Of a stretch of 55,565 nt of DNA, positions 1 through 55,565 are shown in pieces. Numbering within the stretch: position 1 is the first letter of the stretch; every line of letters begins with the position of its first letter. The notes beneath the pieces are model-generated. The model was not told the DNA's origin. It worked only from the letters and a program-made list of their open reading frames with translations, and did not search any database. The translations under genes were made by a program, and so were the position numbers. Source of the DNA: a virus; IMG/VR virus record IMGVR_UViG_3300045412_000201, positions 1 through 55,565 of that record; one strand, given 5' to 3'.

Positions 1-2
1 TC

Positions 3-3000
3 GCCGCGGCGTTCTACCGGTTGACGCGCGCGGCCGCGAGGCCGAGCAAGGTCCGACTGCAGCGCACGATCGGCGTGGCGCCAGACGACGACATCCTGGC
101 GACGTACACGACCCCGGGCGCCGTCTTCGACATGGACGCGCGCTCGTTCACCACTCAAGACTTGACGAGCGCGACGATGGCCGGGTCGATGCAGTTCGCT
201 CCGGACTCGCGCCTCACGCAGGTCGTGTTCGTCGCCGCTCCAGGCGAGGTCGACTCGTTCAACGCGAGCGGCGTCTCGTGGTTCGGCGAGGGCGAGCACG
301 TCGGCTTCGGCACGTACGAGGTCGTCAGTGTCAACCAGGTCCGTGACCTGCTCAACCCGAAGCGAGAGAAGCTCGCGGTCGAGATCCGCCGAGCGCGGCA
401 GGCTCCCGAGCGAGACATCTTCGACGGCGACGACACGCTGGACGTCAGCGACTGGGAGATGTTCGGCGGCCAAGCGGGCTCGAACGTCGGCGGCTTCTAC
501 CGCGACGCAGACGGCAACGAGTACTACGTCAAGGTCCCCAAGTCGCAGGCTCACGCCGAGAACGAGGCGCTCGCCGCGGCGCTCTACGAGCTGACCGGCA
601 CGCCGGCCGCGCGGACGATCCTCGGCGTGGACGGCGGCGAGACACGCATCGTGTCTCCGCTGATCCCAGGCGCTCGCAACGAGCTCGGCGACCGACTCGG
701 AGACGAAGAATACATCCGCAAGCTGCGCGACGGCTTCGTGGTCGACGCGTGGATCGCGAACTGGGACGTCGCGGGCCTCGTGTACGACAACGTGATGTCG
801 GACGCAGACGGCAACCCGACCCGCGTCGACCCGGGCGGCGCGCTCCTCTTCCGCGCGAGGGGAGCAGAGAAAGGCGCGAACTTCGGCGACACGGTGCGCG
901 AGCTCGACACGCTGCGAGACCGGGACCTCAACCCGCAGAACTCGCGGGTCTTCGGCGGCATCACCGACGCAGAGCTCGCCGACCAGGCCAACCGGCTGCG
1001 CGCGCTCGACCCCGCGGAGGTCGACGCGACCATCGACCGGATCGTCAGCGACCCGGTCATGGCGGCCACCCTGAAAGAGCGCCTGCGGAACCGGCGCGCC
1101 GACATCATCCAGCGCGTCTTGGGAGTCGACGTCAAGAACGAAGAAAGCGCTCCGCTGTCGACCGGCACGAAGTACAAGACGCGCGACCTGCAGCCAGGCG
1201 ACGTGACTACGACGGACTCTTTCGTCATCGAGTCTGTGTTCACAGACGCGGACACGCCGAAGGGCAAGATGAGCGTCCAGGGGTACTTCCCCGGCCACGA
1301 GTCTCAGCGCAAGGAGTGGAACCCGACGACCGAGATCGACGTGTTCCGCGGGGGCCCGACACCGGCGAAAGGCGACAAGCCCGCGCTGCACCGGCCGACT
1401 CCCCCGAGGAAGCCGTCAGACGGCGCGTTCACCGGGCAGGTGCTCGAGGCCCTGCGCGGAGCAGGCAGCTGGGAAGAGGCGAGCCGCCGACTCGGCGACA
1501 TCGAGCTCGTCTTCTTCGACTACGAGACGACAGGCCTGCCCGACCGCGACAAGCCAGACGTCATCGAGCTGAACAGGCCGGTGCAGCTCGGCGCGGTCAA
1601 GGTCCGCAACGGCGAGATCGTCGACAGGTTCAACACGTACATGGACCCGGACTTCAGGCTGTCTGAGTGGTCTGCGGCGAACCTGAAGCGGCAAGACGGA
1701 GAAAGCGTCACGGACGAGTGGCTCAAGACGCAGCCCGGCATGAAAGAAGCGCACCAGCAGTTCATCGACTGGGCCGGCGGCTCGGCGATCCTCGGCGGGC
1801 AGTATGTCCCGTTCGACCGCGAGGTCCTCGAGCGCGTGCTCCGCGAGCAGGGCCTGAGCTTCGAGATCCTCGGCACGCTCGACACCAAGGACATCGCCGC
1901 CAGCACCCTGCCGAGGTACTCGAAGAACAAGCCAGACGGGCCGTCATCCGTCGGCGAAGACGGCGTCCGCCGCGCGTCGAACTCGCTCGGCCCGATCGCT
2001 GACTACCTCGGCGTCGAGAAAGAGAACTGGCACCGCGCCGACGCCGACGCGGCGATGGCCGCGAACGTCCTCGCGGCGATGCTGAAGCGCGCCGCCGGCG
2101 ACGACACGGTCTCGAAAGAGCTGCTCGACGTCGACGGCACCATCGAGCGCAAGCGAGCGGCCGACGCGCAGTACGAGGCAGACCTCGAGGCGTACAAGGC
2201 CGCGAAGGCCGACTACGAGGCGGCGAAGGCCGTAGCCGCGGCCTGGAACTGCGGCCTGACGGCGGCCATCACCGGCAAGAACGGCCCGTGCGACGTCCCG
2301 AGCGTCGACACGCTCATCCAGAACGCTCAGGTCAAGCCAGGCGAGACCGCCGACCCCGACGGCGTGCCAGGCGGCGACACGAGCTCGCCGAGCTCGATGG
2401 CCGACAGCGGCGTCGAGCGCCCGGAGGACGACGGAGTGGACGTCTCGCGGAGAGAGTTCGACAAGGCGCTCAAGACCGGCAAGAAAGACGTCAAAGACGC
2501 CGTCAAGATCATCGCAGACGACGAGGACGCCAAGACCTCGACACGCAACCGCGCGAAGAAGGTGCTCGAGGCGTTCGACTCGATCGTCGCCGACTTCGAG
2601 GACGGGAAGATCACCGGCGAGGAGGCGTCGGAGAGGCTGAAGGCCATCATCGAGGCGAAAGAACGGTCCAACGACGACATCGACTTCCTCGCCACCGAGA
2701 TCGACCTCGTCGCGGACGTGTTCTCTGGAGAGGCGTTCAAGCCGAAGCAAGAAGACGGCATGCCGCCGATCGGCGCTCACGACCCGAAGTCAGGCCGGAT
2801 CCTCGGCGTGTCAAAGGACGGCGTCACGATCATCCGGCCTGGCATGCTCGTCCGCGACAAGAACGGCTTCGCCGGTGTCGTCGCTCGGTACGCGAACCCC
2901 GGCACCGCAGAGAACACTCCGGCGTGGCACGGCGTGCACGTCATCGGAGCGATCGACGGCAAGCAGTACAACAAGGTGACCTGGCAGCTCACGCCGATCA

Positions 3001-6000
3001 TGCCGGGTGACGACGACAGCATCTACATCGAGGGGCCGAAGGGCTACACGGGCCACAAGAAGAAAGGCACAGAGATCCCGGACGGCAGCATCAAGAAAGG
3101 CTTCAAAGACTGGGACCCGAAGGCCAAGGCGTTCCACGAGGCCCGGGCAGAAGAGGACGACAAGGTCCCAAAAGCTAGCGAGGGCAAAGTCCCAAAAGCT
3201 AGCGCCCCGGAAGGGGCTTCCGAGCCAGACACAAGCCCAGACGCGCCTGAAGGCGAGGCGAAGCAGGTCGAAGACTTCATCGCCGAGTGGGACCCTTTCA
3301 AAGAGCTCGACGACGTCGGCAAGGCGAAAGAGCAGGAGAAGCGCGAGGAGGCCGAAGCGCAGAAGAAGCTGACGGACGAGATCGACGCCGAGCGGGCGAG
3401 GCTTCGCGCCGAGAAGGCGCCGAAGCCTGAGCCGGCGGAAGAGGTCGAGGAGAGCGAGCGTGACAAGGCGATCTCGGAGGCTCGCCGCCTGGTCAGCGCG
3501 ATCATCGCGCGCGAGGTCACCGAGGCCGACGTCGAAGAGATGGTGCAGAGCGAGCTCGACGACGAAGACAGCTCCTACGCAGACAAGGTCGCGTACCAGA
3601 AGATCCGTGACGCTGCGAAAGAGCTCTTCGGCAAGCTCAAGTCGCCCGGCGAGGCGTACGGCGAGCGGGTCAAAGACCTGATCGGAAGCAAAGTCGCCAA
3701 CGACATGCTCCGCGCGATCTTGATGGAGGCGCCCGGGAGCACGTTCAAAGAACCGGCAAAGCTGGTGGACATCTTCAACGAGATCAACGAGTACCTCAAG
3801 CGGGACAAGGCGGGCGAGGCCATCGACACCGAGGCGTTCGCCGAGCTGGCGGACAGGCGCATGCGCGAGGTCTTCGACGTGCCCGACAACCCAGAGTACG
3901 TCAAGCATGTCGAGGAGCTCGAGGCCAGCGAGAGGTACGCGTACGAGACGATGCGAGACGCGATCTCAGACCGGTTCGACGCGATCGAGGGAGGCACCGC
4001 AGACCGCCCGCCCGCGCCGACGACGTTCGACGAGATCGACGAAGAGGTCAAGTCAGAGGTGAAGCAGATGGTCTGGTCATTCTCGAGCATCATGCTCACG
4101 GCCAAGCACTCTGGGCTGCTCCAGTACCTCAGCGCCTTCAAGAAGGGCCCCACCGTGCAGCAAGAAGCCGCCGACGCGCTGCGGCAGCTCCGAGACGGCA
4201 ACTTCGGCACGGCGAAAGACCTGCTCGACTGGACCTCGAAGTTCGTCGACCGCGTCGCCGAGGGCGTCGCCGAGAACGCCAAGGTCGGCAAGGCGAGCCC
4301 GGACGACAAGCTCAACGCGGGCAGCATCATGTACGAGCTCAAGACGCTTCTTGACGACCTAGACACGTCGGTCAACCTGCTCGAGGTCGAGGAGTCAAAC
4401 CTCACCGGGCAGACTCTTCCTCCGCTCGACGTCTCAGACATCGACCCGGACGGCGTGGACGAGTTCTGGTCGAGCTCGGTCAACGTCGAGAAAGCGGTTG
4501 AGCTAGACTACCTAGGCATCTACGACCTAGTCGGCGCGCTGAGCAGCGGCTCGTTCGAGGTCTTACTTGAGAACGACGCCGGCAAACAGGTGGCGACGCC
4601 GCTCGAGAAGGCCCTCCGCGACGTCGACAGCAACGACGCAAGCTACTACACCCGCGAACAAGTCATCAAGTACGTCCTCCAGCGCACCAAGCGGATACTC
4701 ACAGACAACGTCGTGCCGTCCGTGGCGCGTGCGCTCGAGTCGTTGGACCTGCAGTACCGCGGGAAGTGGACGTCGACGAGCAAGGCGGCTCCGCCTGCGA
4801 CCGCGCGCCAGATCGCGCAGACGGTCGACGACCTGAAGAGGTTCGCGTTCCTCATGGGCCAAGCCGCCTACGTAGACCGCCAGCACGGCGGCTACAACCT
4901 CAAGGAGACGGAGGCCGCGAAGAAGCAGCTCGACGCGCTGGTCGACCGTGTCGAGCTGATGGTCATCCAGAACCGAGCCGCCAGCCCGCGGTTCGACGCC
5001 GAGTACAGCAAGGCCGCCGACGACATCCGAGAAGAGAGGTTCCAAGACGCGCAGGCACTGGACGACTCGTTCGTCCCGCCGACTCCGCCGTTGCGCGCCA
5101 TCGACGTCGAGGGAGTCGACTGGGACAGCTCGCCGTCGACAGAGGTGCTGTCACTCAACGGCGCGCTCCAGAGAGCCGACGCGATCGCGGACGCGCGAAA
5201 AGGCCGCGGGAAGCCAGAGAACGAGGGGCGGACGACCGCAGACATCGTGCGGACGCTCGGCGACGGCACCGACATCGAAGACATGGCGATCGACGTCGTC
5301 TCGACGGCGAACTCCGACGGCACGAAAGAGCTGACTCGGGTCCAATACAAGCTCACCAAGTGGGCGTCAGACAGGTTCATGGACGAGTTGAAGGCGCAAC
5401 CGGACGTCGAGGTGCGCAGCCAGGTGACTCTGCCGATCACCGCCTACCTGCCCGCGGCGGGAGAAGACACGTCACTCGTCGGCTTGAAGCGCGAGACGAT
5501 GTACCCACCGCCGCCAGGCTGGGAAGGCGGGCATCGGACGGTCGAGTCGACGCTGGTGTTCCACGACTACGGGTTCCTCTCCGGCTACCTCGGCAAGAAC
5601 GGGCAGTACTACTACACTCGAGTCATCGACGGAGTCGAGGTGAAGTTCCAGTACATCAAGGCGGACTACGACGAGGCGAACAGCGGCTCCTACAAGTCAT
5701 TCTCGAACCTCGTGACGATCGACGTCCCCCGCGGGACGGACCCCACCGTGATCGCGAAGGCGATGCAGCTGGGCGGCGTCAACGACCCGAGGGCGGCCAC
5801 TCTGGACGACACGAGGCTCCTCGTCGAGAACAGGTTGATCGCGGTGCTGGGCGGCAAGGTCGACGCGAACCGCTACCCGACGAACGAGGTCGCGCGAGCG
5901 GCGCAGCTCGCCGAGATCAACTCGAAGTACGGAGTCTCGGCTGACCAGTTCGAGCTTCGCGTCGGGACGAGCGGGCGCATCGAGCTCGTGGGCCCGCCGT

Positions 6001-6755
6001 CCCTCGGCGAGGCGATCCGCAACAAGACCCGCGTCGACCTGATCTTCCACTCGATCACGCAGGGGAACTTCATCGACGGCACCAGGGGTGGTTTCCAACC
6101 CGACGCGGTGGCCAACGGGATCGCGAACATGTTCAAGCCCGGGCAGGGCCTCCGGTCGACGAACAGCCGAGTGCTTCGAGGAGGGACAGAGGTCGGCGCG
6201 TCGTCGCAGACAGACACCGAGACGGGCGGAGCCGACTACGTCTTCACGACTCCCGCGGACGGAGTGAGCGGGCTGGCCTCGAACATCCACAAGGGGACGG
6301 GCGGCTGGGGCACGACATTCATCGTGTACGACGCTCCCGAGCTGTTCCGCCGGGTAGATTTCTTTGGCAACAAGGATGACGAGTTCGGGAGAAGGCGGGC
6401 TCCGAAGCGCGAGGAGGAGAAGGCAGACACCGACTGGGTGATAGACGACATCGTGCCGGGCGCGTACGAGCTCATGTTCAAGGGAGAGATCGGGCACGAC
6501 GCCGTCGCGTTCATCGTCGTCGGCAACGAGTCTGAGAAAAACAGGCTGGTGACCGCCCTCAAAGCGAGGGGAATCAACAAGATCGGCGGGCAGGCCGTCG
6601 AGGTCGTCGTGACCTACGGGATCGCGAACGACGTCGTGGCGCGGCGCGGGAACGCGAAGGTCACGAAGCTGCTCAGCAAGGACGACCTCGAGTACCGGTA
6701 CCCGAACGAGACGTTCTCGGACGGCACCGACGTGCTCTCGGACCCGGTGGAGTGA
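3..6755 (+). CDS. Giant polyvalent phage head protein: ART-like, HipA-like kinase and DnaQ exonuclease domains (5' truncated)
   Basis: The frame is open from the left edge, so the N-terminus is probably missing; a TTG at 21 lacks a ribosome site. Numbering from that TTG gives about 2244 residues. Residues 10-125 look like an R-S-E ADP-ribosyltransferase: an Arg near 16, a TTQDLTSAT strand, then GEGEHVGFGTYEV carrying the ExE pair. Residues 140-365 resemble a HipA-like kinase (DAWIANWD, then DNVM and RVDPGGAL). Residues 490-690 form a DEDDh exonuclease with FFDYETTG and HRADADA. Long Lys/Glu-rich helical linkers follow. Residues 2005-2170 (FHSITQGN, GGADYVFTT, ELMFKGE) may be a second ART-like domain of the type seen at MuF C-termini. 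The gene lies directly upstream of the head genes, where actinophages carry MuF/ART fusions. The architecture fits the polyvalent proteins co-injected with phage DNA. The exonuclease domain is the surest call. Confidence 0.8.
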   Translation, partial: AAAFYRLTRAAARPSKVRLQRTIGVAPDDDILATYTTPGAVFDMDARSFTTQDLTSATMAGSMQFAPDSRLTQVVFVAAPGEVDSFNASGVSWFGEGEHVGFGTYEVVSVNQVRDLLNPKREKLAVEIRRARQAPERDIFDGDDTLDVSDWEMFGGQAGSNVGGFYRDADGNEYYVKVPKSQAHAENEALAAALYELTGTPAARTILGVDGGETRIVSPLIPGARNELGDRLGDEEYIRKLRDGFVVDAWIANWDVAGLVYDNVMSDADGNPTRVDPGGALLFRARGAEKGANFGDTVRELDTLRDRDLNPQNSRVFGGITDAELADQANRLRALDPAEVDATIDRIVSDPVMAATLKERLRNRRADIIQRVLGVDVKNEESAPLSTGTKYKTRDLQPGDVTTTDSFVIESVFTDADTPKGKMSVQGYFPGHESQRKEWNPTTEIDVFRGGPTPAKGDKPALHRPTPPRKPSDGAFTGQVLEALRGAGSWEEASRRLGDIELVFFDYETTGLPDRDKPDVIELNRPVQLGAVKVRNGEIVDRFNTYMDPDFRLSEWSAANLKRQDGESVTDEWLKTQPGMKEAHQQFIDWAGGSAILGGQYVPFDREVLERVLREQGLSFEILGTLDTKDIAASTLPRYSKNKPDGPSSVGEDGVRRASNSLGPIADYLGVEKENWHRADADAAMAANVLAAMLKRAAGDDTVSKELLDVDGTIERKRAADAQYEADLEAYKAAKADYEAAKAVAAAWNCGLTAAITGKNGPCDVPSVDTLIQNAQVKPGETADPDGVPGGDTSSPSSMADSGVERPEDDGVDVSRREFDKALKTGKKDVKDAVKIIADDEDAKTSTRNRAKKVLEAFDSIVADFEDGKITGEEASERLKAIIEAKERSNDDIDFLATEIDLVADVFSGEAFKPKQEDGMPPIGAHDPKSGRILGVSKDGVTIIRPGMLVRDKNGFAGVVARYANPGTAENTPAWHGVHVIGAIDGKQYNKVTWQLTPIMPGDDDSIYIEGPKGYTGHKKKGTEIPDGSIKKGFKDWDPKAKAFHEARAEEDDKVPKASEGKVPKASAPEGASEPDTSPDAPEGEAKQVEDFIAEWDPFKELDDVGKAKEQEKREEAEAQKKLTDEIDAERARLRAEKAPKPEPAEEVEESERDKAISEARRLVSAIIAREVTEADVEEMVQSELDDEDSSYADKVAYQKIRDAAKELFGKLKSPGEAYGERVKDLIGSKVANDMLRAILMEAPGSTFKEPAKLVDIFNEINEYLKRDKAGEAIDTEAFAELADRRMREVFDVPDNPEYVKHVEELEASERYAYETMRDAISDRFDAIEGGTADRPPAPTTFDEIDEEVKSEVKQMVWSFSSIMLTAKHSGLLQYLSAFKKGPTVQQEAADALRQLRDGNFGTAKDLLDWTSKFVDRVAEGVAENAKVGKASPDDKLNAGSIMYELKTLLDDLDTSVNLLEVEESNLTGQTLPPLDVSDIDPDGVDEFWSSSVNVEKAVELDYLGIYDLVGALSSGSFEVLLENDAGKQVATPLEKALRDVDSNDASYYTREQVIKYVLQRTKRILTDNVVPSVARALESLDLQYRGKWTSTSKAAPPATARQIAQTVDDLKRFAFLMGQAAYVDRQHGGYNLKETEAAKKQLDALVDRVELMVIQNRAASPRFDAEYSKAADDIREERFQDAQALDDSFVPPTPPLRAIDVEGVDWDSSPSTEVLSLNGALQRADAIADARKGRGKPENEGRTTADIVRTLGDGTDIEDMAIDVVSTANSDGTKELTRVQYKLTKWASDRFMDELKAQPDVEVRSQVTLPITAYLPAAGEDTSLVGLKRETMYPPPPGWEGGHRTVESTLVFHDYGFLSGYLGKNGQYYYTRVIDGVEVKFQYIKADYDEANSGSYKSFSNLVTIDVPRGTDPTVIAKAMQLGGVNDPRAATLDDTRLLVENRLIAVLGGKVDANRYPTNEVARAAQLAEINSKYGVSADQFELRVGTSGRIELVGPPSLGEAIRNKTRVDLIFHSITQGNFIDGTRGGFQPDAVANGIANMFKPGQGLRSTNSRVLRGGTEVGASSQTDTETGGADYVFTTPADGVSGLASNIHKGTGGWGTTFIVYDAPELFRRVDFFGNKDDEFGRRRAPKREEEKADTDWVIDDIVPGAYELMFKGEIGHDAVAFIVVGNESEKNRLVTALKARGINKIGGQAVEVVVTYGIANDVVARRGNAKVTKLLSKDDLEYRYPNETFSDGTDVLSDPVE
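3165..3204 (+). repeat. Two direct copies of a 16-bp sequence, 24-bp period
   Basis: GTCCCAAAAGCTAGCG occurs at 3165-3180 and again at 3189-3204, encoding a doubled VPKAS stretch in the linker of the giant head protein. It is more A-rich than its surroundings and is followed by a short GCCCC/GGGGC inverted repeat. It looks like a recent small linker duplication. Confidence 0.7.
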
Positions 6756-6763
6756 AGGTCAAC

Positions 6764-7174
6764 ATGAAAGAGCTCTTTTACAAGCAGAAGAAACAAGAGA
6801 ACGGAGGCTCACAGTTCTTGCTGTACGCTCCGGCGGCGATGGACGTGAGGCTGCGGGGCGGCGAGCGGTCTCGGCACGTCGTGTACGCGGTCGTGATCTC
6901 TCCTCCGGCGACGGACAAGAGCGTCGCGCTGACCGTCACGCTCGACTACGGGTCGAGGTCGTTCTTGTTCAAAGACGCCGACGAGATCTCGGTCGACGGC
7001 GCGAGGCGAAAAGTCAGCTTCACGGCGGGCAAGAACAAGTATACGATAAGGCGACTTACAGAAGCAGATGCAGACTGGGCCGTTCCCAGGCTAGATAAGA
7101 TGAAAAAGCCGATGGCACTTCGAGAGCTCGAAAAGATCCTGATCGACCGTCAGATCACGTGGGAGCCGGCATGA
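6764..7174 (+). CDS. Hypothetical protein between head genes
   Basis: About 136 residues, no family recognised. An AAGG ribosome site five bases before ATG 6764 favours this start. A GTG at 6752 that overlaps the preceding stop (GTGA) is an in-frame alternative. The protein is a mixed beta and basic protein, with strands around HVVYAVVIS and LTVTLDYG and a charged helical tail. The codons near 7040-7100 are more AT-rich than the flanks. It sits between the polyvalent head protein and the Cys-rich protein and overlaps the latter by ATGA, so it is co-translated with head genes. A structural or chaperone role is only inference from position. Confidence 0.7.
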   Translation: MKELFYKQKKQENGGSQFLLYAPAAMDVRLRGGERSRHVVYAVVISPPATDKSVALTVTLDYGSRSFLFKDADEISVDGARRKVSFTAGKNKYTIRRLTEADADWAVPRLDKMKKPMALRELEKILIDRQITWEPA

Positions 7175-7851
7175 GCACCTGGCCAAAGTCGCTCTCGAAG
7201 CGCGACCTCCTGTACGTCGCCGCAGACCTCGACGACGAGCTCGTCAAGCACCTAGTCCTGTTCTCGTCCGAGAAAGGCGCGTCGTACGTCCGCGACAACG
7301 GCGCCTGGGCTCCGCTCGAAGAAGACGCGCTCGACGACCTGCCGGTGTACTACGTCAAGCTGCCGTTCGTCCGCCACTACGACGAGCAAGAAGCGGCCGG
7401 AAAAGAGGTCACGGTCAAGTCGCTGTCACGCTTCGTCGACCGCGAGCTGTCGCCTGTCACCGCGGCCGCCCCGGCGGGCTGCCCGCCGGCGACGCAAGAC
7501 GTGTCGCTCAACCTGCGCAACCGCGAGAACGCGATCAAGTCCGCGGCGTACGGCCCGCTCAACCCGAAGCTGCCGAACACCGAGTTCTGGGCGAAGAAGG
7601 CCGACCGCTGGACGGTCTCGCCTCGTCAGGCGAGGCAGTCGCTGTGCGGCAACTGCGCCGCGTTCATCGTCACGGCGAAGATGCTCGACTGCATCGCCGA
7701 CGGCCTCAAGCAAGGCGGCGGCTCGGCCAAAGACGCGTGGAGCACGGTCGAGGCCGGCGAGCTCGGGTACTGCGAGGCGTTCGACTTCAAGTGCGCCGCG
7801 TCGCGGACGTGCGACGCGTGGATCACGGGAGGGCCGGTCACAGGTGACTAA
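7171..7851 (+). CDS. Cysteine-rich head-module protein of unknown function
   Basis: 226 residues, starting at ATG 7171 (ATGA overlap, GGGAG ribosome site upstream). The C-terminal half carries CGNC, a Cys 14 residues later in KMLDC, then GYCEAF, FKC and SRTC followed by a GGP tail. Six Cys in this spacing suggest a bound metal or Fe-S centre, or a disulfide-stabilised domain. The preceding FWAKKADRW stretch appears to belong to the same module. I recall similar Cys modules in portal-proximal genes of other phages but cannot name a family. It ends 8 bases inside the protease gene, so translational coupling with capsid maturation is likely. Confidence 0.75.
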   Translation: MSTWPKSLSKRDLLYVAADLDDELVKHLVLFSSEKGASYVRDNGAWAPLEEDALDDLPVYYVKLPFVRHYDEQEAAGKEVTVKSLSRFVDRELSPVTAAAPAGCPPATQDVSLNLRNRENAIKSAAYGPLNPKLPNTEFWAKKADRWTVSPRQARQSLCGNCAAFIVTAKMLDCIADGLKQGGGSAKDAWSTVEAGELGYCEAFDFKCAASRTCDAWITGGPVTGD

Positions 7852-10800
7852 GCTCCACGGCGTGAGCGGGCAGTTCGCGCTCTTCGTCGACGCCACGTCC
7901 TCTCGCGGGGTGGTCATCGACATCGGCCACAACATCGTCGACGACGTCGGCGACTTCTCCGCTCTGGCGACGGCTCACGGTTGGTCTCTCGACCCAGACG
8001 ACCAAGACATCGACGTGCCGGACGCGGCCTCCGACCTCGCCGCGGGAGCGCTCGCCGACCTCAGCGTCTCGGTCGTCGCGGCGGCGGGGCGCATGTACAC
8101 GATCCCCGCGGCGGTGAGGGCCGAGGCCGAGCGCGGCCTCGCGTGGCGCAAGGAGCACGGCCGCGGCGGCACGCCGGTCGGAGTCAACACCGCGCGCACG
8201 CTCGCCCGCGGCGGCCAGCTCGGGATCAAGAAGGTCCGCCACATCGCGAAGTACTTCCCGAGGCACGAGGTCGACAAGAAAGGCAAGGCGTACCGCCCGG
8301 GGCAGGACGGCTACCCGTCTGCCGGCCGCATCGCGTGGGCCCTCTGGGGCGGCGACGCGGCGTGGCGCTGGGCCCGAGCGATCGTCGAGCGCGAGAACAA
8401 GAAGAAGAAAAAGTCGGTCCGCGCGGGCGGAGTCGTCGTCGATGAGAACTACGCCGAGTACGAAGACTACGGCGACGCGGCGGCTCACGCCGGCGACATC
8501 GAGTCGTTCAAGCTCGCGAAAGAGATGAGCGAAGACGGGTTCGGGCCTGAGTTCGTCGCACGCGTGCGACTCGACGGGAGCGGCATCGACCGCGTGTACA
8601 AGGTCGAGCATGACGGAGCGGTCTTCGTGTGGGACGGCGGCGGCTGGGACGACATCGGGACGGTCGACGGCGACATCTTGTCCTACGACCGAGCGCTCGA
8701 CGACCCGTACGACACCACCGAGAAAGACCACGTCTTGATCGACGCCGACTCCGCGATGGTCGTCTGCGCGCGGTTCCACTCGGCGCCGTTCACGCCCGTG
8801 CGCGCCGACGACCTCGACGCGGAGGAGGCGCGGCTCGTCCTCCTCGCGCTCGACGACCTCGACTGGAGCGAGGTCGACATGGCGATGGCGATGACGGCCG
8901 CCGGCGAGGCCGGGCTCGAAGACTCGGCGGACGACACGCCGGGCGTGTACACGCCAGAAGAGCGGTCCGAGAAGGCGAGGAGCCAGGTCCGCGACAAGGG
9001 CGGGCGCTTCGCGGCGATGGGTTCGCGAGTCGTCGTCGGCGGCGACCGGGACAACGGCCGGGGCAAGGTCACCGGCATCAACCCGTCGACGCAAGACGTC
9101 ACGGTGCTGCTCGACAACGGGACGAGCGTGACCGTCGCCGCGAAGTTGACCGAAAAAGAAGAAGACGCCGACAAGAACGCGGCGGTCGCCCAGGAGGGAG
9201 GCAACCAAGACACGGCGCCCCTCGACACCACGGGGATACTCGGGCAGCCGCGCGCTCCGATCGACCGCCCGAAGGCGGTCATCCCCGGCGCGCTCCCGGC
9301 GCTCACGCCTGACGACCTGCGGACGATCCTGTACGACTACCCGGCGTGGGTCAAGTCGACGCGCGACAGGCAGCAGGCCGCTCCCGTCGAGGTGCCCGCG
9401 GCGCGGCAGCCCGTCGGAGACAACGCTCCGACTCCCGAGGCGAGCGAGTACCGCGAGGGACTCGAAGAGAGGTCCGGGAAGAAGCTGATCCTTGACGCGA
9501 AAGAGCACCCGATGCTCAAGGACTTCTTCAAGCGCAAGAAAGACAGCGCGCTCTACTACAGCCCGATCACGTCCGCCGGCGCGGAGAGGTACGCGGCTCC
9601 GCCGAGGCCCGGGACCGCGCTCACGCCTGACACGAGCGACGTGCCGCCGATGTACCTGGCGCTCGTCTCACCTGACGACCCGCAGGCGGTGTTCGACCTC
9701 GTCGCGATCATCCCGAAGTCGACGACGATGCCGTCTCCGATGACGTTCAAGCGCGTCGACGGCAAGTGGGAGCAGGACGCGCAGATCCTCGCCGACCTGT
9801 CGTCGCCGACACCGCCGCCGGTCGTCGCGCTCGACAACGAGTCGTACCGAGACGTCCTCCAGCAGGTCGACGGCTCGGTCGCGGCGAGCGCGCTCGTCGC
9901 GAAAGGCGGGCTCGACCGCAACCGCGGCGGCGCCGAGAAACTTCGCAGGTACTGGTTGTACGGGCGCGGCGCGCTCAAGATCCGCTGGAACACGCCGGGA
10001 GACTGGAGGCGCTGCTTCCGCCAGCTCGCCAAGTACATGGGCCCCCGCGCGAAGGGCTACTGCTCGCTGCGCCACAAGGAGGCGACCGGGCTGTGGACGG
10101 GCGACCGCCTGCACCGGCAGATGTACGGCTGGGGCAAGAAGAGGCTGTTCTCGACGGACTCGATCGTCCCTGAAGACCGGTACATCGAGCTCTCGGCCTC
10201 GCGCGCGGAGCTGTTCGACAAGCTGCCCCGCGTCGTCGTCGCGGGCGGGTACACAGACGGCTCGAGCGGCTGCGGGTTCGTCATCCCGCTCGTCATCCCC
10301 GAGGACGTCGAGTCCGGCGACGGCCGGAAGTTCCACAGCGGCGCGATCTCGATGCGAGAGCTTCCGCTGCCGCTGCTGTGGCAGGTCAAGACAGGCGACG
10401 GGCACAACGGCTCCGTCGTGGTCGGGCGCATCGACAAGATGGAGCGCACCAGCAACGGGATCGGCAAGGCCTCCGGCGTGTTCGACTCCGGCCCGTACGG
10501 GCGCGAGGCAGAGCGCCTGGTCAAGCTCGGCTTCCTGCGCGGCGTCTCGGCCGACCTCGACCAGTTCGAGGCCGACTCTGAGAAGGCCAGCGACGAGGCC
10601 GGCAAAGACAAGAAGTCCGAGAAGATCGGCGGAGACAAGATCAGCATCACGAAGGCCCGCGTGATGGCCGTGACGATCGTGCCGAAGCCCGCGTTCGAAC
10701 AATGTAAGATCTACGCAACAGAGGACGCCGAGTACGCGCCTCAGGAGGGTACCGTGATCCCAGACGGAGAGTACACAGAAGAGGTGGACGCACTCGCGGC

Positions 10801-12151
10801 AGAAGCGATCGTCGCCTGCGGCGCGATCGCGGCGTCGATCCCGGTCACGCCGCCGGCCGGGTGGTTCACAGACCCCGCTCTCGGCAAGCCGACGCCGCTG
10901 ACGATCGACGACGGCGGCCGCGTGTTCGGCCACATCGCGGCCTGGAACGTCGACCACATCGGCATGACCGCCGGCACCAAGCCGCCGCGCAGTCGAAGCA
11001 AGTACGCGTACTTCCACACCGGTGTCGTCCGCGCCGACGACGGCCAGGACTACGCCGTCGGGCAGCTCACGCTCGCCGGAGGCCACGCGCCGCTCGAGGC
11101 CAGCGCCCGCGACGCCGTGAAGCACTACGACGACACCGCGTCCGCGGTCGCCGACGTCCACGCCGGAGAAGACTCGCACGGCATCTGGGTCGCAGGCGCG
11201 CTGCGCCCAGGCACGACACCGGAGCAGGTCCGAGCGATCCGCGCCTCGGCGCCGTCAGGCGACTGGCGCCCGATCCACGGCGCGCTCGAGCTCGTCGCGG
11301 TGTGCCAGGTCAACGTCCCAGGCTTCCCGATCGCTCGCGCGCTGATGGCGTCGGGCAAGGTCTACGCGCTCGTCGCCGCAGGCGCCGCGGCGCTCGCGAA
11401 GCTCAAGGCAGATGACCCCGTCTTGGCGCTCAACAAGCGCATCGAAGACGTAGAGAAGCTCGTCAAGGCGCCGCTCGAGATGCAGGCAGAGGCCGCAAGG
11501 GCGCGCTTCGCGTCGGCCAAGGCCGAGCGCGCGGCCGCCCTCGCCGCGCAGGTCGAGGAGCTCGGCGCACGCGTCGCGTCGGCCGTAGGGTACGACGAGG
11601 CGGGCTACATCTCGATGGAAAAACGCAAGAAGCTCGCCGGCGAGGGCCTGGCCCTGCCGGACGGCTCGTACCCGATCCGCAACGTCGAGGAGCTCAAGAA
11701 CGCGATCCAGGCCTACGGCCGCGGCAAGCCGTCGAAGCGCGCCGCGATCCGCCGCCACATCATGAAGCGCGCTCGCGCGCTCAAGAAGGCAGACCTGATC
11801 CCAGACAAGTGGAAGACGGCGTCTGTGTTCGTCGAGGAAGACGACATCTCGACCGACGAGCTTCGCGCGCGGATCGCGTCGGCGAGGCCGGCCGCCGAGC
11901 TCGCAGGCATCTCGCCGCGCGCCCGCAAGCAGCTCGCCAAGACCGGCAAGGCGCTCCCCGACGGCTCGTACCCGATCCGCAACGCCGCTGACCTGGAGGT
12001 CGCGATCGCGGCCTCGGCTCGGGCGAGCGAGGCCGACCGCGCAGAGGTCCGCCGGCACATCACCAAGCGCGCACGAGCGCTCGGCAAGAGCAGCCTCCTC
12101 CCGGCGGACTGGAAGCGGGCGCCGAACCCGAAGAGCGCGAAAGAGGGCTGA
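7844..12151 (+). CDS. Capsid maturation protease polyprotein
   Basis: 1435 residues from GTG 7844, several times longer than a simple prohead protease. Residues about 85-190 contain a basic domain (RKEHGRGGTPVG, then WALWGGDAAW). Residues about 685-760 hold another actinophage-type module (GGAEKLRRYW, GYCSLRHKEA). Residues about 790-1165 are the protease-like core seen in actinophage maturation proteases: GFVIPL, FHSGAIS, GDGHNGSVVVGRID, GPYGREAERL. The C-terminus has two copies of a helical domain (LPDGSYPIRN, then RRHIxKRARAL) at about 1268-1315 and 1373-1425, which is often attached to scaffold or protease proteins. Just upstream of the capsid gene, it presumably cleaves the scaffold-like arm during head maturation. 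The catalytic residues could not be assigned with certainty. Confidence 0.75.
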   Translation: MTKLHGVSGQFALFVDATSSRGVVIDIGHNIVDDVGDFSALATAHGWSLDPDDQDIDVPDAASDLAAGALADLSVSVVAAAGRMYTIPAAVRAEAERGLAWRKEHGRGGTPVGVNTARTLARGGQLGIKKVRHIAKYFPRHEVDKKGKAYRPGQDGYPSAGRIAWALWGGDAAWRWARAIVERENKKKKKSVRAGGVVVDENYAEYEDYGDAAAHAGDIESFKLAKEMSEDGFGPEFVARVRLDGSGIDRVYKVEHDGAVFVWDGGGWDDIGTVDGDILSYDRALDDPYDTTEKDHVLIDADSAMVVCARFHSAPFTPVRADDLDAEEARLVLLALDDLDWSEVDMAMAMTAAGEAGLEDSADDTPGVYTPEERSEKARSQVRDKGGRFAAMGSRVVVGGDRDNGRGKVTGINPSTQDVTVLLDNGTSVTVAAKLTEKEEDADKNAAVAQEGGNQDTAPLDTTGILGQPRAPIDRPKAVIPGALPALTPDDLRTILYDYPAWVKSTRDRQQAAPVEVPAARQPVGDNAPTPEASEYREGLEERSGKKLILDAKEHPMLKDFFKRKKDSALYYSPITSAGAERYAAPPRPGTALTPDTSDVPPMYLALVSPDDPQAVFDLVAIIPKSTTMPSPMTFKRVDGKWEQDAQILADLSSPTPPPVVALDNESYRDVLQQVDGSVAASALVAKGGLDRNRGGAEKLRRYWLYGRGALKIRWNTPGDWRRCFRQLAKYMGPRAKGYCSLRHKEATGLWTGDRLHRQMYGWGKKRLFSTDSIVPEDRYIELSASRAELFDKLPRVVVAGGYTDGSSGCGFVIPLVIPEDVESGDGRKFHSGAISMRELPLPLLWQVKTGDGHNGSVVVGRIDKMERTSNGIGKASGVFDSGPYGREAERLVKLGFLRGVSADLDQFEADSEKASDEAGKDKKSEKIGGDKISITKARVMAVTIVPKPAFEQCKIYATEDAEYAPQEGTVIPDGEYTEEVDALAAEAIVACGAIAASIPVTPPAGWFTDPALGKPTPLTIDDGGRVFGHIAAWNVDHIGMTAGTKPPRSRSKYAYFHTGVVRADDGQDYAVGQLTLAGGHAPLEASARDAVKHYDDTASAVADVHAGEDSHGIWVAGALRPGTTPEQVRAIRASAPSGDWRPIHGALELVAVCQVNVPGFPIARALMASGKVYALVAAGAAALAKLKADDPVLALNKRIEDVEKLVKAPLEMQAEAARARFASAKAERAAALAAQVEELGARVASAVGYDEAGYISMEKRKKLAGEGLALPDGSYPIRNVEELKNAIQAYGRGKPSKRAAIRRHIMKRARALKKADLIPDKWKTASVFVEEDDISTDELRARIASARPAAELAGISPRARKQLAKTGKALPDGSYPIRNAADLEVAIAASARASEADRAEVRRHITKRARALGKSSLLPADWKRAPNPKSAKEG

Positions 12152-12157
12152 AACTTC

Positions 12158-12709
12158 GTGGCCCAGAAGCACTTGCAAGAGCTTGCTCGCCGCAAGGGGA
12201 TCTACATCTCTGGCAAGACGCAGCCCCGCGACGCGAAGGGAAAGTTCCGGCAGGTGCTCGCGAGGATCAAGGAAGACCTCGGAAAGACCGGCCTCGACAG
12301 CGCGGTGAAAAAGATCGAGGAGGCCGAAAACCTCGACGACGCCGGAAACTACGCCCAGGCGTACGCCGCCGCGCAGGAGCTCAAGAAGATCTTCCAACGC
12401 CTCGACACGGGAGCTCTCAACGCGGATTCCGTTGAAAACGTGCGCGAGGCCGCGAGAGCTCTTGGCGAGGTCATGGCCAACCTGCCGCTGCCGTTCGGCC
12501 TAGACACCCAGAAGGTGCGGTTCAGCGACCTTCCGCCCGTGCTTCGAGACCTCATGGAGGACATGATGGAGCGGGTGGCCGAGAAGATCGGCGACGATGA
12601 CGCAGAGATCGCGACTCAAAAACTCGCGACGTACCGGACGGGGACCGACGTGATGTCTCAAGGCGAGGTGTCGGCCGAGATGTCGAAAATGCTGCGATTG
12701 CTCACCTGA
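12158..12709 (+). CDS. Helical head-module protein, unknown function
   Basis: 183 residues, GTG start 12158, six bases after the protease stop. It is mainly charged alpha helix, with a basic N-terminus (HLQELARRKGIY, then PRDAKGKFRQ) and long Glu/Ala/Asp helices. The N-terminal basic segment followed by a helical hairpin resembles small scaffold-associated or decoration proteins of actinophages, but no specific family is claimed. It is the last gene before the promoter of the capsid gene, and its 3' end contributes half of an inverted repeat flanking that promoter. Confidence 0.7.
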   Translation: MAQKHLQELARRKGIYISGKTQPRDAKGKFRQVLARIKEDLGKTGLDSAVKKIEEAENLDDAGNYAQAYAAAQELKKIFQRLDTGALNADSVENVREAARALGEVMANLPLPFGLDTQKVRFSDLPPVLRDLMEDMMERVAEKIGDDDAEIATQKLATYRTGTDVMSQGEVSAEMSKMLRLLT

Positions 12710-12737
12710 CGGTGTGCTATAGTCGACGCTAGGTGAG
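12701..12737. promoter_or_regulatory. Inverted repeat flanking the capsid promoter
   Basis: CTCACCT (12701-12707) and AGGTGAG (12731-12737) are perfect 7-bp inverted arms that embrace the -10 element at 12718-12723. The layout suits an operator or an RNA hairpin at the transcript start. Confidence 0.5.
12715..12723 (+). promoter_or_regulatory. Extended -10 promoter for major capsid gene
   Basis: TGCTATAGT is an extended -10 element (TGn plus TATAGT) in the 120-base gap before the capsid gene. No convincing -35 is seen at 16-18 bases upstream. It predicts a leader of about 100 nt before GTG 12830. Confidence 0.65.
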
Positions 12738-12829
12738 CGCCGCGCGCTGTTGCGCATGTCCCTCTTCCTGACCTATCCCCAGTAGTCAGCACCCGCGGCT
12801 ACGCAACTTGACTGACCCGAGGAGGGACA

Positions 12830-14704
12830 GTGGACCAAATCAAGACACAGATCGACACGATCACCGAGCTGTCGGACGAGCAACTTGCCGACCTGCAGAA
12901 CGAGATCTTGTCGACTTTTGAGAAGGTCGAGGGCGAAGAGCCGACTCCTCAGTCCGTCGACAACATGACGCAGCTCGCCGACATGCTCGACACGGTTCGC
13001 GCAGAGGCCAAGCGTCGCGAGGCACAGGCTCAAGAGCTTGCCGCGCGCGCAGCCGAAGCCGCCGCACGAGTCAAGAACGCCGCCGCGCATGAAAAGATGC
13101 CAGAAGGCGAAGAGGCTCCCGAGGCCGAAGCCCCCGAGGCAGGCGAAGAGCCGGCCGAGGAGGACAAGGAAGAGGAAGCTCCGATGCCGATGGCAGAAGC
13201 GTCGACAGCGACTGAAGCAGCGGCCGAACTTTCGGCCAAGACAGCGGAAGCACCGGCGAAGCCGGTGGCCGAGGCCGCGGCAGCTCCTGCCGCGGAGGCG
13301 GTCATCGAGGCCCAGGCCGGAGCCGAGGCTGCAGTGACAGAACCAGCAACAGCAACAACAACAACAGCGCCACAGGCGCAGGAGAAAACAGTCGTGAGCG
13401 CAGCAGCTAACGAAGAGAAGACCGAGGTCGCGGAGGTCACAACCTTCCAGGCCCCGGCTGATCACGCTCCCAAGATCAAGTCGGAGCCCGCACCGGTCGC
13501 AATCACAGCCGGCGCGGACATCCCCGGCTACACCGCGGGCAGCCCGATCAAGGACATGGCAGAAGTTGCCGAAGCGATGGCCAAGCGCTTGCACGGCCTT
13601 CGCCGCGTCAACGGCGGTGACGGCGAGCAGCACATCGTTGCGTCGTTCAGCACCACCTACCCGGAAGAGCGCATCCTCACGCAGGACGCCGAAGCCAACT
13701 GGGCGAAGGTCCAGGCCGTAGCAGGCCCTGAGGCCCTCGTCGCCTCAGGCGGGCACTCGGCTCCCTTCGAGGTCCGCTACGAGATCTTCGGTCTCGGCAC
13801 GACAGAGCGCCCCGTGCGCGACGCGCTGCCGAAGTTCTCGGCAGACCGCGGCGGCATCCGATTCATCACGCCGCCGACGCTGTCGAGCTACGCCAACGCG
13901 GTCGGTGTGTGGACGAACGCCATCGACACCAGCCCCGGCACCGACACGAAGACCAGCCTGACGGTTTCGGCCGCAGCGGAGAACACAGTCGCGACCGACG
14001 CGGTCACGCTGCAGCTGCAGTTCGGCAACCTGATGACGCGCGCGTACCCGGAGCTGATCGCTCGTCACAACGAGCTCGGCCTGATCCAGCACGCACGCGA
14101 GGCGGAGCAGTACCTGCTCAGCAAGATCAGCGCCGCGTCGACGGCCGTCACGACAAGCTCGCTCATGGGCTTCGCTCGCGACATGCTCGTCAACGTCGGC
14201 CGCGCTTGCACGGCGTTCCGCTCACGGCACCGCATGGCGCCGGACGCGCCGCTGCGCATGATCGCGCCGCACTGGGTGAAGGACGCGATGGTCGCTGACC
14301 TCACGCTCAACATGCCTGGCGACGGCACGATCAACGCCGCGACCCGCGAAGTCGAGGGCTACCTCTCGGCCCGCGGAGTGAACGTGACGTTCACGCCGGA
14401 CCAGAACGTGTACGCCAGCCAGTCAGCCGGTGCGCTCATCGAGTTCACCGACTCGTTCACGTGGTACCTCTTCCCCGAGGGCAGCTTCCTGTTCCTCGAC
14501 GGCGGTACCCTGGACCTGGGCATCATCCGCGACTCGACACTCGTCGGGACCAACGACTACAAGATGTTCGTTGAGACCTTCGAAGGCGTCGCGTTCGTCG
14601 GCATCGAGTCCCTGGCGGTCACATCGACGATCTCGGTCAACGGCGTGGCGGCAGCCCTCCGTGACACGACCGGCGGTGCCGCGGCCGCAGCCATCGAGTT
14701 CTAA
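12830..14704 (+). CDS. Major capsid protein with N-terminal scaffold-like arm
   Basis: 624 residues from GTG 12830, preceded by a strong GAGGAGGG ribosome site. Residues 1-200 are an Ala/Glu-rich helical arm (a helix, then low-complexity AEA runs and a TTTTAPQA linker) of the kind that serves as a built-in delta domain and is cleaved off. Residues from about 225 have the HK97-fold pattern: GHSAPFEVRYE, a long central helix (AREAEQYLLSKI), APHWVKDAM, a YLSARGVNVTFT strand, and terminal beta strands with LFPEGSFLFLDGG. The upstream protease probably trims the arm. It has its own promoter and a strong hairpin immediately downstream, consistent with the highest expression in the head operon. Confidence 0.9.
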   Translation: MDQIKTQIDTITELSDEQLADLQNEILSTFEKVEGEEPTPQSVDNMTQLADMLDTVRAEAKRREAQAQELAARAAEAAARVKNAAAHEKMPEGEEAPEAEAPEAGEEPAEEDKEEEAPMPMAEASTATEAAAELSAKTAEAPAKPVAEAAAAPAAEAVIEAQAGAEAAVTEPATATTTTAPQAQEKTVVSAAANEEKTEVAEVTTFQAPADHAPKIKSEPAPVAITAGADIPGYTAGSPIKDMAEVAEAMAKRLHGLRRVNGGDGEQHIVASFSTTYPEERILTQDAEANWAKVQAVAGPEALVASGGHSAPFEVRYEIFGLGTTERPVRDALPKFSADRGGIRFITPPTLSSYANAVGVWTNAIDTSPGTDTKTSLTVSAAAENTVATDAVTLQLQFGNLMTRAYPELIARHNELGLIQHAREAEQYLLSKISAASTAVTTSSLMGFARDMLVNVGRACTAFRSRHRMAPDAPLRMIAPHWVKDAMVADLTLNMPGDGTINAATREVEGYLSARGVNVTFTPDQNVYASQSAGALIEFTDSFTWYLFPEGSFLFLDGGTLDLGIIRDSTLVGTNDYKMFVETFEGVAFVGIESLAVTSTISVNGVAAALRDTTGGAAAAAIEF

Positions 14705-14730
14705 CCAAACTTGACGGCGCGACACCTCAA

Positions 14731-14762
14731 GCGGGGGCCGGAGAAATCTGACCGGCCCCCGC
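14731..14762 (+). terminator. Strong hairpin after capsid gene
   Basis: GCGGGGGCCGG and CCGGCCCCCGC form a perfect 11-bp stem with a 10-base loop (AGAAATCTGA). There is no T-run afterwards, so it may be a partial terminator or an mRNA-stabilising hairpin that sets capsid versus downstream expression. Confidence 0.65.
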
Positions 14763-14815
14763 CGCGGGGAGGTCGCGCCCTGGCAAAAGCAACCGCACGC
14801 ACATAGAGGAACCAG

Positions 14816-15682
14816 ATGGCTTTTCCAGCAAACGGAGTCGTAGAAGCGCCAGAGATATCGCTTCCGAAGTACGGCATCTTCTGTGTCGCAAAGCCGGAAA
14901 GTTCAGTAGACGAAGACAGGTGGATCCGCGGGTTCTCGCAGGAGTGGGACTCGACGCTGTACTCGGCGAAGTTGTTCGACGACACCGACACCACGAGCAG
15001 CACTCTCACGACGAACGCGACTCCGACTCGGTACGCGGAGATCAAGCCGTTCTTCATCGAGGTCGAAGACACGCTGTCGACGCTCGGCTTCCTCGCCGTC
15101 GACCGGTTCGCTCGACTGAAGCGCCAGGTCGAGGCGGTGACAGAAAAAGCGGTCGAGCGCGAGCTCTGGGTCGGCCCCGTCCGCAAGGGCGAGACCCACG
15201 ACAACCGAGCGCTGTCCAGCTCGTCCGCGACCGTCCTCAACGCCGGTGCGGCTCTGTCCGCGGTGAGAGCGCTCGCGCTTCTTGACCACAAGATCGCAGA
15301 CACCTCGCCGGTCGGAGAGCGTGGAGTGATCCACATCACGCGCGACGTCGCGTCGCTGCTCTCGAGTGACTTCGTGATCTTTCGAGGCGACGACTACATC
15401 CAGACGATCTCGGGCACTCCGGTCGTGGTCGGCTCAGGGTACACCGGAGTCGGCCCAGACGGCGACGCGAACGCCGCGGCCACGGACACGAACAAGTGGA
15501 TATACGCGACTGGCTCGGTGAAGACGTACGTAGGCGAGGTAGACGTCGTCAACGACAACTTCTCGCAGGCGTACAACGTCAGCGGAAACCAGAACGACAT
15601 GAAGATCAAGGCGATCAGGCCCGCGGCGGTGTACTTCAGCACGAGCGTGCACCTAGCGGTCAGGGTCAACCTGGCAGCGTAA
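14816..15682 (+). CDS. Second head structural protein (capsid-like or decoration)
   Basis: 288 residues, ATG 14816 with AGAGGA upstream. The central part (FFIEVEDTLSTLGF, a long helix around VEAVTEKAVEREL, HITRDVASLL, then VVVGSGYTGVG and a C-terminal strand VHLAVRVNLAA) has the helix-then-strand layout of HK97-fold shell proteins, and the position directly after the major capsid gene agrees. It could be a minor capsid protein or a vertex or decoration protein. I do not see enough to choose. The stop codon region doubles as the next promoter's -10 (TAAAAT). Confidence 0.7.
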   Translation: MAFPANGVVEAPEISLPKYGIFCVAKPESSVDEDRWIRGFSQEWDSTLYSAKLFDDTDTTSSTLTTNATPTRYAEIKPFFIEVEDTLSTLGFLAVDRFARLKRQVEAVTEKAVERELWVGPVRKGETHDNRALSSSSATVLNAGAALSAVRALALLDHKIADTSPVGERGVIHITRDVASLLSSDFVIFRGDDYIQTISGTPVVVGSGYTGVGPDGDANAAATDTNKWIYATGSVKTYVGEVDVVNDNFSQAYNVSGNQNDMKIKAIRPAAVYFSTSVHLAVRVNLAA

Positions 15683-15685
15683 AAT
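15680..15685 (+). promoter_or_regulatory. Possible -10 before tail protein gene
   Basis: TAAAAT in the context CAGCGTAAAAT, sharing CAGCGTARAAT with the site at 16797. It starts on the stop codon of the upstream gene and would give a leader of about 28 nt to ATG 15720. No TG extension or -35 is evident. Confidence 0.4.
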
Positions 15686-15719
15686 AGCAACGAACTAGCC
15701 ACCAAGGAGCATCCTCACA

Positions 15720-16766
15720 ATGGCAACACAAGACTACGCGGCAAGCATCCAAGGCGTCTCGATCCGCGTCACGCGGCTAGACGCGTCGGGCAACCTGCTC
15801 AACAACGACGGCGACAGCTACACGACATCGGCGTTCATGCGCATGTCGTTCACGCCTGAGTACGAAGAAGGCGACGAAATCACCGAGAAGTCGGCCGACG
15901 GCACGATCTGCGTGTCGTACAAGGCGCCGAACACCTTCAAGCGCATCACGATGGAGCTCGCGATCTGCGAGCCAGACCCGGAGCTGACGCAGCTCATCTC
16001 GGGCGGCTTGCTCCTCCGCAAGAACCTCGGCACGTTCGCCGCGCCAGACCGCCAGAGCATCGGCTGGTCGGCTCCGGCGGTCGGCGACGACCCGTCCGGC
16101 TTCGGCGTCGCGATCGAGTGCTGGTCGTTCGCCGTGAGCGACGGCCGGCGCGCCGCGACACGCCCGTACTTCCACTGGGTGTTCCCGTACTGCAAGCTTC
16201 GCCAGTCCGGCGACCGCGTGATCGAGAACGGCATGCTCGCGACGACGTTCGAGGGCTACGGCCTCGGCAACGTCGGCTTCGGCAACGGCCTCGATGACCG
16301 CTGGGAGTTCGCCGTCGCGACAGAGCGCGCGTACTCGTACGCTCGCTCCTCGTGGGCACCGACCGGCCGCAAGGGCTTCTACTCGTGGCACGGCGACCTC
16401 GTCGAGGCGGTCACGAACGTCGCGCGCACGGGCACGACCGCGACGCTCACGGTCAGCGGGACGCACGAGTTCGAGGTCGGCGACACGGTAGTCGTCGAAG
16501 GCCTGACCGCGACGGCGCTCAACGGGACGTTCACGATCACGGGCACGCCGACGACCAGCACGTTCACCTACACGACGCCGGCGTCGGGGACGATCGCCTC
16601 GGCCGCGGACTCCGGCACCGCCGAGGTCTACGCCAACGGCCGCTTGGTCACCGACTTCACGTCGCAGGGCTCGACGACCGCGTACAACGTCCCCGGCAAC
16701 GTGGACTACAACGAGGACAACGCGATCGACTTCATCATCGCCTCCACGGAGGACCCGACGTCCTGA
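15720..16766 (+). CDS. Major tail protein with C-terminal beta module
   Basis: 348 residues, ATG 15720 with AAGGAG upstream. The first 225 residues have the tail-tube pattern of actinophage major tail proteins: SFTPEYEEGDEI, CVSYKAPNTFKRITMELAIC, LISGGLLL, and a C-terminal YFHWVFPYCKL strand pair. Residues about 230-305 are an added beta module (ATLTVSGTHEFEVGDTVVV, GTFTITGTPT) that recurs in two other tail proteins of this phage. Such modules commonly decorate tail tubes and may bind cell surface glycans. Unusually, the gene precedes the head-to-tail adaptor rather than following the neck genes. Confidence 0.8.
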   Translation: MATQDYAASIQGVSIRVTRLDASGNLLNNDGDSYTTSAFMRMSFTPEYEEGDEITEKSADGTICVSYKAPNTFKRITMELAICEPDPELTQLISGGLLLRKNLGTFAAPDRQSIGWSAPAVGDDPSGFGVAIECWSFAVSDGRRAATRPYFHWVFPYCKLRQSGDRVIENGMLATTFEGYGLGNVGFGNGLDDRWEFAVATERAYSYARSSWAPTGRKGFYSWHGDLVEAVTNVARTGTTATLTVSGTHEFEVGDTVVVEGLTATALNGTFTITGTPTTSTFTYTTPASGTIASAADSGTAEVYANGRLVTDFTSQGSTTAYNVPGNVDYNEDNAIDFIIASTEDPTS

Positions 16767-16796
16767 CCGCTCGCAGGCGGGCGGCGCGCAACAGCG

Positions 16797-16802
16797 TAGA
16801 AT
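16797..16802 (+). promoter_or_regulatory. Possible -10 before adaptor gene
   Basis: TAGAAT in the context CAGCGTAGAAT, matching the element at 15680. It lies in the 80-base gap before the adaptor gene and predicts a leader near 38 nt with a GGAG ribosome site just before ATG 16847. Confidence 0.4.
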
Positions 16803-16846
16803 CGCTAGCGCACCACCCGTTCACCGTTTGCAAGACGGAGAAGTAG

Positions 16847-17998
16847 ATGTCAAACCTCTGGATCACGCCGAGCGAGCTTGGCGAGTACGCGAACAGCCAG
16901 TTCTCGTACCAGGCGTGCAAGTCGGCGTCGCAGCTTCTTTGGTCGATGTCTGGCCGCAGATACTCCGGCGTCAACACGGTCACAGAGCGCTACGTCTGCG
17001 CGTCGCGGAGCTATCGCTACGGCGCCTCGTCTCACAACTTCACCGCCGAGCTCGTCGACGGCGACGTCTACAACGTCCCGTACCAAGACTTCGACAACTA
17101 CGCAGACGTCACGAGCGACGGCCTCACGCCTCAGTCGCGACTTCGCCTGCGCGGGCGGCCCGTCATCGAGATCCACGAGGTCCGCAACCGCGCCGGCGAG
17201 CTGATCACGTCGGACAAGTACTACCTCGTCGACCACTCGACGGTCCAGCCCGCGCCGGGCTTCGCGTGGGCACCGTGCGACGTCGAGGTCACGTACACGT
17301 ACGGCGCACAGGCGCCGGCGCTCGGTCGCGAGGCCGCTCGGTACATGGCGATCCAGTTCGTCAAGCTGTGGTCCGGAGACGACTGCGAGCTCCCAGCGCG
17401 TGTCACGTCTGTGTCGCGCCAGGGAGTCTCGTACACGGTCCTCGACAGCCAAGAGTTCATCCAAGAGCTGCGGACAGGCGTCTACACCGTCGACCTGTTC
17501 CTCAAGTCGGTCAACCCAGACGGCGCCCGCGCGAAGGCGCGCGTGTTCACGCCGGACTTGCCGCGCGCCCGCGCGTACACGCCGAAGGCGCCGAAGCTCG
17601 GCAAGAGCGCGCTCGACATCGCGATCGTCCAGCACACGACGGGGTCGATGACGGTCGCGCTCGACACGATCAACGCAGAGTTCTTGGTCAACGAGCCGGG
17701 CTGGCTGCCGTCCGTGACCGTGAGGAACTACGCCGAGTCGCGCTCGGTCGACCTCGACCTCGCGGCGATCCAGTTCTTGGAGAGCGACACGAAGATCAAG
17801 GTCACCGTCAGCTACGCGAACGCTCTCCCGGTCCTCGGCAAGGTCGACCCAGGCACGTACGACATCTACGCGACGCGGCCGCACCCGCTGTTCTCCGGCG
17901 AGACAGAGACGGTGTACATCTGCTCCGGGAACCTCAAGGTGCAGCTCGCCACCTCGCTCGTCAACGCGATCACGCTTGAGCCGGGGACGCCCGCGTAG
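16847..17998 (+). CDS. Head-to-tail adaptor
   Basis: 383 residues, ATG 16847 with ACGGAG upstream. The N-terminal 210 residues match the actinophage adaptor (gp6/gp15-like) layout: an N-terminal helical start (WITPSELGEYANSQFSYQAC), LLWSMSGRRY, a variable beta region, then the characteristic end FVKLWSGDDCELPARV and SVSRQGVSYTVLDS. Residues about 245-383 form a further beta-rich domain ending in VYICSGNLKVQL that is not part of the usual adaptor and may be a decoration or neck appendage. It forms the dodecameric ring below the portal. Confidence 0.75.
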   Translation: MSNLWITPSELGEYANSQFSYQACKSASQLLWSMSGRRYSGVNTVTERYVCASRSYRYGASSHNFTAELVDGDVYNVPYQDFDNYADVTSDGLTPQSRLRLRGRPVIEIHEVRNRAGELITSDKYYLVDHSTVQPAPGFAWAPCDVEVTYTYGAQAPALGREAARYMAIQFVKLWSGDDCELPARVTSVSRQGVSYTVLDSQEFIQELRTGVYTVDLFLKSVNPDGARAKARVFTPDLPRARAYTPKAPKLGKSALDIAIVQHTTGSMTVALDTINAEFLVNEPGWLPSVTVRNYAESRSVDLDLAAIQFLESDTKIKVTVSYANALPVLGKVDPGTYDIYATRPHPLFSGETETVYICSGNLKVQLATSLVNAITLEPGTPA

Positions 17999-18000
17999 CC

Positions 18001-18150
18001 ATGCAGCTCAAGACGAGGAAGAACAAGCACGACTACCTCCCCAACGGGCAGCCAGCCCGCTCGACGGCGGCGGCGCGCCCGGTGCGCAAGCGCGATCGAG
18101 ATCGAGACCGAGAAGAGCAGGACGCCGGGCAAGAAGACTCGCCGGAATAG
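18001..18150 (+). CDS. Small basic/acidic hypothetical protein
   Basis: 49 residues from ATG 18001, two bases after the adaptor stop and nine bases before the next gene. It is extremely charged: a Lys/Arg N-terminal half (KTRKNKHDYLP), a run of alternating Arg and Asp (KRDRDRDRE), then a Glu/Asp tail. No fold or family is recognised. It fills the gap in phase with good spacing, so it is probably expressed. It could be a small neck or DNA-contacting protein. Confidence 0.5.
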   Translation: MQLKTRKNKHDYLPNGQPARSTAAARPVRKRDRDRDREEQDAGQEDSPE

Positions 18151-18159
18151 CGTAGCAGC

Positions 18160-18669
18160 ATGCACATCGTCGACATCTCTAACGTCAGCGCCGACGCGCT
18201 CCACCTCAAGAACCTGCTCGAGGGCGTCTTGGACCGTGTCGAGGGCATCTACACCTCGTACAACGTGCCGATCCCGGAGCGCCGCTACTGGACGATGGGC
18301 ATCCCGGCGATCGACTGCGAGCAGCTCGTCGTGCACTTCGTGCAGGCGTACCTCGGCCCGCCTGGAGCGCAAGACAACTCGCCGAACCGGTGCAACACCG
18401 TGCGCAGCGCGTCTCTGATCGTGTCAGTCGCTCGCGCGCTACCCGTCGTGATGACACAGGGAGTGAAGCCGCCGTCACCCGAAAAAATCTCAGAGGGGTC
18501 AGAGATCTCCGCCGTCGACGCGTGGATCTTGCTGCAGTCGCTCAACTCTCTCGACATGTGGGAAGGCGAGGGCATCTTCGGGCCAGGCGTCATCGCGACC
18601 GTCGAGACGGGCGACCCAGAGGGCGGGTTCCGCCTCGTCTCGATGCAAGTGACGATGGCGATACCCTGA
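18160..18669 (+). CDS. Neck or tail-completion protein
   Basis: 169 residues, ATG 18160. The N-terminus is helical (LHLKNLLEGVLDRV), followed by PERRYWTMG and a Cys-containing CEQLVVHFVQAYLG segment, ASLIVSVARALPVV, and a C-terminal strand FRLVSMQVTMAIP. The compact alpha/beta layout and the slot between adaptor and HK97-gp10-like gene suggest a stopper or tail terminator, but the family is not identified. It ends in a one-base TGATG overlap with the next gene. Confidence 0.65.
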   Translation: MHIVDISNVSADALHLKNLLEGVLDRVEGIYTSYNVPIPERRYWTMGIPAIDCEQLVVHFVQAYLGPPGAQDNSPNRCNTVRSASLIVSVARALPVVMTQGVKPPSPEKISEGSEISAVDAWILLQSLNSLDMWEGEGIFGPGVIATVETGDPEGGFRLVSMQVTMAIP

Positions 18670-19094
18670 TGGTCACGGCGCGCGTCAGCCACGGGCGCAT
18701 CGTCTGGCGTCAGCCGCAGCTGCACATCTTCCTCAACGAGCCGACCGGGAAGGTCGGCGAGTACCTGTGGGACAAGTCGATGTATTTCATCATCGCGGCG
18801 AAGCGGCAGGTCGGCGTGCGGACGAGAGACCTCCAGTCGTCGATCAACATCATCGAGAAAAGAAGCCGCAAGGGCGGGCAGACCTGGAAGATCGGCTCGA
18901 AGATCAACTACGCCTACTGGCACCACGAGGGCACGCTTCCGCACATCATCAGAGGAAAGCGAAAAAACCAGTACAGGCGCCGCGTCTTGCGGTTCACGCG
19001 GGGAGGTACCGTCGTCTTCGCTAACAGCGTCAGGCACCCCGGGACGCGCCCGAACAAGTTCTTGAGCGACAACCTTCCGATCTTCGTCACATAG
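18669..19094 (+). CDS. HK97 gp10-like neck/tail protein
   Basis: 141 residues, ATG 18669 overlapping the previous stop. A conserved-looking core (VGVRTRDLQSSINI, then INYAYWHHEGTLPHII and KFLSDNLPIFV) matches the HK97 gp10-like pattern in which the protein links neck and tail tube. The Trp/His-rich centre (YWHHEGT) and C-terminal NKFLSDNL are typical. It is the last gene before a promoter and a gap of 114 bases. Confidence 0.65.
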   Translation: MVTARVSHGRIVWRQPQLHIFLNEPTGKVGEYLWDKSMYFIIAAKRQVGVRTRDLQSSINIIEKRSRKGGQTWKIGSKINYAYWHHEGTLPHIIRGKRKNQYRRRVLRFTRGGTVVFANSVRHPGTRPNKFLSDNLPIFVT

Positions 19095-19101
19095 CGCTGA
19101 A

Positions 19102-19116
19102 GCGCCGGTCAGGCGC
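19102..19116 (+). terminator. Weak hairpin after neck genes
   Basis: GCGCC and GGCGC form a 5-bp stem with loop GGTCA, followed by GCTCCGTTTGTT. It sits between the neck genes and the next promoter. The short stem and interrupted T-run make it weak. Confidence 0.3.
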
Positions 19117-19125
19117 CGCTCCGTT

Positions 19126-19134
19126 TGTTACAGT
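19126..19134 (+). promoter_or_regulatory. Extended -10 promoter for tail operon
   Basis: TGTTACAGT fits the recurrent TGnTAyAGT motif. It lies 75 bases before ATG 19209, whose ribosome site is AAGGAG. It would drive the chaperone, tape measure and minor tail genes. Confidence 0.6.
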
Positions 19135-19208
19135 ATGGACTGGACGCAGTGCCGACCGGCACGAGGCGATGTCCAGCCTCAGCGACACACCTACACAAGG
19201 AGACGGCA

Positions 19209-19553
19209 ATGTCAAGGTTCAAAGACTTTGGTAGCGGCCCGGACCTGTCCGGCGCCGAACCAGTCACGTTCAAGCTTCACGGCGAGACGTTCAACTGCCG
19301 CAAGGCCGTGCAGGGGAAGCTGCTGCTCGCGCTCGTCGCGAACGCAGACGACCCGGTCAAGAGCGCCGACGCGGTGAACAAGTTCTTCGAGACGGTCCTC
19401 CTGCCCGCAGACTACAAGAAGTTCGAGGAGCTTTGCGCGGACCCGGACAAGATCATCTCTGTCGACACGCTCGCGGAGGTCGCGGCCTGGCTCGTCGCGG
19501 AGTACACCAACCGCCCTACGCAGCGGCCAGAGGCCTCGCCCACTGGGGCGTAG
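19209..19553 (+). CDS. Tail assembly chaperone (N-terminal product)
   Basis: 114 residues from ATG 19209 (AAGGAG upstream). It is small and helical, with EPVTFKLHGETF at the N-terminus and KLLLALVANA and LPADYKKFEELC helices, as in actinophage gpG-like chaperones encoded just upstream of the tape measure gene. It keeps the tape measure protein soluble and recruits tail tube subunits. The reading frame directly downstream continues in the -1 frame, the classical place for a programmed frameshift. Confidence 0.8.
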   Translation: MSRFKDFGSGPDLSGAEPVTFKLHGETFNCRKAVQGKLLLALVANADDPVKSADAVNKFFETVLLPADYKKFEELCADPDKIISVDTLAEVAAWLVAEYTNRPTQRPEASPTGA

Positions 19554-19585
19554 AACTCTGGCCGTACGTCAACGGGAAGGCGATC

Positions 19586-19939
19586 ATGAGCGGAGTCAAC
19601 CTCGCCGAGCTCGACGCGAGCGACATGCTCGACGTGCTGCACTACATGTTTGAGGACGACATGCGGTTCGCGAGCGCCGAGCAGGCCGAGGCGATCTCGA
19701 AGTCGAGGTCGCTGTTGTACCGCCAGATGTACGAGAAAGAGTACACGTACAGGTTCTCGACCGGGATCGGCTCGGTCCCGGCGTCGATCGACCCGCCGCT
19801 CGGCCACGAAGACGCCAGCGACATCCGCCCGTTCGACGCAGAGCGGCAGGGCTCGGTGAAGCCGTACGTGCCACCGACTAAGATTGACGAAAACTCAGCG
19901 CGACCGTTCGGAACGACACTTGACGCCCCGCTGAACTAA
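19586..19939 (+). CDS. Tail assembly chaperone (C-terminal product; -1 frame)
   Basis: The -1 frame relative to the first chaperone is open well before 19433 and runs to 19939, giving HWGVELWPYVNGKA and then helical MLDVLHYMFEDDMRF and SRSLLYRQMYEKEY. In other phages this product is made by frameshifting from the first chaperone gene. I find no clean X-XXY-YYZ heptamer in the overlap. An ATG at 19586 with GGAAGG six bases upstream allows independent initiation (117 residues), and that start is used here. Which route is real is undecided. The C-terminus (SARPFGTTLDAPLN) is extended. Confidence 0.65.
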   Translation: MSGVNLAELDASDMLDVLHYMFEDDMRFASAEQAEAISKSRSLLYRQMYEKEYTYRFSTGIGSVPASIDPPLGHEDASDIRPFDAERQGSVKPYVPPTKIDENSARPFGTTLDAPLN

Positions 19940-19957
19940 GAGCACGAGGAGGTCGAC

Positions 19958-22900
19958 ATGCCGGTAGTCGGTGACGCATACGTCATCGTACGCGCCGTCA
20001 CCACGGGCTTCCAGCGCGACGTACAGAACGCTCTTCGCCGTGCGAACCTGCAGCAGGCCGGGCAGCAGGCCGCCCAGACGTTCAACCGCGGGTTCAGCGG
20101 CGGGTTGACAAGGAACGCAAAGGGCCTCGCCGGAGCGTTCGCAGACATACGAGCGAACGGGCGCGCCGCGGCGGACGCGTTCAGGAGGCTCGTCACGGTC
20201 GGCTACTTCTTAGGCCCCGGTATCGCCGCGCTGGTCGGAGGAGTCGGCGCACTCGCGTCTGGGCTAGTCATCCTCGTCTCGCAGGTGTCCGCTGCGATAC
20301 CTTCGTTGATGGCGCTAGGCGGAGCTATGGCCGCATTGGCCTTCGCGATGGTCGCCGTCAAGATGGGCTTTTCTGGGATCGGAGAGGCCCTCAAGGCGCG
20401 CTCAAAAGAGGCAAAAGGCGCCGGCAAAGACAACGAGGCAGCGCTGCGCAGGATCGAAGACGCAGAGCGCTCGCTCGCTCGCGTCATCGAGTCAAACCGC
20501 GAGTCTCTTGTCCGAGCGAAGCGTGACCTCGCCGACGCAGAAGAAGCGCTCACAGAGGCGAGGAAAGAAGCGGCGGAAAGCCTGCAGCAGCTCGACTTTG
20601 ACGCCGAAGACGCGGCGCTCAGCGAGACGAGAGCCTCGCTCGAGCTCGAGAAAGCGCGCGAGCGACTGCAACGTGTCCAGGACCTGCCGCCAAACAGCCG
20701 TGCCCGCCGGGAAGCCGAGCTTGCGTTCGCCGAGACCGAACTCAACCTGAGGCGCGCGAAAGACCGCAACGCGGACCTCGCCAAGGAGCAAGACGAGGCG
20801 AGCAAGAAAAGAGTCGAAGGCTCGAAAGAAGTCCTCGATGCGACGCGCAGGCTCGACGACGCGCGGCAAGACCTGGCGCGAACCGAGAGAGACGGCCTGC
20901 GGGCTCAGGTAGACGCCGAGCGCGAGCTCGCTCGCGCACGCGAAGACGCGAACAAGGGCGGAAGAGGAGGAGGAGCGGCAGACGACGCGTTCGGCAAGCT
21001 CATCCCAGAGGCCCAAGCGTTCGTCGACCTGCTGATCAAGATCAAAAAGCAGTTCAAGGCGGTCAGAGAAGAAGTGCAGCGCGAGTTGCTGCCGCGGATC
21101 GGCGAGGCGCTGTCACTCCTTGTCGACTCGTACTTTCCGACGCTCGAGACGCTGCTCCCGCGTGTCGGCGAGGCCGTCGGCAACGCGGCCAAGAAGTTCG
21201 CCGAGATCATGGCGGCCCCAGACGTCATCAAGAGCTTCGGGGATGTCGGCGAGACGAGCATCTACTTCATCGATCAGATGGGAATTGTCACCGGAAACCT
21301 CGCTGTCGCCGTCCTCAAGCTGCTCGACGCAGCCGGGCCTCTCACGAGGAAGTTCGCCGACTGGCTCGTGACACTTACCGGCGGCTGGGCAGAGTCGATG
21401 ACGCTCAAAGAGAAGACCGGCGAGCTGACCGAGACATTCAACTATGCCGGCGAGGTAGCCGGGCAACTTGGAGACATCTTCAACAACATCGGGACCGCCT
21501 TGATGAACATCGGCCGCGCGGCCACGGGCCCCGGCAGCGCCGGCGAGATGCTCTTGACGTCTTTCGAGAACGCGACGGCGAAGTTCGCCGAGTTCACCGG
21601 GCGGATCGAGGCGGACGGCACGCTCGAGGAGTACTTCAAGCGCGTCGTCCCGAACGTCGAGGCGATCGGCCGGCTTTTCAACGGGCTCGTGATGGCGTTC
21701 TTGAGGCTCGCCGACGACGAAGGCGTCGGCGCGTTCGCCGACAAGCTCAACAGCGCGGTCACGACGATCACGGAGGCCTTGGGTCGGCTGCTAGAAGGCG
21801 CACCGGCACTCGGAGAGTTCGTAGACAAGTTCGTCGAGTTCATGGCGCTGTTCGCCGAGTCTGATTCGATCCAGAACTTCTTCTCCGTGCTCAACTTTGG
21901 CCTTGACATCATGACCGCGATCTTCAGCAACGACATGGTCATGAAGGTCACGATGTCGGTGACGGCGTTTCTCGGGTTTGTCAAGGCGCTTACTTTGATG
22001 AAAAACCTGGGAATGACGACGCTGACAATCCTCATGGGCTATGCGCAAAAGTTTGGCGACCTGCTCATGATCATCCCAGGCGTGTCAGGACAAATGAACA
22101 AATTGACCGGAGCATTTCGCAATGCCGGCGTGGCGTACACGATGACAGGCGGTGGCTTGACCGGAATGCGCAACGCGCTCTACACGCTCGGCGCGTCGGG
22201 TGCCGGACCTATCCTCATCGTCATCGCAGCGATCGCGGCGCTCGTCGCGATCTTCGTTCTTGCGTGGCAAAACAGCGAAAAGTTCCGAGACGCCGTCATG
22301 GGACTCGTCACGGCGGTCAGAGACGCGCTCGGCGAAGCGGTTCAGAAGATCGTGGACGAGATCAACAAGTTCTTTCCGTCGATCGAAAGCCTTGGAGACA
22401 TCTTCAGGGTCATCGGAGACGTGCTCGCGGTCACGCTCGTGCCGCTGCTCAAGTTCGTCCTCACCAACGCGATCGGCTCAGTCGGAACCGCAATCGTCGG
22501 CTTCATCAGGGTCGTCGGCGGAATCACCACCATCTTCAAGGCCGTCTGGGACGTCATCAAGGGCTTCTTTGCGGCGCTACGCGGCGACACAGACCGCGCC
22601 AAAGAGCTGTTTGAGAGCGCGTTTAGAAACCTCGTCAACGGGCTGAAGAACATCTTCAGCGGAATAGTCAACATCATATTTGCTCCATTCAGGCTTGGAT
22701 TCAACCTCATCGCTCGCCAATGGAACAACACCGTAGGCAAGCTTACCTGGTCTGTGCCGCGCTGGGTGCCTATCATCGGCGGACAGACGGTCGGCGCGCC
22801 TAAGCTTCCGGAGCTCGCACTTGGAGGCACCGTGTTTCCGTCAGAGGGAGGCACGCTTGTCCGAGTCGCAGAGGCCGGCCGCCCAGAGCGCATCGAGCCG

Positions 22901-23071
22901 CTCGACGCGCAAGGCCTCTCGAGGCGCGACCGCGCGATCATCGACCAGCTCGCGGGCGGCAGAGGCGGGCAGGTGTTCAACGTCTATCCGTCGCCCGGCA
23001 TGGACGAGCGCGAGCTCGCGGCCATGATCTCTCGTCAACTTGCGTTCCAGCTTCGAGCAGGAGCCGTATGA
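19958..23071 (+). CDS. Tape measure protein
   Basis: 1037 residues, ATG 19958 with GAGGAGG upstream. It sets tail length and is ejected into the cell envelope. An N-terminal helical head (DVQNALRRANLQQ) is followed by Gly/Ala-rich hydrophobic segments near residues 75-150 (GYFLGPGIAALVGG and following), a long charged coiled coil at about 150-345, a central helical region, a second hydrophobic segment near 745-770 (GPILIVIAAIAALVAIF), and a C-terminal domain with a PSEGGTLVRVAEAGRPE motif common in tape measure ends. No lysozyme or peptidase motif was seen. It overlaps the next gene by ATGA. Codons around 21.9-22.2 kb are visibly less GC-rich. Confidence 0.9.
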   Translation: MPVVGDAYVIVRAVTTGFQRDVQNALRRANLQQAGQQAAQTFNRGFSGGLTRNAKGLAGAFADIRANGRAAADAFRRLVTVGYFLGPGIAALVGGVGALASGLVILVSQVSAAIPSLMALGGAMAALAFAMVAVKMGFSGIGEALKARSKEAKGAGKDNEAALRRIEDAERSLARVIESNRESLVRAKRDLADAEEALTEARKEAAESLQQLDFDAEDAALSETRASLELEKARERLQRVQDLPPNSRARREAELAFAETELNLRRAKDRNADLAKEQDEASKKRVEGSKEVLDATRRLDDARQDLARTERDGLRAQVDAERELARAREDANKGGRGGGAADDAFGKLIPEAQAFVDLLIKIKKQFKAVREEVQRELLPRIGEALSLLVDSYFPTLETLLPRVGEAVGNAAKKFAEIMAAPDVIKSFGDVGETSIYFIDQMGIVTGNLAVAVLKLLDAAGPLTRKFADWLVTLTGGWAESMTLKEKTGELTETFNYAGEVAGQLGDIFNNIGTALMNIGRAATGPGSAGEMLLTSFENATAKFAEFTGRIEADGTLEEYFKRVVPNVEAIGRLFNGLVMAFLRLADDEGVGAFADKLNSAVTTITEALGRLLEGAPALGEFVDKFVEFMALFAESDSIQNFFSVLNFGLDIMTAIFSNDMVMKVTMSVTAFLGFVKALTLMKNLGMTTLTILMGYAQKFGDLLMIIPGVSGQMNKLTGAFRNAGVAYTMTGGGLTGMRNALYTLGASGAGPILIVIAAIAALVAIFVLAWQNSEKFRDAVMGLVTAVRDALGEAVQKIVDEINKFFPSIESLGDIFRVIGDVLAVTLVPLLKFVLTNAIGSVGTAIVGFIRVVGGITTIFKAVWDVIKGFFAALRGDTDRAKELFESAFRNLVNGLKNIFSGIVNIIFAPFRLGFNLIARQWNNTVGKLTWSVPRWVPIIGGQTVGAPKLPELALGGTVFPSEGGTLVRVAEAGRPERIEPLDAQGLSRRDRAIIDQLAGGRGGQVFNVYPSPGMDERELAAMISRQLAFQLRAGAV

Positions 23072-24726
23072 CATCTCCAGAAAACACGCCGCGCACGAAC
23101 CTGGTCCCTAACCCGTCGTTCAAGGCGAGCGCGACTGGGTGGGCCGGGACAGGCGGCGCGACGGTCGCGCGGGTCACGGCGGACTACGCCATCGGCTCTG
23201 CGTCTCTCGAGGTCACAAAGGCGGCCGCTGCGAACTCGGGCGCGGCCCTCTCGTCGCGAGTCGCGGCGGTGGCAGGCCTCTCGTACGCCGTGTCGGCGTA
23301 CGTCAAGGTCGCCGCCTCCGAAGAAGCCTCGACCATCAGGGTCAAGGTCGACTGGTACACCGCGCTGACGGGCGGAAGCCTCGTCTCTTCGTCGTTGAGC
23401 GAGCCCGTCGAGCTCGAGCCGGGCTTGTACTGGTCTCGGATCGGCAAGGTCGCGACCGCGCCGGCGAGCACCGCGGCGGCGCGCGTCTCGATCATCCAGC
23501 CGGCGGCCGGGACCGCAGCGAAAAAGTTCCTAGTCGACGGCGTGCTGCTCGAGCAAGCGTCGCAGGTCAACCTCTACACGGACGACTTCTCGCAAGGCTA
23601 CGAGACGACGGTCGCGAACAAGGCGCTCACGCCTCTGCCGCCTCCGGTCTTCACGGGGATGAAGCTCAAGGCTGACGTGCAGCTCGGCGGCATGGTCTTC
23701 AACACGATCGACGAGAACGGCGTCGTGTGGGTCATCACCGACATCGGCGGGTGGTGGGGGCACCCGGAGCCGGAGATGAAAGACATCGACCGCGGCTGGG
23801 GAGACGGCTCGTACGACGTCCGCGGGCGCTGGGCCGCTCGAGACCTCAAGCTAGAGGGCGTGTTCATACCGCCTGACCCGTCGTATGTCCCGGCGGCTCG
23901 AGACGCGCTCATCGAAGCGACGAGCCTCGTCTATCGCAACGCGTGGCTGTACGTCAACGAGGTGCCGACGAAGGCCGCGAAGGTGCGCCTGAGCGGCCGG
24001 CCAGACATCGAGACGGTCAACCCGCGGGGGCGGACCGAGTTCAGCGTCGGCCTGCGCGCACCAGACCCGATCAAGTACGGCTGGAACTGGGAGCGCGCCG
24101 ACGGGTACTACACTCTAGACATCTCTTGCGCGAACGCCGCGACCGGCGAAGACGGCACCGAGACCGTAGACGTCGACGGGAACACGGACGTGCATGTCAT
24201 ACTCGAGGTCACCGGGCCGTTGACCGGGCCGGCGTCGATCTACAACTCCGGAAGCGACCAAGAGCTGACCATCATCGGGTCGCTGCGCGCCGCGACGAGT
24301 CGCACCGTGACTAACAAGGCGCGCACTGCCGCCGGGTTGGTGACGCTCACGACGTCGGCCGCTCACGGGTTTTTGCCGAACGACACGGTCACAGTCGCGA
24401 TCTCTGACGCGACATTCGACGGCACGTTCGTCATCGCCGACACGCCGACTGCGAGCACGTTTACGTACGAGAAGCCAGGCGCGACCGTCGCGGCGACGGG
24501 AGCGAGCGGCTCTGCATCGATACCTGTCGATGTCCTCGAGATCGACACCTACGCGCTCGAGGTCGCGTTCAACGGCTCGACGGAGGCGACGCGGTCGATG
24601 CTAGACACGCTGACGGACTGGCTCGTCTTGTCGCCTGGAAGCAACGAGATCTCGTTCGCAGACGACGGAAACGCGAACTCTTCAGCGTCTTTGGTGGTGT
24701 ACTATCGGCCTGGCTGGATCGGCTAG
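23068..24726 (+). CDS. Distal tail (Dit-like) protein with carbohydrate-binding-like N-terminus
   Basis: 552 residues, ATG 23068. Residues 5-165 (NLVPNPSFKASATGWAG, LSYAVSAYVKV, KFLVDGVLLEQ) read like a jelly-roll carbohydrate-binding module. Residues about 190-350 look like a Dit core: WVITDIGGWWGHPEPE, DVRGRWAARDLKLEGVF, RTEFSVGLRAPDP. Residues about 405-490 hold the beta module (LTTSAAHGFLPNDTVTV) also present in the tail tube protein. Immediately after the tape measure gene, this is the expected tail tip hub. The N-terminal module would be an evolved Dit binding to cell wall glycan. Confidence 0.75.
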   Translation: MTSPENTPRTNLVPNPSFKASATGWAGTGGATVARVTADYAIGSASLEVTKAAAANSGAALSSRVAAVAGLSYAVSAYVKVAASEEASTIRVKVDWYTALTGGSLVSSSLSEPVELEPGLYWSRIGKVATAPASTAAARVSIIQPAAGTAAKKFLVDGVLLEQASQVNLYTDDFSQGYETTVANKALTPLPPPVFTGMKLKADVQLGGMVFNTIDENGVVWVITDIGGWWGHPEPEMKDIDRGWGDGSYDVRGRWAARDLKLEGVFIPPDPSYVPAARDALIEATSLVYRNAWLYVNEVPTKAAKVRLSGRPDIETVNPRGRTEFSVGLRAPDPIKYGWNWERADGYYTLDISCANAATGEDGTETVDVDGNTDVHVILEVTGPLTGPASIYNSGSDQELTIIGSLRAATSRTVTNKARTAAGLVTLTTSAAHGFLPNDTVTVAISDATFDGTFVIADTPTASTFTYEKPGATVAATGASGSASIPVDVLEIDTYALEVAFNGSTEATRSMLDTLTDWLVLSPGSNEISFADDGNANSSASLVVYYRPGWIG

Positions 24727-24730
24727 TGAC

Positions 24731-26710
24731 ATGGCGGTCGTGACAGACAGGACGGCGACGTACACGTATTTCACCGCAGACGTGCTGACCAACGCACTCA
24801 TCGCGGAGATCCCGTTCACCGACGTCTCGTACGAGCGCTCGATCAAGGGCGCGGGGTCGTTCAGCGGGAAGATCCCCGTCATCGACGGCTCGGCAGCGTT
24901 CAACCTCTACGAAAGCACGATGCCTGGCCGGACGGCGCTCTATGTCGTGCGCAACGACGTCTGTGTCTGGGGCGGGATCATCTGGGACAGGTCGTACACG
25001 GCGAAGTCTCGCGAGCTGAGCGTCGGCGGCAACGAGTTTACGAGCTACTTCTACCACCGCAACATCTGGAAGACGTACACGCACGACTTCAGCGCGACGG
25101 TCGTCGTCTCGTCTGGAGTGGCCGCCGTGACTCTCGAGAACGGCGAGTACGAGGCCCCGGCCGGCTCGAGCGTGCGGATCATCTTCTACGAGGTCGGAGA
25201 CTTCCAGTACAACGGCTACTACACGGTCCTCGCCAACCCGGCGCCGACGGCCACGACGTTCTCTGTCTCAGCGCCGTCGATCCCCAACGGCACGTACAGC
25301 TTAGCGACGGTCTATGTCCGCACCGACGCCTACGACTACATGCGCCAGCTGCTCGACACGACGATGGTCGACTTCGTCAACATCGACTTCCCGAACGATG
25401 AGATCGAGCCAGGCATTCAGGAGGGGTACCGCATCACGAGCGTCACAAGGGCGTCGAACATCGCGACGTTCACCGTAGAAGAACCGCACGGAGCCGTGCT
25501 CGGGCAGACGGTCGAGATCGTAAACACGACGGCGAGCTACGACGGAACGTACCAGATCACGGCGACGCCGTCAGCCACGACGTTCCGGGTAGAGAACACC
25601 GGCGCGAACGAGGGCCCGATCGCTTTCTCAGACACGACAAAGACCGTCACGTTCAAGGCGTACGCGGACGACGTCGCGACCCTGACGACGAGCACCGCCC
25701 ACGGGCTTTCTGTCGGGAACGTCGTCGAGATCACGGGAGTCGACGACACGTCGGCGGTGACGGAAGTCTTCAACGCCGAGCGCGCCGAGGTCGCCTCCAC
25801 TCCGACTGCGGACACGTTCACATACTCCGCGTTCAACGCCACCGCGATACCGACGACGGCCGCGAACGGGACCGTGGCCATAAACCGCGAAGCGATCATC
25901 CCGACGTACGGCTCGTTCCCGTACAACTCAGACATCCTCATCGACTACTCGACCGAGGGCTTCTCGGCGAAGAACCTCGAGAACAAGACATACCGTGGCT
26001 ACGAGCTGCGGTCCGTCGGCGAGGAGCTCGACGAGTACTCAGACACGGTCGACGGCTTCGAGTACAGGGTCGACTGCGACTACGACGCGGCGACGAACTC
26101 GTTCACGCGGACCTTCGTGTTCATCCCGATCGACTTCCCGAACCCGCCTGCGCCTGGGCAGGTGTCTCCGCCGAGCCGGTTCGGCGCAGACAAGCTCGTG
26201 TTCGAGTTCCCAGGCAACATCACAGACATCTCGGTCAAGGAGTCGGCAGAGAACGCCGCGACTCGGTTCTTCGTCGTCGGCAACATTTCCGACCTCGGCG
26301 ACGACATCAGCCAACCGTACGCTGCGGCGTCGGCGACAGACCTGCTCGAGTATGGCTGGCCGCTGCTCGACCAAGAGGAAGAGAAGAACGACACCGCCGA
26401 CGAGCAGCAACTGTACGACCACGCGCTGCGGTACCTCAACGAGTTTCGCCCGCCTGTCGGCGACATCTCGATCACGGTCAACGGCTCGCTCGACCCGGTC
26501 GTCGGGACGTACGCGCCGGGCGACTGGTGCTCGATCATCGCCGACGACGAGTTCATCCGCATGCGCCTGTCGAGCGACATGGAGGTGCGCGACACGGTGC
26601 TCGTGCGCAAGATCGACTCGTTCAAGGTCAGCGTGCCGAACACGCCGTCATTCCCCGAGTCAGTGACGCTCGAGCTCGTGACCGAGTGGGAGGTAGACCA
26701 GCGTGGCTAG
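24731..26710 (+). CDS. Minor tail protein (tail tip, Tal-like)
   Basis: 659 residues, ATG 24731, four bases after the Dit stop. The N-terminal third (FTDVSYERSIKGAGSFSGKI, ALYVVRNDVCVWGGIIWD, YFYHRNIWKTY) resembles the siphovirus ReqiPepy6-type tail hub domain found downstream of Dit genes. Two tandem beta modules occupy about residues 235-390 (IATFTVEEPHGAVLGQTVEI and ATLTTSTAHGLSVGNVVEI). The C-terminal third returns to the hub fold with YEFRVD-like strands, FEFPGNITDISV and RPPVGDISITVNGSL. It probably forms the base of the tail spike. It overlaps the fibre gene by 8 bases. Confidence 0.7.
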   Translation: MAVVTDRTATYTYFTADVLTNALIAEIPFTDVSYERSIKGAGSFSGKIPVIDGSAAFNLYESTMPGRTALYVVRNDVCVWGGIIWDRSYTAKSRELSVGGNEFTSYFYHRNIWKTYTHDFSATVVVSSGVAAVTLENGEYEAPAGSSVRIIFYEVGDFQYNGYYTVLANPAPTATTFSVSAPSIPNGTYSLATVYVRTDAYDYMRQLLDTTMVDFVNIDFPNDEIEPGIQEGYRITSVTRASNIATFTVEEPHGAVLGQTVEIVNTTASYDGTYQITATPSATTFRVENTGANEGPIAFSDTTKTVTFKAYADDVATLTTSTAHGLSVGNVVEITGVDDTSAVTEVFNAERAEVASTPTADTFTYSAFNATAIPTTAANGTVAINREAIIPTYGSFPYNSDILIDYSTEGFSAKNLENKTYRGYELRSVGEELDEYSDTVDGFEYRVDCDYDAATNSFTRTFVFIPIDFPNPPAPGQVSPPSRFGADKLVFEFPGNITDISVKESAENAATRFFVVGNISDLGDDISQPYAAASATDLLEYGWPLLDQEEEKNDTADEQQLYDHALRYLNEFRPPVGDISITVNGSLDPVVGTYAPGDWCSIIADDEFIRMRLSSDMEVRDTVLVRKIDSFKVSVPNTPSFPESVTLELVTEWEVDQRG

Positions 26711-28733
26711 CAGCCGTCGCCGCGCGCTGCGCAGGCTGAGCAACTACGTCAGCAGGATCGACAGGCGCACCAAGCGCATGTCACGCAGGCCCGCGCCGCG
26801 CCGCATCGGGGAGAGGACTGTGACCACCGCGATCATCGACGTCAACGCGATCACGACGGTCGAGCTGGCTCCGGACTCGGTGACGACACAGATCCTCGCG
26901 CCTGACTCGGTGACGACGGAGATCCTCGCACCGGACTCGGTGACGACACAGATCCTCGCGCCTGACTCGGTGACAACGGAGATCCTCGCTCCTGACTCGG
27001 TGACGACGGCGATCCTCGCGCCGGACTCGGTGACGACAGAGATCCTCGCGCCGGACTCGGTGACGACAGAGATCCTCGCGCCTGACTCGGTGACGACGGA
27101 GATCCTCGCACCGGACTCGGTGACGACGGAGATCCTCGCCCCGGGAGCCGTCACGATCGAGATCATCGACGAGGCCGCGCAAGACGAGCTTGGCGGCATC
27201 GACAGCAGCGTGTCTCCCACGGCGCCTGCGAACCCGGATTCCGGCGACTTCTGGATCGACACGTCAGACTCCAACAACCTCAAGCGCTGGGACGGCTCGT
27301 CGTGGGTGTCGGTGCGCGATTTCACGATCTCTGTAGCTCAGGCTGCCGCGACGGCCGCGCAGACGACGGCGGACGGGAAGAACAGGGTGTTCCGGCAGCC
27401 GTCGGCTCCGACCGCGTCGGCCATCGGCGACCTCTGGTTTGACACAGACGACGACAACAGGATCTACCGCTGGAACGGCTCGTCGTGGGTCGCGAACAAC
27501 CTCGGGAACAACGCGATCCAGAGCCTCAGCGCGAACAAGATCACGGCCGGGACGATCGACGCGAGTGTCATCACCGTCTCGAACATCGACGCCGGCAACA
27601 TCACCGCGGGCACGATCGCCTCTTCGCGCATCATCGCGTCGAGCATCGCCGCCGGCGTGATCGACGCCTCGAAGATCACGGCGGGCACGCTCGGCGCGGC
27701 TGTCGTCTACGCCGGGACGGTCGCAGCGGGGAACATCACAGCAGGCACGCTGAGCGCATCTGTCGTCTACGCCGGGACGATCAACGCTGACAACATCACG
27801 TCAGGCACGTTGACAGGCCGCACGGTGCAGACCGCGTCGGAGGGGAACCGAGTCATCTTGAGCTCTTCGACGAACGCGTTGTCGTTCCAGGTGAACTCGA
27901 CGAGCGTCGCGCACATCACGCCGCTGACAGTCGAGGGCGTCGGGTACGGGCTGGTCATGCACCACGGGGCGTCGGCCGACTCGAGCGCCTCCGCATACCC
28001 GCAGGTCTACATCGGAAACGACATCATCTCACTCGGCGCGAGCCCGCTGCAGCTGCTCTCTGTCGGCGCAGGGTACATGCTCGCTAGCGCTCCGAACGCA
28101 ATCGAGTTCGCGAGTGACATATTCAGGGTTCAGGTAGGCCCCACGACCTTCATTACTCGGGGAGTGCGGTACGAGACGCCGAACTTGCCGGTGTACCTAG
28201 GCCAGCGCTGGGGCATCTCCTGGAACTACCTCAACGGACCGGTTGGCGGCTTCTCTGGCGGCCAACTCGTGATGTGCGTCGACAACAACGTGGGGATCCG
28301 GGGCTTCGTGCCGTGGACGAACCCGTCGGACAGGCGCCTCAAAGAAGACGTAGTCGAGGTCGGAAGAGAGATGCTCGACAACTTGTACGGCACTCGGGCG
28401 TACACCTTTCGGTACAACGACACCGCGCCGGAGTCCGTGCGCGGCCGATACGGCGTCGGAGTCATCGCCGACGAGGTCGCTTCGGCGTTCCCGTACGCCA
28501 TACGCGGAGAGGCGACCGAAGAAGGCCTGTGCTATCGGTACGACGAGCACCCAGGCGGGTTCACGGAAGAAGAGATGGTCACCTTTGGAGCCGACAGTGA
28601 CTACACGTTCACGGAGGAAGGCGTCTGGCGCAGGGCGCAGTACCAGGCCGTCGACTACACGTCGATGGTCCCGGTCCTGATCTCGGCGGTTCGCGACCTC
28701 AACACGCGGCTGAAAGCGCTCGAAGAAGGCTAG
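26703..28733 (+). CDS. Tail fibre with decapeptide repeats and S74 self-cleaving chaperone
   Basis: 676 residues from GTG 26703. A basic N-terminus (RRRALRRLSNY) probably anchors it to the tail. Residues 55-154 are ten decapeptides, LAPDSVTTEI-like. Two WFDT/WIDT-type modules follow (GDFWIDTSDSNNLKRW, GDLWFDTDDDNRIYRW), then a heptad-like shaft of NITAGTI and VVYAGTI units. The C-terminus from about 540 (NPSDRRLKEDV, then GVIADEV) is an S74 intramolecular chaperone. Ser of PSDRR and the following Lys are the expected autocleavage residues. It trimerises the fibre and is then released. It is likely the main host-recognition fibre on this strand. Confidence 0.85.
   Translation: MASSRRRALRRLSNYVSRIDRRTKRMSRRPAPRRIGERTVTTAIIDVNAITTVELAPDSVTTQILAPDSVTTEILAPDSVTTQILAPDSVTTEILAPDSVTTAILAPDSVTTEILAPDSVTTEILAPDSVTTEILAPDSVTTEILAPGAVTIEIIDEAAQDELGGIDSSVSPTAPANPDSGDFWIDTSDSNNLKRWDGSSWVSVRDFTISVAQAAATAAQTTADGKNRVFRQPSAPTASAIGDLWFDTDDDNRIYRWNGSSWVANNLGNNAIQSLSANKITAGTIDASVITVSNIDAGNITAGTIASSRIIASSIAAGVIDASKITAGTLGAAVVYAGTVAAGNITAGTLSASVVYAGTINADNITSGTLTGRTVQTASEGNRVILSSSTNALSFQVNSTSVAHITPLTVEGVGYGLVMHHGASADSSASAYPQVYIGNDIISLGASPLQLLSVGAGYMLASAPNAIEFASDIFRVQVGPTTFITRGVRYETPNLPVYLGQRWGISWNYLNGPVGGFSGGQLVMCVDNNVGIRGFVPWTNPSDRRLKEDVVEVGREMLDNLYGTRAYTFRYNDTAPESVRGRYGVGVIADEVASAFPYAIRGEATEEGLCYRYDEHPGGFTEEEMVTFGADSDYTFTEEGVWRRAQYQAVDYTSMVPVLISAVRDLNTRLKALEEG
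26865..27164 (+). repeat. Ten 30-bp tandem repeats in fibre gene
   Basis: Nine nearly identical 30-bp units encode LAPDSVTT followed by QI, EI or AI, and a tenth, diverged unit encodes LAPGAVTIEI. Most unit differences are synonymous (cct/ccg/cca at Pro). Such arrays expand and contract by recombination and would change fibre length. Confidence 0.9.
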
Positions 28734-28740
28734 TCCTCAA

Positions 28741-28757
28741 GTCGCCGACCGAGCGAC
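28741..28757 (+). terminator. Weak hairpin after tail operon
   Basis: GTCGC and GCGAC pair over a 7-base loop just after the fibre stop and before the next promoter. The stem is short and has no T-run, so this is only a candidate. Confidence 0.3.
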
Positions 28758-28764
28758 GGCCGCG

Positions 28765-28773
28765 TGGTATGTT
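28765..28773 (+). promoter_or_regulatory. Extended -10 promoter, probably leaderless transcript
   Basis: TGGTATGTT lies eight bases before ATG 28782. The usual +1 distance places transcription start on or next to the start codon, and there is no ribosome site, so a leaderless mRNA is predicted. Confidence 0.6.
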
Positions 28774-28781
28774 AGAACCGC

Positions 28782-28961
28782 ATGGACAACAACGAAAACA
28801 CGCTTGAGACCGACCCAGACTTCCTCAACAAGGTGCTCTCGATCACGAGAAGCCAGCTTCATCGGATGATGAGCGTGAACACCGAGCTCGAGGCTCTGCT
28901 CTTGCGCGAGCAAGAAAAGAACAAAGAACTGGCCGAGCGACTCAAGCGGGCTGAAAAGTGA
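28782..28961 (+). CDS. Small coiled-coil hypothetical protein
   Basis: 59 residues from ATG 28782, no Shine-Dalgarno. The sequence is acidic then heptad-like: DPDFLNKVLSITRSQLH, NTELEALLLREQEKN, ELAERLKRAEK. It is probably a dimeric coiled coil and no family is recognised. It starts the early or middle region after the tail operon under its own promoter, so a regulatory or adaptor role is possible. Its stop codon TGA is also the TG-A of the next promoter's extended -10. Confidence 0.6.
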   Translation: MDNNENTLETDPDFLNKVLSITRSQLHRMMSVNTELEALLLREQEKNKELAERLKRAEK

Positions 28962-28967
28962 TACTGT
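28959..28967 (+). promoter_or_regulatory. Extended -10 promoter
   Basis: TGATACTGT overlaps the stop codon of the coiled-coil gene. It would start transcription near 28974 and give a 32-nt leader to ATG 29006, which has AGAGAAAAG upstream. Confidence 0.55.
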
Positions 28968-29005
28968 AGAGCAGTAAGTTCTGTACGCATAGAGAAAAGA
29001 CCAGC

Positions 29006-29482
29006 ATGATCCAGGTGAAAGACGGCTCACGAACGTTGCAGTTCAGCGGCAAGCTGCTCGGTCGCTCCTCGTCGAGCCGCCCGGGCGCAAACCGCTGGAT
29101 CGAGTTCGAGCTCTACCGCACTGAGAGCGGCTCTTACGTCTTGTCTCGCGTCGGCGTGTCGGTGATCTACCACACGGCCGCCTGCCACCTCGTCCAGCGG
29201 TACGGCCTCAGCGAGGTTAGTGTCTCGTCTCTTGAGTCTCCGTCACGGCTGGTCTCTTGCCCAGAGTGCCGCTCGTCGCTCAACGCGCCGGTGATCTTTC
29301 CGGAGAAAAACCGCTACTGGGCGCAGGTCAGTGAGGAGCCGAGCGCCGTCCTCGACGCGCTCTACAAGTACGACGCGAGCGGCGCAAAGTACCTGACGCA
29401 CGTCGCGCAGCGGCTGCTCGAGGAGGCGGCGCAGGTCGACAAGGGGATCGAGATGGTCTACAAAGTCGAGCTTATTCCGTAG
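29006..29482 (+). CDS. Hypothetical protein with a CPEC motif
   Basis: 158 residues from ATG 29006. The N-terminal half is beta-rich (TLQFSGKLLG, RWIEFELYRT, YVLSRVGVSVIYH) with His/Cys in YHTAACHL, and SCPEC follows near residue 90, so a single metal-binding knuckle is possible. The C-terminal half is helical (AVLDALYKYDA, THVAQRLLEEAAQVD). No family is recognised. It lies just upstream of the nucleotide metabolism genes but separated by a small promoter-bearing gap. Confidence 0.65.
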   Translation: MIQVKDGSRTLQFSGKLLGRSSSSRPGANRWIEFELYRTESGSYVLSRVGVSVIYHTAACHLVQRYGLSEVSVSSLESPSRLVSCPECRSSLNAPVIFPEKNRYWAQVSEEPSAVLDALYKYDASGAKYLTHVAQRLLEEAAQVDKGIEMVYKVELIP

Positions 29483-29488
29483 TACGAT
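29483..29488 (+). promoter_or_regulatory. Possible -10 before nucleotide-metabolism genes
   Basis: TACGAT sits in the 39-base gap before ATG 29522. It lacks the TG extension seen in the other sites, so support is weaker. Confidence 0.35.
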
Positions 29489-29521
29489 ATTCAAGCCACA
29501 GCTAGAGACGAAAGACAGCGC

Positions 29522-30532
29522 ATGTTCATCATTGTAGAAGGCCCAGACGGCTCAGGCAAAAGCTCACTTGTCGACGCGCTCTTGGACGAGGCGTCGGTCA
29601 AGTACCCAGAGCGCGAGGTCGTGCACTACCACATGGGCAAGCCAGAGGAAGAGTCTCGCTCGTGGGTGCTGAACCAGTGGGCCGCGTCGGTCGAAAATGT
29701 CAACTGGACGGACGGCTACGTCGTCATCGCAGACAGGTGGCACTGGGGCGAGGTGACGTACGCGCCGCTCAAGCGCCCGCACACGTGCTCAGACGAGTAC
29801 GGCCTGCTCGGGGTCGGCGGCTGGCGGCTTGTCGAGCTGATGCTGCTGTCGCGCGGCGCCGTGCAGTTCGCCTTGATGCAGCCTCCAGGCGTTCTAGCGC
29901 GCCGCGTCGAAGCGCGCGGCGACGGCTTCGTCGAGGTCGGCGAGCTCGCGCGGATACACGCGCTGTACATGAGCGGGATCGCGAAAGCGGCTCGCGTCGA
30001 GGTGCTGACGCCTGACCCAGACGACATGAGCGCGCTGCCTGCGCTGGCAGAGCGCATGCTCGCGATTGCGCGCGAGCGTGACTACCTCGCGAGAGCGGTC
30101 GCTCAGTTCCCGATGTACATCGGCTCACCGCGGCCTCGCGTGCTGCTAGTCGGTGACAAGCGAAACGACCCCAGCGGGCCGATCTTGCCCTTCTACCCCG
30201 CCAAAGGCAACTCTGGCGACTACCTGTTGTCTAACCTGCCAGACCCGTTTTGGAAGTCCGTCGGGATCGTCAACGGAACTGAGCTGTGCAGCTCGATGCT
30301 CGGCACGCTTTGGGTCGTCCTCGGCAGGCCGCCAGTCGTCGCTCTCGGGCGCATGGCCGAAAAAAGCATAGCAGGCCTCTGCGACGAGATACCACGAAGC
30401 CACGTCAGCGTGGTCCCGCACCCGCAGTATGTCCGCAGGTTTCACCACCACGACGGGCAGGAGTACGGTCGCGCGATCGAGAGGCTTTCGTGGGGGGGAG
30501 AAGAGGAGAATGACAAGTGGATACTAAGGTAG
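29522..30532 (+). CDS. Deoxynucleoside monophosphate kinase fused to a uracil-DNA-glycosylase-like domain
   Basis: 336 residues. Residues 1-195 are a thymidylate-kinase-type P-loop domain: IIVEGPDGSGKSS at the N-terminus, a DRWHWGEVTY substrate motif near residue 71, and a LID-like Arg region (ARRVEARGDG). Residues about 205-336 look like a UDG-superfamily fold: LLVGDKRNDP as motif 1, PFYPAKGNSGDYL, VVALGRMAEKSI, and VVPHPQYVRRFHHH as a motif-2-like His loop. The kinase would phosphorylate dTMP or a modified dNMP. The second domain could excise or sense uracil or a modified base. The fusion and the overlap with the thymidylate-synthase-fold gene tie it to nucleotide modification. The kinase call is firm and the UDG call moderate. 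Confidence 0.75.
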   Translation: MFIIVEGPDGSGKSSLVDALLDEASVKYPEREVVHYHMGKPEEESRSWVLNQWAASVENVNWTDGYVVIADRWHWGEVTYAPLKRPHTCSDEYGLLGVGGWRLVELMLLSRGAVQFALMQPPGVLARRVEARGDGFVEVGELARIHALYMSGIAKAARVEVLTPDPDDMSALPALAERMLAIARERDYLARAVAQFPMYIGSPRPRVLLVGDKRNDPSGPILPFYPAKGNSGDYLLSNLPDPFWKSVGIVNGTELCSSMLGTLWVVLGRPPVVALGRMAEKSIAGLCDEIPRSHVSVVPHPQYVRRFHHHDGQEYGRAIERLSWGGEEENDKWILR

Positions 30533-31374
30533 TCTCGATCCAAGACGGAGTCAACGGCTACGTCGACCTCGTGAGGCACGTCCTCGTGCATGGTGAGAAG
30601 GCGGCGCCACGCGGCATGCAGACCCGCGAGATAGAAGACGCCGTCATCTACATCGACGACGTGTACAACACGCTGCCTGTCGGCGTCGGCCGCAACGTCG
30701 TCGCAGGCATCGGCGCAGTCGAGGCGTGCCAGCTGCTCGGCGGCGTGTCGCGCCCAGAGACCGTCATCGCCATCGGGCCTCAGTTCGCGAACTACACCGA
30801 AGACGACGGGCAGTTCCACGGGTCGTACGGGACACGCACAGACGGCCAATACTCGGTCATGATCGACCGCCTCAAGAAAGACCCGGAGTCGCGGCAGGCG
30901 GTAGTCACGATCTGGGACCCAGAGCGAGACATGCTCGAGAAGAAGCGCGACTACCCGTGCACGATCCTGCACCAGTTCCGCGTCCGCAAGAACAGGCTCA
31001 ACATGAGCGTGTACATGCGCTCGAACGACGTCTGGCTCGGAGCCGCGTATGACTTCTTCCAGTTCACACGCGTGCAGATCGCGGTCGCGTCTATCCTCGG
31101 AGTCGAGCCGGGGACCTACGGCCACCACGTCGGTTCGTTGCATGTCTACGAGGCGGACTTCGCCGCCGCGGAAAATCTGGCCTACACGAAAGAGCCCGCT
31201 AAGCCAGTCCCGGTCCTCGTCGGCTCGTCATGGAGCGCGGTCCGAGCGCGGGCCGTCCGGTGCCTCGACGCCGCGCACGACGCCGCCGTGTTCGACGCGC
31301 TTCCGGCCGAAGACAAGTGGTACGCGTCGGCCATGCGCAGCGCGATCGCAAAAAACGCGGCAAATGCGAGCTGA
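30517..31374 (+). CDS. Thymidylate-synthase-fold enzyme with Asn-to-Asp change; predicted dCMP hydroxymethylase or methylase
   Basis: 285 residues from GTG 30517, AGGAG upstream. Family landmarks are present: PRGMQTREI (residues 31-39), catalytic Cys148 in DYPCTILHQF, phosphate-binding Arg168 and Asp171 in MRSNDVWLG, and His209/Tyr211 in SLHVY. The residue matching E. coli ThyA Asn177, which pairs with the uracil ring, is Asp179 (GAAYDFFQF). Asp at this position is the known mark of dCMP-specific members such as T4 dCMP hydroxymethylase. So the predicted reaction is CH2-THF-dependent hydroxymethylation or methylation of dCMP rather than dTMP synthesis. An active thymidylate synthase is less likely. 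Genes for dNMP kinase and dCMP deaminase overlap it on both sides. Confidence 0.85.
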   Translation: MDTKVVSIQDGVNGYVDLVRHVLVHGEKAAPRGMQTREIEDAVIYIDDVYNTLPVGVGRNVVAGIGAVEACQLLGGVSRPETVIAIGPQFANYTEDDGQFHGSYGTRTDGQYSVMIDRLKKDPESRQAVVTIWDPERDMLEKKRDYPCTILHQFRVRKNRLNMSVYMRSNDVWLGAAYDFFQFTRVQIAVASILGVEPGTYGHHVGSLHVYEADFAAAENLAYTKEPAKPVPVLVGSSWSAVRARAVRCLDAAHDAAVFDALPAEDKWYASAMRSAIAKNAANAS

Positions 31375-31849
31375 CCGCCCCTCGTGGGACGACACGTGGC
31401 TCGCGGTGGCTCGCGCCGTGGCGCGGCGGTCTCGCTGCTCACGGGCGCGGGTCGGAGCCGCCGTCGTCTCTCGCAACCAGCGCATCTGCGCGACTGGGTA
31501 CAACGGGCCGGCCGCGACGTGGCCTGAAGGCGGCGAGTGCGGGCTGTGGTGCCCGCGAGCGAGGGGAGAGGCCCCGCTCGACAACGTGTACGACGCGTGC
31601 CCGGCGATCCACGCGGAGGCCAACGCGCTGCTGTACGTCGACAGGTCGCAGGTCGAAGGCGGGACGCTGTACGTCACGAGCGCGGTGTGCATGCAGTGCG
31701 CGAAGCTGGTCTCGAACTCCGGAGTAGCGCGCGTCGTCATGGTCGTCCGCGGGTCAGACACGCACCGCAACCCGCACGAGGTGGTCGCGTACCTCGAGAA
31801 GTGCGGGATGCGAGTCAGCGCCGTGCCTGAGAGAGATTCCGATGGCTGA
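31364..31849 (+). CDS. dCMP deaminase family protein
   Basis: 161 residues, ATG 31364, overlapping the previous gene by 11 bases. It shows the cytidine/dCMP deaminase zinc site: AIHAEANAL (His ligand and catalytic Glu) and AVCMQCAKLV (two Cys ligands; the usual Pro before the first Cys is Val). An early Arg/Cys-rich segment (RRSRCSRARVGAAVV) and GYNGP agree with dCMP deaminases. It would convert dCMP to dUMP. Beside a predicted dCMP-modifying enzyme it could trim unmodified dCMP or supply dUMP for host ThyA/ThyX. Confidence 0.85.
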   Translation: MRADRPSWDDTWLAVARAVARRSRCSRARVGAAVVSRNQRICATGYNGPAATWPEGGECGLWCPRARGEAPLDNVYDACPAIHAEANALLYVDRSQVEGGTLYVTSAVCMQCAKLVSNSGVARVVMVVRGSDTHRNPHEVVAYLEKCGMRVSAVPERDSDG

Positions 31850-33665
31850 CCTGTCGGGCGTAGAGCTTTCGCTCGTCGACTCGGCCGAGAAGGCGTCGCA
31901 GTTCATCGCGTGGCTGAGCGAGCGCCGGCCGCACGGCGCGATCGCGGTCGACACAGAGACCGGAGAGCTGCCAGGCGCTCCAAGAGAGCACGCGCTGTCG
32001 CCGTGGCACGGCCGGTTGCGCCTCGTGCAGGTCGGTGACGCCCAGCGAGGCTGGGCGATCCCGTGGCAGGAGTGGTCAGGCGTGTTCTACGAGGCGATGG
32101 ACAAGTTCGACGGGCCGGTCGTGTGCCACAACATCGCGTTCGAGGCTCGCTGGTTCGACGTGCAGTCGCGGTGGAGCCTGCCGTGGGGGCGTGCGCACGA
32201 CACGATGATCATGGCGCACATCATCGACCCCCTCGGGTCAGGCGCTCTCAAGCGCCTCGCGGCGCTGCACGTCGACGGGCGCGCGGTCGCGCTGCAAGAC
32301 ACGCTCGACGTCGAGCTGGCTAAGAACGGCTGGACTTGGGGCACCGTCCCGGTCGGCTTCTCGCCGTATTGGTCCTACGGCGCGCTCGACACGGTCTTGA
32401 CGATGCGCCTCTGGGAGATGTTCTACGAAAAATGCGGCCCAGGCAAGCAATACAGCCGCGCGTACGAGCTCGAGATGGCGGCGCGCAAGATCGTGACACG
32501 CATGGAGATCAACGGAGCGCGCGTCGACCTAGAGTACTCGAAGAAGAAGTTTGACGAGCTGACCGCGTACACGTCGTCGGTCAAAGAGTGGGCGAAAGCT
32601 AGGTACGCCGGCGTGTCGATCACCAGCAACCAGCAGCTCGTCCGGTTGTTCGAGGACCTCGGCGCCGAGATCACCGAGTTCACGCCGACGGGGCAGAAGT
32701 CGTGCACGAAAGACCAGCTTCAGCTGCTCAAGATCAACGGGGCTGAAGAGGTGTCGAACCTCGCCGACACGGTCCTCAAGCAACGCAAGGCCGACAAGCT
32801 CGCGAACACGTACTTCTCGAACTTCATCAACGACAACGTCGACGGCTTCGTCCACCCGTCGGTCAAGACGCTCGGTGCGCGCACGAGCCGCATGTCGATC
32901 CAGAATCCCGCGCTTCAGACGCTGCCGAAAGGCGACGACGTCGTGCGCCGCGCGTTCTTGCCCAAAGACGACGACCACGTGATTGTCACGTCGGACCTCG
33001 ACCAGGTCGAGTTCCGCATGTTCGCCAGCATGTCGAACGACCCCAACCTCGTCGCGCTGTTCAGCCGCGCGGACGCGACCGGCTCAGATCCGTTCACCGA
33101 GATCGGCCGTGAGATCTACAAAGACCCGACGATGCAGAAGTCAGACAAGCGCCGCGCGCTCATCAAGGGCACGGTCTACGGGCGGCTGTACGGCGCCGGT
33201 GTCGCGAAGCAGGCGCTGACGGCCGGAGTCGCCGAGCCGCAGATGCGTGTCGTGTCAGACGCGTTCGACGGCCGGTACCCAGGAATGGTCGAGTTCCAGC
33301 GCAAGATCGAAGACGCGGGGATGCGCCGTGTCCGCGAAGAGGGGCAAGGCTACGTCTACACGTGGACTGGCCGCCGCCTGCCGTGCGACGAAGACCGCGT
33401 GTACACGCTGGTCAACTACTTGATCCAGGGAGGCGCGGCAGAGGTGTTCAAGGCCAACCTCGTCAAGCTCGACCAAGCCGACCTCACCGAGCTGCTCATC
33501 GTCCCCGTGCACGACGAGATCGTGCTCAACGCGCCGCGCGGCGACGTCCAAGAGATCATGCGCACCGTCAAAGAGTGCATGACGACCACCGACGGCTGGA
33601 ACGTGCCGCTGACCGCCGGGATAGACGGCCCACTCGAGACGTGGGGAGACAAGTACAAGCGGTGA
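31842..33665 (+). CDS. Family A DNA polymerase with 3'-5' exonuclease
   Basis: 607 residues, ATG 31842. The exonuclease domain has AVDTETG (motif I), VCHNIAFEARWFD (II) and YWSYGALDTVL (III). The polymerase domain has motif A TSDLDQVEFRM, motif B RRALIKGTVYGRLYG and motif C VPVHDEIVL. Motif A reads DLDQVEFR instead of the common DYSQIELR. The motif B aromatic residue is Tyr, like T7 DNA polymerase and unlike the Phe of E. coli Pol I, which predicts weak discrimination against dideoxynucleotides. It is the probable replicative polymerase and would have to read and incorporate any modified dCTP. Confidence 0.92.
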   Translation: MADLSGVELSLVDSAEKASQFIAWLSERRPHGAIAVDTETGELPGAPREHALSPWHGRLRLVQVGDAQRGWAIPWQEWSGVFYEAMDKFDGPVVCHNIAFEARWFDVQSRWSLPWGRAHDTMIMAHIIDPLGSGALKRLAALHVDGRAVALQDTLDVELAKNGWTWGTVPVGFSPYWSYGALDTVLTMRLWEMFYEKCGPGKQYSRAYELEMAARKIVTRMEINGARVDLEYSKKKFDELTAYTSSVKEWAKARYAGVSITSNQQLVRLFEDLGAEITEFTPTGQKSCTKDQLQLLKINGAEEVSNLADTVLKQRKADKLANTYFSNFINDNVDGFVHPSVKTLGARTSRMSIQNPALQTLPKGDDVVRRAFLPKDDDHVIVTSDLDQVEFRMFASMSNDPNLVALFSRADATGSDPFTEIGREIYKDPTMQKSDKRRALIKGTVYGRLYGAGVAKQALTAGVAEPQMRVVSDAFDGRYPGMVEFQRKIEDAGMRRVREEGQGYVYTWTGRRLPCDEDRVYTLVNYLIQGGAAEVFKANLVKLDQADLTELLIVPVHDEIVLNAPRGDVQEIMRTVKECMTTTDGWNVPLTAGIDGPLETWGDKYKR

Positions 33666-33670
33666 GGCAG

Positions 33671-34132
33671 ATGAAAACAGTCATCGCCGTCGACCCGGGC
33701 AAGACGACGGGCCTCGCTGTCATCGCGTACTCTGGAGAGGCGCCGGTGCTCGTGTCCTCGAAAGAACTCGCGGCGTACCCGTTCGCGGCGGCGCTCAGCG
33801 ACGAGCTTCGCGCGGCGAGGGCGGCCGGCTCAGTCGTCGAGCTCGTGTGCGAGCGCTTCATCATCAACGCGCAGACGATCAAGAACTCGCAGGCTCCGTT
33901 CAGCCTCGAGCAGATCGGGATCATGAAGTACGTCGTGCACGCCGGCGGGTTCGACCCAGAGAGCATCCACTTCCAGTCGCCGTCAGACGCTAAAAAGCTC
34001 TTCACGAACGACGCGCTCAAGCGGCTCGGCTTCTGGCACACCGGCGGCGGCGGACACGCGCTCGACGCGATGCGCCACGGCCTGCTGCGACTCGCGAAGA
34101 CAGGCTGGGTGCCGAGAGTGCTGCTCAAGTAG
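33671..34132 (+). CDS. RuvC-like Holliday junction resolvase
   Basis: 153 residues, ATG 33671 with GTGAGGC upstream, five bases after the polymerase stop. It has the RNase H fold acidic set of RuvC-like nucleases: AVDPGKTTGLAV, VVELVCERF (Glu) and a C-terminal GGHALDAMRHGL (Asp with His). It would cut branched replication and recombination intermediates before packaging. It forms one transcription unit with the polymerase and is followed by a regulatory gap. Confidence 0.85.
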   Translation: MKTVIAVDPGKTTGLAVIAYSGEAPVLVSSKELAAYPFAAALSDELRAARAAGSVVELVCERFIINAQTIKNSQAPFSLEQIGIMKYVVHAGGFDPESIHFQSPSDAKKLFTNDALKRLGFWHTGGGGHALDAMRHGLLRLAKTGWVPRVLLK

Positions 34133-34140
34133 GCGCTGTG

Positions 34141-34189
34141 TGTACTAAGAAAAAATGTTGTTGGAGATCATCCAAATCCGCTTAGTACA
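34141..34189. promoter_or_regulatory. Nested inverted repeat upstream of helicase promoter
   Basis: TGTACTAAG (34141-34149) and CTTAGTACA (34181-34189) are perfect 9-bp inverted arms. Between them TTGGA and TCCAA (34161-34175) form an inner palindrome around GATC. The outer right arm abuts the extended -10 at 34190. The block is strikingly AT-rich for this genome, as expected of an operator or a protein-bound looping site. Confidence 0.65.
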
Positions 34190-34198
34190 TGGTACAGT
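34190..34198 (+). promoter_or_regulatory. Extended -10 promoter for helicase/recombination operon
   Basis: TGGTACAGT matches the recurrent motif and lies directly after the inverted repeat. Predicted start near 34205 leaves a leader of about 20 nt with GAGAG before TTG 34226. Confidence 0.65.
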
Positions 34199-34225
34199 AA
34201 CCGACAAAACGATCGAGAGACTAAG

Positions 34226-36028
34226 TTGACAGCACGAGTGGACATCGACTCCAGCAGCACCAGGCACATCCGCATCGAGGCGGACTGGCGCTACAAAGAG
34301 CTGTGCAAGAGCATCCCCGGAGCGGCGTGGTCGACGGCCGAGAAGGTCTGGAAGGTGCCGCTGAGCTGGTCGGCGTGCCTCGCGCTGCGGTCGACGTTTC
34401 GCGACGAGCTCGTGGTCGGCGACGCGCTCACCGCCTGGGCGAGCAGCGAGCGCGCGTCGCGAGTAGACCCGTCAAACGCGCTTCGCGACGTCGAGGGGAT
34501 CGAGGGCGACGACGACCTGTTTCCGCACCAGCGTGCCGGCGTCGAGTTTCTGCGCGTCGCCCGACGGGCTCTGCTCGCGGACGAGCCTGGCCTCGGCAAG
34601 ACCGCTCAGGCGATTCGCGCGCTCAAGGCCCTCAAGGGCTCCGGCGAGGAGGTGTTTCCGGCGCTCGTCGTCTGCCCGAACACCGTGAAGAAGAACTGGA
34701 AGCGCGAGTTCGCGCGCTGGTGGCCAGGCGTGAACGTCGAGGTCATCTCCGGCACGGCGACGCAACGCCGCAAGTCGTTCGAATCTGGCGCCGACGTGTA
34801 CGTCATCAACTGGGAGTCTCTGCGCACTCACTCGCGCCTCGCGCCGTACGGGTCGATCGCGCTCAAGCGCTGTGTCGCGATGGGAGGCCACGACGAGAGC
34901 GTGACAGAGAAGCAGTGCGAGGTCACGCCGCGCGAGCTCAACGGGATCGACTTCAAGGCCGTGGTCGCGGACGAGATACACCGGTCCAAAGACCCCAAGT
35001 CGAAGCAGACGCGCGCGCTGTGGGCCGCGACTGGCGACGCAGACGTGCGGTTTGCGCTGACGGGCACGCCGATCGCGAACGACGTAGTCGACCTGTGGCC
35101 GATCCTGCACTGGCTGTCGCCGGAGGAGTGGCCGAGCAAGACGCGCTGGATCGACCGCATGATCAACACGATGCTCAACGCGTTCGGCGGCATGATGGTC
35201 TTAGGCGTGAAGCCGCAGATGGAGCAAGAGTTCCACGCCGGGATCAACCCGCGGATGCGCCGCATGCTCAAGGCGAAGGTGCTGCACTGGCTGCCGCCGA
35301 TCATCAACGAGCGCCGCGACGTCGAGATGTCGTCGAAGCAGGCGAAAGCCTACGCGCAGATGCGCGACCTCATGATCGCCGAGCTCGAGAGCGGCGCGGC
35401 GTTGATGGCGACAAGCCCGCTCACGCAGGTCACGCGGCTGCTCCAGTTGGCGAGCTCGTACGCGGACATTGCCGCAGACACCAGCACCGGCGAGATGCGC
35501 GCCACGCTCGCCGAGCCGTCGTGCAAGGTCGACGCTGTCATGGACGACATGAAGAACGGCGACTTTGGCAGCGACTCGGTCGCTGTCTGCGCCGTGTCGC
35601 GGCAGCTCATCGACTTGCTCAGCGCGGCGATGACGAAGGCCGGCATCGAGCACGGCCGCATCACTGGCGCGCAGAGCGAAGACGAGCGGCAAGAGGCCAT
35701 CGACGACTTCCAGGCAGGCAGGACCAAGTGGATACTGTTCACCGCTCAGGCCGGTGGTGTCGGCGTGACGCTGACGGCTGCTCGCAGGCTGATCATGCTT
35801 CAGCGCCCGTGGTCGTTGGTCGACCACAAGCAGGCGCTCGACCGCGTGCACCGGATCGGCTCGGAAGTGCACGACAGCGTCATCATCACGGACTACGTGA
35901 CCGAAGGCACGGTCGAAGAGCGCGTGATCCAGGTACTCGACACGAAGGCCGACAACTTCGAGCAGATCGTGCGCGACAAAGACCAACTACTCAACCTGCT
36001 CAAAGACGACAAGGAAGGCAGACTATGA
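34226..36028 (+). CDS. SNF2-type DNA helicase/ATPase
   Basis: 600 residues, TTG 34226 with GAGAGA upstream. An N-terminal 75-residue domain (HIRIEADWRYKEL, KVWKVPLSW) resembles the small DNA-binding domain fused to phage SNF2 proteins. The ATPase has LLADEPGLGKTAQ (Walker A), VVADEIHRSKD (motif II, a DEIH box) and ALTGTPIAND (III). The C-terminal lobe has AQAGGVGVTLTAARR and QALDRVHRIGS (V-VI). It is likely to serve as a replicative or recombination-linked translocase. It overlaps the exonuclease gene by ATGA, so the two are coupled. Confidence 0.9.
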   Translation: MTARVDIDSSSTRHIRIEADWRYKELCKSIPGAAWSTAEKVWKVPLSWSACLALRSTFRDELVVGDALTAWASSERASRVDPSNALRDVEGIEGDDDLFPHQRAGVEFLRVARRALLADEPGLGKTAQAIRALKALKGSGEEVFPALVVCPNTVKKNWKREFARWWPGVNVEVISGTATQRRKSFESGADVYVINWESLRTHSRLAPYGSIALKRCVAMGGHDESVTEKQCEVTPRELNGIDFKAVVADEIHRSKDPKSKQTRALWAATGDADVRFALTGTPIANDVVDLWPILHWLSPEEWPSKTRWIDRMINTMLNAFGGMMVLGVKPQMEQEFHAGINPRMRRMLKAKVLHWLPPIINERRDVEMSSKQAKAYAQMRDLMIAELESGAALMATSPLTQVTRLLQLASSYADIAADTSTGEMRATLAEPSCKVDAVMDDMKNGDFGSDSVAVCAVSRQLIDLLSAAMTKAGIEHGRITGAQSEDERQEAIDDFQAGRTKWILFTAQAGGVGVTLTAARRLIMLQRPWSLVDHKQALDRVHRIGSEVHDSVIITDYVTEGTVEERVIQVLDTKADNFEQIVRDKDQLLNLLKDDKEGRL

Positions 36029-36951
36029 CGGACGTGCTCAAGGTCTCGAACAGCGAGCTCCAGACATTCAAAGACTGTCGCCGCCGCTGGTGGCTGGCGT
36101 ACTTCCGCCGGCTGCAGCCCCGGGAAAAAGTCATGACTGGCCCGCTCGCGCTCGGCACGCGCATCCACGCGGCCTTCGAACAGTACTACGCGAGCGGCGT
36201 CCCGCTGCTCGACGCGCACGCAGAGCTGGTCGAACGTGACAAAGAGCTTCTGGTCGAAAGCTTCCGTGACACGACCGACCTGCAGTCTGAGGCCGAACTT
36301 GGTCGGATCATGCTCGAAGGATACCTCCAGTGGGTCGAAGAGAACGGCATCGACGCCGAGCTTGAGTTCATCTCGAGCGAGGAAGTAGTCAGCGCGCCGC
36401 TTCTCGAGGGGCAAGTCGAGCTGCAAGGCAAGCTCGACATGCGCGTGCGGCGCAAGGTAGACGGAGTGCGCATGTTCAGAGACTTCAAGACCGTCGGCGG
36501 CTCATTCGCCGACTTCACGAGCATGGCTCACATGAACGAGCAAGTGCTGACCTACATGCTGCTCGAGGCGCAAAAGAAAGACGAGATTGAGCGGTGCGAC
36601 GGAGGCATCTTCACGATGCTGCGCAAGGTCAAGCGCACCGCGAACGCGCGCCCTCCTTTCTACGAGCAGATCGAAGTCAGGCACAACATCTTTAGCCTGC
36701 GCTCGTTCTGGAACAGGATCCACGGCACGATAACCGACCTCCTCCGAGTCCGCAAGGGGCTCGAAGACGGCGGCGATCACACGATGCTTGCGTACCCGCG
36801 GCCGAGCCGCGACTGCAAGTGGAAGTGCCAGTTTTTCGCCGTATGCCCGCTACTCGACGACGGAAGCGCCGCCGAACAGGCAATCAGCGAAATGTACGTG
36901 GTCGACGACCCGTACAGTTATTACAAACCAGACAACAAAGGAAACGAGTAA
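36025..36951 (+). CDS. RecB/Cas4-like PD-(D/E)XK exonuclease with Fe-S cluster
   Basis: 308 residues, ATG 36025. Nuclease core: LGTRIHAAFEQYY helix, then GKLDMRV and MFRDFKTV forming the D-(DFK) metal site, then a QVLTYMLL helix carrying the RecB-type Gln. Cys18 in FKDCRRRWW together with three Cys in CKWKCQFFAVC near the C-terminus match the four-Cys [4Fe-4S] arrangement of Cas4/AddB nucleases. It probably resects DNA ends for phage recombination with the helicase and the Sak4-like ATPase that follow. Confidence 0.88.
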   Translation: MTDVLKVSNSELQTFKDCRRRWWLAYFRRLQPREKVMTGPLALGTRIHAAFEQYYASGVPLLDAHAELVERDKELLVESFRDTTDLQSEAELGRIMLEGYLQWVEENGIDAELEFISSEEVVSAPLLEGQVELQGKLDMRVRRKVDGVRMFRDFKTVGGSFADFTSMAHMNEQVLTYMLLEAQKKDEIERCDGGIFTMLRKVKRTANARPPFYEQIEVRHNIFSLRSFWNRIHGTITDLLRVRKGLEDGGDHTMLAYPRPSRDCKWKCQFFAVCPLLDDGSAAEQAISEMYVVDDPYSYYKPDNKGNE

Positions 36952-36954
36952 CGC

Positions 36955-37740
36955 ATGACACAAGTACAACGCTCTCTGACACTTATGGTGTACGGAGAAT
37001 CAAAGGTCGGCAAGTCGACGTTCGCGGTCACAGCGCCGTACCCGCGGCTGATGCTCGACGTTGAGGGCGGCCACCGCTTCCTCCCGATCACGGTCAAGTA
37101 TTGGGACCCGCTGCGGGAAGAGCCGCCGGTAGCCGACGGGACGTGGGACACCTGCGTCGTCAACGTGACGAAGTACGACACCATGATGAAGGCGTACCAG
37201 TGGCTCCAGCTCGGACGCCACCAGTTCAAGTCACTGATCATCGACTCGGTCTCTGAGCTGCAAGTCAAGTGCGTGGACAACATCGCCGGGACAAACCAGA
37301 TGCAGATGCAGCAGTGGGGCGAGCTTTTGAGGCACATGGGAGCGCTCTTGCGTGACCTGCGCGACCTCACGATGCACCCGACCGCGCCGCTCGAGGCAGT
37401 CGTGCTCACCGCCATGTCTCGCACCGGGCAAGACGGGCGCGCTCGGCCGTACCTCCAAGGCCAGCTCGCGATCCAAGCGCCGTACTTCTACGACGTCCTC
37501 GGCGCGATCACCGTCGAAGAGTTCCCGCACCCAGACCCCACCCAGCCGAACTACAAGGCGCGCCGCATGTACGTCGAACGGACGAACAAGTACGAGGCAG
37601 GCGAGCGCGTCCAAGGACGGCTAGGTAAGATCGTCGAGCAGCAAGATCTTGGGATCGAACGCATGCTCGAGATAGTGTTCGGCCCACGGCCAGAACAAAA
37701 GCAAAGCAAGACAACCAACACAGAGAAAGCGAGTAAATAG
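36955..37740 (+). CDS. Sak4-like RecA-fold recombination ATPase
   Basis: 261 residues, ATG 36955, AAGGAAAC upstream. Walker A is MVYGESKVGKST near residues 11-20, and a hydrophobic strand ending in Asp, LIIDSV, is the Walker B. DVEGG after the first strand and LTAMSRTGQDGR further on follow the RecA-like ATPase layout of Sak4 single-strand annealing proteins. The C-terminus is charged and unstructured (QKQSKTTNTEKASK). It lies between the nuclease and an SSB-like gene, the usual context for Sak4. Confidence 0.8.
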   Translation: MTQVQRSLTLMVYGESKVGKSTFAVTAPYPRLMLDVEGGHRFLPITVKYWDPLREEPPVADGTWDTCVVNVTKYDTMMKAYQWLQLGRHQFKSLIIDSVSELQVKCVDNIAGTNQMQMQQWGELLRHMGALLRDLRDLTMHPTAPLEAVVLTAMSRTGQDGRARPYLQGQLAIQAPYFYDVLGAITVEEFPHPDPTQPNYKARRMYVERTNKYEAGERVQGRLGKIVEQQDLGIERMLEIVFGPRPEQKQSKTTNTEKASK

Positions 37741-37742
37741 CA

Positions 37743-38285
37743 ATGTCAACACTCAACTGGGGCGACCTGATCAAGGACGCAGCCGAGACTGGCGGGTACG
37801 ACCCGCTGCCAGCCGGCGACTACGACTTCCAAGTCGTCGAAGCAACGGCCAAGGTGACGCAGACGGGAAAGACCATGTTCGCCATCAAGGCGCAGGTCCA
37901 GACCGGTGCGCACGCAAAGCGGCTCGTCTGGGACAACCTGGTCGTCTCGACGGACAACCCCAACGCGCTCGGCATGTTCTTCAAGAAGATGGCCGCGCTG
38001 GGGCTCCCCCGCGAGTACTTCACATCAAACCCGACCAACGCGCAGATCGAGGCCGCACTCAAGGGTCGCACCTTCCGCGCGGCCGTCGGCACGCGAACCT
38101 GGCAGGGCCAGACGAAGAACGAGATCAAGAGCTACTACTCGGTCTCGTCGATGGCGGCAGCATCACCGGCACCGGCACCGGCACCGGCACCGGCACCGGC
38201 ACCGGCACCGGCACCGGCACCGGCACCGGCACCGGCACCGGCACCGGCAGCAGACCCGAACACGCCCCCCAAGGCGCCGTTCTGA
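37743..38285 (+). CDS. SSB-like (DUF669-type) single-strand binding protein with Pro-Ala tail
   Basis: 180 residues, ATG 37743. Residues 1-138 (DPLPAGDYDFQVVEA, KTMFAIKAQVQTG, LVWDNLVVSTDNP, FFKKMAALGLP, TFRAAVGTRTWQG) are a beta-barrel of the DUF669 type, found beside Sak4 and nuclease genes and thought to coat single-stranded DNA. Then come 14 Pro-Ala dipeptides and a short tail, NTPPKAPF, which may be the protein-docking tip. Two hairpins follow the stop, so this ends the recombination operon. Confidence 0.8.
   Translation: MSTLNWGDLIKDAAETGGYDPLPAGDYDFQVVEATAKVTQTGKTMFAIKAQVQTGAHAKRLVWDNLVVSTDNPNALGMFFKKMAALGLPREYFTSNPTNAQIEAALKGRTFRAAVGTRTWQGQTKNEIKSYYSVSSMAAASPAPAPAPAPAPAPAPAPAPAPAPAPAPAADPNTPPKAPF
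38166..38249 (+). repeat. Fourteen perfect CCGGCA hexanucleotide repeats
   Basis: An uninterrupted run of 14 CCGGCA units encodes the (Pro-Ala)14 linker of the SSB-like protein. Perfect identity at the DNA level suggests recent slippage expansion. Copy number should vary without changing frame. Confidence 0.95.
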
Positions 38286-38290
38286 GCCGA

Positions 38291-38344
38291 GCCGAGCCAA
38301 AGCTCGGCACGAAGAGGCGCGCTTCGGACACCTCGAAGCGCGCC
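38291..38344 (+). terminator. Twin hairpins ending the replication/recombination operon
   Basis: The first stem is GCCGAGC/GCTCGGC (38291-38308, loop CAAA). The second is GGCGCGCTTCG/CGAAGCGCGCC (38316-38344, loop GACACCT), 11 bp and perfect. There is no T-run, as is common in high-GC phages. Together they separate the recombination genes from the glycosyltransferase cassette. Confidence 0.65.
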
Positions 38345-38392
38345 GCTTCGTGTCAAAGTATGAGTGTCAGCGGCTAAGCAGAGGAGAGAAAG

Positions 38393-39640
38393 ATGAAAGT
38401 CGCGGTATTCGAGCCAGAGCCAGGAGTCAAGGGACCCACCGCGTGGGGATTCCGGCTTCGGTACGGGTTCCAGCAGCTTGGGCATAGCTGCGATGTCGTG
38501 TCGTTCACGAAGAGTGGCAAGGCTCGAACGTCGTGGGGCCAGCCTCGCCCGGGCGGGCGGTGGTGGAGCGAGGCGCCAGACGTCGTCGTGAAGACCGCGC
38601 ACCTCGTCGAGACGTTCGACAAGTACGACATGGTCGTCTTGCCAGAGATCAAGGTGCCGCTGCACGACAAGCAGGCGATCAAGAAAGGCGAAGGCGCGTT
38701 GCCAGAGTACGTAGACGCTCTGCTCCGCACTCGGACACGCTGGACCACGGCGCTCCACGGCTCGTTTTACCCGGAGAAAGACATCCCGTTCGTCGGCAAG
38801 CTGCTCGAGTCGCCGTCGCGAGGAAGCAAGCTCGTGACGATGAGCGACGAGTCCGCGAGGCACAGCAACGACATGTTCGCGAAGATGGAGTGGATCAAAG
38901 GCCCGATGCCTTACATCCCGAAGTTCGAGGTCGACGCGCCGATCACAGACAGCCGCGTCGTCGGCACGTCAGGCAGGTTCATCTACAACAAGGGACAGCC
39001 GCTCGTCGCGCTCGCCGGCGCGTTCTTGCCAGAAGACGTCACGGTGGAGATCTGGGGATCGTGCTCGGTCGGCCTCGGGCCGTCGCCGACGTACATCGTG
39101 TACGAGCTTTTGAAAGAACACTTCAAGGCGCAAGCCGTGAGGTACGCGAAGAATGTCAACCCGGAGAAGTACAACGGAAGCATGGACGGGAACATCGTCA
39201 CGCCGTACCCGTGGGACGCGCGTGTGGCCGGCAGAGCGCTCATCCGCTACCTCGGCAACTACACCGACTCGGCGGCGATCGCGGCGCGCTTCCGCGTGCA
39301 CATGAACCTCACCGCGCACGCGTTCGCGCGGGGCCTGGTCGAGTACTCGTCGCTCGAGGCCGCCGACGCAGGCGCTCTGTGCATCGTCCCAGGCCACCTG
39401 TCAGACCCAGCGTTCCGCATGATGGTGCTCGACTGGTTCACGAAGTCTCCGACGCAGTCGCGCCTCGTGCAAGACGAGGGCCTCGCGTTGATCAAGAGGA
39501 TCGCCGACGCGTTCTCGACGTGCCTCGAGATCCCAGACAACCAGCGGGTCGAGATCGCGCGCCACAACCGCGAGGTCTTGCGCACGCGCAACGACCCGCG
39601 AAAGACGGCTGAAGTCATGATCGAGAGCGCATTCTCGTGA
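38393..39640 (+). CDS. GT-B glycosyltransferase, resembling T4 alpha-glucosyltransferase in layout
   Basis: 415 residues, ATG 38393, GAGGAGAG upstream. N-terminal Rossmann half: MKVAVFEPEPG, FGFQQLGHSC-like helix-strand, YDMVVLPEI, WTTALHGSF, KLVTMSDES. C-terminal half: GTSGRFIYNKGQ, VEIWGS, and a donor-site segment GLVEYSSLEAADAGALCIVP. In order and shape these parallel T4 AGT (YQHDHS, FSHSDN, GRTTTWKG, SLEYTHLELGACGTIPV), recalled from memory. GT4-type enzymes share much of this. Substrate could be modified cytosine in DNA, or a virion or surface glycan. It is the first gene of a five-gene coupled cassette with sugar-activation enzymes. Confidence 0.75.
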   Translation: MKVAVFEPEPGVKGPTAWGFRLRYGFQQLGHSCDVVSFTKSGKARTSWGQPRPGGRWWSEAPDVVVKTAHLVETFDKYDMVVLPEIKVPLHDKQAIKKGEGALPEYVDALLRTRTRWTTALHGSFYPEKDIPFVGKLLESPSRGSKLVTMSDESARHSNDMFAKMEWIKGPMPYIPKFEVDAPITDSRVVGTSGRFIYNKGQPLVALAGAFLPEDVTVEIWGSCSVGLGPSPTYIVYELLKEHFKAQAVRYAKNVNPEKYNGSMDGNIVTPYPWDARVAGRALIRYLGNYTDSAAIAARFRVHMNLTAHAFARGLVEYSSLEAADAGALCIVPGHLSDPAFRMMVLDWFTKSPTQSRLVQDEGLALIKRIADAFSTCLEIPDNQRVEIARHNREVLRTRNDPRKTAEVMIESAFS

Positions 39641-40428
39641 TCGCCAACAGCGGCCTGTCCGGTGCGGAGGTCGTTGACAACGACGCGGTGACGGTCATCA
39701 AGCGAGGCGGGATCGTCGAGAAGACGATCGGGCAGGGCCGTTGGATCCAAGAGCACGCGTCTCCTGCGCTCCCGATGGTGCTCGAGCTGACGAGCGACGG
39801 CTACGTCATGGAGCGGCTCGCGCACGTCGACTACGCCGAGGTCAAGGCCGAAGAGGTAGTCGGCCTGCTGCGCAGGCACGTCTGGAGCAGGCCTGCCGAT
39901 GTCCCCGCGAGAGACGAGACGTACGAGCTTTTGCGCGGCAAGATGTCCGACAACATCGGCAGGTGCTGGCTGTCTTTCAGCTCCGAGCTTGTCGCGGCCG
40001 TGCTGTTCGCCGCCGAGTCAGCGGCCCGTGCCGCGCTCGCCGGGGCGGCGGCTCTCACTCACGGAGACGCGACGGCCGAGAACGTGATGCGCAGGCGCGG
40101 CTACGGCTCGGTGCTGATCGACCCGATCCCAGCGACGATCACGGTCCCTGACGCTCCGTGCGTCGACGTCGGCAAGATGCTGCAGAGCGCGAACGGGTGG
40201 GAGGCCGCGAAGTACGGCACGGGAGGCAAGGCATACTCGATCGCCGACGTGCGCGCTGCGGTCGACGACGACTCGTTGTTCTCTGGCGGCCAGGCCTGGG
40301 CGGTCGTCCACGTCGTGCGTGCGCTCCCGTATGTCGTGCGCCAGGCTCCAAGCGCGCTAGATCGAGTCGCGGAAGTGCTCGTCAACACGCTCAAGACAGG
40401 AGGTTTCTACGATGAAGTGGTGCTCTGA
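39637..40428 (+). CDS. APH-like small-molecule (sugar or choline type) kinase
   Basis: 263 residues, GTG 39637 overlapping the previous stop (GTGA). Kinase landmarks: Lys29 in GGIVEKTI, the Brenner motif HGDATAENV with Asp144 and Asn149, and Asp162 in VLIDPI replacing the DFG Asp. The size and minimal N-lobe fit aminoglycoside phosphotransferase-like enzymes, which phosphorylate small alcohols (sugars, choline, homoserine). Next to a HAD phosphatase and a nucleotidyltransferase it probably makes a sugar or alcohol phosphate for activation. Antibiotic resistance is unlikely from context. Confidence 0.7.
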   Translation: MIANSGLSGAEVVDNDAVTVIKRGGIVEKTIGQGRWIQEHASPALPMVLELTSDGYVMERLAHVDYAEVKAEEVVGLLRRHVWSRPADVPARDETYELLRGKMSDNIGRCWLSFSSELVAAVLFAAESAARAALAGAAALTHGDATAENVMRRRGYGSVLIDPIPATITVPDAPCVDVGKMLQSANGWEAAKYGTGGKAYSIADVRAAVDDDSLFSGGQAWAVVHVVRALPYVVRQAPSALDRVAEVLVNTLKTGGFYDEVVL

Positions 40429-40927
40429 CATCGACGGCGTCCTCGTGAACTCGAGGCACCTCGTGCGCAAGGCGTACAAGAGTGTCGGTGTCGACATGCC
40501 AGACGAGGCCTGGGGCCACCCGTGGCAGATGTGGCTTCCGTCTGTGACTGGCTCGCTCGAGAGCGCGAGGAAGGCGCACAGCGAGAAGACGCTCGTGTAC
40601 GTCGACGTGATCAGAGCCGGCGCAGCGCTCGAGAACAAGCTGCCGTACGCAGACATCTTGCTGTCGCTCGAGGCGATGTTTCCCGGAGACGTCGCATACG
40701 TGACAGGCGCCGCGAAAGACGCGGCAGAGGCGGTGCTCGAGGCGCTGAGGCTCACGCCGAGCGCGCTTCTCGCAAGCAGCGTGTCGACGGCCGAGCGCAC
40801 CGCGATCCTCAGGGGAGTCGCGGCGGAGGGAGTGTACATCGACGACAGGATCGACGGGCAGGCGCCAGCGAGAGAGGCCGGCTGGAAGTTCGTGTGGGCG
40901 CGCCAGGAGTGGCCGTGGACGCGGTGA
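40412..40927 (+). CDS. HAD-superfamily phosphatase
   Basis: 171 residues, ATG 40412, overlapping the kinase gene by 17 bases. Motif I is SDIDGVLVNS with nucleophile Asp6 and acid Asp8. A Thr in AYVTGAAKD serves as motif II. VYIDDRIDG near residue 141 is motif IV with paired Asp. The cap is small and helical. Between a kinase and a nucleotidyltransferase it suggests a kinase-phosphatase-nucleotidyltransferase order like that of activated-heptose pathways. Alternatives are a 5'-nucleotidase or a polynucleotide 3'-phosphatase. Confidence 0.7.
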   Translation: MKWCSDIDGVLVNSRHLVRKAYKSVGVDMPDEAWGHPWQMWLPSVTGSLESARKAHSEKTLVYVDVIRAGAALENKLPYADILLSLEAMFPGDVAYVTGAAKDAAEAVLEALRLTPSALLASSVSTAERTAILRGVAAEGVYIDDRIDGQAPAREAGWKFVWARQEWPWTR

Positions 40928-41676
40928 TCCTCGCCGCGGGGCGCGGCCAGCGCATGCTCGGCTACTCTATGCCGTTCTTCAAGCCGCTGCTCGAGGTCAA
41001 CGGGATCACGCTGCTCGCGTACGCGGCCGAGTACGCCGCGGCGGCCGGCGCCGAGCAGACGGTCGTGGTCGCGTCGCCGCACAACGTCACGCAGGTGCAC
41101 AAGGTGCTTGAGCCGTACTCGTCGTGGATCGAAGTCGTCGTGCAAGAAGACCCCTGCGGGCCCGGCCACGCGGCTCTTGTCGGCCTGAAACCACTTGAAA
41201 ACTCGAAGGCGGTGATGCTCTTGATGAGCGACAACATCATGGACCGCGAAAAAGTGGTCCGCATGGCCGTCAGCACAGAGATCGCGAAAGCGAACGCCGT
41301 CGGAGCGCGGACGGTCCCGAAGAGCCAGGCCGGGCGGTTCACGAGGATACGGTCGGCCTGGTCTGATCGAATCGCGCGAGAGCACGAGTACGAGTTCGCC
41401 GAAGGGACTGAACTGCGTGACGAAGACTTCGTCGACCCCCGGGCCGACGCGCCGCTGGCTCGAGTGTGGTGCGGGCCGGTGATCATGGACACGAAGCGCG
41501 CGATCGCCGTGCTGTCGCGCGAGTGGGACGGCCGCGGCTCGCAGGGCGCCGAGCTCAAGATCGGCCCGTACCTCACGGAGATACTGCGGTACCCGACGAG
41601 CTTGTTCGACGTGGACGCGATGGACGTCGGAGTCCCGTCGGCGTTCGAGGCAGCGACAGAAGCAACGGCTAGATGA
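40915..41676 (+). CDS. Sugar-1-phosphate nucleotidyltransferase
   Basis: 253 residues, GTG 40915 with GGAG six bases upstream, inside the end of the HAD gene. The signature is AVILAAGRGQRM (nucleotide loop), FFKPLLEVNG (Lys-Pro), VVVQEDPCGPGHAAL (base and sugar contacts) and LMSDNI (metal Asp). The layout matches RmlA/GlmU/UGP-type enzymes that make NDP-sugars. LicC-like choline-phosphate cytidylyltransferases are an alternative because an APH-like kinase is adjacent. It is expected to supply the donor for the flanking glycosyltransferases. Confidence 0.8.
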   Translation: MDAVILAAGRGQRMLGYSMPFFKPLLEVNGITLLAYAAEYAAAAGAEQTVVVASPHNVTQVHKVLEPYSSWIEVVVQEDPCGPGHAALVGLKPLENSKAVMLLMSDNIMDREKVVRMAVSTEIAKANAVGARTVPKSQAGRFTRIRSAWSDRIAREHEYEFAEGTELRDEDFVDPRADAPLARVWCGPVIMDTKRAIAVLSREWDGRGSQGAELKIGPYLTEILRYPTSLFDVDAMDVGVPSAFEAATEATAR

Positions 41677-42689
41677 AAGTCTTGATCACCGGCGCCAGTG
41701 CGCAACACTACTCGAGCGCCGTGGCTCAGCGGACATTGACGTACTCCGGCATGCTCGCGGAGGCGACTCAAGAGCTCGGGCACGAGGTCGTGCAGGTCGA
41801 GCCCGACCCAGCGTGGACGCACGGCGACCTCGCCGGGTACGGCAAAGTCTTCGCCGGCGTGCTGACGCCGACCAGCGTGTCGGCCAACGGCACATACGGC
41901 ACGCTCAACCTAGTCTCTCTGCTCAAAGACGACTCGCGACTCGCGCTGTTCGTCGACGCTCCAGAGCCAGGAAAGATCTTCGCCGGCCTGAGGTCGATCG
42001 AGCGAAAGCCAAAGCAGCTCTTCAAGCCGTTCTACTCGCGCAGGATCGGCTACACGCTCGCTGCGCAAGACGGCGCCATAAGCGCACGAGTCCTCGACGG
42101 CGCGCTGCACCTGCTGCACAAGCCTTGGCCAAAGACGGTCTGGCCGACACTGCCGTGGTACTCGAACCCGGCAGAGATCATCGGAGTGCGCGAGACGATG
42201 CGAGCGTCGCTCGTCGGGCTGTCTTTCGACTCGCTGCACGCGCGGCGACCAGGAGCAGACGCGCCGCGAGGAAAGAGAGCGCGCGCGTGGGGGATAGACG
42301 TGCCGTCGACGAAGTGGGCCTTGTCGCTGTCAAGGACGCTCGAGCTTCCGCACGGCGAGATCAAGGACAAGAAGTACGCCACCGACCTCGAGCTCGAAGA
42401 AAGGATCGGGTCTCTGCACGGAGTCATACTGGCCATACACGACGACAAGCGCCCTTGGTGGTCTCCGCTGTTCGTCAAGTCGATGCGCGCCGGCACTCCG
42501 ATAGTGACAGAGTGGCGGTACAGCCGCGAGGCCGGAGACGCGTGGTCTGTGCTCGCGGCGAGGGTCGAGCAGCTGAGCGAGCTCGACGCTTACGAGCTTT
42601 CGGCGCGCCAGTCGCGCCAATACTTAGATAAGATCCAGACGCGGGAAGAAGTACTGACAACACTGCGACAGGTGATCGACTCAAGATGA
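41673..42689 (+). CDS. GT-B-like glycosyltransferase, resembling T4 beta-glucosyltransferase in layout
   Basis: 338 residues, ATG 41673 (ATGA overlap). The N-terminal strand MKVLITGAS is followed by a helix and ELGHEVVQVEP, GYGKVFAGVLTP, then ALFVDAPEPGK, whose Asp lies where T4 BGT has its catalytic Asp100 (LFTDIRLPF). The C-terminal half has LHGVILAIHDDKRPWWSPLFVKSMRAG, shown here split as HGVILAIHDDK and WSPLFVKSMRAGTPIV, paralleling the BGT donor region (ALIIGDKNY, LRVWETMASDAVML). The comparison is from memory and by eye. Length (338 versus about 351) also agrees. Predicted role: transfer of a sugar to a modified DNA base. Confidence 0.65.
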   Translation: MKVLITGASAQHYSSAVAQRTLTYSGMLAEATQELGHEVVQVEPDPAWTHGDLAGYGKVFAGVLTPTSVSANGTYGTLNLVSLLKDDSRLALFVDAPEPGKIFAGLRSIERKPKQLFKPFYSRRIGYTLAAQDGAISARVLDGALHLLHKPWPKTVWPTLPWYSNPAEIIGVRETMRASLVGLSFDSLHARRPGADAPRGKRARAWGIDVPSTKWALSLSRTLELPHGEIKDKKYATDLELEERIGSLHGVILAIHDDKRPWWSPLFVKSMRAGTPIVTEWRYSREAGDAWSVLAARVEQLSELDAYELSARQSRQYLDKIQTREEVLTTLRQVIDSR

Positions 42690-43168
42690 CTGACAAGCTT
42701 TTCGGCAAGTGGCTCGAGGCCACGGCTCAGCTTCAGCAAAGCTGCTACGGCGTCGACTACTCTACCTTCCACGACGACGGCTCAGACTCGCTTCGAGCCG
42801 TCATCGAGTACCTGCGCTGGAACATGCTCGCGATCGACGACGAGCTCGCCGAGGTCCGCAGGGCGATCTCGTGGAAGCCCTGGCAGCGCGATGATCCGTA
42901 TGTCGACCGCAAAGAGGTCCTGAAAGAGTGCGTCGATGTCCTCCACTTCGTCGCAAACATCATCTGCGCCGTCGGCGGGACCGACGCCGAGTTGAACGAA
43001 GAGTACCTGGCGAAGATGCAGAAAAACGCAGACCGCCAGCAGAGAGGCTACCGCGTGCTCGATGCCGGGATGAAGTGCATCGTGTGCGCCCGTGCGCTCG
43101 ACGACTACGACACAGACAACTGCCGCGAGCCGCGGTGTCCTCACAGGAGCAGAGATGAAGCATGTTGA
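42686..43168 (+). CDS. MazG/all-alpha NTP pyrophosphohydrolase with C-terminal zinc knuckle
   Basis: 160 residues, ATG 42686 (ATGA overlap). The helical core carries the ExxE and ExxD metal motifs of the all-alpha NTP-PPase group: IDDELAEVRRAISWKPW and KECVDVLHFVANI, then EEYLAKMQKNADRQQRGY, closest to dimeric dUTPase/MazG-like phage proteins. The C-terminal 35 residues add CIVC, a single Cys and RCPH, a probable zinc knuckle. It would hydrolyse dUTP or dCTP. T4 uses a functionally similar dCTPase-dUTPase (unrelated sequence assumed) to keep unmodified cytosine out of its DNA. Confidence 0.78.
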   Translation: MTDKLFGKWLEATAQLQQSCYGVDYSTFHDDGSDSLRAVIEYLRWNMLAIDDELAEVRRAISWKPWQRDDPYVDRKEVLKECVDVLHFVANIICAVGGTDAELNEEYLAKMQKNADRQQRGYRVLDAGMKCIVCARALDDYDTDNCREPRCPHRSRDEAC

Positions 43169-43574
43169 CCGCGACTGGGCGAGCGCTCAGTTAGCGAGCA
43201 TCAAGACGAAAAAAGCCGTCGGCGCGTCAGTCATGGCCCTGCTTGCTGCGTGGGAAGAGACGAAGCACAGTGACCGTGACTCAAAAGACGTGCTTGACTT
43301 GTTCAGCAAGCTCGCGCTGACAAACTCGCTGCTCCCCGCCGAGTCTGACGCGGTGTGGGTCGAGGCGCGCCCCGGGTTCATCTCGGTCGGAGACATAGTC
43401 CGCGTCAAGCACGACGCGTACACCGACAGGCTCGGGACCGTGCACAACGGGCGCGTCGGCAAGGTCGTCGCGGTGCGCTACGGCGACGTGATCTTTCGCT
43501 CGACGGACGACAAGGTCCCGTTCCTAGACGGGACCCACCACTCGCCGTACAAGCTCGAAAAGAGGATCAAGTAG
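43155..43574 (+). CDS. Hypothetical protein with KOW/SH3-like C-terminus
   Basis: 139 residues, ATG 43155 with AGGAG upstream, overlapping the previous gene by 14 bases. The N-terminal half is helical (ASIKTKKAVGASVM, LLAAWEETKHSD). The C-terminal half, VGDIVRVKHDAYTDRLG, GRVGKVVAVRYGDVIF and PYKLEKRIK, is a small beta-barrel of the KOW or SH3-like type that often contacts nucleic acid or ribosome/RNA polymerase factors. Function unknown. Confidence 0.65.
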   Translation: MKHVDRDWASAQLASIKTKKAVGASVMALLAAWEETKHSDRDSKDVLDLFSKLALTNSLLPAESDAVWVEARPGFISVGDIVRVKHDAYTDRLGTVHNGRVGKVVAVRYGDVIFRSTDDKVPFLDGTHHSPYKLEKRIK

Positions 43575-43771
43575 TGATTGGAAGCGTCACGATAGTGGTC
43601 TACGGCAAAGACCTTCACGAGCTCAGAGAGCAAGCCGCGAGGCAGTGGCGCGAGTTCTCGAAAGACGCGAGCGCAAGCCTGCCGCACGACACGGAGCTTC
43701 GTGTCGAAGAACACTCAGAAAAAGAGTACAAGGCGACCGTGACCGTCCGACTGCGGATCGCGGAGAGGTAG
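43574..43771 (+). CDS. Small hypothetical protein
   Basis: 65 residues, GTG 43574 sharing a base with the previous TAG. The predicted fold is beta-alpha-beta-beta: VTIVVYGK strand, LHELREQAARQWREF helix, TELRVEEHSEKEYKATVTVRLRI strands. It looks like a complete small domain, perhaps a ferredoxin-like partner protein. No family is recognised. Confidence 0.6.
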   Translation: MIGSVTIVVYGKDLHELREQAARQWREFSKDASASLPHDTELRVEEHSEKEYKATVTVRLRIAER

Positions 43772-43773
43772 AC

Positions 43774-44067
43774 GTGGCGAAGAAGCTCGACCGGCACGAG
43801 TGCCTCGACGAGGCCGGCAGGATCATCGCCGGAGAGCGTGACAAGCAGTACGGCGGGCCAGAAGAGAACTTTGACCGCATCGCAAAGCTGTGGTCAGTAC
43901 TGTTCGAGATCGAGGTCACGAGCGAAGACGTCGCGATGGCGATGGTCGCCGTGAAGGTGGCTAGGTACGCCGCTCGCTCTGGCTTCCAAAGCGACACCTG
44001 GGTCGACATCGCCGGGTACGCCGCGTGCGGCTACGAGGTAGGTAAGGCCTCGACGAGGCCCGCGTGA
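43774..44067 (+). CDS. DUF6378-like phage protein
   Basis: 97 residues, GTG 43774. The pattern RDKQYGGPEENFDRIAKLW, with DVAMAMVAVKVAR and DTWVDIAGYAACG, is that of a widespread phage helical family usually annotated DUF6378, whose function is not established. It has some likeness to all-alpha NTP pyrophosphohydrolases, and here a MazG-like gene lies three genes upstream. It is followed by 13 bases and a leaderless-type start. Confidence 0.75.
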   Translation: MAKKLDRHECLDEAGRIIAGERDKQYGGPEENFDRIAKLWSVLFEIEVTSEDVAMAMVAVKVARYAARSGFQSDTWVDIAGYAACGYEVGKASTRPA

Positions 44068-44073
44068 TACAGT
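44065..44073 (+). promoter_or_regulatory. Extended -10 promoter placing start on the methyltransferase GTG
   Basis: TGATACAGT overlaps the end of the DUF6378-like gene (its TGA is the TG extension). GTG 44081 begins seven bases after the hexamer, exactly the expected +1, so the methyltransferase mRNA should be leaderless. Confidence 0.65.
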
Positions 44074-44080
44074 AGCTAGC

Positions 44081-45322
44081 GTGGCAAAGCACACGTTCAT
44101 TGACTGCAACGGCCTCGCTGGGTTCATGAGCTACGGGTTCGTGAAGTCAGGCATGGAGATGGTCGCGAGGACGGGGACACTGGACTTCGGCGCGCCGGTC
44201 GTCGAGGCGAACCGCGCGCGATTTGGCGCCTCGTGGGAAGGAAGCTTCGCGGACGACGTCGAAGAGTGGCCGAGGCGCAAGGCAGACGCAGTCGTCGGCT
44301 GCCCCCCGTGCTCGGGCTGGTCGACGTGGTCGTCTGTGCACCAGCGCGGCCCAGACTCGCCGGCGCACGAGCACACGCGAGCTTTCATGCGCTACGCCGG
44401 CGCGATCAAGCCCTCTGTCGTCGTGTTCGAGTGCGTCCAGCAGGCGTACTCAGACGGGCGTGAGGTCATGCTCAAGTACCGCGACATGGTCGAGGGCGTC
44501 TCGGGCAAGAAATACGACCTGCACCACGTGATGCACAACAACCTGCAGCTTGGCGGCTTCTCGTACAGGCCGCGGTACTTCTGGGTCGCTGTCCGGCGCG
44601 GGATGAAGTTCGGAGCCGAGGTCAACGAGCCGGCGAAGTTTCCGACCGTCATGGACGTCATCGGCGACCTCGAGAACCTGCCGCTGCAGTGGTCACCGCA
44701 GAAGATCAAAGGCAAGCCGTCTTCGTTCGTCAAGGCGCTGCGGTCGAGCAACTCGACGGTCGACGGCCACATCGGCGTCAGTGACGGCTCAAAGGCTAAG
44801 ATCGAAGACATCTTCGCGATCGTCGGCAACGGAGGGTGGAAGCCGAACGACATCCAGCAAGACGTGCTCAAAGAGGCCGTCCGGCTCAATGACAACAAGT
44901 TCCCGCAGTCGTGGCTCGGCTCAGAGAAGAACATCAGGCGGCGCAAGTTCCTCCTCGGCTACTCGCAGGCCGGGCGCTGGGACGGAGAGGCTCCGTGCCG
45001 CGTCTTGACAGGAGCCGCGCTGCAGCACGTCGTGCACCCGACGCAGCCGCGGTTGATCACGCACCGTGAGGCGGCGCGCATCCAGGGGCTGCCAGACGGG
45101 TGGAACATCGAGGAGACGCAAGACTACTCGATGATGAAGGCGACCTGGGGAAAGGCCGTCGCCGTGCAGGCAGGCGAGTGGATCGGCAAGCACGTCAACG
45201 CGTGCCTGAGCGGCGAGCAGAGCGGCCCGGCGGGGGAGAAGATCGGCGACCACGAGTGGATGCACCGCACCGACAAGGGCTTCAGCCGCCACTATGTCAA
45301 GCAGAAGATGGCCGGCAAATAA
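44081..45322 (+). CDS. DNA (cytosine-C5) methyltransferase
   Basis: 413 residues, GTG 44081. Motif I is HTFIDCNGLAGF (residues 4-15). Motif IV is GCPPCSGWST with catalytic Cys77. Motif VI is VVFECVQQ, where the usual ENV reads ECV (Glu117 kept). Motif VIII has R163 and R165 in YRPRYFWVAV. Motif IX-X is RLITHREAARIQGLPDGW and WGKAVAVQAGEWIG. The target recognition region lies at about 200-300. The first motif has Asn-Gly for the typical Ser/Gly-rich loop. No cognate restriction endonuclease is adjacent, so it is an orphan enzyme, either for protection or as the first step of base hypermodification. Confidence 0.88.
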   Translation: MAKHTFIDCNGLAGFMSYGFVKSGMEMVARTGTLDFGAPVVEANRARFGASWEGSFADDVEEWPRRKADAVVGCPPCSGWSTWSSVHQRGPDSPAHEHTRAFMRYAGAIKPSVVVFECVQQAYSDGREVMLKYRDMVEGVSGKKYDLHHVMHNNLQLGGFSYRPRYFWVAVRRGMKFGAEVNEPAKFPTVMDVIGDLENLPLQWSPQKIKGKPSSFVKALRSSNSTVDGHIGVSDGSKAKIEDIFAIVGNGGWKPNDIQQDVLKEAVRLNDNKFPQSWLGSEKNIRRRKFLLGYSQAGRWDGEAPCRVLTGAALQHVVHPTQPRLITHREAARIQGLPDGWNIEETQDYSMMKATWGKAVAVQAGEWIGKHVNACLSGEQSGPAGEKIGDHEWMHRTDKGFSRHYVKQKMAGK

Positions 45323-45325
45323 GAG

Positions 45326-45357
45326 CAGGTCATCCCCTCGGGGCCAAGCAAGACCTG
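45326..45357. promoter_or_regulatory. Inverted repeat and GC hairpin overlapping promoter
   Basis: CAGGTC (45326-45331) and GACCTG (45352-45357) are inverted arms. CCCC-TC-GGGG (45334-45343) forms an inner hairpin. The right arm contains the TG of the extended -10. This could terminate the methyltransferase transcript or act as an operator. Confidence 0.45.
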
Positions 45358-45364
45358 GTACAAT
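45356..45364 (+). promoter_or_regulatory. Extended -10 promoter for glycosylase-like gene
   Basis: TGGTACAAT, the closest of the series to the sigma-A consensus. A leader of about 25 nt precedes ATG 45397 with CGGAG as ribosome site. Confidence 0.65.
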
Positions 45365-45396
45365 AGGTTCGTAACGACACACCGGCACGGAGCGAC

Positions 45397-45909
45397 ATGC
45401 AAACATTCCTCACCGACACCGCCTCATTCACGACTACCGCTCGGCACCTCGACAACAAGCGCCTGCACAAGCAGACGCTCGAGGGCTGGCAGTGCCTGCT
45501 CACGATGACCGGCCTCAACCCTGACGGCACCGACAAGACGACCAAGGGCTGGGCCAACCACCCTGTCGTCCGCATGTGGCGCGGCCACGAGACGGTGCTG
45601 CTCGCGTACCTCACGGCCACCTACTACGAGTGGCGCGGCCGCGGGTACAGGTCGACGTTGCTCGAGAAGATGTTCGCGACATACGACCGCGCCGTCGACC
45701 TCGGCCGCATCTCTCCCGAGTACACGCTGCCGAGCTGGATGCTCGACGCCGAGTACTACGAGCGCCTGTGCTCGACTCACCGCACGGCGCTGCTCTGCAA
45801 GCACTACGACTGGTACAGGCAGTTTCGCTGGGCCGAGGACGGCGGCTCTGCTCCAGCCACCTACGAGTACGTGTGGCCGCACCAAGACGGCTACGTTCTT
45901 GCCGCGTAG
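45397..45909 (+). CDS. Pyrimidine-dimer DNA glycosylase-like protein
   Basis: 170 residues, ATG 45397. Features of the phage family annotated as pyrimidine dimer DNA glycosylase (DenV-like): N-terminal TFLTDTASFTTTARHLDNKRLHKQ, WANHPVVRMWRGHE, LLAYLTATYYEWRGRGY, STHRTALLCKHYDWYRQF and a terminal YVWP. The conserved His/Arg/Asn pattern suggests nucleic-acid binding. It may repair UV damage or act on modified DNA. It has its own promoter and no partner gene. Confidence 0.75.
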   Translation: MQTFLTDTASFTTTARHLDNKRLHKQTLEGWQCLLTMTGLNPDGTDKTTKGWANHPVVRMWRGHETVLLAYLTATYYEWRGRGYRSTLLEKMFATYDRAVDLGRISPEYTLPSWMLDAEYYERLCSTHRTALLCKHYDWYRQFRWAEDGGSAPATYEYVWPHQDGYVLAA

Positions 45910-45986
45910 CGTGCTTCTAGATCGCTTCTCGTGATGCAAAAAGGCAAACATGCGGTTTCCCCCGGCGCGAGGCAGCAGGAGGGTCG

Positions 45987-46331
45987 ATGAGAGGCCTTGA
46001 GTGGATGAAAGACGCGGCGTGCAAGGGAAAGACACAGTACTTCTACGGCGCGTTCTACGAGCGACCAGGAGCGAGGGCCAAGCGCGAGAAGGTCGCAAAG
46101 TCGATCTGTGCTCGGTGCAAGTCGGTCGAGCTCTGCCGTGCGCACGCAAGAAAGAACCTCGAGATGGGCATCTGGGGAGGAGAGACCGACGAAGAGCGGT
46201 TCAACGCCGGGTACCAGACCGGCGACGCGTCGGTGCGCAGGCGGATACGCGCTCGCGAGTACAAAGCAAGACGCCGCGCGAGGCTGGCGGGCGAGGTAGT
46301 ATTGGGCCGTGAAGGACACGCGCAGGGGTGA
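45987..46331 (+). CDS. WhiB-family Fe-S transcription factor
   Basis: 114 residues, ATG 45987 with GGAGGG upstream. The four cluster Cys are C12, C41, C44 and C50 (spacing 28-2-5), followed by GIWGG at 61-65 and a basic C-terminal tail (RRRIRAREYKARRRARLAG) for DNA contact. WhiB proteins bind sigma-A region 4 of actinobacterial RNA polymerase through the Fe-S domain. It could redirect transcription to the phage's extended -10 promoters or repress host genes. The preceding 77-base gap shows no tRNA and no clear promoter. The end overlaps the next gene. Confidence 0.9.
   Translation: MRGLEWMKDAACKGKTQYFYGAFYERPGARAKREKVAKSICARCKSVELCRAHARKNLEMGIWGGETDEERFNAGYQTGDASVRRRIRAREYKARRRARLAGEVVLGREGHAQG
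46297..46302 (+). promoter_or_regulatory. -10 element inside whiB placing start on the next GTG
   Basis: TAGTAT (preceded by AGG, not TGn) ends six bases before GTG 46309, so transcription would begin at the start codon and give a leaderless mRNA from within the WhiB coding region. Confidence 0.45.
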
Positions 46332-46650
46332 ATCTCTTTGGTCCGAGTGGACCGGAGAGCTGTACGAGAGAGAGACTCACGACTCGGTCGTGTTCTTCAC
46401 CGTCGAGCACGTCGACATCGAGAACGAGGTAGTCCGCAGGGCTCTGGCGTCGACCGTCCAGCGGGAAGGGCTAGTCAGCACGCTGGGAGAGGGGTTCAAG
46501 GCGGTCGAAGCCGCGGTATGCACGCAGTCGTACGCCGGCGAGCTTCACGAACACGGCAACGGCGAGTACGCGATCTGCAACGACAAAGGAGAGACATCGC
46601 TCGGAGACAAGGTCGAAAACCTCGTCCCGGTCACGCTTGTAGAGCTCTAG
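46309..46650 (+). CDS. Hypothetical protein between whiB genes
   Basis: 113 residues, GTG 46309, overlapping the first WhiB gene by 23 bases. It is acidic and beta-rich: LWSEWTGELYERETH, VVFFTVEHVDIEN, GEYAICNDKGET, VENLVPVTLVEL. Single Cys residues only, no motif recognised. The lack of a ribosome site and the promoter-like element seven bases before the start suggest leaderless expression. Confidence 0.6.
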   Translation: MKDTRRGESLWSEWTGELYERETHDSVVFFTVEHVDIENEVVRRALASTVQREGLVSTLGEGFKAVEAAVCTQSYAGELHEHGNGEYAICNDKGETSLGDKVENLVPVTLVEL

Positions 46651-46653
46651 GCC

Positions 46654-47166
46654 GTGAGCGTCTTCGAGCTCGACGACGTGTCGTGGCACTCTCGTGCGCG
46701 CTGCACGCAGAAGACCGACGAGGCTCGGTCGATGAAGCCGCTGTTCTTCTCGCCTGAGCTCTTAGAGCAGCGCCGGGCCTGCAACTTTTGCTTCGGTTGC
46801 GAGGTCAGGAACGAGTGCCTCAAGTGGGCGCTCGACACGAAGCAGCTCTGGGGAGTCTGGGGCGGTCGCACGGAAGACGACATCCGCAGGGCGCTCTCGG
46901 TGTCTCACACGGGAGAGGAGATCCGCAGGCGGCGGTCGCCGCAGTGCCCGTACTGCAGCGCGCGGCCGGTGTGCCTCAGCGTCAGCGAGCAGGAGCTTGC
47001 CGGCGGCGGCAGGTGGTCGACCGCGAAGATCGTGACGTGCGGAGAGTGCGGCTTCCACTGGAGAAGTCGCACGAGCGCGAACGCCGTCAACGCCTACCAC
47101 GCGGCAAGAGAAGCGAAAGAACGCAAGAAGCTCAAGAAGGCGCTTCGCGAGAAAAAAGCTACTTGA
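46654..47166 (+). CDS. WhiB-family protein with C-terminal zinc ribbon
   Basis: 170 residues, GTG 46654. Cluster Cys are C17, C46, C49 and C55, identical in spacing to the neighbouring WhiB, with an extra C43. GVWGG is at 67-71, then a basic region (RTEDDIRR, EEIRRRRS). Beyond this a zinc ribbon is added: CPYC near 97 and CGEC near 135, then an Arg/Lys-rich helix. The extra ribbon is unusual for WhiB and could add DNA or RNA polymerase contacts. Its end overlaps the convergent methyltransferase by 8 bases, with no room for a bidirectional terminator. Confidence 0.85.
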   Translation: MSVFELDDVSWHSRARCTQKTDEARSMKPLFFSPELLEQRRACNFCFGCEVRNECLKWALDTKQLWGVWGGRTEDDIRRALSVSHTGEEIRRRRSPQCPYCSARPVCLSVSEQELAGGGRWSTAKIVTCGECGFHWRSRTSANAVNAYHAAREAKERKKLKKALREKKAT

Positions 47167-47671
47167 CCGCCCAGCACCGCGTGTCGGTGCGGTAGACGTC
47201 GACCTCGCGGCTCGTGAATCCCGCCGACGCGAGCTTCTCGTCTAGCATCGGCCCGGTCACGTTCTTGTAGTATTCCCAGGCGCGGATCGGGTTTTCGTCG
47301 ATCGCAGAGTGCGGCGGCCGGCCCTCGCCGGCCATCGTCGCGATGAAGACTCCGCCCGGCACGAGGAGCGAGTGCGCGTTAGCGACGAGCTTCGGCCACA
47401 GCGCCGTATGCTCGAACACCTCGCAGCAGACGACGAAGTCCCACCGCGTGTCGCTCTTGTAGGCGCTTGCGTCGGCCACCAGGTCGACTCCCGGGCCTTC
47501 TTGCACGTCGATACCGAGGTACGAACCTCCGCCAGACACCAGCTCTGCGAACAGCGGCCTGACGCTGCCGTTGATGTCTAGGCTGCCGAACTCTAAGACG
47601 TGCGCGCCAGGCCCCGTGCGCCGGCAGCCTGCGATCGCGCGTGACACCCACGCCAGCACGTCACCGTGCAT
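47159..47671 (-). CDS. Class I SAM-dependent methyltransferase
   Basis: 170 residues on the minus strand. Motif I region is HVLEFGSLDINGS, motif II YLGIDVQEGPG, motif III/IV VADASAY and WDFVVCCEVFEH, then LLVPGGVFIATMAG. These are the landmarks of small-molecule or glycan methyltransferases of the Methyltransf_11/23 type. It overlaps the glycosyltransferase gene by 11 bases and follows it in the transcript, so it probably methylates a sugar added by that enzyme, on virion or host surface. It is the last gene of the leftward operon. Confidence 0.82.
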   Translation of the reverse strand: MHGDVLAWVSRAIAGCRRTGPGAHVLEFGSLDINGSVRPLFAELVSGGGSYLGIDVQEGPGVDLVADASAYKSDTRWDFVVCCEVFEHTALWPKLVANAHSLLVPGGVFIATMAGEGRPPHSAIDENPIRAWEYYKNVTGPMLDEKLASAGFTSREVDVYRTDTRCWAVK

Positions 47672-49430
47672 CGCAGATGCCCCACTTCACGTAGAACTTG
47701 AGCTTGTCGTCTTGGACGACCTTCCAGAAGTCTTCGGGCGGGTCGTTGTCTACGGTCGCCGACGAGTTGCCGCTGCACCGAGCGAGGCTCGTGATCGCCG
47801 CGCGGCGCTTCTCGTTGCGCGTGACGTGCAGCAGCACGTCGTTGTCTCCGTACCACCACTTCATCGACTCGTCAAACCTGAACCGCTGCACGATGTCTGC
47901 GGCCAAGACCATGCAAAACCCGGCGAGCCCCCCGCTGCCGTCGTACCGGCCGTTGCACACCGTCGACACGTCCTGCGTGATGTCCGTGAACTTGCGGTAG
48001 TCGTAGGCCGGGCAGACGAGCCCGAGCGACCTGTCGTACGCGAGCAGCGACACGAGGCTCCCTATGGTGTCGTCGGCGACGGTGACGTCGTCGTTCACTA
48101 GGGCAACCGCGGATTTTTCGCGCCGGGCGGCCTCGACGCCGATGTTCCACATCGCGTGGATGCCGGCGCCGCGCTCGACGCGCTCGAGCCGGACCTTCCG
48201 CAGCTCCGGCCCGCGCTCGGAGAGCAGCGCTCCGTAGGTCCGGCAGGCCTCGTCTCCGTCCGCGACGAGCACGACCGCGCTGACCTGCGGGTCTCTCTCG
48301 AGGCGCTCGAGGACGAGCATGCAGCCCTCGACGTTCGACCTCGACGGGACGACGGCCACCGCGCGCTCCGGGTGCGTCACCCGCAGCATCATGGCGAGGT
48401 TCGCCTGGAGGCGCTCGCTGCCCGGCTCGACCCGCAGCGCGCCGCGCAGGTGCTCGACCGCCGCGCCTCTCTGCCCGGCGTGCCAGGCGCCGATGCTGGC
48501 GAGGTCGTGCGGCAGCGAGCTCCACGCGGCGGCGTCGTTGATGTACAGCAGCGGCTTCTCTGTGATCGTGAGCGCCCGCCTCGCGGCCGACAGGCAGTCT
48601 TCCCACGACTGCCGGTCGTAGTAGTGCCGAGCGAGCTCGACCCAGGGCTCGCGGAACTCCGGCGCCTCGGCGCACGCGCGCAGCAGCCAGGCCTCGGCCT
48701 CGTCGTGCTCGAGCTGAGCGAGGTACCGCATCGAGGCCGCGCGCTCGGCGCGCCACGTCGCGGTCGGCAGCGCGAGGTGGCGCTTGAACTCGCGCCGTGC
48801 GTCTTCGGCCTGGCCGTAGAAGAACAGCTCACGCGCGTAGTAGTACGCGTTGCGGTCGTCCATCGGCCTCTCGTCGACGGCCTTCTTGAGCAGCGGCAGG
48901 TACTGCCCGCGCGACTTCGAGCGGTCGGGGAAGTGGTGGACCTCCATGCCGACCCAGCTCTGGGTCTCTTCTCCGTCCGTCGGCGCCAAGACCTCGTGCA
49001 CCGGGTGCACCCACCGGTACCCGCTGCGAGCGTGGACCTTGTCTGCGCCGTACACGAGTCCCTCGCTGCCGTCTGTGTTCCAGCTCCAGACGTACTTGTA
49101 GCGCGGGCGGGTCGTGCCGGGCGGCGCCTTCTCGAGGTGCTCACGCCAGCCAGGCACGAGGACCTCGTCCATGTCGAGCGCGACGCAGAAGTCGATGTCC
49201 GCCGGCAGCAGCGCGAGCGACGCGTTGCGCGCGTCGTCGAACCGCCACGGCTTGACCGTGATCTGCGCGACGTTGATCCCGAGCTCTCGCGCGCGCTCGA
49301 CCGTCCCGTCGGTCGAGCCGGTGTCGGCGATCAGCAGGTAGTCTGCGTCTTTAGCCGACTCATACCACGGGTCAACGAACTTCTTCTCGTTGAGCGCGAT
49401 CGTGTAGACGGCGATCTTCAGGCGTGCCAC
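47661..49430 (-). CDS. Double glycosyltransferase: GT2 - TPR - GT2-like
   Basis: 589 residues on the minus strand. The N-terminal GT-A domain (about 1-220) has IAVYTIALNEKKFV, LIADTGSTDGTVE, VALDMDEVLVPGW (metal-binding DxD region) and VHPVHEV. The centre (about 190-340) is a TPR-like helical repeat (YARELFFYGQAEDARREF, WEDCLSAARRALTI, AVEHLRGALRVEP). The C-terminal part (about 350-589) is a second GT2-like domain: VVLVADGDEACR, GIHAMWNIGVEAAR, VALVNDDVTVAD and MKWWYGDNDVLL. It may build a short glycan on tail fibres or alter host surface sugars. It is located with adhesins rather than with the DNA-metabolism cassette. Confidence 0.85.
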   Translation of the reverse strand: MARLKIAVYTIALNEKKFVDPWYESAKDADYLLIADTGSTDGTVERARELGINVAQITVKPWRFDDARNASLALLPADIDFCVALDMDEVLVPGWREHLEKAPPGTTRPRYKYVWSWNTDGSEGLVYGADKVHARSGYRWVHPVHEVLAPTDGEETQSWVGMEVHHFPDRSKSRGQYLPLLKKAVDERPMDDRNAYYYARELFFYGQAEDARREFKRHLALPTATWRAERAASMRYLAQLEHDEAEAWLLRACAEAPEFREPWVELARHYYDRQSWEDCLSAARRALTITEKPLLYINDAAAWSSLPHDLASIGAWHAGQRGAAVEHLRGALRVEPGSERLQANLAMMLRVTHPERAVAVVPSRSNVEGCMLVLERLERDPQVSAVVLVADGDEACRTYGALLSERGPELRKVRLERVERGAGIHAMWNIGVEAARREKSAVALVNDDVTVADDTIGSLVSLLAYDRSLGLVCPAYDYRKFTDITQDVSTVCNGRYDGSGGLAGFCMVLAADIVQRFRFDESMKWWYGDNDVLLHVTRNEKRRAAITSLARCSGNSSATVDNDPPEDFWKVVQDDKLKFYVKWGICDAR

Positions 49431-49459
49431 TCTTCTCTGCGCTTTGTCGCGAGGCGCGC

Positions 49460-49681
49460 TTACGGCGGCGTCGGCGCAACGAACACATCGTTCACCGCAT
49501 CATAAGTATCGCCTATGCCTGCGTATTTGCCGCGTTGGGAGTTGTCGTGAAAGGTTTCTACCCATAGCGAACTGTCGCCGTAGCGGTCAGGGTTGGCGCA
49601 CAAGAAATCCCACGTCACGACACGAACATCGGTGACGACACCGTTCTCAACTTTGGCGAAGTACGTCAGTGTGTCGCTCAT
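49460..49681 (-). CDS. Small fibre-accessory protein (GKYAGIGDTYD family), copy 1
   Basis: 73 residues, start at 49681 (ATGA overlap with the upstream adhesin). The N-terminal strand pair TYFAKVENGVVTDVRVV is followed by WVETFHDNSQRGKYAGIGDTYD and NDVFVAPTPP. This pattern is common as short proteins or fibre ends in environmental phages and may be a tail-tip cap or an assembly factor. Three related genes lie further right in the window. Each precedes or follows a glycine-rich adhesin. Confidence 0.75.
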   Translation of the reverse strand: MSDTLTYFAKVENGVVTDVRVVTWDFLCANPDRYGDSSLWVETFHDNSQRGKYAGIGDTYDAVNDVFVAPTPP

Positions 49682-50532
49682 ACCTTGAACCTCACCCATA
49701 CTTTGCCAGCCGCACCGTTGCCGCCAGCCGAACCACGACCGCCGCCGCCGCCAGAGCCAGCAGTTGTGGCGCTGTTGCCATCGCCTGTGGAACCTGCTAC
49801 GCCGCCTGTGCCTGCTGCGCCACCTGCAGTTGAACCCGAGCCGCCGCCGCCTGCCGCAATGTTGTCGGTACTTGCGCTTGTTCCCCAAGTCGACACGTCG
49901 ATTCCGTTGCCGCCCGAACCGCCCGTCGTTCCAGCCGCGTTGCCACCGACTCCGCCGTATCCACCGCCGCCACCAGCGCCATGATTGCCCGTGCCGACTC
50001 CGCCGCGGTTGCCGAATGTTTCATCGACTGAATATCCACCTACGTTCATGCCAGTTTGTCTGCCGCCGCCCGAGCCGCCGCTGCCTGCCAAAGCAACATC
50101 TTGACAAGCGCCGCCGCCGCCGCCACAAGCCGAAATGACGTTGCCGATGTATGACGCAGCGCCAGTCGAAAACCCATTTGAGTTGGTGTATCCAGCGCCG
50201 CCTGCACCGACGTCAACAGCGTAGGTCGCAGCCTGAAGGTAGATCGTGGTCGTGGCTGCAAATCCAACTAATGCGCCTGCGCCGCCACCGCCGCCAGATT
50301 GCGGGTCTGAACCTGACCCGCCGCCGCCGCCACCACCGACAAGCAACACGTCGAACAAACCAGCCTTAGACACGACAAGGTTGTCGTCTGACGAGAAGGT
50401 CAGCACCGTGTAGGTCTGACCACCGATGGTTCGTGAAGCCGATGAGCCGCCCGTCGCTACGCCGTAGGGGATGTCAACCGCAACCGTGCCCGTCGTCTGC
50501 GAAGAAACATAGCCGAGGTACGAGCGGGTCAT
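49678..50532 (-). CDS. Glycine-rich tail adhesin, copy 1
   Basis: 284 residues, minus strand. The N-terminus (SYLGYVSSQTTGTVAVD) and a beta domain (TYTVLTFSSDDNLVVSKAGLFDVLLVGG) are followed by about 190 residues dominated by GGGGG blocks separated by short loops, ending VWVRFKV. Such polyglycine blocks form polyglycine-II helical bundles in phage receptor-binding proteins such as S16 gp38, where intervening loops determine host range. It is transcribed after the second glycine-rich gene with a 37-base gap. Codon use is less GC-biased at some positions than in the left half of the window. Confidence 0.8.
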   Translation of the reverse strand: MTRSYLGYVSSQTTGTVAVDIPYGVATGGSSASRTIGGQTYTVLTFSSDDNLVVSKAGLFDVLLVGGGGGGGSGSDPQSGGGGGAGALVGFAATTTIYLQAATYAVDVGAGGAGYTNSNGFSTGAASYIGNVISACGGGGGACQDVALAGSGGSGGGRQTGMNVGGYSVDETFGNRGGVGTGNHGAGGGGGYGGVGGNAAGTTGGSGGNGIDVSTWGTSASTDNIAAGGGGSGSTAGGAAGTGGVAGSTGDGNSATTAGSGGGGGRGSAGGNGAAGKVWVRFKV

Positions 50533-50569
50533 TCCGCCACCTCACTTGACGGCGATGCGAGGCGTGCCA

Positions 50570-51487
50570 TCACGTCACCGCCAACGTACCCGACGATGTG
50601 AATGTCCAGACCGTGTAAGAACCGCTAGGAGCGGAGGTGCCGCCGCCTGTTGCGGTGACGGTGAGACCTGATGCGGCAGAAGTCAGGTAGCGGACAACGA
50701 CGATGCCCGAGCCGCCGTTCCCACCTAAGTTGTTGCCGCCGTCGTGACCGCTACCGCCGCCGCCGCCGCCTGTGTTCGGTGAGCCTGGTGAACCTACGAC
50801 AGCTACTCCTGAGCCTGCGCCGCCGCCACCCGAGCCGCCTGCGCCGCCCCTATCTGCGGCGTTGTGGCCGCCGCCACCGCCGCCGCCGCCGCGAGTGACC
50901 GCCAAACCCGTGATGCTTGATGAGACACCTGCGCCGCCTGCGCCTGCGTATCCCGACAAGTTGCCTTGAACGCCGACCGCACCGGCACCACCGCCACCGC
51001 CACCTGAGGGATTGCCGCCGCTCGGCGCACCTGCGCCACCTGCGAAACCTTGGTGGCTCGTTCCTGCGCCGCCCGTGTTGGTCGCGTTTGCTGCGCCGCC
51101 GCCACCCGAACCGCCTGGCCCGCCTGGACTCTCTCCGGAGCTACTGCCTCCGCCACCGCCGCCTATCGCCGCCACGACGAAGACGCTGTTCGTGCCGCTG
51201 CCGCCTCTCGTGCTGGCGGAAGTTGAGCCTGAGCCGCCGCCCCCAACCACCACTCCGTAGGTCAGGTTCCTATTCAGCGAGAAGGTAGTTGCGGCGACCG
51301 CGCCGCCACCTGAGTTCTCCCCGACAACCGAACATACATAGCCGCCAGCACCACCGCCGCCACCGTGCATCCTGCCGCCACCGCCGCCGCCGCCGATGAC
51401 GAGGCACTCAACCGGCAAGCCGCCCGGGGGGACGGACTGCGTCGTCAACGACGAAACGTACCCGAGTTGGCGGCGAGCCGTAGCCAT
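50570..51487 (-). CDS. Glycine-rich tail adhesin, copy 2
   Basis: 305 residues, minus strand, three bases after the 121-residue protein. The N-terminus (RRQLGYVSSLTTQSVPPGG) matches the start of copy 1 (YVSS). The centre has LVIGGGGGGG and many Gly/Ser/Asn blocks with loops such as CSVVGENSGG, TFSLNRNLTYGV and FVVAAIGGG. The C-terminus ends in GSYTVWTFTSSGTLAVT, a typical Gly-rich fibre ending. Probable polyglycine-II receptor-binding tip. Confidence 0.8.
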   Translation of the reverse strand: MATARRQLGYVSSLTTQSVPPGGLPVECLVIGGGGGGGRMHGGGGGAGGYVCSVVGENSGGGAVAATTFSLNRNLTYGVVVGGGGSGSTSASTRGGSGTNSVFVVAAIGGGGGGSSSGESPGGPGGSGGGGAANATNTGGAGTSHQGFAGGAGAPSGGNPSGGGGGGAGAVGVQGNLSGYAGAGGAGVSSSITGLAVTRGGGGGGGGHNAADRGGAGGSGGGGAGSGVAVVGSPGSPNTGGGGGGSGHDGGNNLGGNGGSGIVVVRYLTSAASGLTVTATGGGTSAPSGSYTVWTFTSSGTLAVT

Positions 51488-51490
51488 CAG

Positions 51491-51856
51491 CTACACCGTG
51501 ATTCGGTTGACAAATCCGTGAATCGTGATCACATTCGCCGTAACCGCCGCCGCCCTCACCACGAGCGGAGTCGCGTTGCCCTTGATGAGCATGCCGGGGG
51601 CAACCGTCACCAAGCCAGCCTCGGCAAGAACCGTGAGTTCAATCAAATCATCGGGGTCGGTGGTGCCGCCCCACCCCACCGTCAGCTTCACCGACGAAGC
51701 CGAGGAGTTCATCGCATACAGCCAGATCTCGTCGTAAGTCGTCGCCGTAGGAGAACCAGCGTGAATCGGCGTGCCCGAACCGATGCTCGTCGCCGCGACC
51801 TTGATGGGGCGACCATCGGTAGATTCGCTGAACTTTATCTTGGTGAATGTTGCCAT
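51491..51856 (-). CDS. 121-residue fibre-associated protein, copy B
   Basis: 121 residues, minus strand. It is a beta-rich protein (FTKIKFSESTDGRPIKVAATS, YDEIWLYAMNSSASSVKLTVGWGG, LIELTVLAEAGLVTVAPGM, NVITIHGFVNRI). The gene at 53362-53727 encodes the same fold and length, with matching positions throughout (GGT near 66, DDLI, VNRIT at the end). It probably forms a linker or collar between tail and adhesin. It lies directly upstream of glycine-rich copy 2. Confidence 0.75.
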   Translation of the reverse strand: MATFTKIKFSESTDGRPIKVAATSIGSGTPIHAGSPTATTYDEIWLYAMNSSASSVKLTVGWGGTTDPDDLIELTVLAEAGLVTVAPGMLIKGNATPLVVRAAAVTANVITIHGFVNRITV

Positions 51857-51872
51857 CTATCTGCTCCAATCT

Positions 51873-52178
51873 TCAGCTGAAAACTTGAGTACCCAAAACC
51901 GCGCTTGCATCATCGGAAGGAGACCCTGCCTGACCCCACTCCAACCCAGTAGCCGTCGAAGAGTTGGCCAACAAGGCCTGGCCGTTGACCGCACCGGTGG
52001 GTCCCAACTTCAAAGAAGTGACGGCGTTGTTCGCCAGCTCGGTCGTGCCGACCGCTCCCGCCGGGACGACGCCGACATAGGCGTTCAGCACCCAAGACGT
52101 CCCGTTCCAGGTCCAGCTTCTCCCGCCGGCGGAGTAGACGTCATTGACCGTCGGACTGTTCGGAAAATCAATCGGCAT
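51873..52178 (-). CDS. DFPNSP-type fibre protein, copy B
   Basis: 101 residues, minus strand. It starts MPIDFPNSPTVNDVYSAGGRSWTWNGTSW, here given as MPIDFPNSPTVND and RSWTWNGTSW, a module seen at the start of many phage fibre and collar proteins. Then comes a repeat-like shaft (GAVGTTELANNAVTSLKLG), followed by a flexible acid end. It is paralogous to the gene at 53737-53997. Likely a short trimeric fibre segment. Confidence 0.75.
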   Translation of the reverse strand: MPIDFPNSPTVNDVYSAGGRSWTWNGTSWVLNAYVGVVPAGAVGTTELANNAVTSLKLGPTGAVNGQALLANSSTATGLEWGQAGSPSDDASAVLGTQVFS

Positions 52179-52185
52179 CGGTAGC

Positions 52186-52458
52186 CTATCCTATCTCGCC
52201 GCCTGGCGGCGTCGGCGCAACAAACACGTCGTTCACCGCGTCATAGGTGTCCCCGATGCCTGCGTACTTGCCACGGAAGTTGGCGTTGTACGAAGTCTGC
52301 TTCCAAGTGCCGCCAAGTTTCAGCGTGTTGGCGATGAACGCACGACCAGCCGCCTCGGTGTCGGGGAATGCGAGCGTCGGCTCACCGCACACATCGTTGC
52401 TGACGCTGATCACTCTCAGCACCGTGTTCGTGTCGTCGAGTTCAGCGAAGTACGCCAT
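52186..52458 (-). CDS. Small fibre-accessory protein (GKYAGIGDTYD family), copy 2
   Basis: 90 residues, start 52458 in a TAATG overlap with the upstream adhesin stop; an ATG at 52467 is an alternative. It has AYFAELDDTNTVLRVISV, an added central segment (FPDTEAAGRAFIANTL) and WKQTSYNANFRGKYAGIGDTYD, given here as WKQTSYNANFRGK and YAGIGDTYD, then VFVAPTPP. The DNA of the last third is nearly identical to copy 3 at 54905, consistent with recombination among copies. Confidence 0.75.
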   Translation of the reverse strand: MAYFAELDDTNTVLRVISVSNDVCGEPTLAFPDTEAAGRAFIANTLKLGGTWKQTSYNANFRGKYAGIGDTYDAVNDVFVAPTPPGGEIG

Positions 52459-53351
52459 TATGACCACCTGATAGTTCCGCTGTCGTTGAAGGTGAAGACA
52501 CGATGCGTTGCCGTATCGGTCGTCGTTGCGCCTGTCAGTGTTGTCGGAGACTTTGCCGTGATGGGTTGTCTGATAATGACGACTCCCTTACCACCAGAAC
52601 CACCAGAACCGCCCTGGTAACTCCCACCACCACCACCACTACCTGTATTCACTGAGCCGGGGCTGCCTGAAGTAGTACCACTACCATTTCCGCCGCCGCC
52701 AGAACCACCAGTACCTTGACTGCCGTTGTGGCCGCCGCCGCCGCCGCCAGCGCGTGTAACTGATGACCCTGAAATCGAAGATGAAAGCCCGTTGCCTCCG
52801 TTACCTCCTGCTTCGTTTTCTAGTCCTGCGCCACCGACAGCGCCAGCACCGCCGCCGCCGCCAGAACCAAAGGTTGCACCGCCCAGGCTCGCACCACCAA
52901 CATTTCCCTGAATCACGGGTGATGTTGTTCTTGCGCCACTACCACCGCCGTCTTTGCCGCCGCCGCCGCCAGAACCACCAGTGCTTCCTGCGGTAACAAA
53001 GTTTCCACCTCTGCCGCCACCAGTGGATGTTATTGTTGATAGCCCAGTACCAGAAATCGAACTATCGGAGCCGCTGGTTGCAGAAGCACCACCACCACCG
53101 ATGGTAATGGTGTACAAAACATTAGCCGTGATTGGCATCGCCGCCTCTGCGCCGCCGCCGCCGCCTGTCGTCTCACCCACTGTTCCATTTCTGTAACCAC
53201 CCGCACCACCACCGCCGCCGCCACCCGTGCCACCACCGCCGCCACCAGCGATGACTAGATACTCAACCGCTAGGGGAAGACCAGTCGACACAGCACGCTT
53301 AGTCCAGCCGCTTACCAAAGTACCTGAACGAGTGCGCTCACCGAAACGCAT
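52458..53351 (-). CDS. Glycine-rich tail adhesin, copy 3
   Basis: 297 residues, minus strand. The N-terminus (FGERTRSGTLVSGWTKRAV) differs from copies 1 and 2, then EYLVIAGGGGGG and Gly blocks with loops NGTVGETTGG, MPITANVLYTITIGG and SVTRAGGG. The C-terminus (VVIIRQPITA, HRVFTFNDSGTIRW) matches the Gly-rich fibre ending. It uses more A/T-ending codons (cca, act, aca) than the head genes, hinting at separate origin. The loops differ from those of other copies, consistent with different receptor specificity. Confidence 0.8.
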   Translation of the reverse strand: MRFGERTRSGTLVSGWTKRAVSTGLPLAVEYLVIAGGGGGGTGGGGGGGAGGYRNGTVGETTGGGGGAEAAMPITANVLYTITIGGGGASATSGSDSSISGTGLSTITSTGGGRGGNFVTAGSTGGSGGGGGKDGGGSGARTTSPVIQGNVGGASLGGATFGSGGGGGAGAVGGAGLENEAGGNGGNGLSSSISGSSVTRAGGGGGGHNGSQGTGGSGGGGNGSGTTSGSPGSVNTGSGGGGGSYQGGSGGSGGKGVVIIRQPITAKSPTTLTGATTTDTATHRVFTFNDSGTIRWS

Positions 53352-53361
53352 CAGTCGCCGC

Positions 53362-53727
53362 CTATGCGGTGATGCGGTTCACATAGCCGCCGACCATCAC
53401 CACGTTCGCAGTCGCCGCGAACGCGCGCACCGCACGGCCACTTGAGCCGTCGCCCGCCAAAAGAAGCCCTGGAACGACCAGCAGCAAGCCAGCGCGAGAC
53501 GTGATTGTCTGGCGGATCAAGTCATCTGGCGACGAGGTGCCGCCAAACTCGATCGTCAGCAGCACGTCGGACGTGTGGTCATTTTGCGCATACAGCCAGA
53601 CCTCGTCGAGTGTGCTGGTCGATACACCGGTCGTGTGAATGGCGGTGCCAGCCGTCGCCGTTGCGGCGACCTTGATGAGCCTGCCACCCGCACCGCCGCT
53701 GAGTTGAACCTTGCTGTAGGTCGCCAC
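53362..53727 (-). CDS. 121-residue fibre-associated protein, copy A
   Basis: 121 residues, minus strand, paralogue of the gene at 51491-51856: ATYSKVQLSGGAGGRLIKVAA, DEVWLYAQNDHTSDVLLTIEFGG and VVMVGGYVNRIT align end to end without gaps of note. It lies directly upstream of glycine-rich copy 3, repeating the order seen in the other cassette. Structural role inferred. Confidence 0.75.
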   Translation of the reverse strand: MATYSKVQLSGGAGGRLIKVAATATAGTAIHTTGVSTSTLDEVWLYAQNDHTSDVLLTIEFGGTSSPDDLIRQTITSRAGLLLVVPGLLLAGDGSSGRAVRAFAATANVVMVGGYVNRITA

Positions 53728-53736
53728 GCTGCCTCC

Positions 53737-53997
53737 TTATCCAAAGATCTGGCTGGAGATGACGACTTGGTCATCTTCCCAGTTGGTTATCTTTGTCGTG
53801 TTGATCGCCGCCGCAGCAGAGATGTCTGCGTTGACTATCGTACCATCTGCTATCTCTGTGGTGGTGACAGTATTGGCTCCAAGCACCGCAGAAGACTGCA
53901 ATGTCCAAGTATTCGTTGCTGTGGCGTAGACCCACGACCTGTTGCCGACGGCGTAGACCTGGTTGTCTGACGGTGAGTTGGGGAAGTCAACCGGCAT
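53737..53997 (-). CDS. DFPNSP-type fibre protein, copy A
   Basis: 86 residues, minus strand. MPVDFPNSPSDNQVYAVGNR then SWVYATATNTW matches copy B, followed by a short shaft (NTVTTTEIADGTIVNADIS) and a different C-terminus (EDDQVVISSQIFG). It is the first gene of the duplicated cassette. The shaft repeats resemble those of the rightward S74 fibre. Confidence 0.75.
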   Translation of the reverse strand: MPVDFPNSPSDNQVYAVGNRSWVYATATNTWTLQSSAVLGANTVTTTEIADGTIVNADISAAAAINTTKITNWEDDQVVISSQIFG

Positions 53998-53998
53998 C

Positions 53999-54262
53999 TT
54001 ATATTCCTCCCGTGAGGGCGTTGATCTCTGCCTCGGTCAATCCCAGCGCGGCGAGTTTGGTGCGGGCGGAGGTGCGGGCAGCGGTTTGTGCGTCGGCGGC
54101 GGCGGTAATCTCGGCTTGCACCTCGGGCCAAGCGGCGTCCAACGACGCCTTCGACGGTTTCGGGCCGCCGTCAAGCATGACGAGTTGGTCATAGTCGTTG
54201 GCGTTCAGCGTCCATTCGCGCCCGGCATGTTTCTGGATGAGTACGGCTGCATAGTCGGTCAC
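53999..54262 (-). CDS. Small tail-fibre accessory protein
   Basis: 87 residues, minus strand, ATGA overlap with the upstream gene. The N-terminus (YAAVLIQKHAGREWTLNANDYDQL) and the middle (PSKASLDAAWPEVQAEI) are followed by a coiled stretch and LAALGLTEAEINALTGG. The latter resembles the XkdW-type accessory proteins found at fibre loci of many phages. It is probably an assembly or adaptor protein. It has no paralogue in the window. Confidence 0.7.
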   Translation of the reverse strand: MTDYAAVLIQKHAGREWTLNANDYDQLVMLDGGPKPSKASLDAAWPEVQAEITAAADAQTAARTSARTKLAALGLTEAEINALTGGI

Positions 54263-54870
54263 GGCGTCACCTCCATGACGGTGATGCTGCTCGACATGTT
54301 GTAGCCACCCTCGCCACCGAAGCGGTTGATTGCGACGGTATAACCGTCATTTGTTTGCGCTTGCACCGAGTATGTCGTTGCAGACGTTGTGGCAGGACTG
54401 TCCAAGAACGCGAGTATCGCGCCGTCAACTGCATTCTGTGCTTGCCCGGCAAAGGAGCCCCATTGCGACTGCGTGCGACCTCCGCCGGCGTCTCCGACGT
54501 TGATGCCAGTGCCTCCTCGCGCCAGACGAAGACCGCGTTGAGTACCGTTAGCGCCGCCAACGGCGACTGACGCGATGACGAAGACCTTGTTGCTGGCGCT
54601 CGTCGGGGTGATGCTGACCGTCAGTCCTGTAATGTCGGTGAAGGACGTGCTAGACGTCGTGAACGTATCGGTTTTGGCGGTGCTCTTGACTTGTACGACG
54701 CCAACAAGCCCAGTTTGATACACCCAACCAGAAGCCGTAAACGCCACAAGACGGTTCGTATCGGTCTCGAACACCAACTGCCCGACATAGGGCGCAGTCG
54801 GGCGAGTGGACGAGGTGCACACGCCTGGCTTGATGACCGACGAGGCGCCCAAGACGGATGTGAACGGCAC
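54259..54870 (-). CDS. Tail fibre / appendage protein
   Basis: 203 residues, GTG start at 54870 with GAGGTAG upstream. The N-terminal module (TRPTAPYVGQLVFETDTNRLVAF) is a typical fibre neck. It is followed by a C1q/TNF-like beta domain (KTDTFTTSSTSFTDITGLTV, ASNKVFVIASVAVGG, RLARGGTGINVG, YSVQAQTNDGYTV and SITVMEV) widespread in fibres of environmental phages. It is likely a trimeric receptor-binding or neck appendage protein. Confidence 0.75.
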   Translation of the reverse strand: MPFTSVLGASSVIKPGVCTSSTRPTAPYVGQLVFETDTNRLVAFTASGWVYQTGLVGVVQVKSTAKTDTFTTSSTSFTDITGLTVSITPTSASNKVFVIASVAVGGANGTQRGLRLARGGTGINVGDAGGGRTQSQWGSFAGQAQNAVDGAILAFLDSPATTSATTYSVQAQTNDGYTVAINRFGGEGGYNMSSSITVMEVTP

Positions 54871-54904
54871 TATCTACCTCTTGCCCGTCGTAACCCGGCT
54901 GTCT

Positions 54905-55156
54905 TCATTCCACGCCGGTTGACGGGGACACGAAGACGTCGTTTTCTGCGTCGTACGTGTCGCCGATGCCGGCGTACTTGCCACGGAAGTTCGCGTTGTA
55001 CGAGGTCTGCCGCCACTCGCCCGACAAGCCGATCTTGGCGATGAACGCCTGGCCGACCGACTCGCTTGCCGGGAACTCTCCGCCGCCGCAGTCGCCGTTG
55101 CCGATCACGATGACCTCTCGCACGGTGCCGTTTTCGACTCTTGCGAAGTGTGCCAT
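54905..55156 (-). CDS. Small fibre-accessory protein (GKYAGIGDTYD family), copy 3
   Basis: 83 residues, ATG at 55156 with AGGAGG ribosome site and a promoter upstream. FARVENGTVREVIVIGNGD then SVGQAFIAKIG, WRQTSYNANFRGK and YAGIGDTYD end in VFVSPSTGVE. It is closest to copy 2, especially at the DNA level over the last 50 codons. First gene of the main leftward transcript in the window. Confidence 0.75.
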   Translation of the reverse strand: MAHFARVENGTVREVIVIGNGDCGGGEFPASESVGQAFIAKIGLSGEWRQTSYNANFRGKYAGIGDTYDAENDVFVSPSTGVE

Positions 55157-55187
55157 AGCTTTATGCCTCCTGTTGTGTGGATGTCGT

Positions 55188-55193
55188 ATTGTA
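55188..55193 (-). promoter_or_regulatory. Minus-strand -10 element of adhesin operon
   Basis: Read on the minus strand this is TACAAT, within GGAATACAATACG, about 32 bases before the ATG at 55156. The 84-base gap is AT-rich for this genome. It would drive the leftward adhesin and glycosyltransferase genes. Confidence 0.55.
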
Positions 55194-55240
55194 TTCCATT
55201 CTTAGGCCCCGAACCCCGACATAAGCGACATTCGAGACGC

Positions 55241-55435
55241 TCATGGATTATCCACCTGGGATGATATAAACACATCGTTCACCGCGTCATAGGTATCGCC
55301 TACGGCAACGGTGAGCGGTTCGCCGCCCAAGTCATGCCACTCGCCGTCAAGGTTCGCTGTCGCCCATGAATAATCGGCAACGATGATTTCGGTGACGACG
55401 CTGTTTACAACCTTTGCGGAATAGTTCTTGTTCAT
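55241..55435 (-). CDS. Small fibre-accessory protein (GDTYDAVNDVF family), copy 4
   Basis: 64 residues, minus strand, ATGA overlap with the truncated adhesin. NYSAKVVNSVVTEIIVADY, a short WHDLGGEPLTVAVGDTYD segment and NDVFISSQVDNP show it to be the shortest, most diverged member. It lacks the RGKYAGI part. Same position relative to an adhesin as the other copies. Confidence 0.7.
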   Translation of the reverse strand: MNKNYSAKVVNSVVTEIIVADYSWATANLDGEWHDLGGEPLTVAVGDTYDAVNDVFISSQVDNP

Positions 55436-55565
55436 ACTTTGAACCTGATGAACACGACGCCATCCGAACCTGCGCCGGATGTAGTAGCACCACCGCCGCC
55501 TCCGCCTGAACCGAAGAAGGAAGTAGTTGCGTTGCTACCTGCGGAAGTTCCTGCGACACCACCAT
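55432..55565 (-). CDS. Glycine-rich tail adhesin, copy 4 (N-terminus beyond window)
   Basis: Only the last 43 or so codons lie in the window. They read GGVAGTSAGSN, FFGSGGGGGGATTSG, then DGVVFIRFKV and stop, closely matching the end of copy 1 (VWVRFKV). It is therefore the 3' end of a further polyglycine-type adhesin whose start is to the right of the window. Confidence 0.7.
   Translation of the reverse strand, partial: GGVAGTSAGSNATTSFFGSGGGGGGATTSGAGSDGVVFIRFKV

Follow-up and report, generated by a model that had tools for sequence, protein, structure and literature searches.

The window, a 55,565-nucleotide stretch of viral DNA that covers positions 1 to 55,565 of IMG/VR virus record IMGVR_UViG_3300045412_000201, carries genes for nucleotide metabolism, replication and candidate sugar transfer on its plus strand (Table 1). 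Among them is an open reading frame of 285 amino acids with a GTG start, which encodes a protein of the thymidylate-synthase (TS) fold. At its 5' end it shares 16 bases with the end of the upstream kinase gene, and at its 3' end it runs into the dCMP deaminase gene, whose start was taken from the open reading frame.

Table 1 Features of the putative modification locus and its surroundings in the window
Feature	Coordinates	Strand	Evidence or remarks
Nucleotide kinase with C-terminal UDG-like domain	29522..30532	+	Residues ~1-190 YorR/thymidylate-kinase fold; ~195-330 UDG-like
TS-fold protein, predicted dCMP 5-hydroxymethylase	30517..31374	+	Key residues C148 (nucleophile), E69, D145, T149, R126, S169, D179
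dCMP deaminase	31364..31849	+	PF00383 E 4.7e-18; phrog_174 E 1e-36
Family A DNA polymerase (PolA)	31842..33665	+	PF00476 E 8e-53
Replication/recombination block: RuvC-like, SNF2-type helicase, PD-(D/E)XK exonuclease, Sak4, SSB-like	33662..38285	+	
Glycosyltransferase-like protein, 415 aa, first gene of exchangeable sugar cassette	38393..39640	+	Weak matches
APH-type kinase-like protein, candidate sugar kinase	39637..40428	+	PF01636 E 4.6e-4, just under cut-off
HAD-like phosphatase candidate	40412..40927	+	Sub-threshold PF00702 E 0.04; N-terminus MKWCSDIDGVL
Sugar-nucleotidyltransferase-like protein (NTP_transf_3)	40912..41676	+	PF12804 E 7e-15
GT338, 338 aa, putative GT-B fold, candidate DNA (hmC) glycosyltransferase	41673..42689	+	F0 paralogue
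All-alpha NTP pyrophosphatase, T4 gp56-like, predicted dCTPase/dUTPase	42686..43168	+	Profile match
C5-cytosine-methylase-like protein	44081..45322	+	PF00145 E 7e-20; PPC and Glu motifs intact
Pyrimidine dimer DNA glycosylase-like gene	45397-45909		Downstream of modification block
WhiB-family regulator	46654-47166		Downstream of modification block
Glycosyltransferase-2 domain with TPR-like repeats	47661-49430	-	phrog_13126

Gene order and nucleotide-pool genes

The neighbourhood of the TS-fold gene is strongly conserved, with the kinase gene directly upstream at 75/75 loci that have room for it and the dCMP deaminase gene downstream at all 76 such loci. The order of the replication/recombination block is also unchanged in relatives. 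After the SSB gene come the sugar cassette, the 338-residue GT338, the pyrophosphatase, a DUF6378 gene, the C5-methylase-like gene, the pyrimidine-dimer glycosylase and WhiB.

The AlphaFold2 model of the kinase (pLDDT 91) matches YorR (Z 18.0) and thymidylate kinases (Z about 15) over residues ~1-190. Its C-terminal part has uracil-DNA-glycosylase-like motifs that are conserved across the family, and a weak match to the uracil-DNA-glycosylase domain PF03167 (10 of 26 members, best E 0.0068). This fusion occurs in full-length close-clade relatives of the kinase; the Gordonia phage kinases are shorter. We predict that the kinase phosphorylates hmdCMP, the role of gp1 in T4.

The pyrophosphatase aligns with T4 gp56 at an hhalign probability of 97.5 (E 7e-12), and both proteins match PF08761 above the cut-off; by homology, it is a predicted dCTPase of the gp56 kind, as in a T4-type pathway. 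In T4, gp56 clears dCTP, and the pathway further includes gp42, the gp1 kinase, a dCMP deaminase and the alpha- and beta-glucosyltransferases. Candidate counterparts can thus be named for the T4 steps: dCTPase, hydroxymethylase, nucleotide kinase, dCMP deaminase and glycosyltransferase. DHFR was not found in four relatives (DSL-LC01, GodonK, Forza and GMA2; the window record is itself a fragment), and Gordonia phage GMA2 encodes a ThyX of its own in addition. Both observations are consistent with an enzyme that yields THF, not dTMP.

Residues indicative of base, sugar and chemistry

The TS-fold protein matches Thymidylat_synt (PF00303, E 8.6e-25) and several PHROG thymidylate synthase families, and the catalytic Cys, Glu and Arg of that fold are present (C148, E69 and R168). 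Among PDB sequences it matches MilA, a CMP 5-hydroxymethylase, best (E 8.5e-24), with all thymidylate synthases ranking lower. Homologues from 80 IMG/VR loci, together with the window and the phage DSL-LC01, gave 58 distinct proteins with 60-100% identity to the one in the window, and D179, C148, T149, R168, S169, D171, H209, Y211, R126, E69 and D145 are invariant in all of them. The initial annotation had described a thymidylate-synthase fold with Asp179 in place of the uracil-reading Asn (GAAYDFFQF) and with C148, R168, D171, H209 and Y211 kept, and every one of these residues lies where it was placed. As Asp179 is identical in 58/58 distinct homologues, it is neither a sequencing error nor a chance replacement. 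In deposited records the relatives are mostly annotated as thymidylate synthase, and the same name is given to the enzymes of Gordonia phages GodonK, Phendrix, Forza and Sixama, which are of the Asp type too.

We compared these residues with E. coli ThyA, T4 gp42, SPO1, M6, phiW-14, MilA, the phage relatives and PaMx28, which is a member of the Xp12 genus (Pamexvirus) and served as a stand-in for the Xp12 enzyme; the residue rule that results is based on few characterised enzymes and established literature. D179 aligns with Asp179 of T4 gp42, as had been proposed, and with Asn177 of ThyA. At this position (177 in E. coli numbering) Asp is found in T4 gp42, MilA and PaMx28, and Asn in ThyA, SPO1, M6 and phiW-14. 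Immediately after the catalytic Cys, the window protein, T4 gp42 and MilA share a Thr; ThyA has His there, PaMx28 has Pro, and the SPO1, M6 and phiW-14 enzymes have Asn. A genome-phenome study gave positions 147 and 177 the highest scores for association with modified cytosine in phage DNA (PMC8670742). The pair Asp179 and Thr149 points to cytosine, not uracil, and supports the earlier expectation of a cytosine-type product instead of dTMP.

The preference of MilA for CMP has been traced to Ala176 and Lys133, where deoxyribose enzymes have Ser and Arg (PMC5175136). The window protein and its homologues have Ser169 and Arg126 at these positions (58/58), which predicts a deoxyribose substrate, not ribose. 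In T4 dCMP hydroxymethylase, Asp145 activates the attacking water and D145N abolishes activity; a role for Asp179 is also published (PMC6400193). Asp occupies the 145 position in T4 gp42, MilA, SPO1, M6, phiW-14 and all 58 homologues, and indeed in every known or inferred hydroxymethylase that we examined; E. coli ThyA has Leu there, and PaMx28 has Asn. Asp145 points to transfer of a hydroxymethyl and not a methyl group. Both 5-hydroxymethyl- and 5-methyl-dCMP had been allowed as products by the initial annotation; this comparison favours the former and speaks against the latter.

Two further features were considered. Of the water network formed by Tyr96 and Ser94 in T4, Tyr104 is invariant here, and at the position that aligns near Ser94, 43 of the 58 proteins have Ala and 15 have Ser, in a stretch where the local alignment is unsure. 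Loss of Trp80 as a sign of hydroxymethylases was rejected, as T4 gp42 has Trp at the aligned place; it is also undercut by Gordonia phage enzymes that have Trp in the neighbouring column.

Phylogeny and distribution

In the tree, the window protein, DSL-LC01 and the IMG/VR relatives form one clade (support 98/99), and the nearest group, with moderate support (85/82), is made up of GodonK, Phendrix, Forza, Sixama and GMA2. T4 gp42, phiW-14, M6, ThyA, MilA and PaMx28 sit on long branches with unsure placement, and the window enzyme is not placed with T4 gp42. Class assignment by tree was not decisive, given these long branches and open forks; function is therefore assigned from residues and gene context. 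With the patterns used, no bacterial relatives were found among 84,980 species genomes, and because of this the enzyme family looks phage-borne. Several of the relatives can be cultured on Gordonia terrae; for GodonK, Phendrix, Forza and Sixama the strain is 3612.

Candidate glycosyltransferases and an exchangeable sugar cassette

GT338 had no match in Pfam or in a profile search of the PDB. AlphaFold2 modelled it with modest confidence (pLDDT 67.5), and a search with that model by Foldseek alone returned nothing below E 0.001. A second structural aligner listed 50 matches for this modest model, all of them glycosyltransferases, with SenB at the top (Z 12.0, rmsd 4.0, 266 aligned) and T4 beta-glucosyltransferase 1qkj also present (Z 10.0, rmsd 5.4, 270 aligned). 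No sequence relationship between the glycosyltransferases of the window and T4 beta-glucosyltransferase was detected by hhalign. All 12 phage records with GT338 also have the Asp-type enzyme, and among 14 records with close relatives of that enzyme only the two GMA2 records are without GT338.

The slot after the SSB gene, which lies between SSB and this second glycosyltransferase, is occupied in relatives either by a gene of F0, a family paralogous to GT338 (profile probability 100), or by the window-type set of 415-residue glycosyltransferase-like, APH-like, HAD-like and nucleotidyltransferase genes. F0 includes a DSL-LC01 gene annotated as a glycosyltransferase and genes of GodonK and Forza. 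The 415-residue gene, which is swapped for F0 at the same place in many relatives and is followed there by the APH-like kinase gene, weakly resembles glycosyltransferases: 3 of 12 family members match Glyco_trans_1_2 (best E 0.11), and a weak profile match links it to Gordonia phage GT4-like proteins (probability 81).

In DSL-LC01 the slot holds F0 and a UDP-galactopyranose mutase (PF03275 E 5e-30). The mutase gene lies between two glycosyltransferase genes, at 2323-3420 of stretch L084 (OQ999401.1, Actinomycetia phage DSL-LC01). The paper on this phage reads the mutase as acting on the host cell wall (PMC10611076), and a part in DNA glycosylation is an alternative to that published reading. 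A dCMP hydroxymethylase and a UDP-galactopyranose mutase also occur together in Agrobacterium phage Atu_ph04 (PMC6630229). From the place of these genes, their co-occurrence with the Asp-type enzyme and the fold of GT338, we infer that the sugars go onto DNA.

Other genes nearby

The C5-methylase-like protein keeps motif IV (PPCSGWS) and the motif VI Glu, and where an acidic residue normally follows the SAM motif, a conserved RTG seems to have taken its place. Its motifs are conserved across 20 sequences, and the gene is also found in GodonK and Forza, co-conserved with the predicted hydroxymethylase in the lines examined. Such a gene is odd beside hmC, as its usual reaction would be blocked if every cytosine were hydroxymethylated. 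Perhaps only part of the cytosine is replaced; alternatively, the protein may have host DNA as its target or catalyse another reaction. The minus-strand glycosyltransferase-2 gene stands near glycine-rich tail-fibre-like genes and is probably unrelated to DNA modification.

Discussion

Residues and gene context together make it very likely that the TS-fold protein is a phage dCMP 5-hydroxymethylase with 5-hydroxymethyl-dCMP as its product. In the route that we propose, Cys148 would attack C6 of dCMP, the cytosine ring being fitted by Asp179 and Thr149; Glu69 would help to open methylene-THF; and water activated by Asp145 would attack the exocyclic methylene, yielding 5-hydroxymethyl-dCMP. The upstream gene's kinase, together with a host enzyme, would convert this to hmdCTP, the gp56-like enzyme would eliminate dCTP, and PolA would incorporate hmC into DNA. 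Glycosyltransferases would then attach a sugar that the exchangeable cassette helps to make. We think it likely that the phage DNA is decorated with sugar. More tentatively, we suggest that hmC might bear sugars new to DNA, of a galactofuranose type in the DSL-LC01 line and of another type, activated by the kinase, phosphatase and nucleotidyltransferase, in the window line; the swaps of the cassette would perhaps track hosts evolving against one sugar.

A competing account concerns the last step only. In it the enzyme is again a dCMP hydroxymethylase, the hmC in the DNA stays bare, and the nearby glycosyltransferases modify virion proteins or cell-wall glycans. The glycosyltransferase-2 gene near the tail-fibre-like genes is probably of that kind, and the usual role of UDP-galactopyranose mutase is in cell-wall galactofuranose, as the DSL-LC01 paper also says (PMC10611076). 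However, the GT338 and F0 genes sit within the replication operon, between SSB and the dCTPase-like gene, they look GT-B-like with T4 beta-glucosyltransferase among the best matches, and GT338 is found only in phage records with an Asp-type enzyme. We regard DNA with bare hmC as rather unlikely.

It is very improbable that the enzyme is instead a dCMP 5-methylase, in which a hydride from THF would reduce the methylene and the phage DNA would carry 5-methylcytosine as in Xp12. In favour of this are the Asp at position 177 of the PaMx28 enzyme and work, cited in PMC8670742, in which a single N-to-D change turned true thymidylate synthases into a dCMP methylase. However, a 5-methylase of the Xp12 kind would be expected to have Asp177 without the water-activating Asp, along with an encoded DHFR, whereas D145 is present here and in hydroxymethylases, its place being taken by Asn in PaMx28 and by Leu in E. 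coli ThyA. DHFR is encoded by Pamexvirus phages (PMC9206674) but was not found in the four relatives searched, and a methyl group would offer no handle for the adjoining glycosyltransferases.

We give little credence to a thymidylate synthase or dUMP hydroxymethylase that simply tolerates Asp, even though databases name the relatives thymidylate synthase and the adjoining dCMP deaminase makes dUMP. The residues linked to uracil and typical of ThyA, His147 and Asn177, are Thr and Asp in 58/58 homologues, and the enzymes of the dUMP hydroxymethylase type in SPO1, M6 and phiW-14 have Asn at both positions. GMA2, moreover, has its own ThyX, and T4 likewise encodes dCMP deaminase alongside its dCMP hydroxymethylase. 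A ribonucleotide CMP hydroxymethylase like MilA, serving small-molecule or RNA modification, is hardly credible: MilA is the nearest sequence with a solved structure, but its Ala176 and Lys133 are replaced by Ser169 and Arg126 in 58/58, as in deoxyribose enzymes, and the gene sits in a replication operon.

The preferred reading, a dCMP hydroxymethylase feeding DNA modification, has parallels in T4. The window enzyme shares Cys148, Asp179, Thr149, Asp145 and Ser169 with gp42, and the window phage has a candidate counterpart for each step of the pathway, with homology demonstrated for gp56. The differences are that the enzyme has no close tree relationship to gp42, that the phage has PolA where T4 has a family B polymerase, that the kinase is fused to a UDG-like domain, and that the glycosyltransferases show no detectable sequence similarity to T4 beta-glucosyltransferase. 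MilA, from Streptomyces rimofaciens, shares the residues for cytosine and for water activation; Ser169 and Arg126 set the window enzyme apart, with deoxyribose as the predicted sugar.

Among phages, the Asp177-type thymidylate synthase homologues of the MetaGPA study (PMC8670742) follow the same residue rule, tied to cytosine-modified DNA. Their partner is a carbamoyltransferase, in contrast to the GT-B-like genes and sugar-activation cassette that accompany the enzyme in these actinophages. RB69, with arabinosyl-hmC (PMC6024577), and Shewanella phage Thanatos, with pentose-modified cytosine (PMC12838424), combine a dCMP hydroxymethylase with a glycosyltransferase of their own, as is predicted here, and in both, phage genes have been proposed to produce the activated sugar (PMC6024577, PMC12838424). 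The gene families differ, however, and DSL-LC01 has a UDP-galactopyranose mutase in the slot. Brevibacterium phage LuckyBarnes is another actinophage with a TS-fold gene beside glycosyltransferase genes (6456-8009 of stretch L145, MF668275.1, minus strand), announced as a predicted dCMP-hydroxymethylase. With Asn at each of the two base-reading positions and the hydroxylation Asp retained, the LuckyBarnes enzyme may be a dUMP hydroxymethylase; its glycosyltransferases do not match those of the window.

The kind of enzyme described here is already known, from T4 gp42 and the MetaGPA enzymes. In the literature searched, we found no paper on DNA modification in GodonK and no account of modified cytosine among these large actinophages; the TS-fold enzyme goes unmentioned in the paper on DSL-LC01 (PMC10611076). 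In the records and papers examined, these phages are annotated as thymidylate makers, without a link to modified DNA. If our reading is right, their cytosine would be replaced by a hydroxymethylated and probably sugar-coated base, by a T4-like route that the papers examined do not describe for this group. This would have consequences for phage resistance to restriction and CRISPR, and for the sequencing and digestion of phage DNA. Additionally, the swapped cassettes may be a source of new DNA glycosyltransferases.
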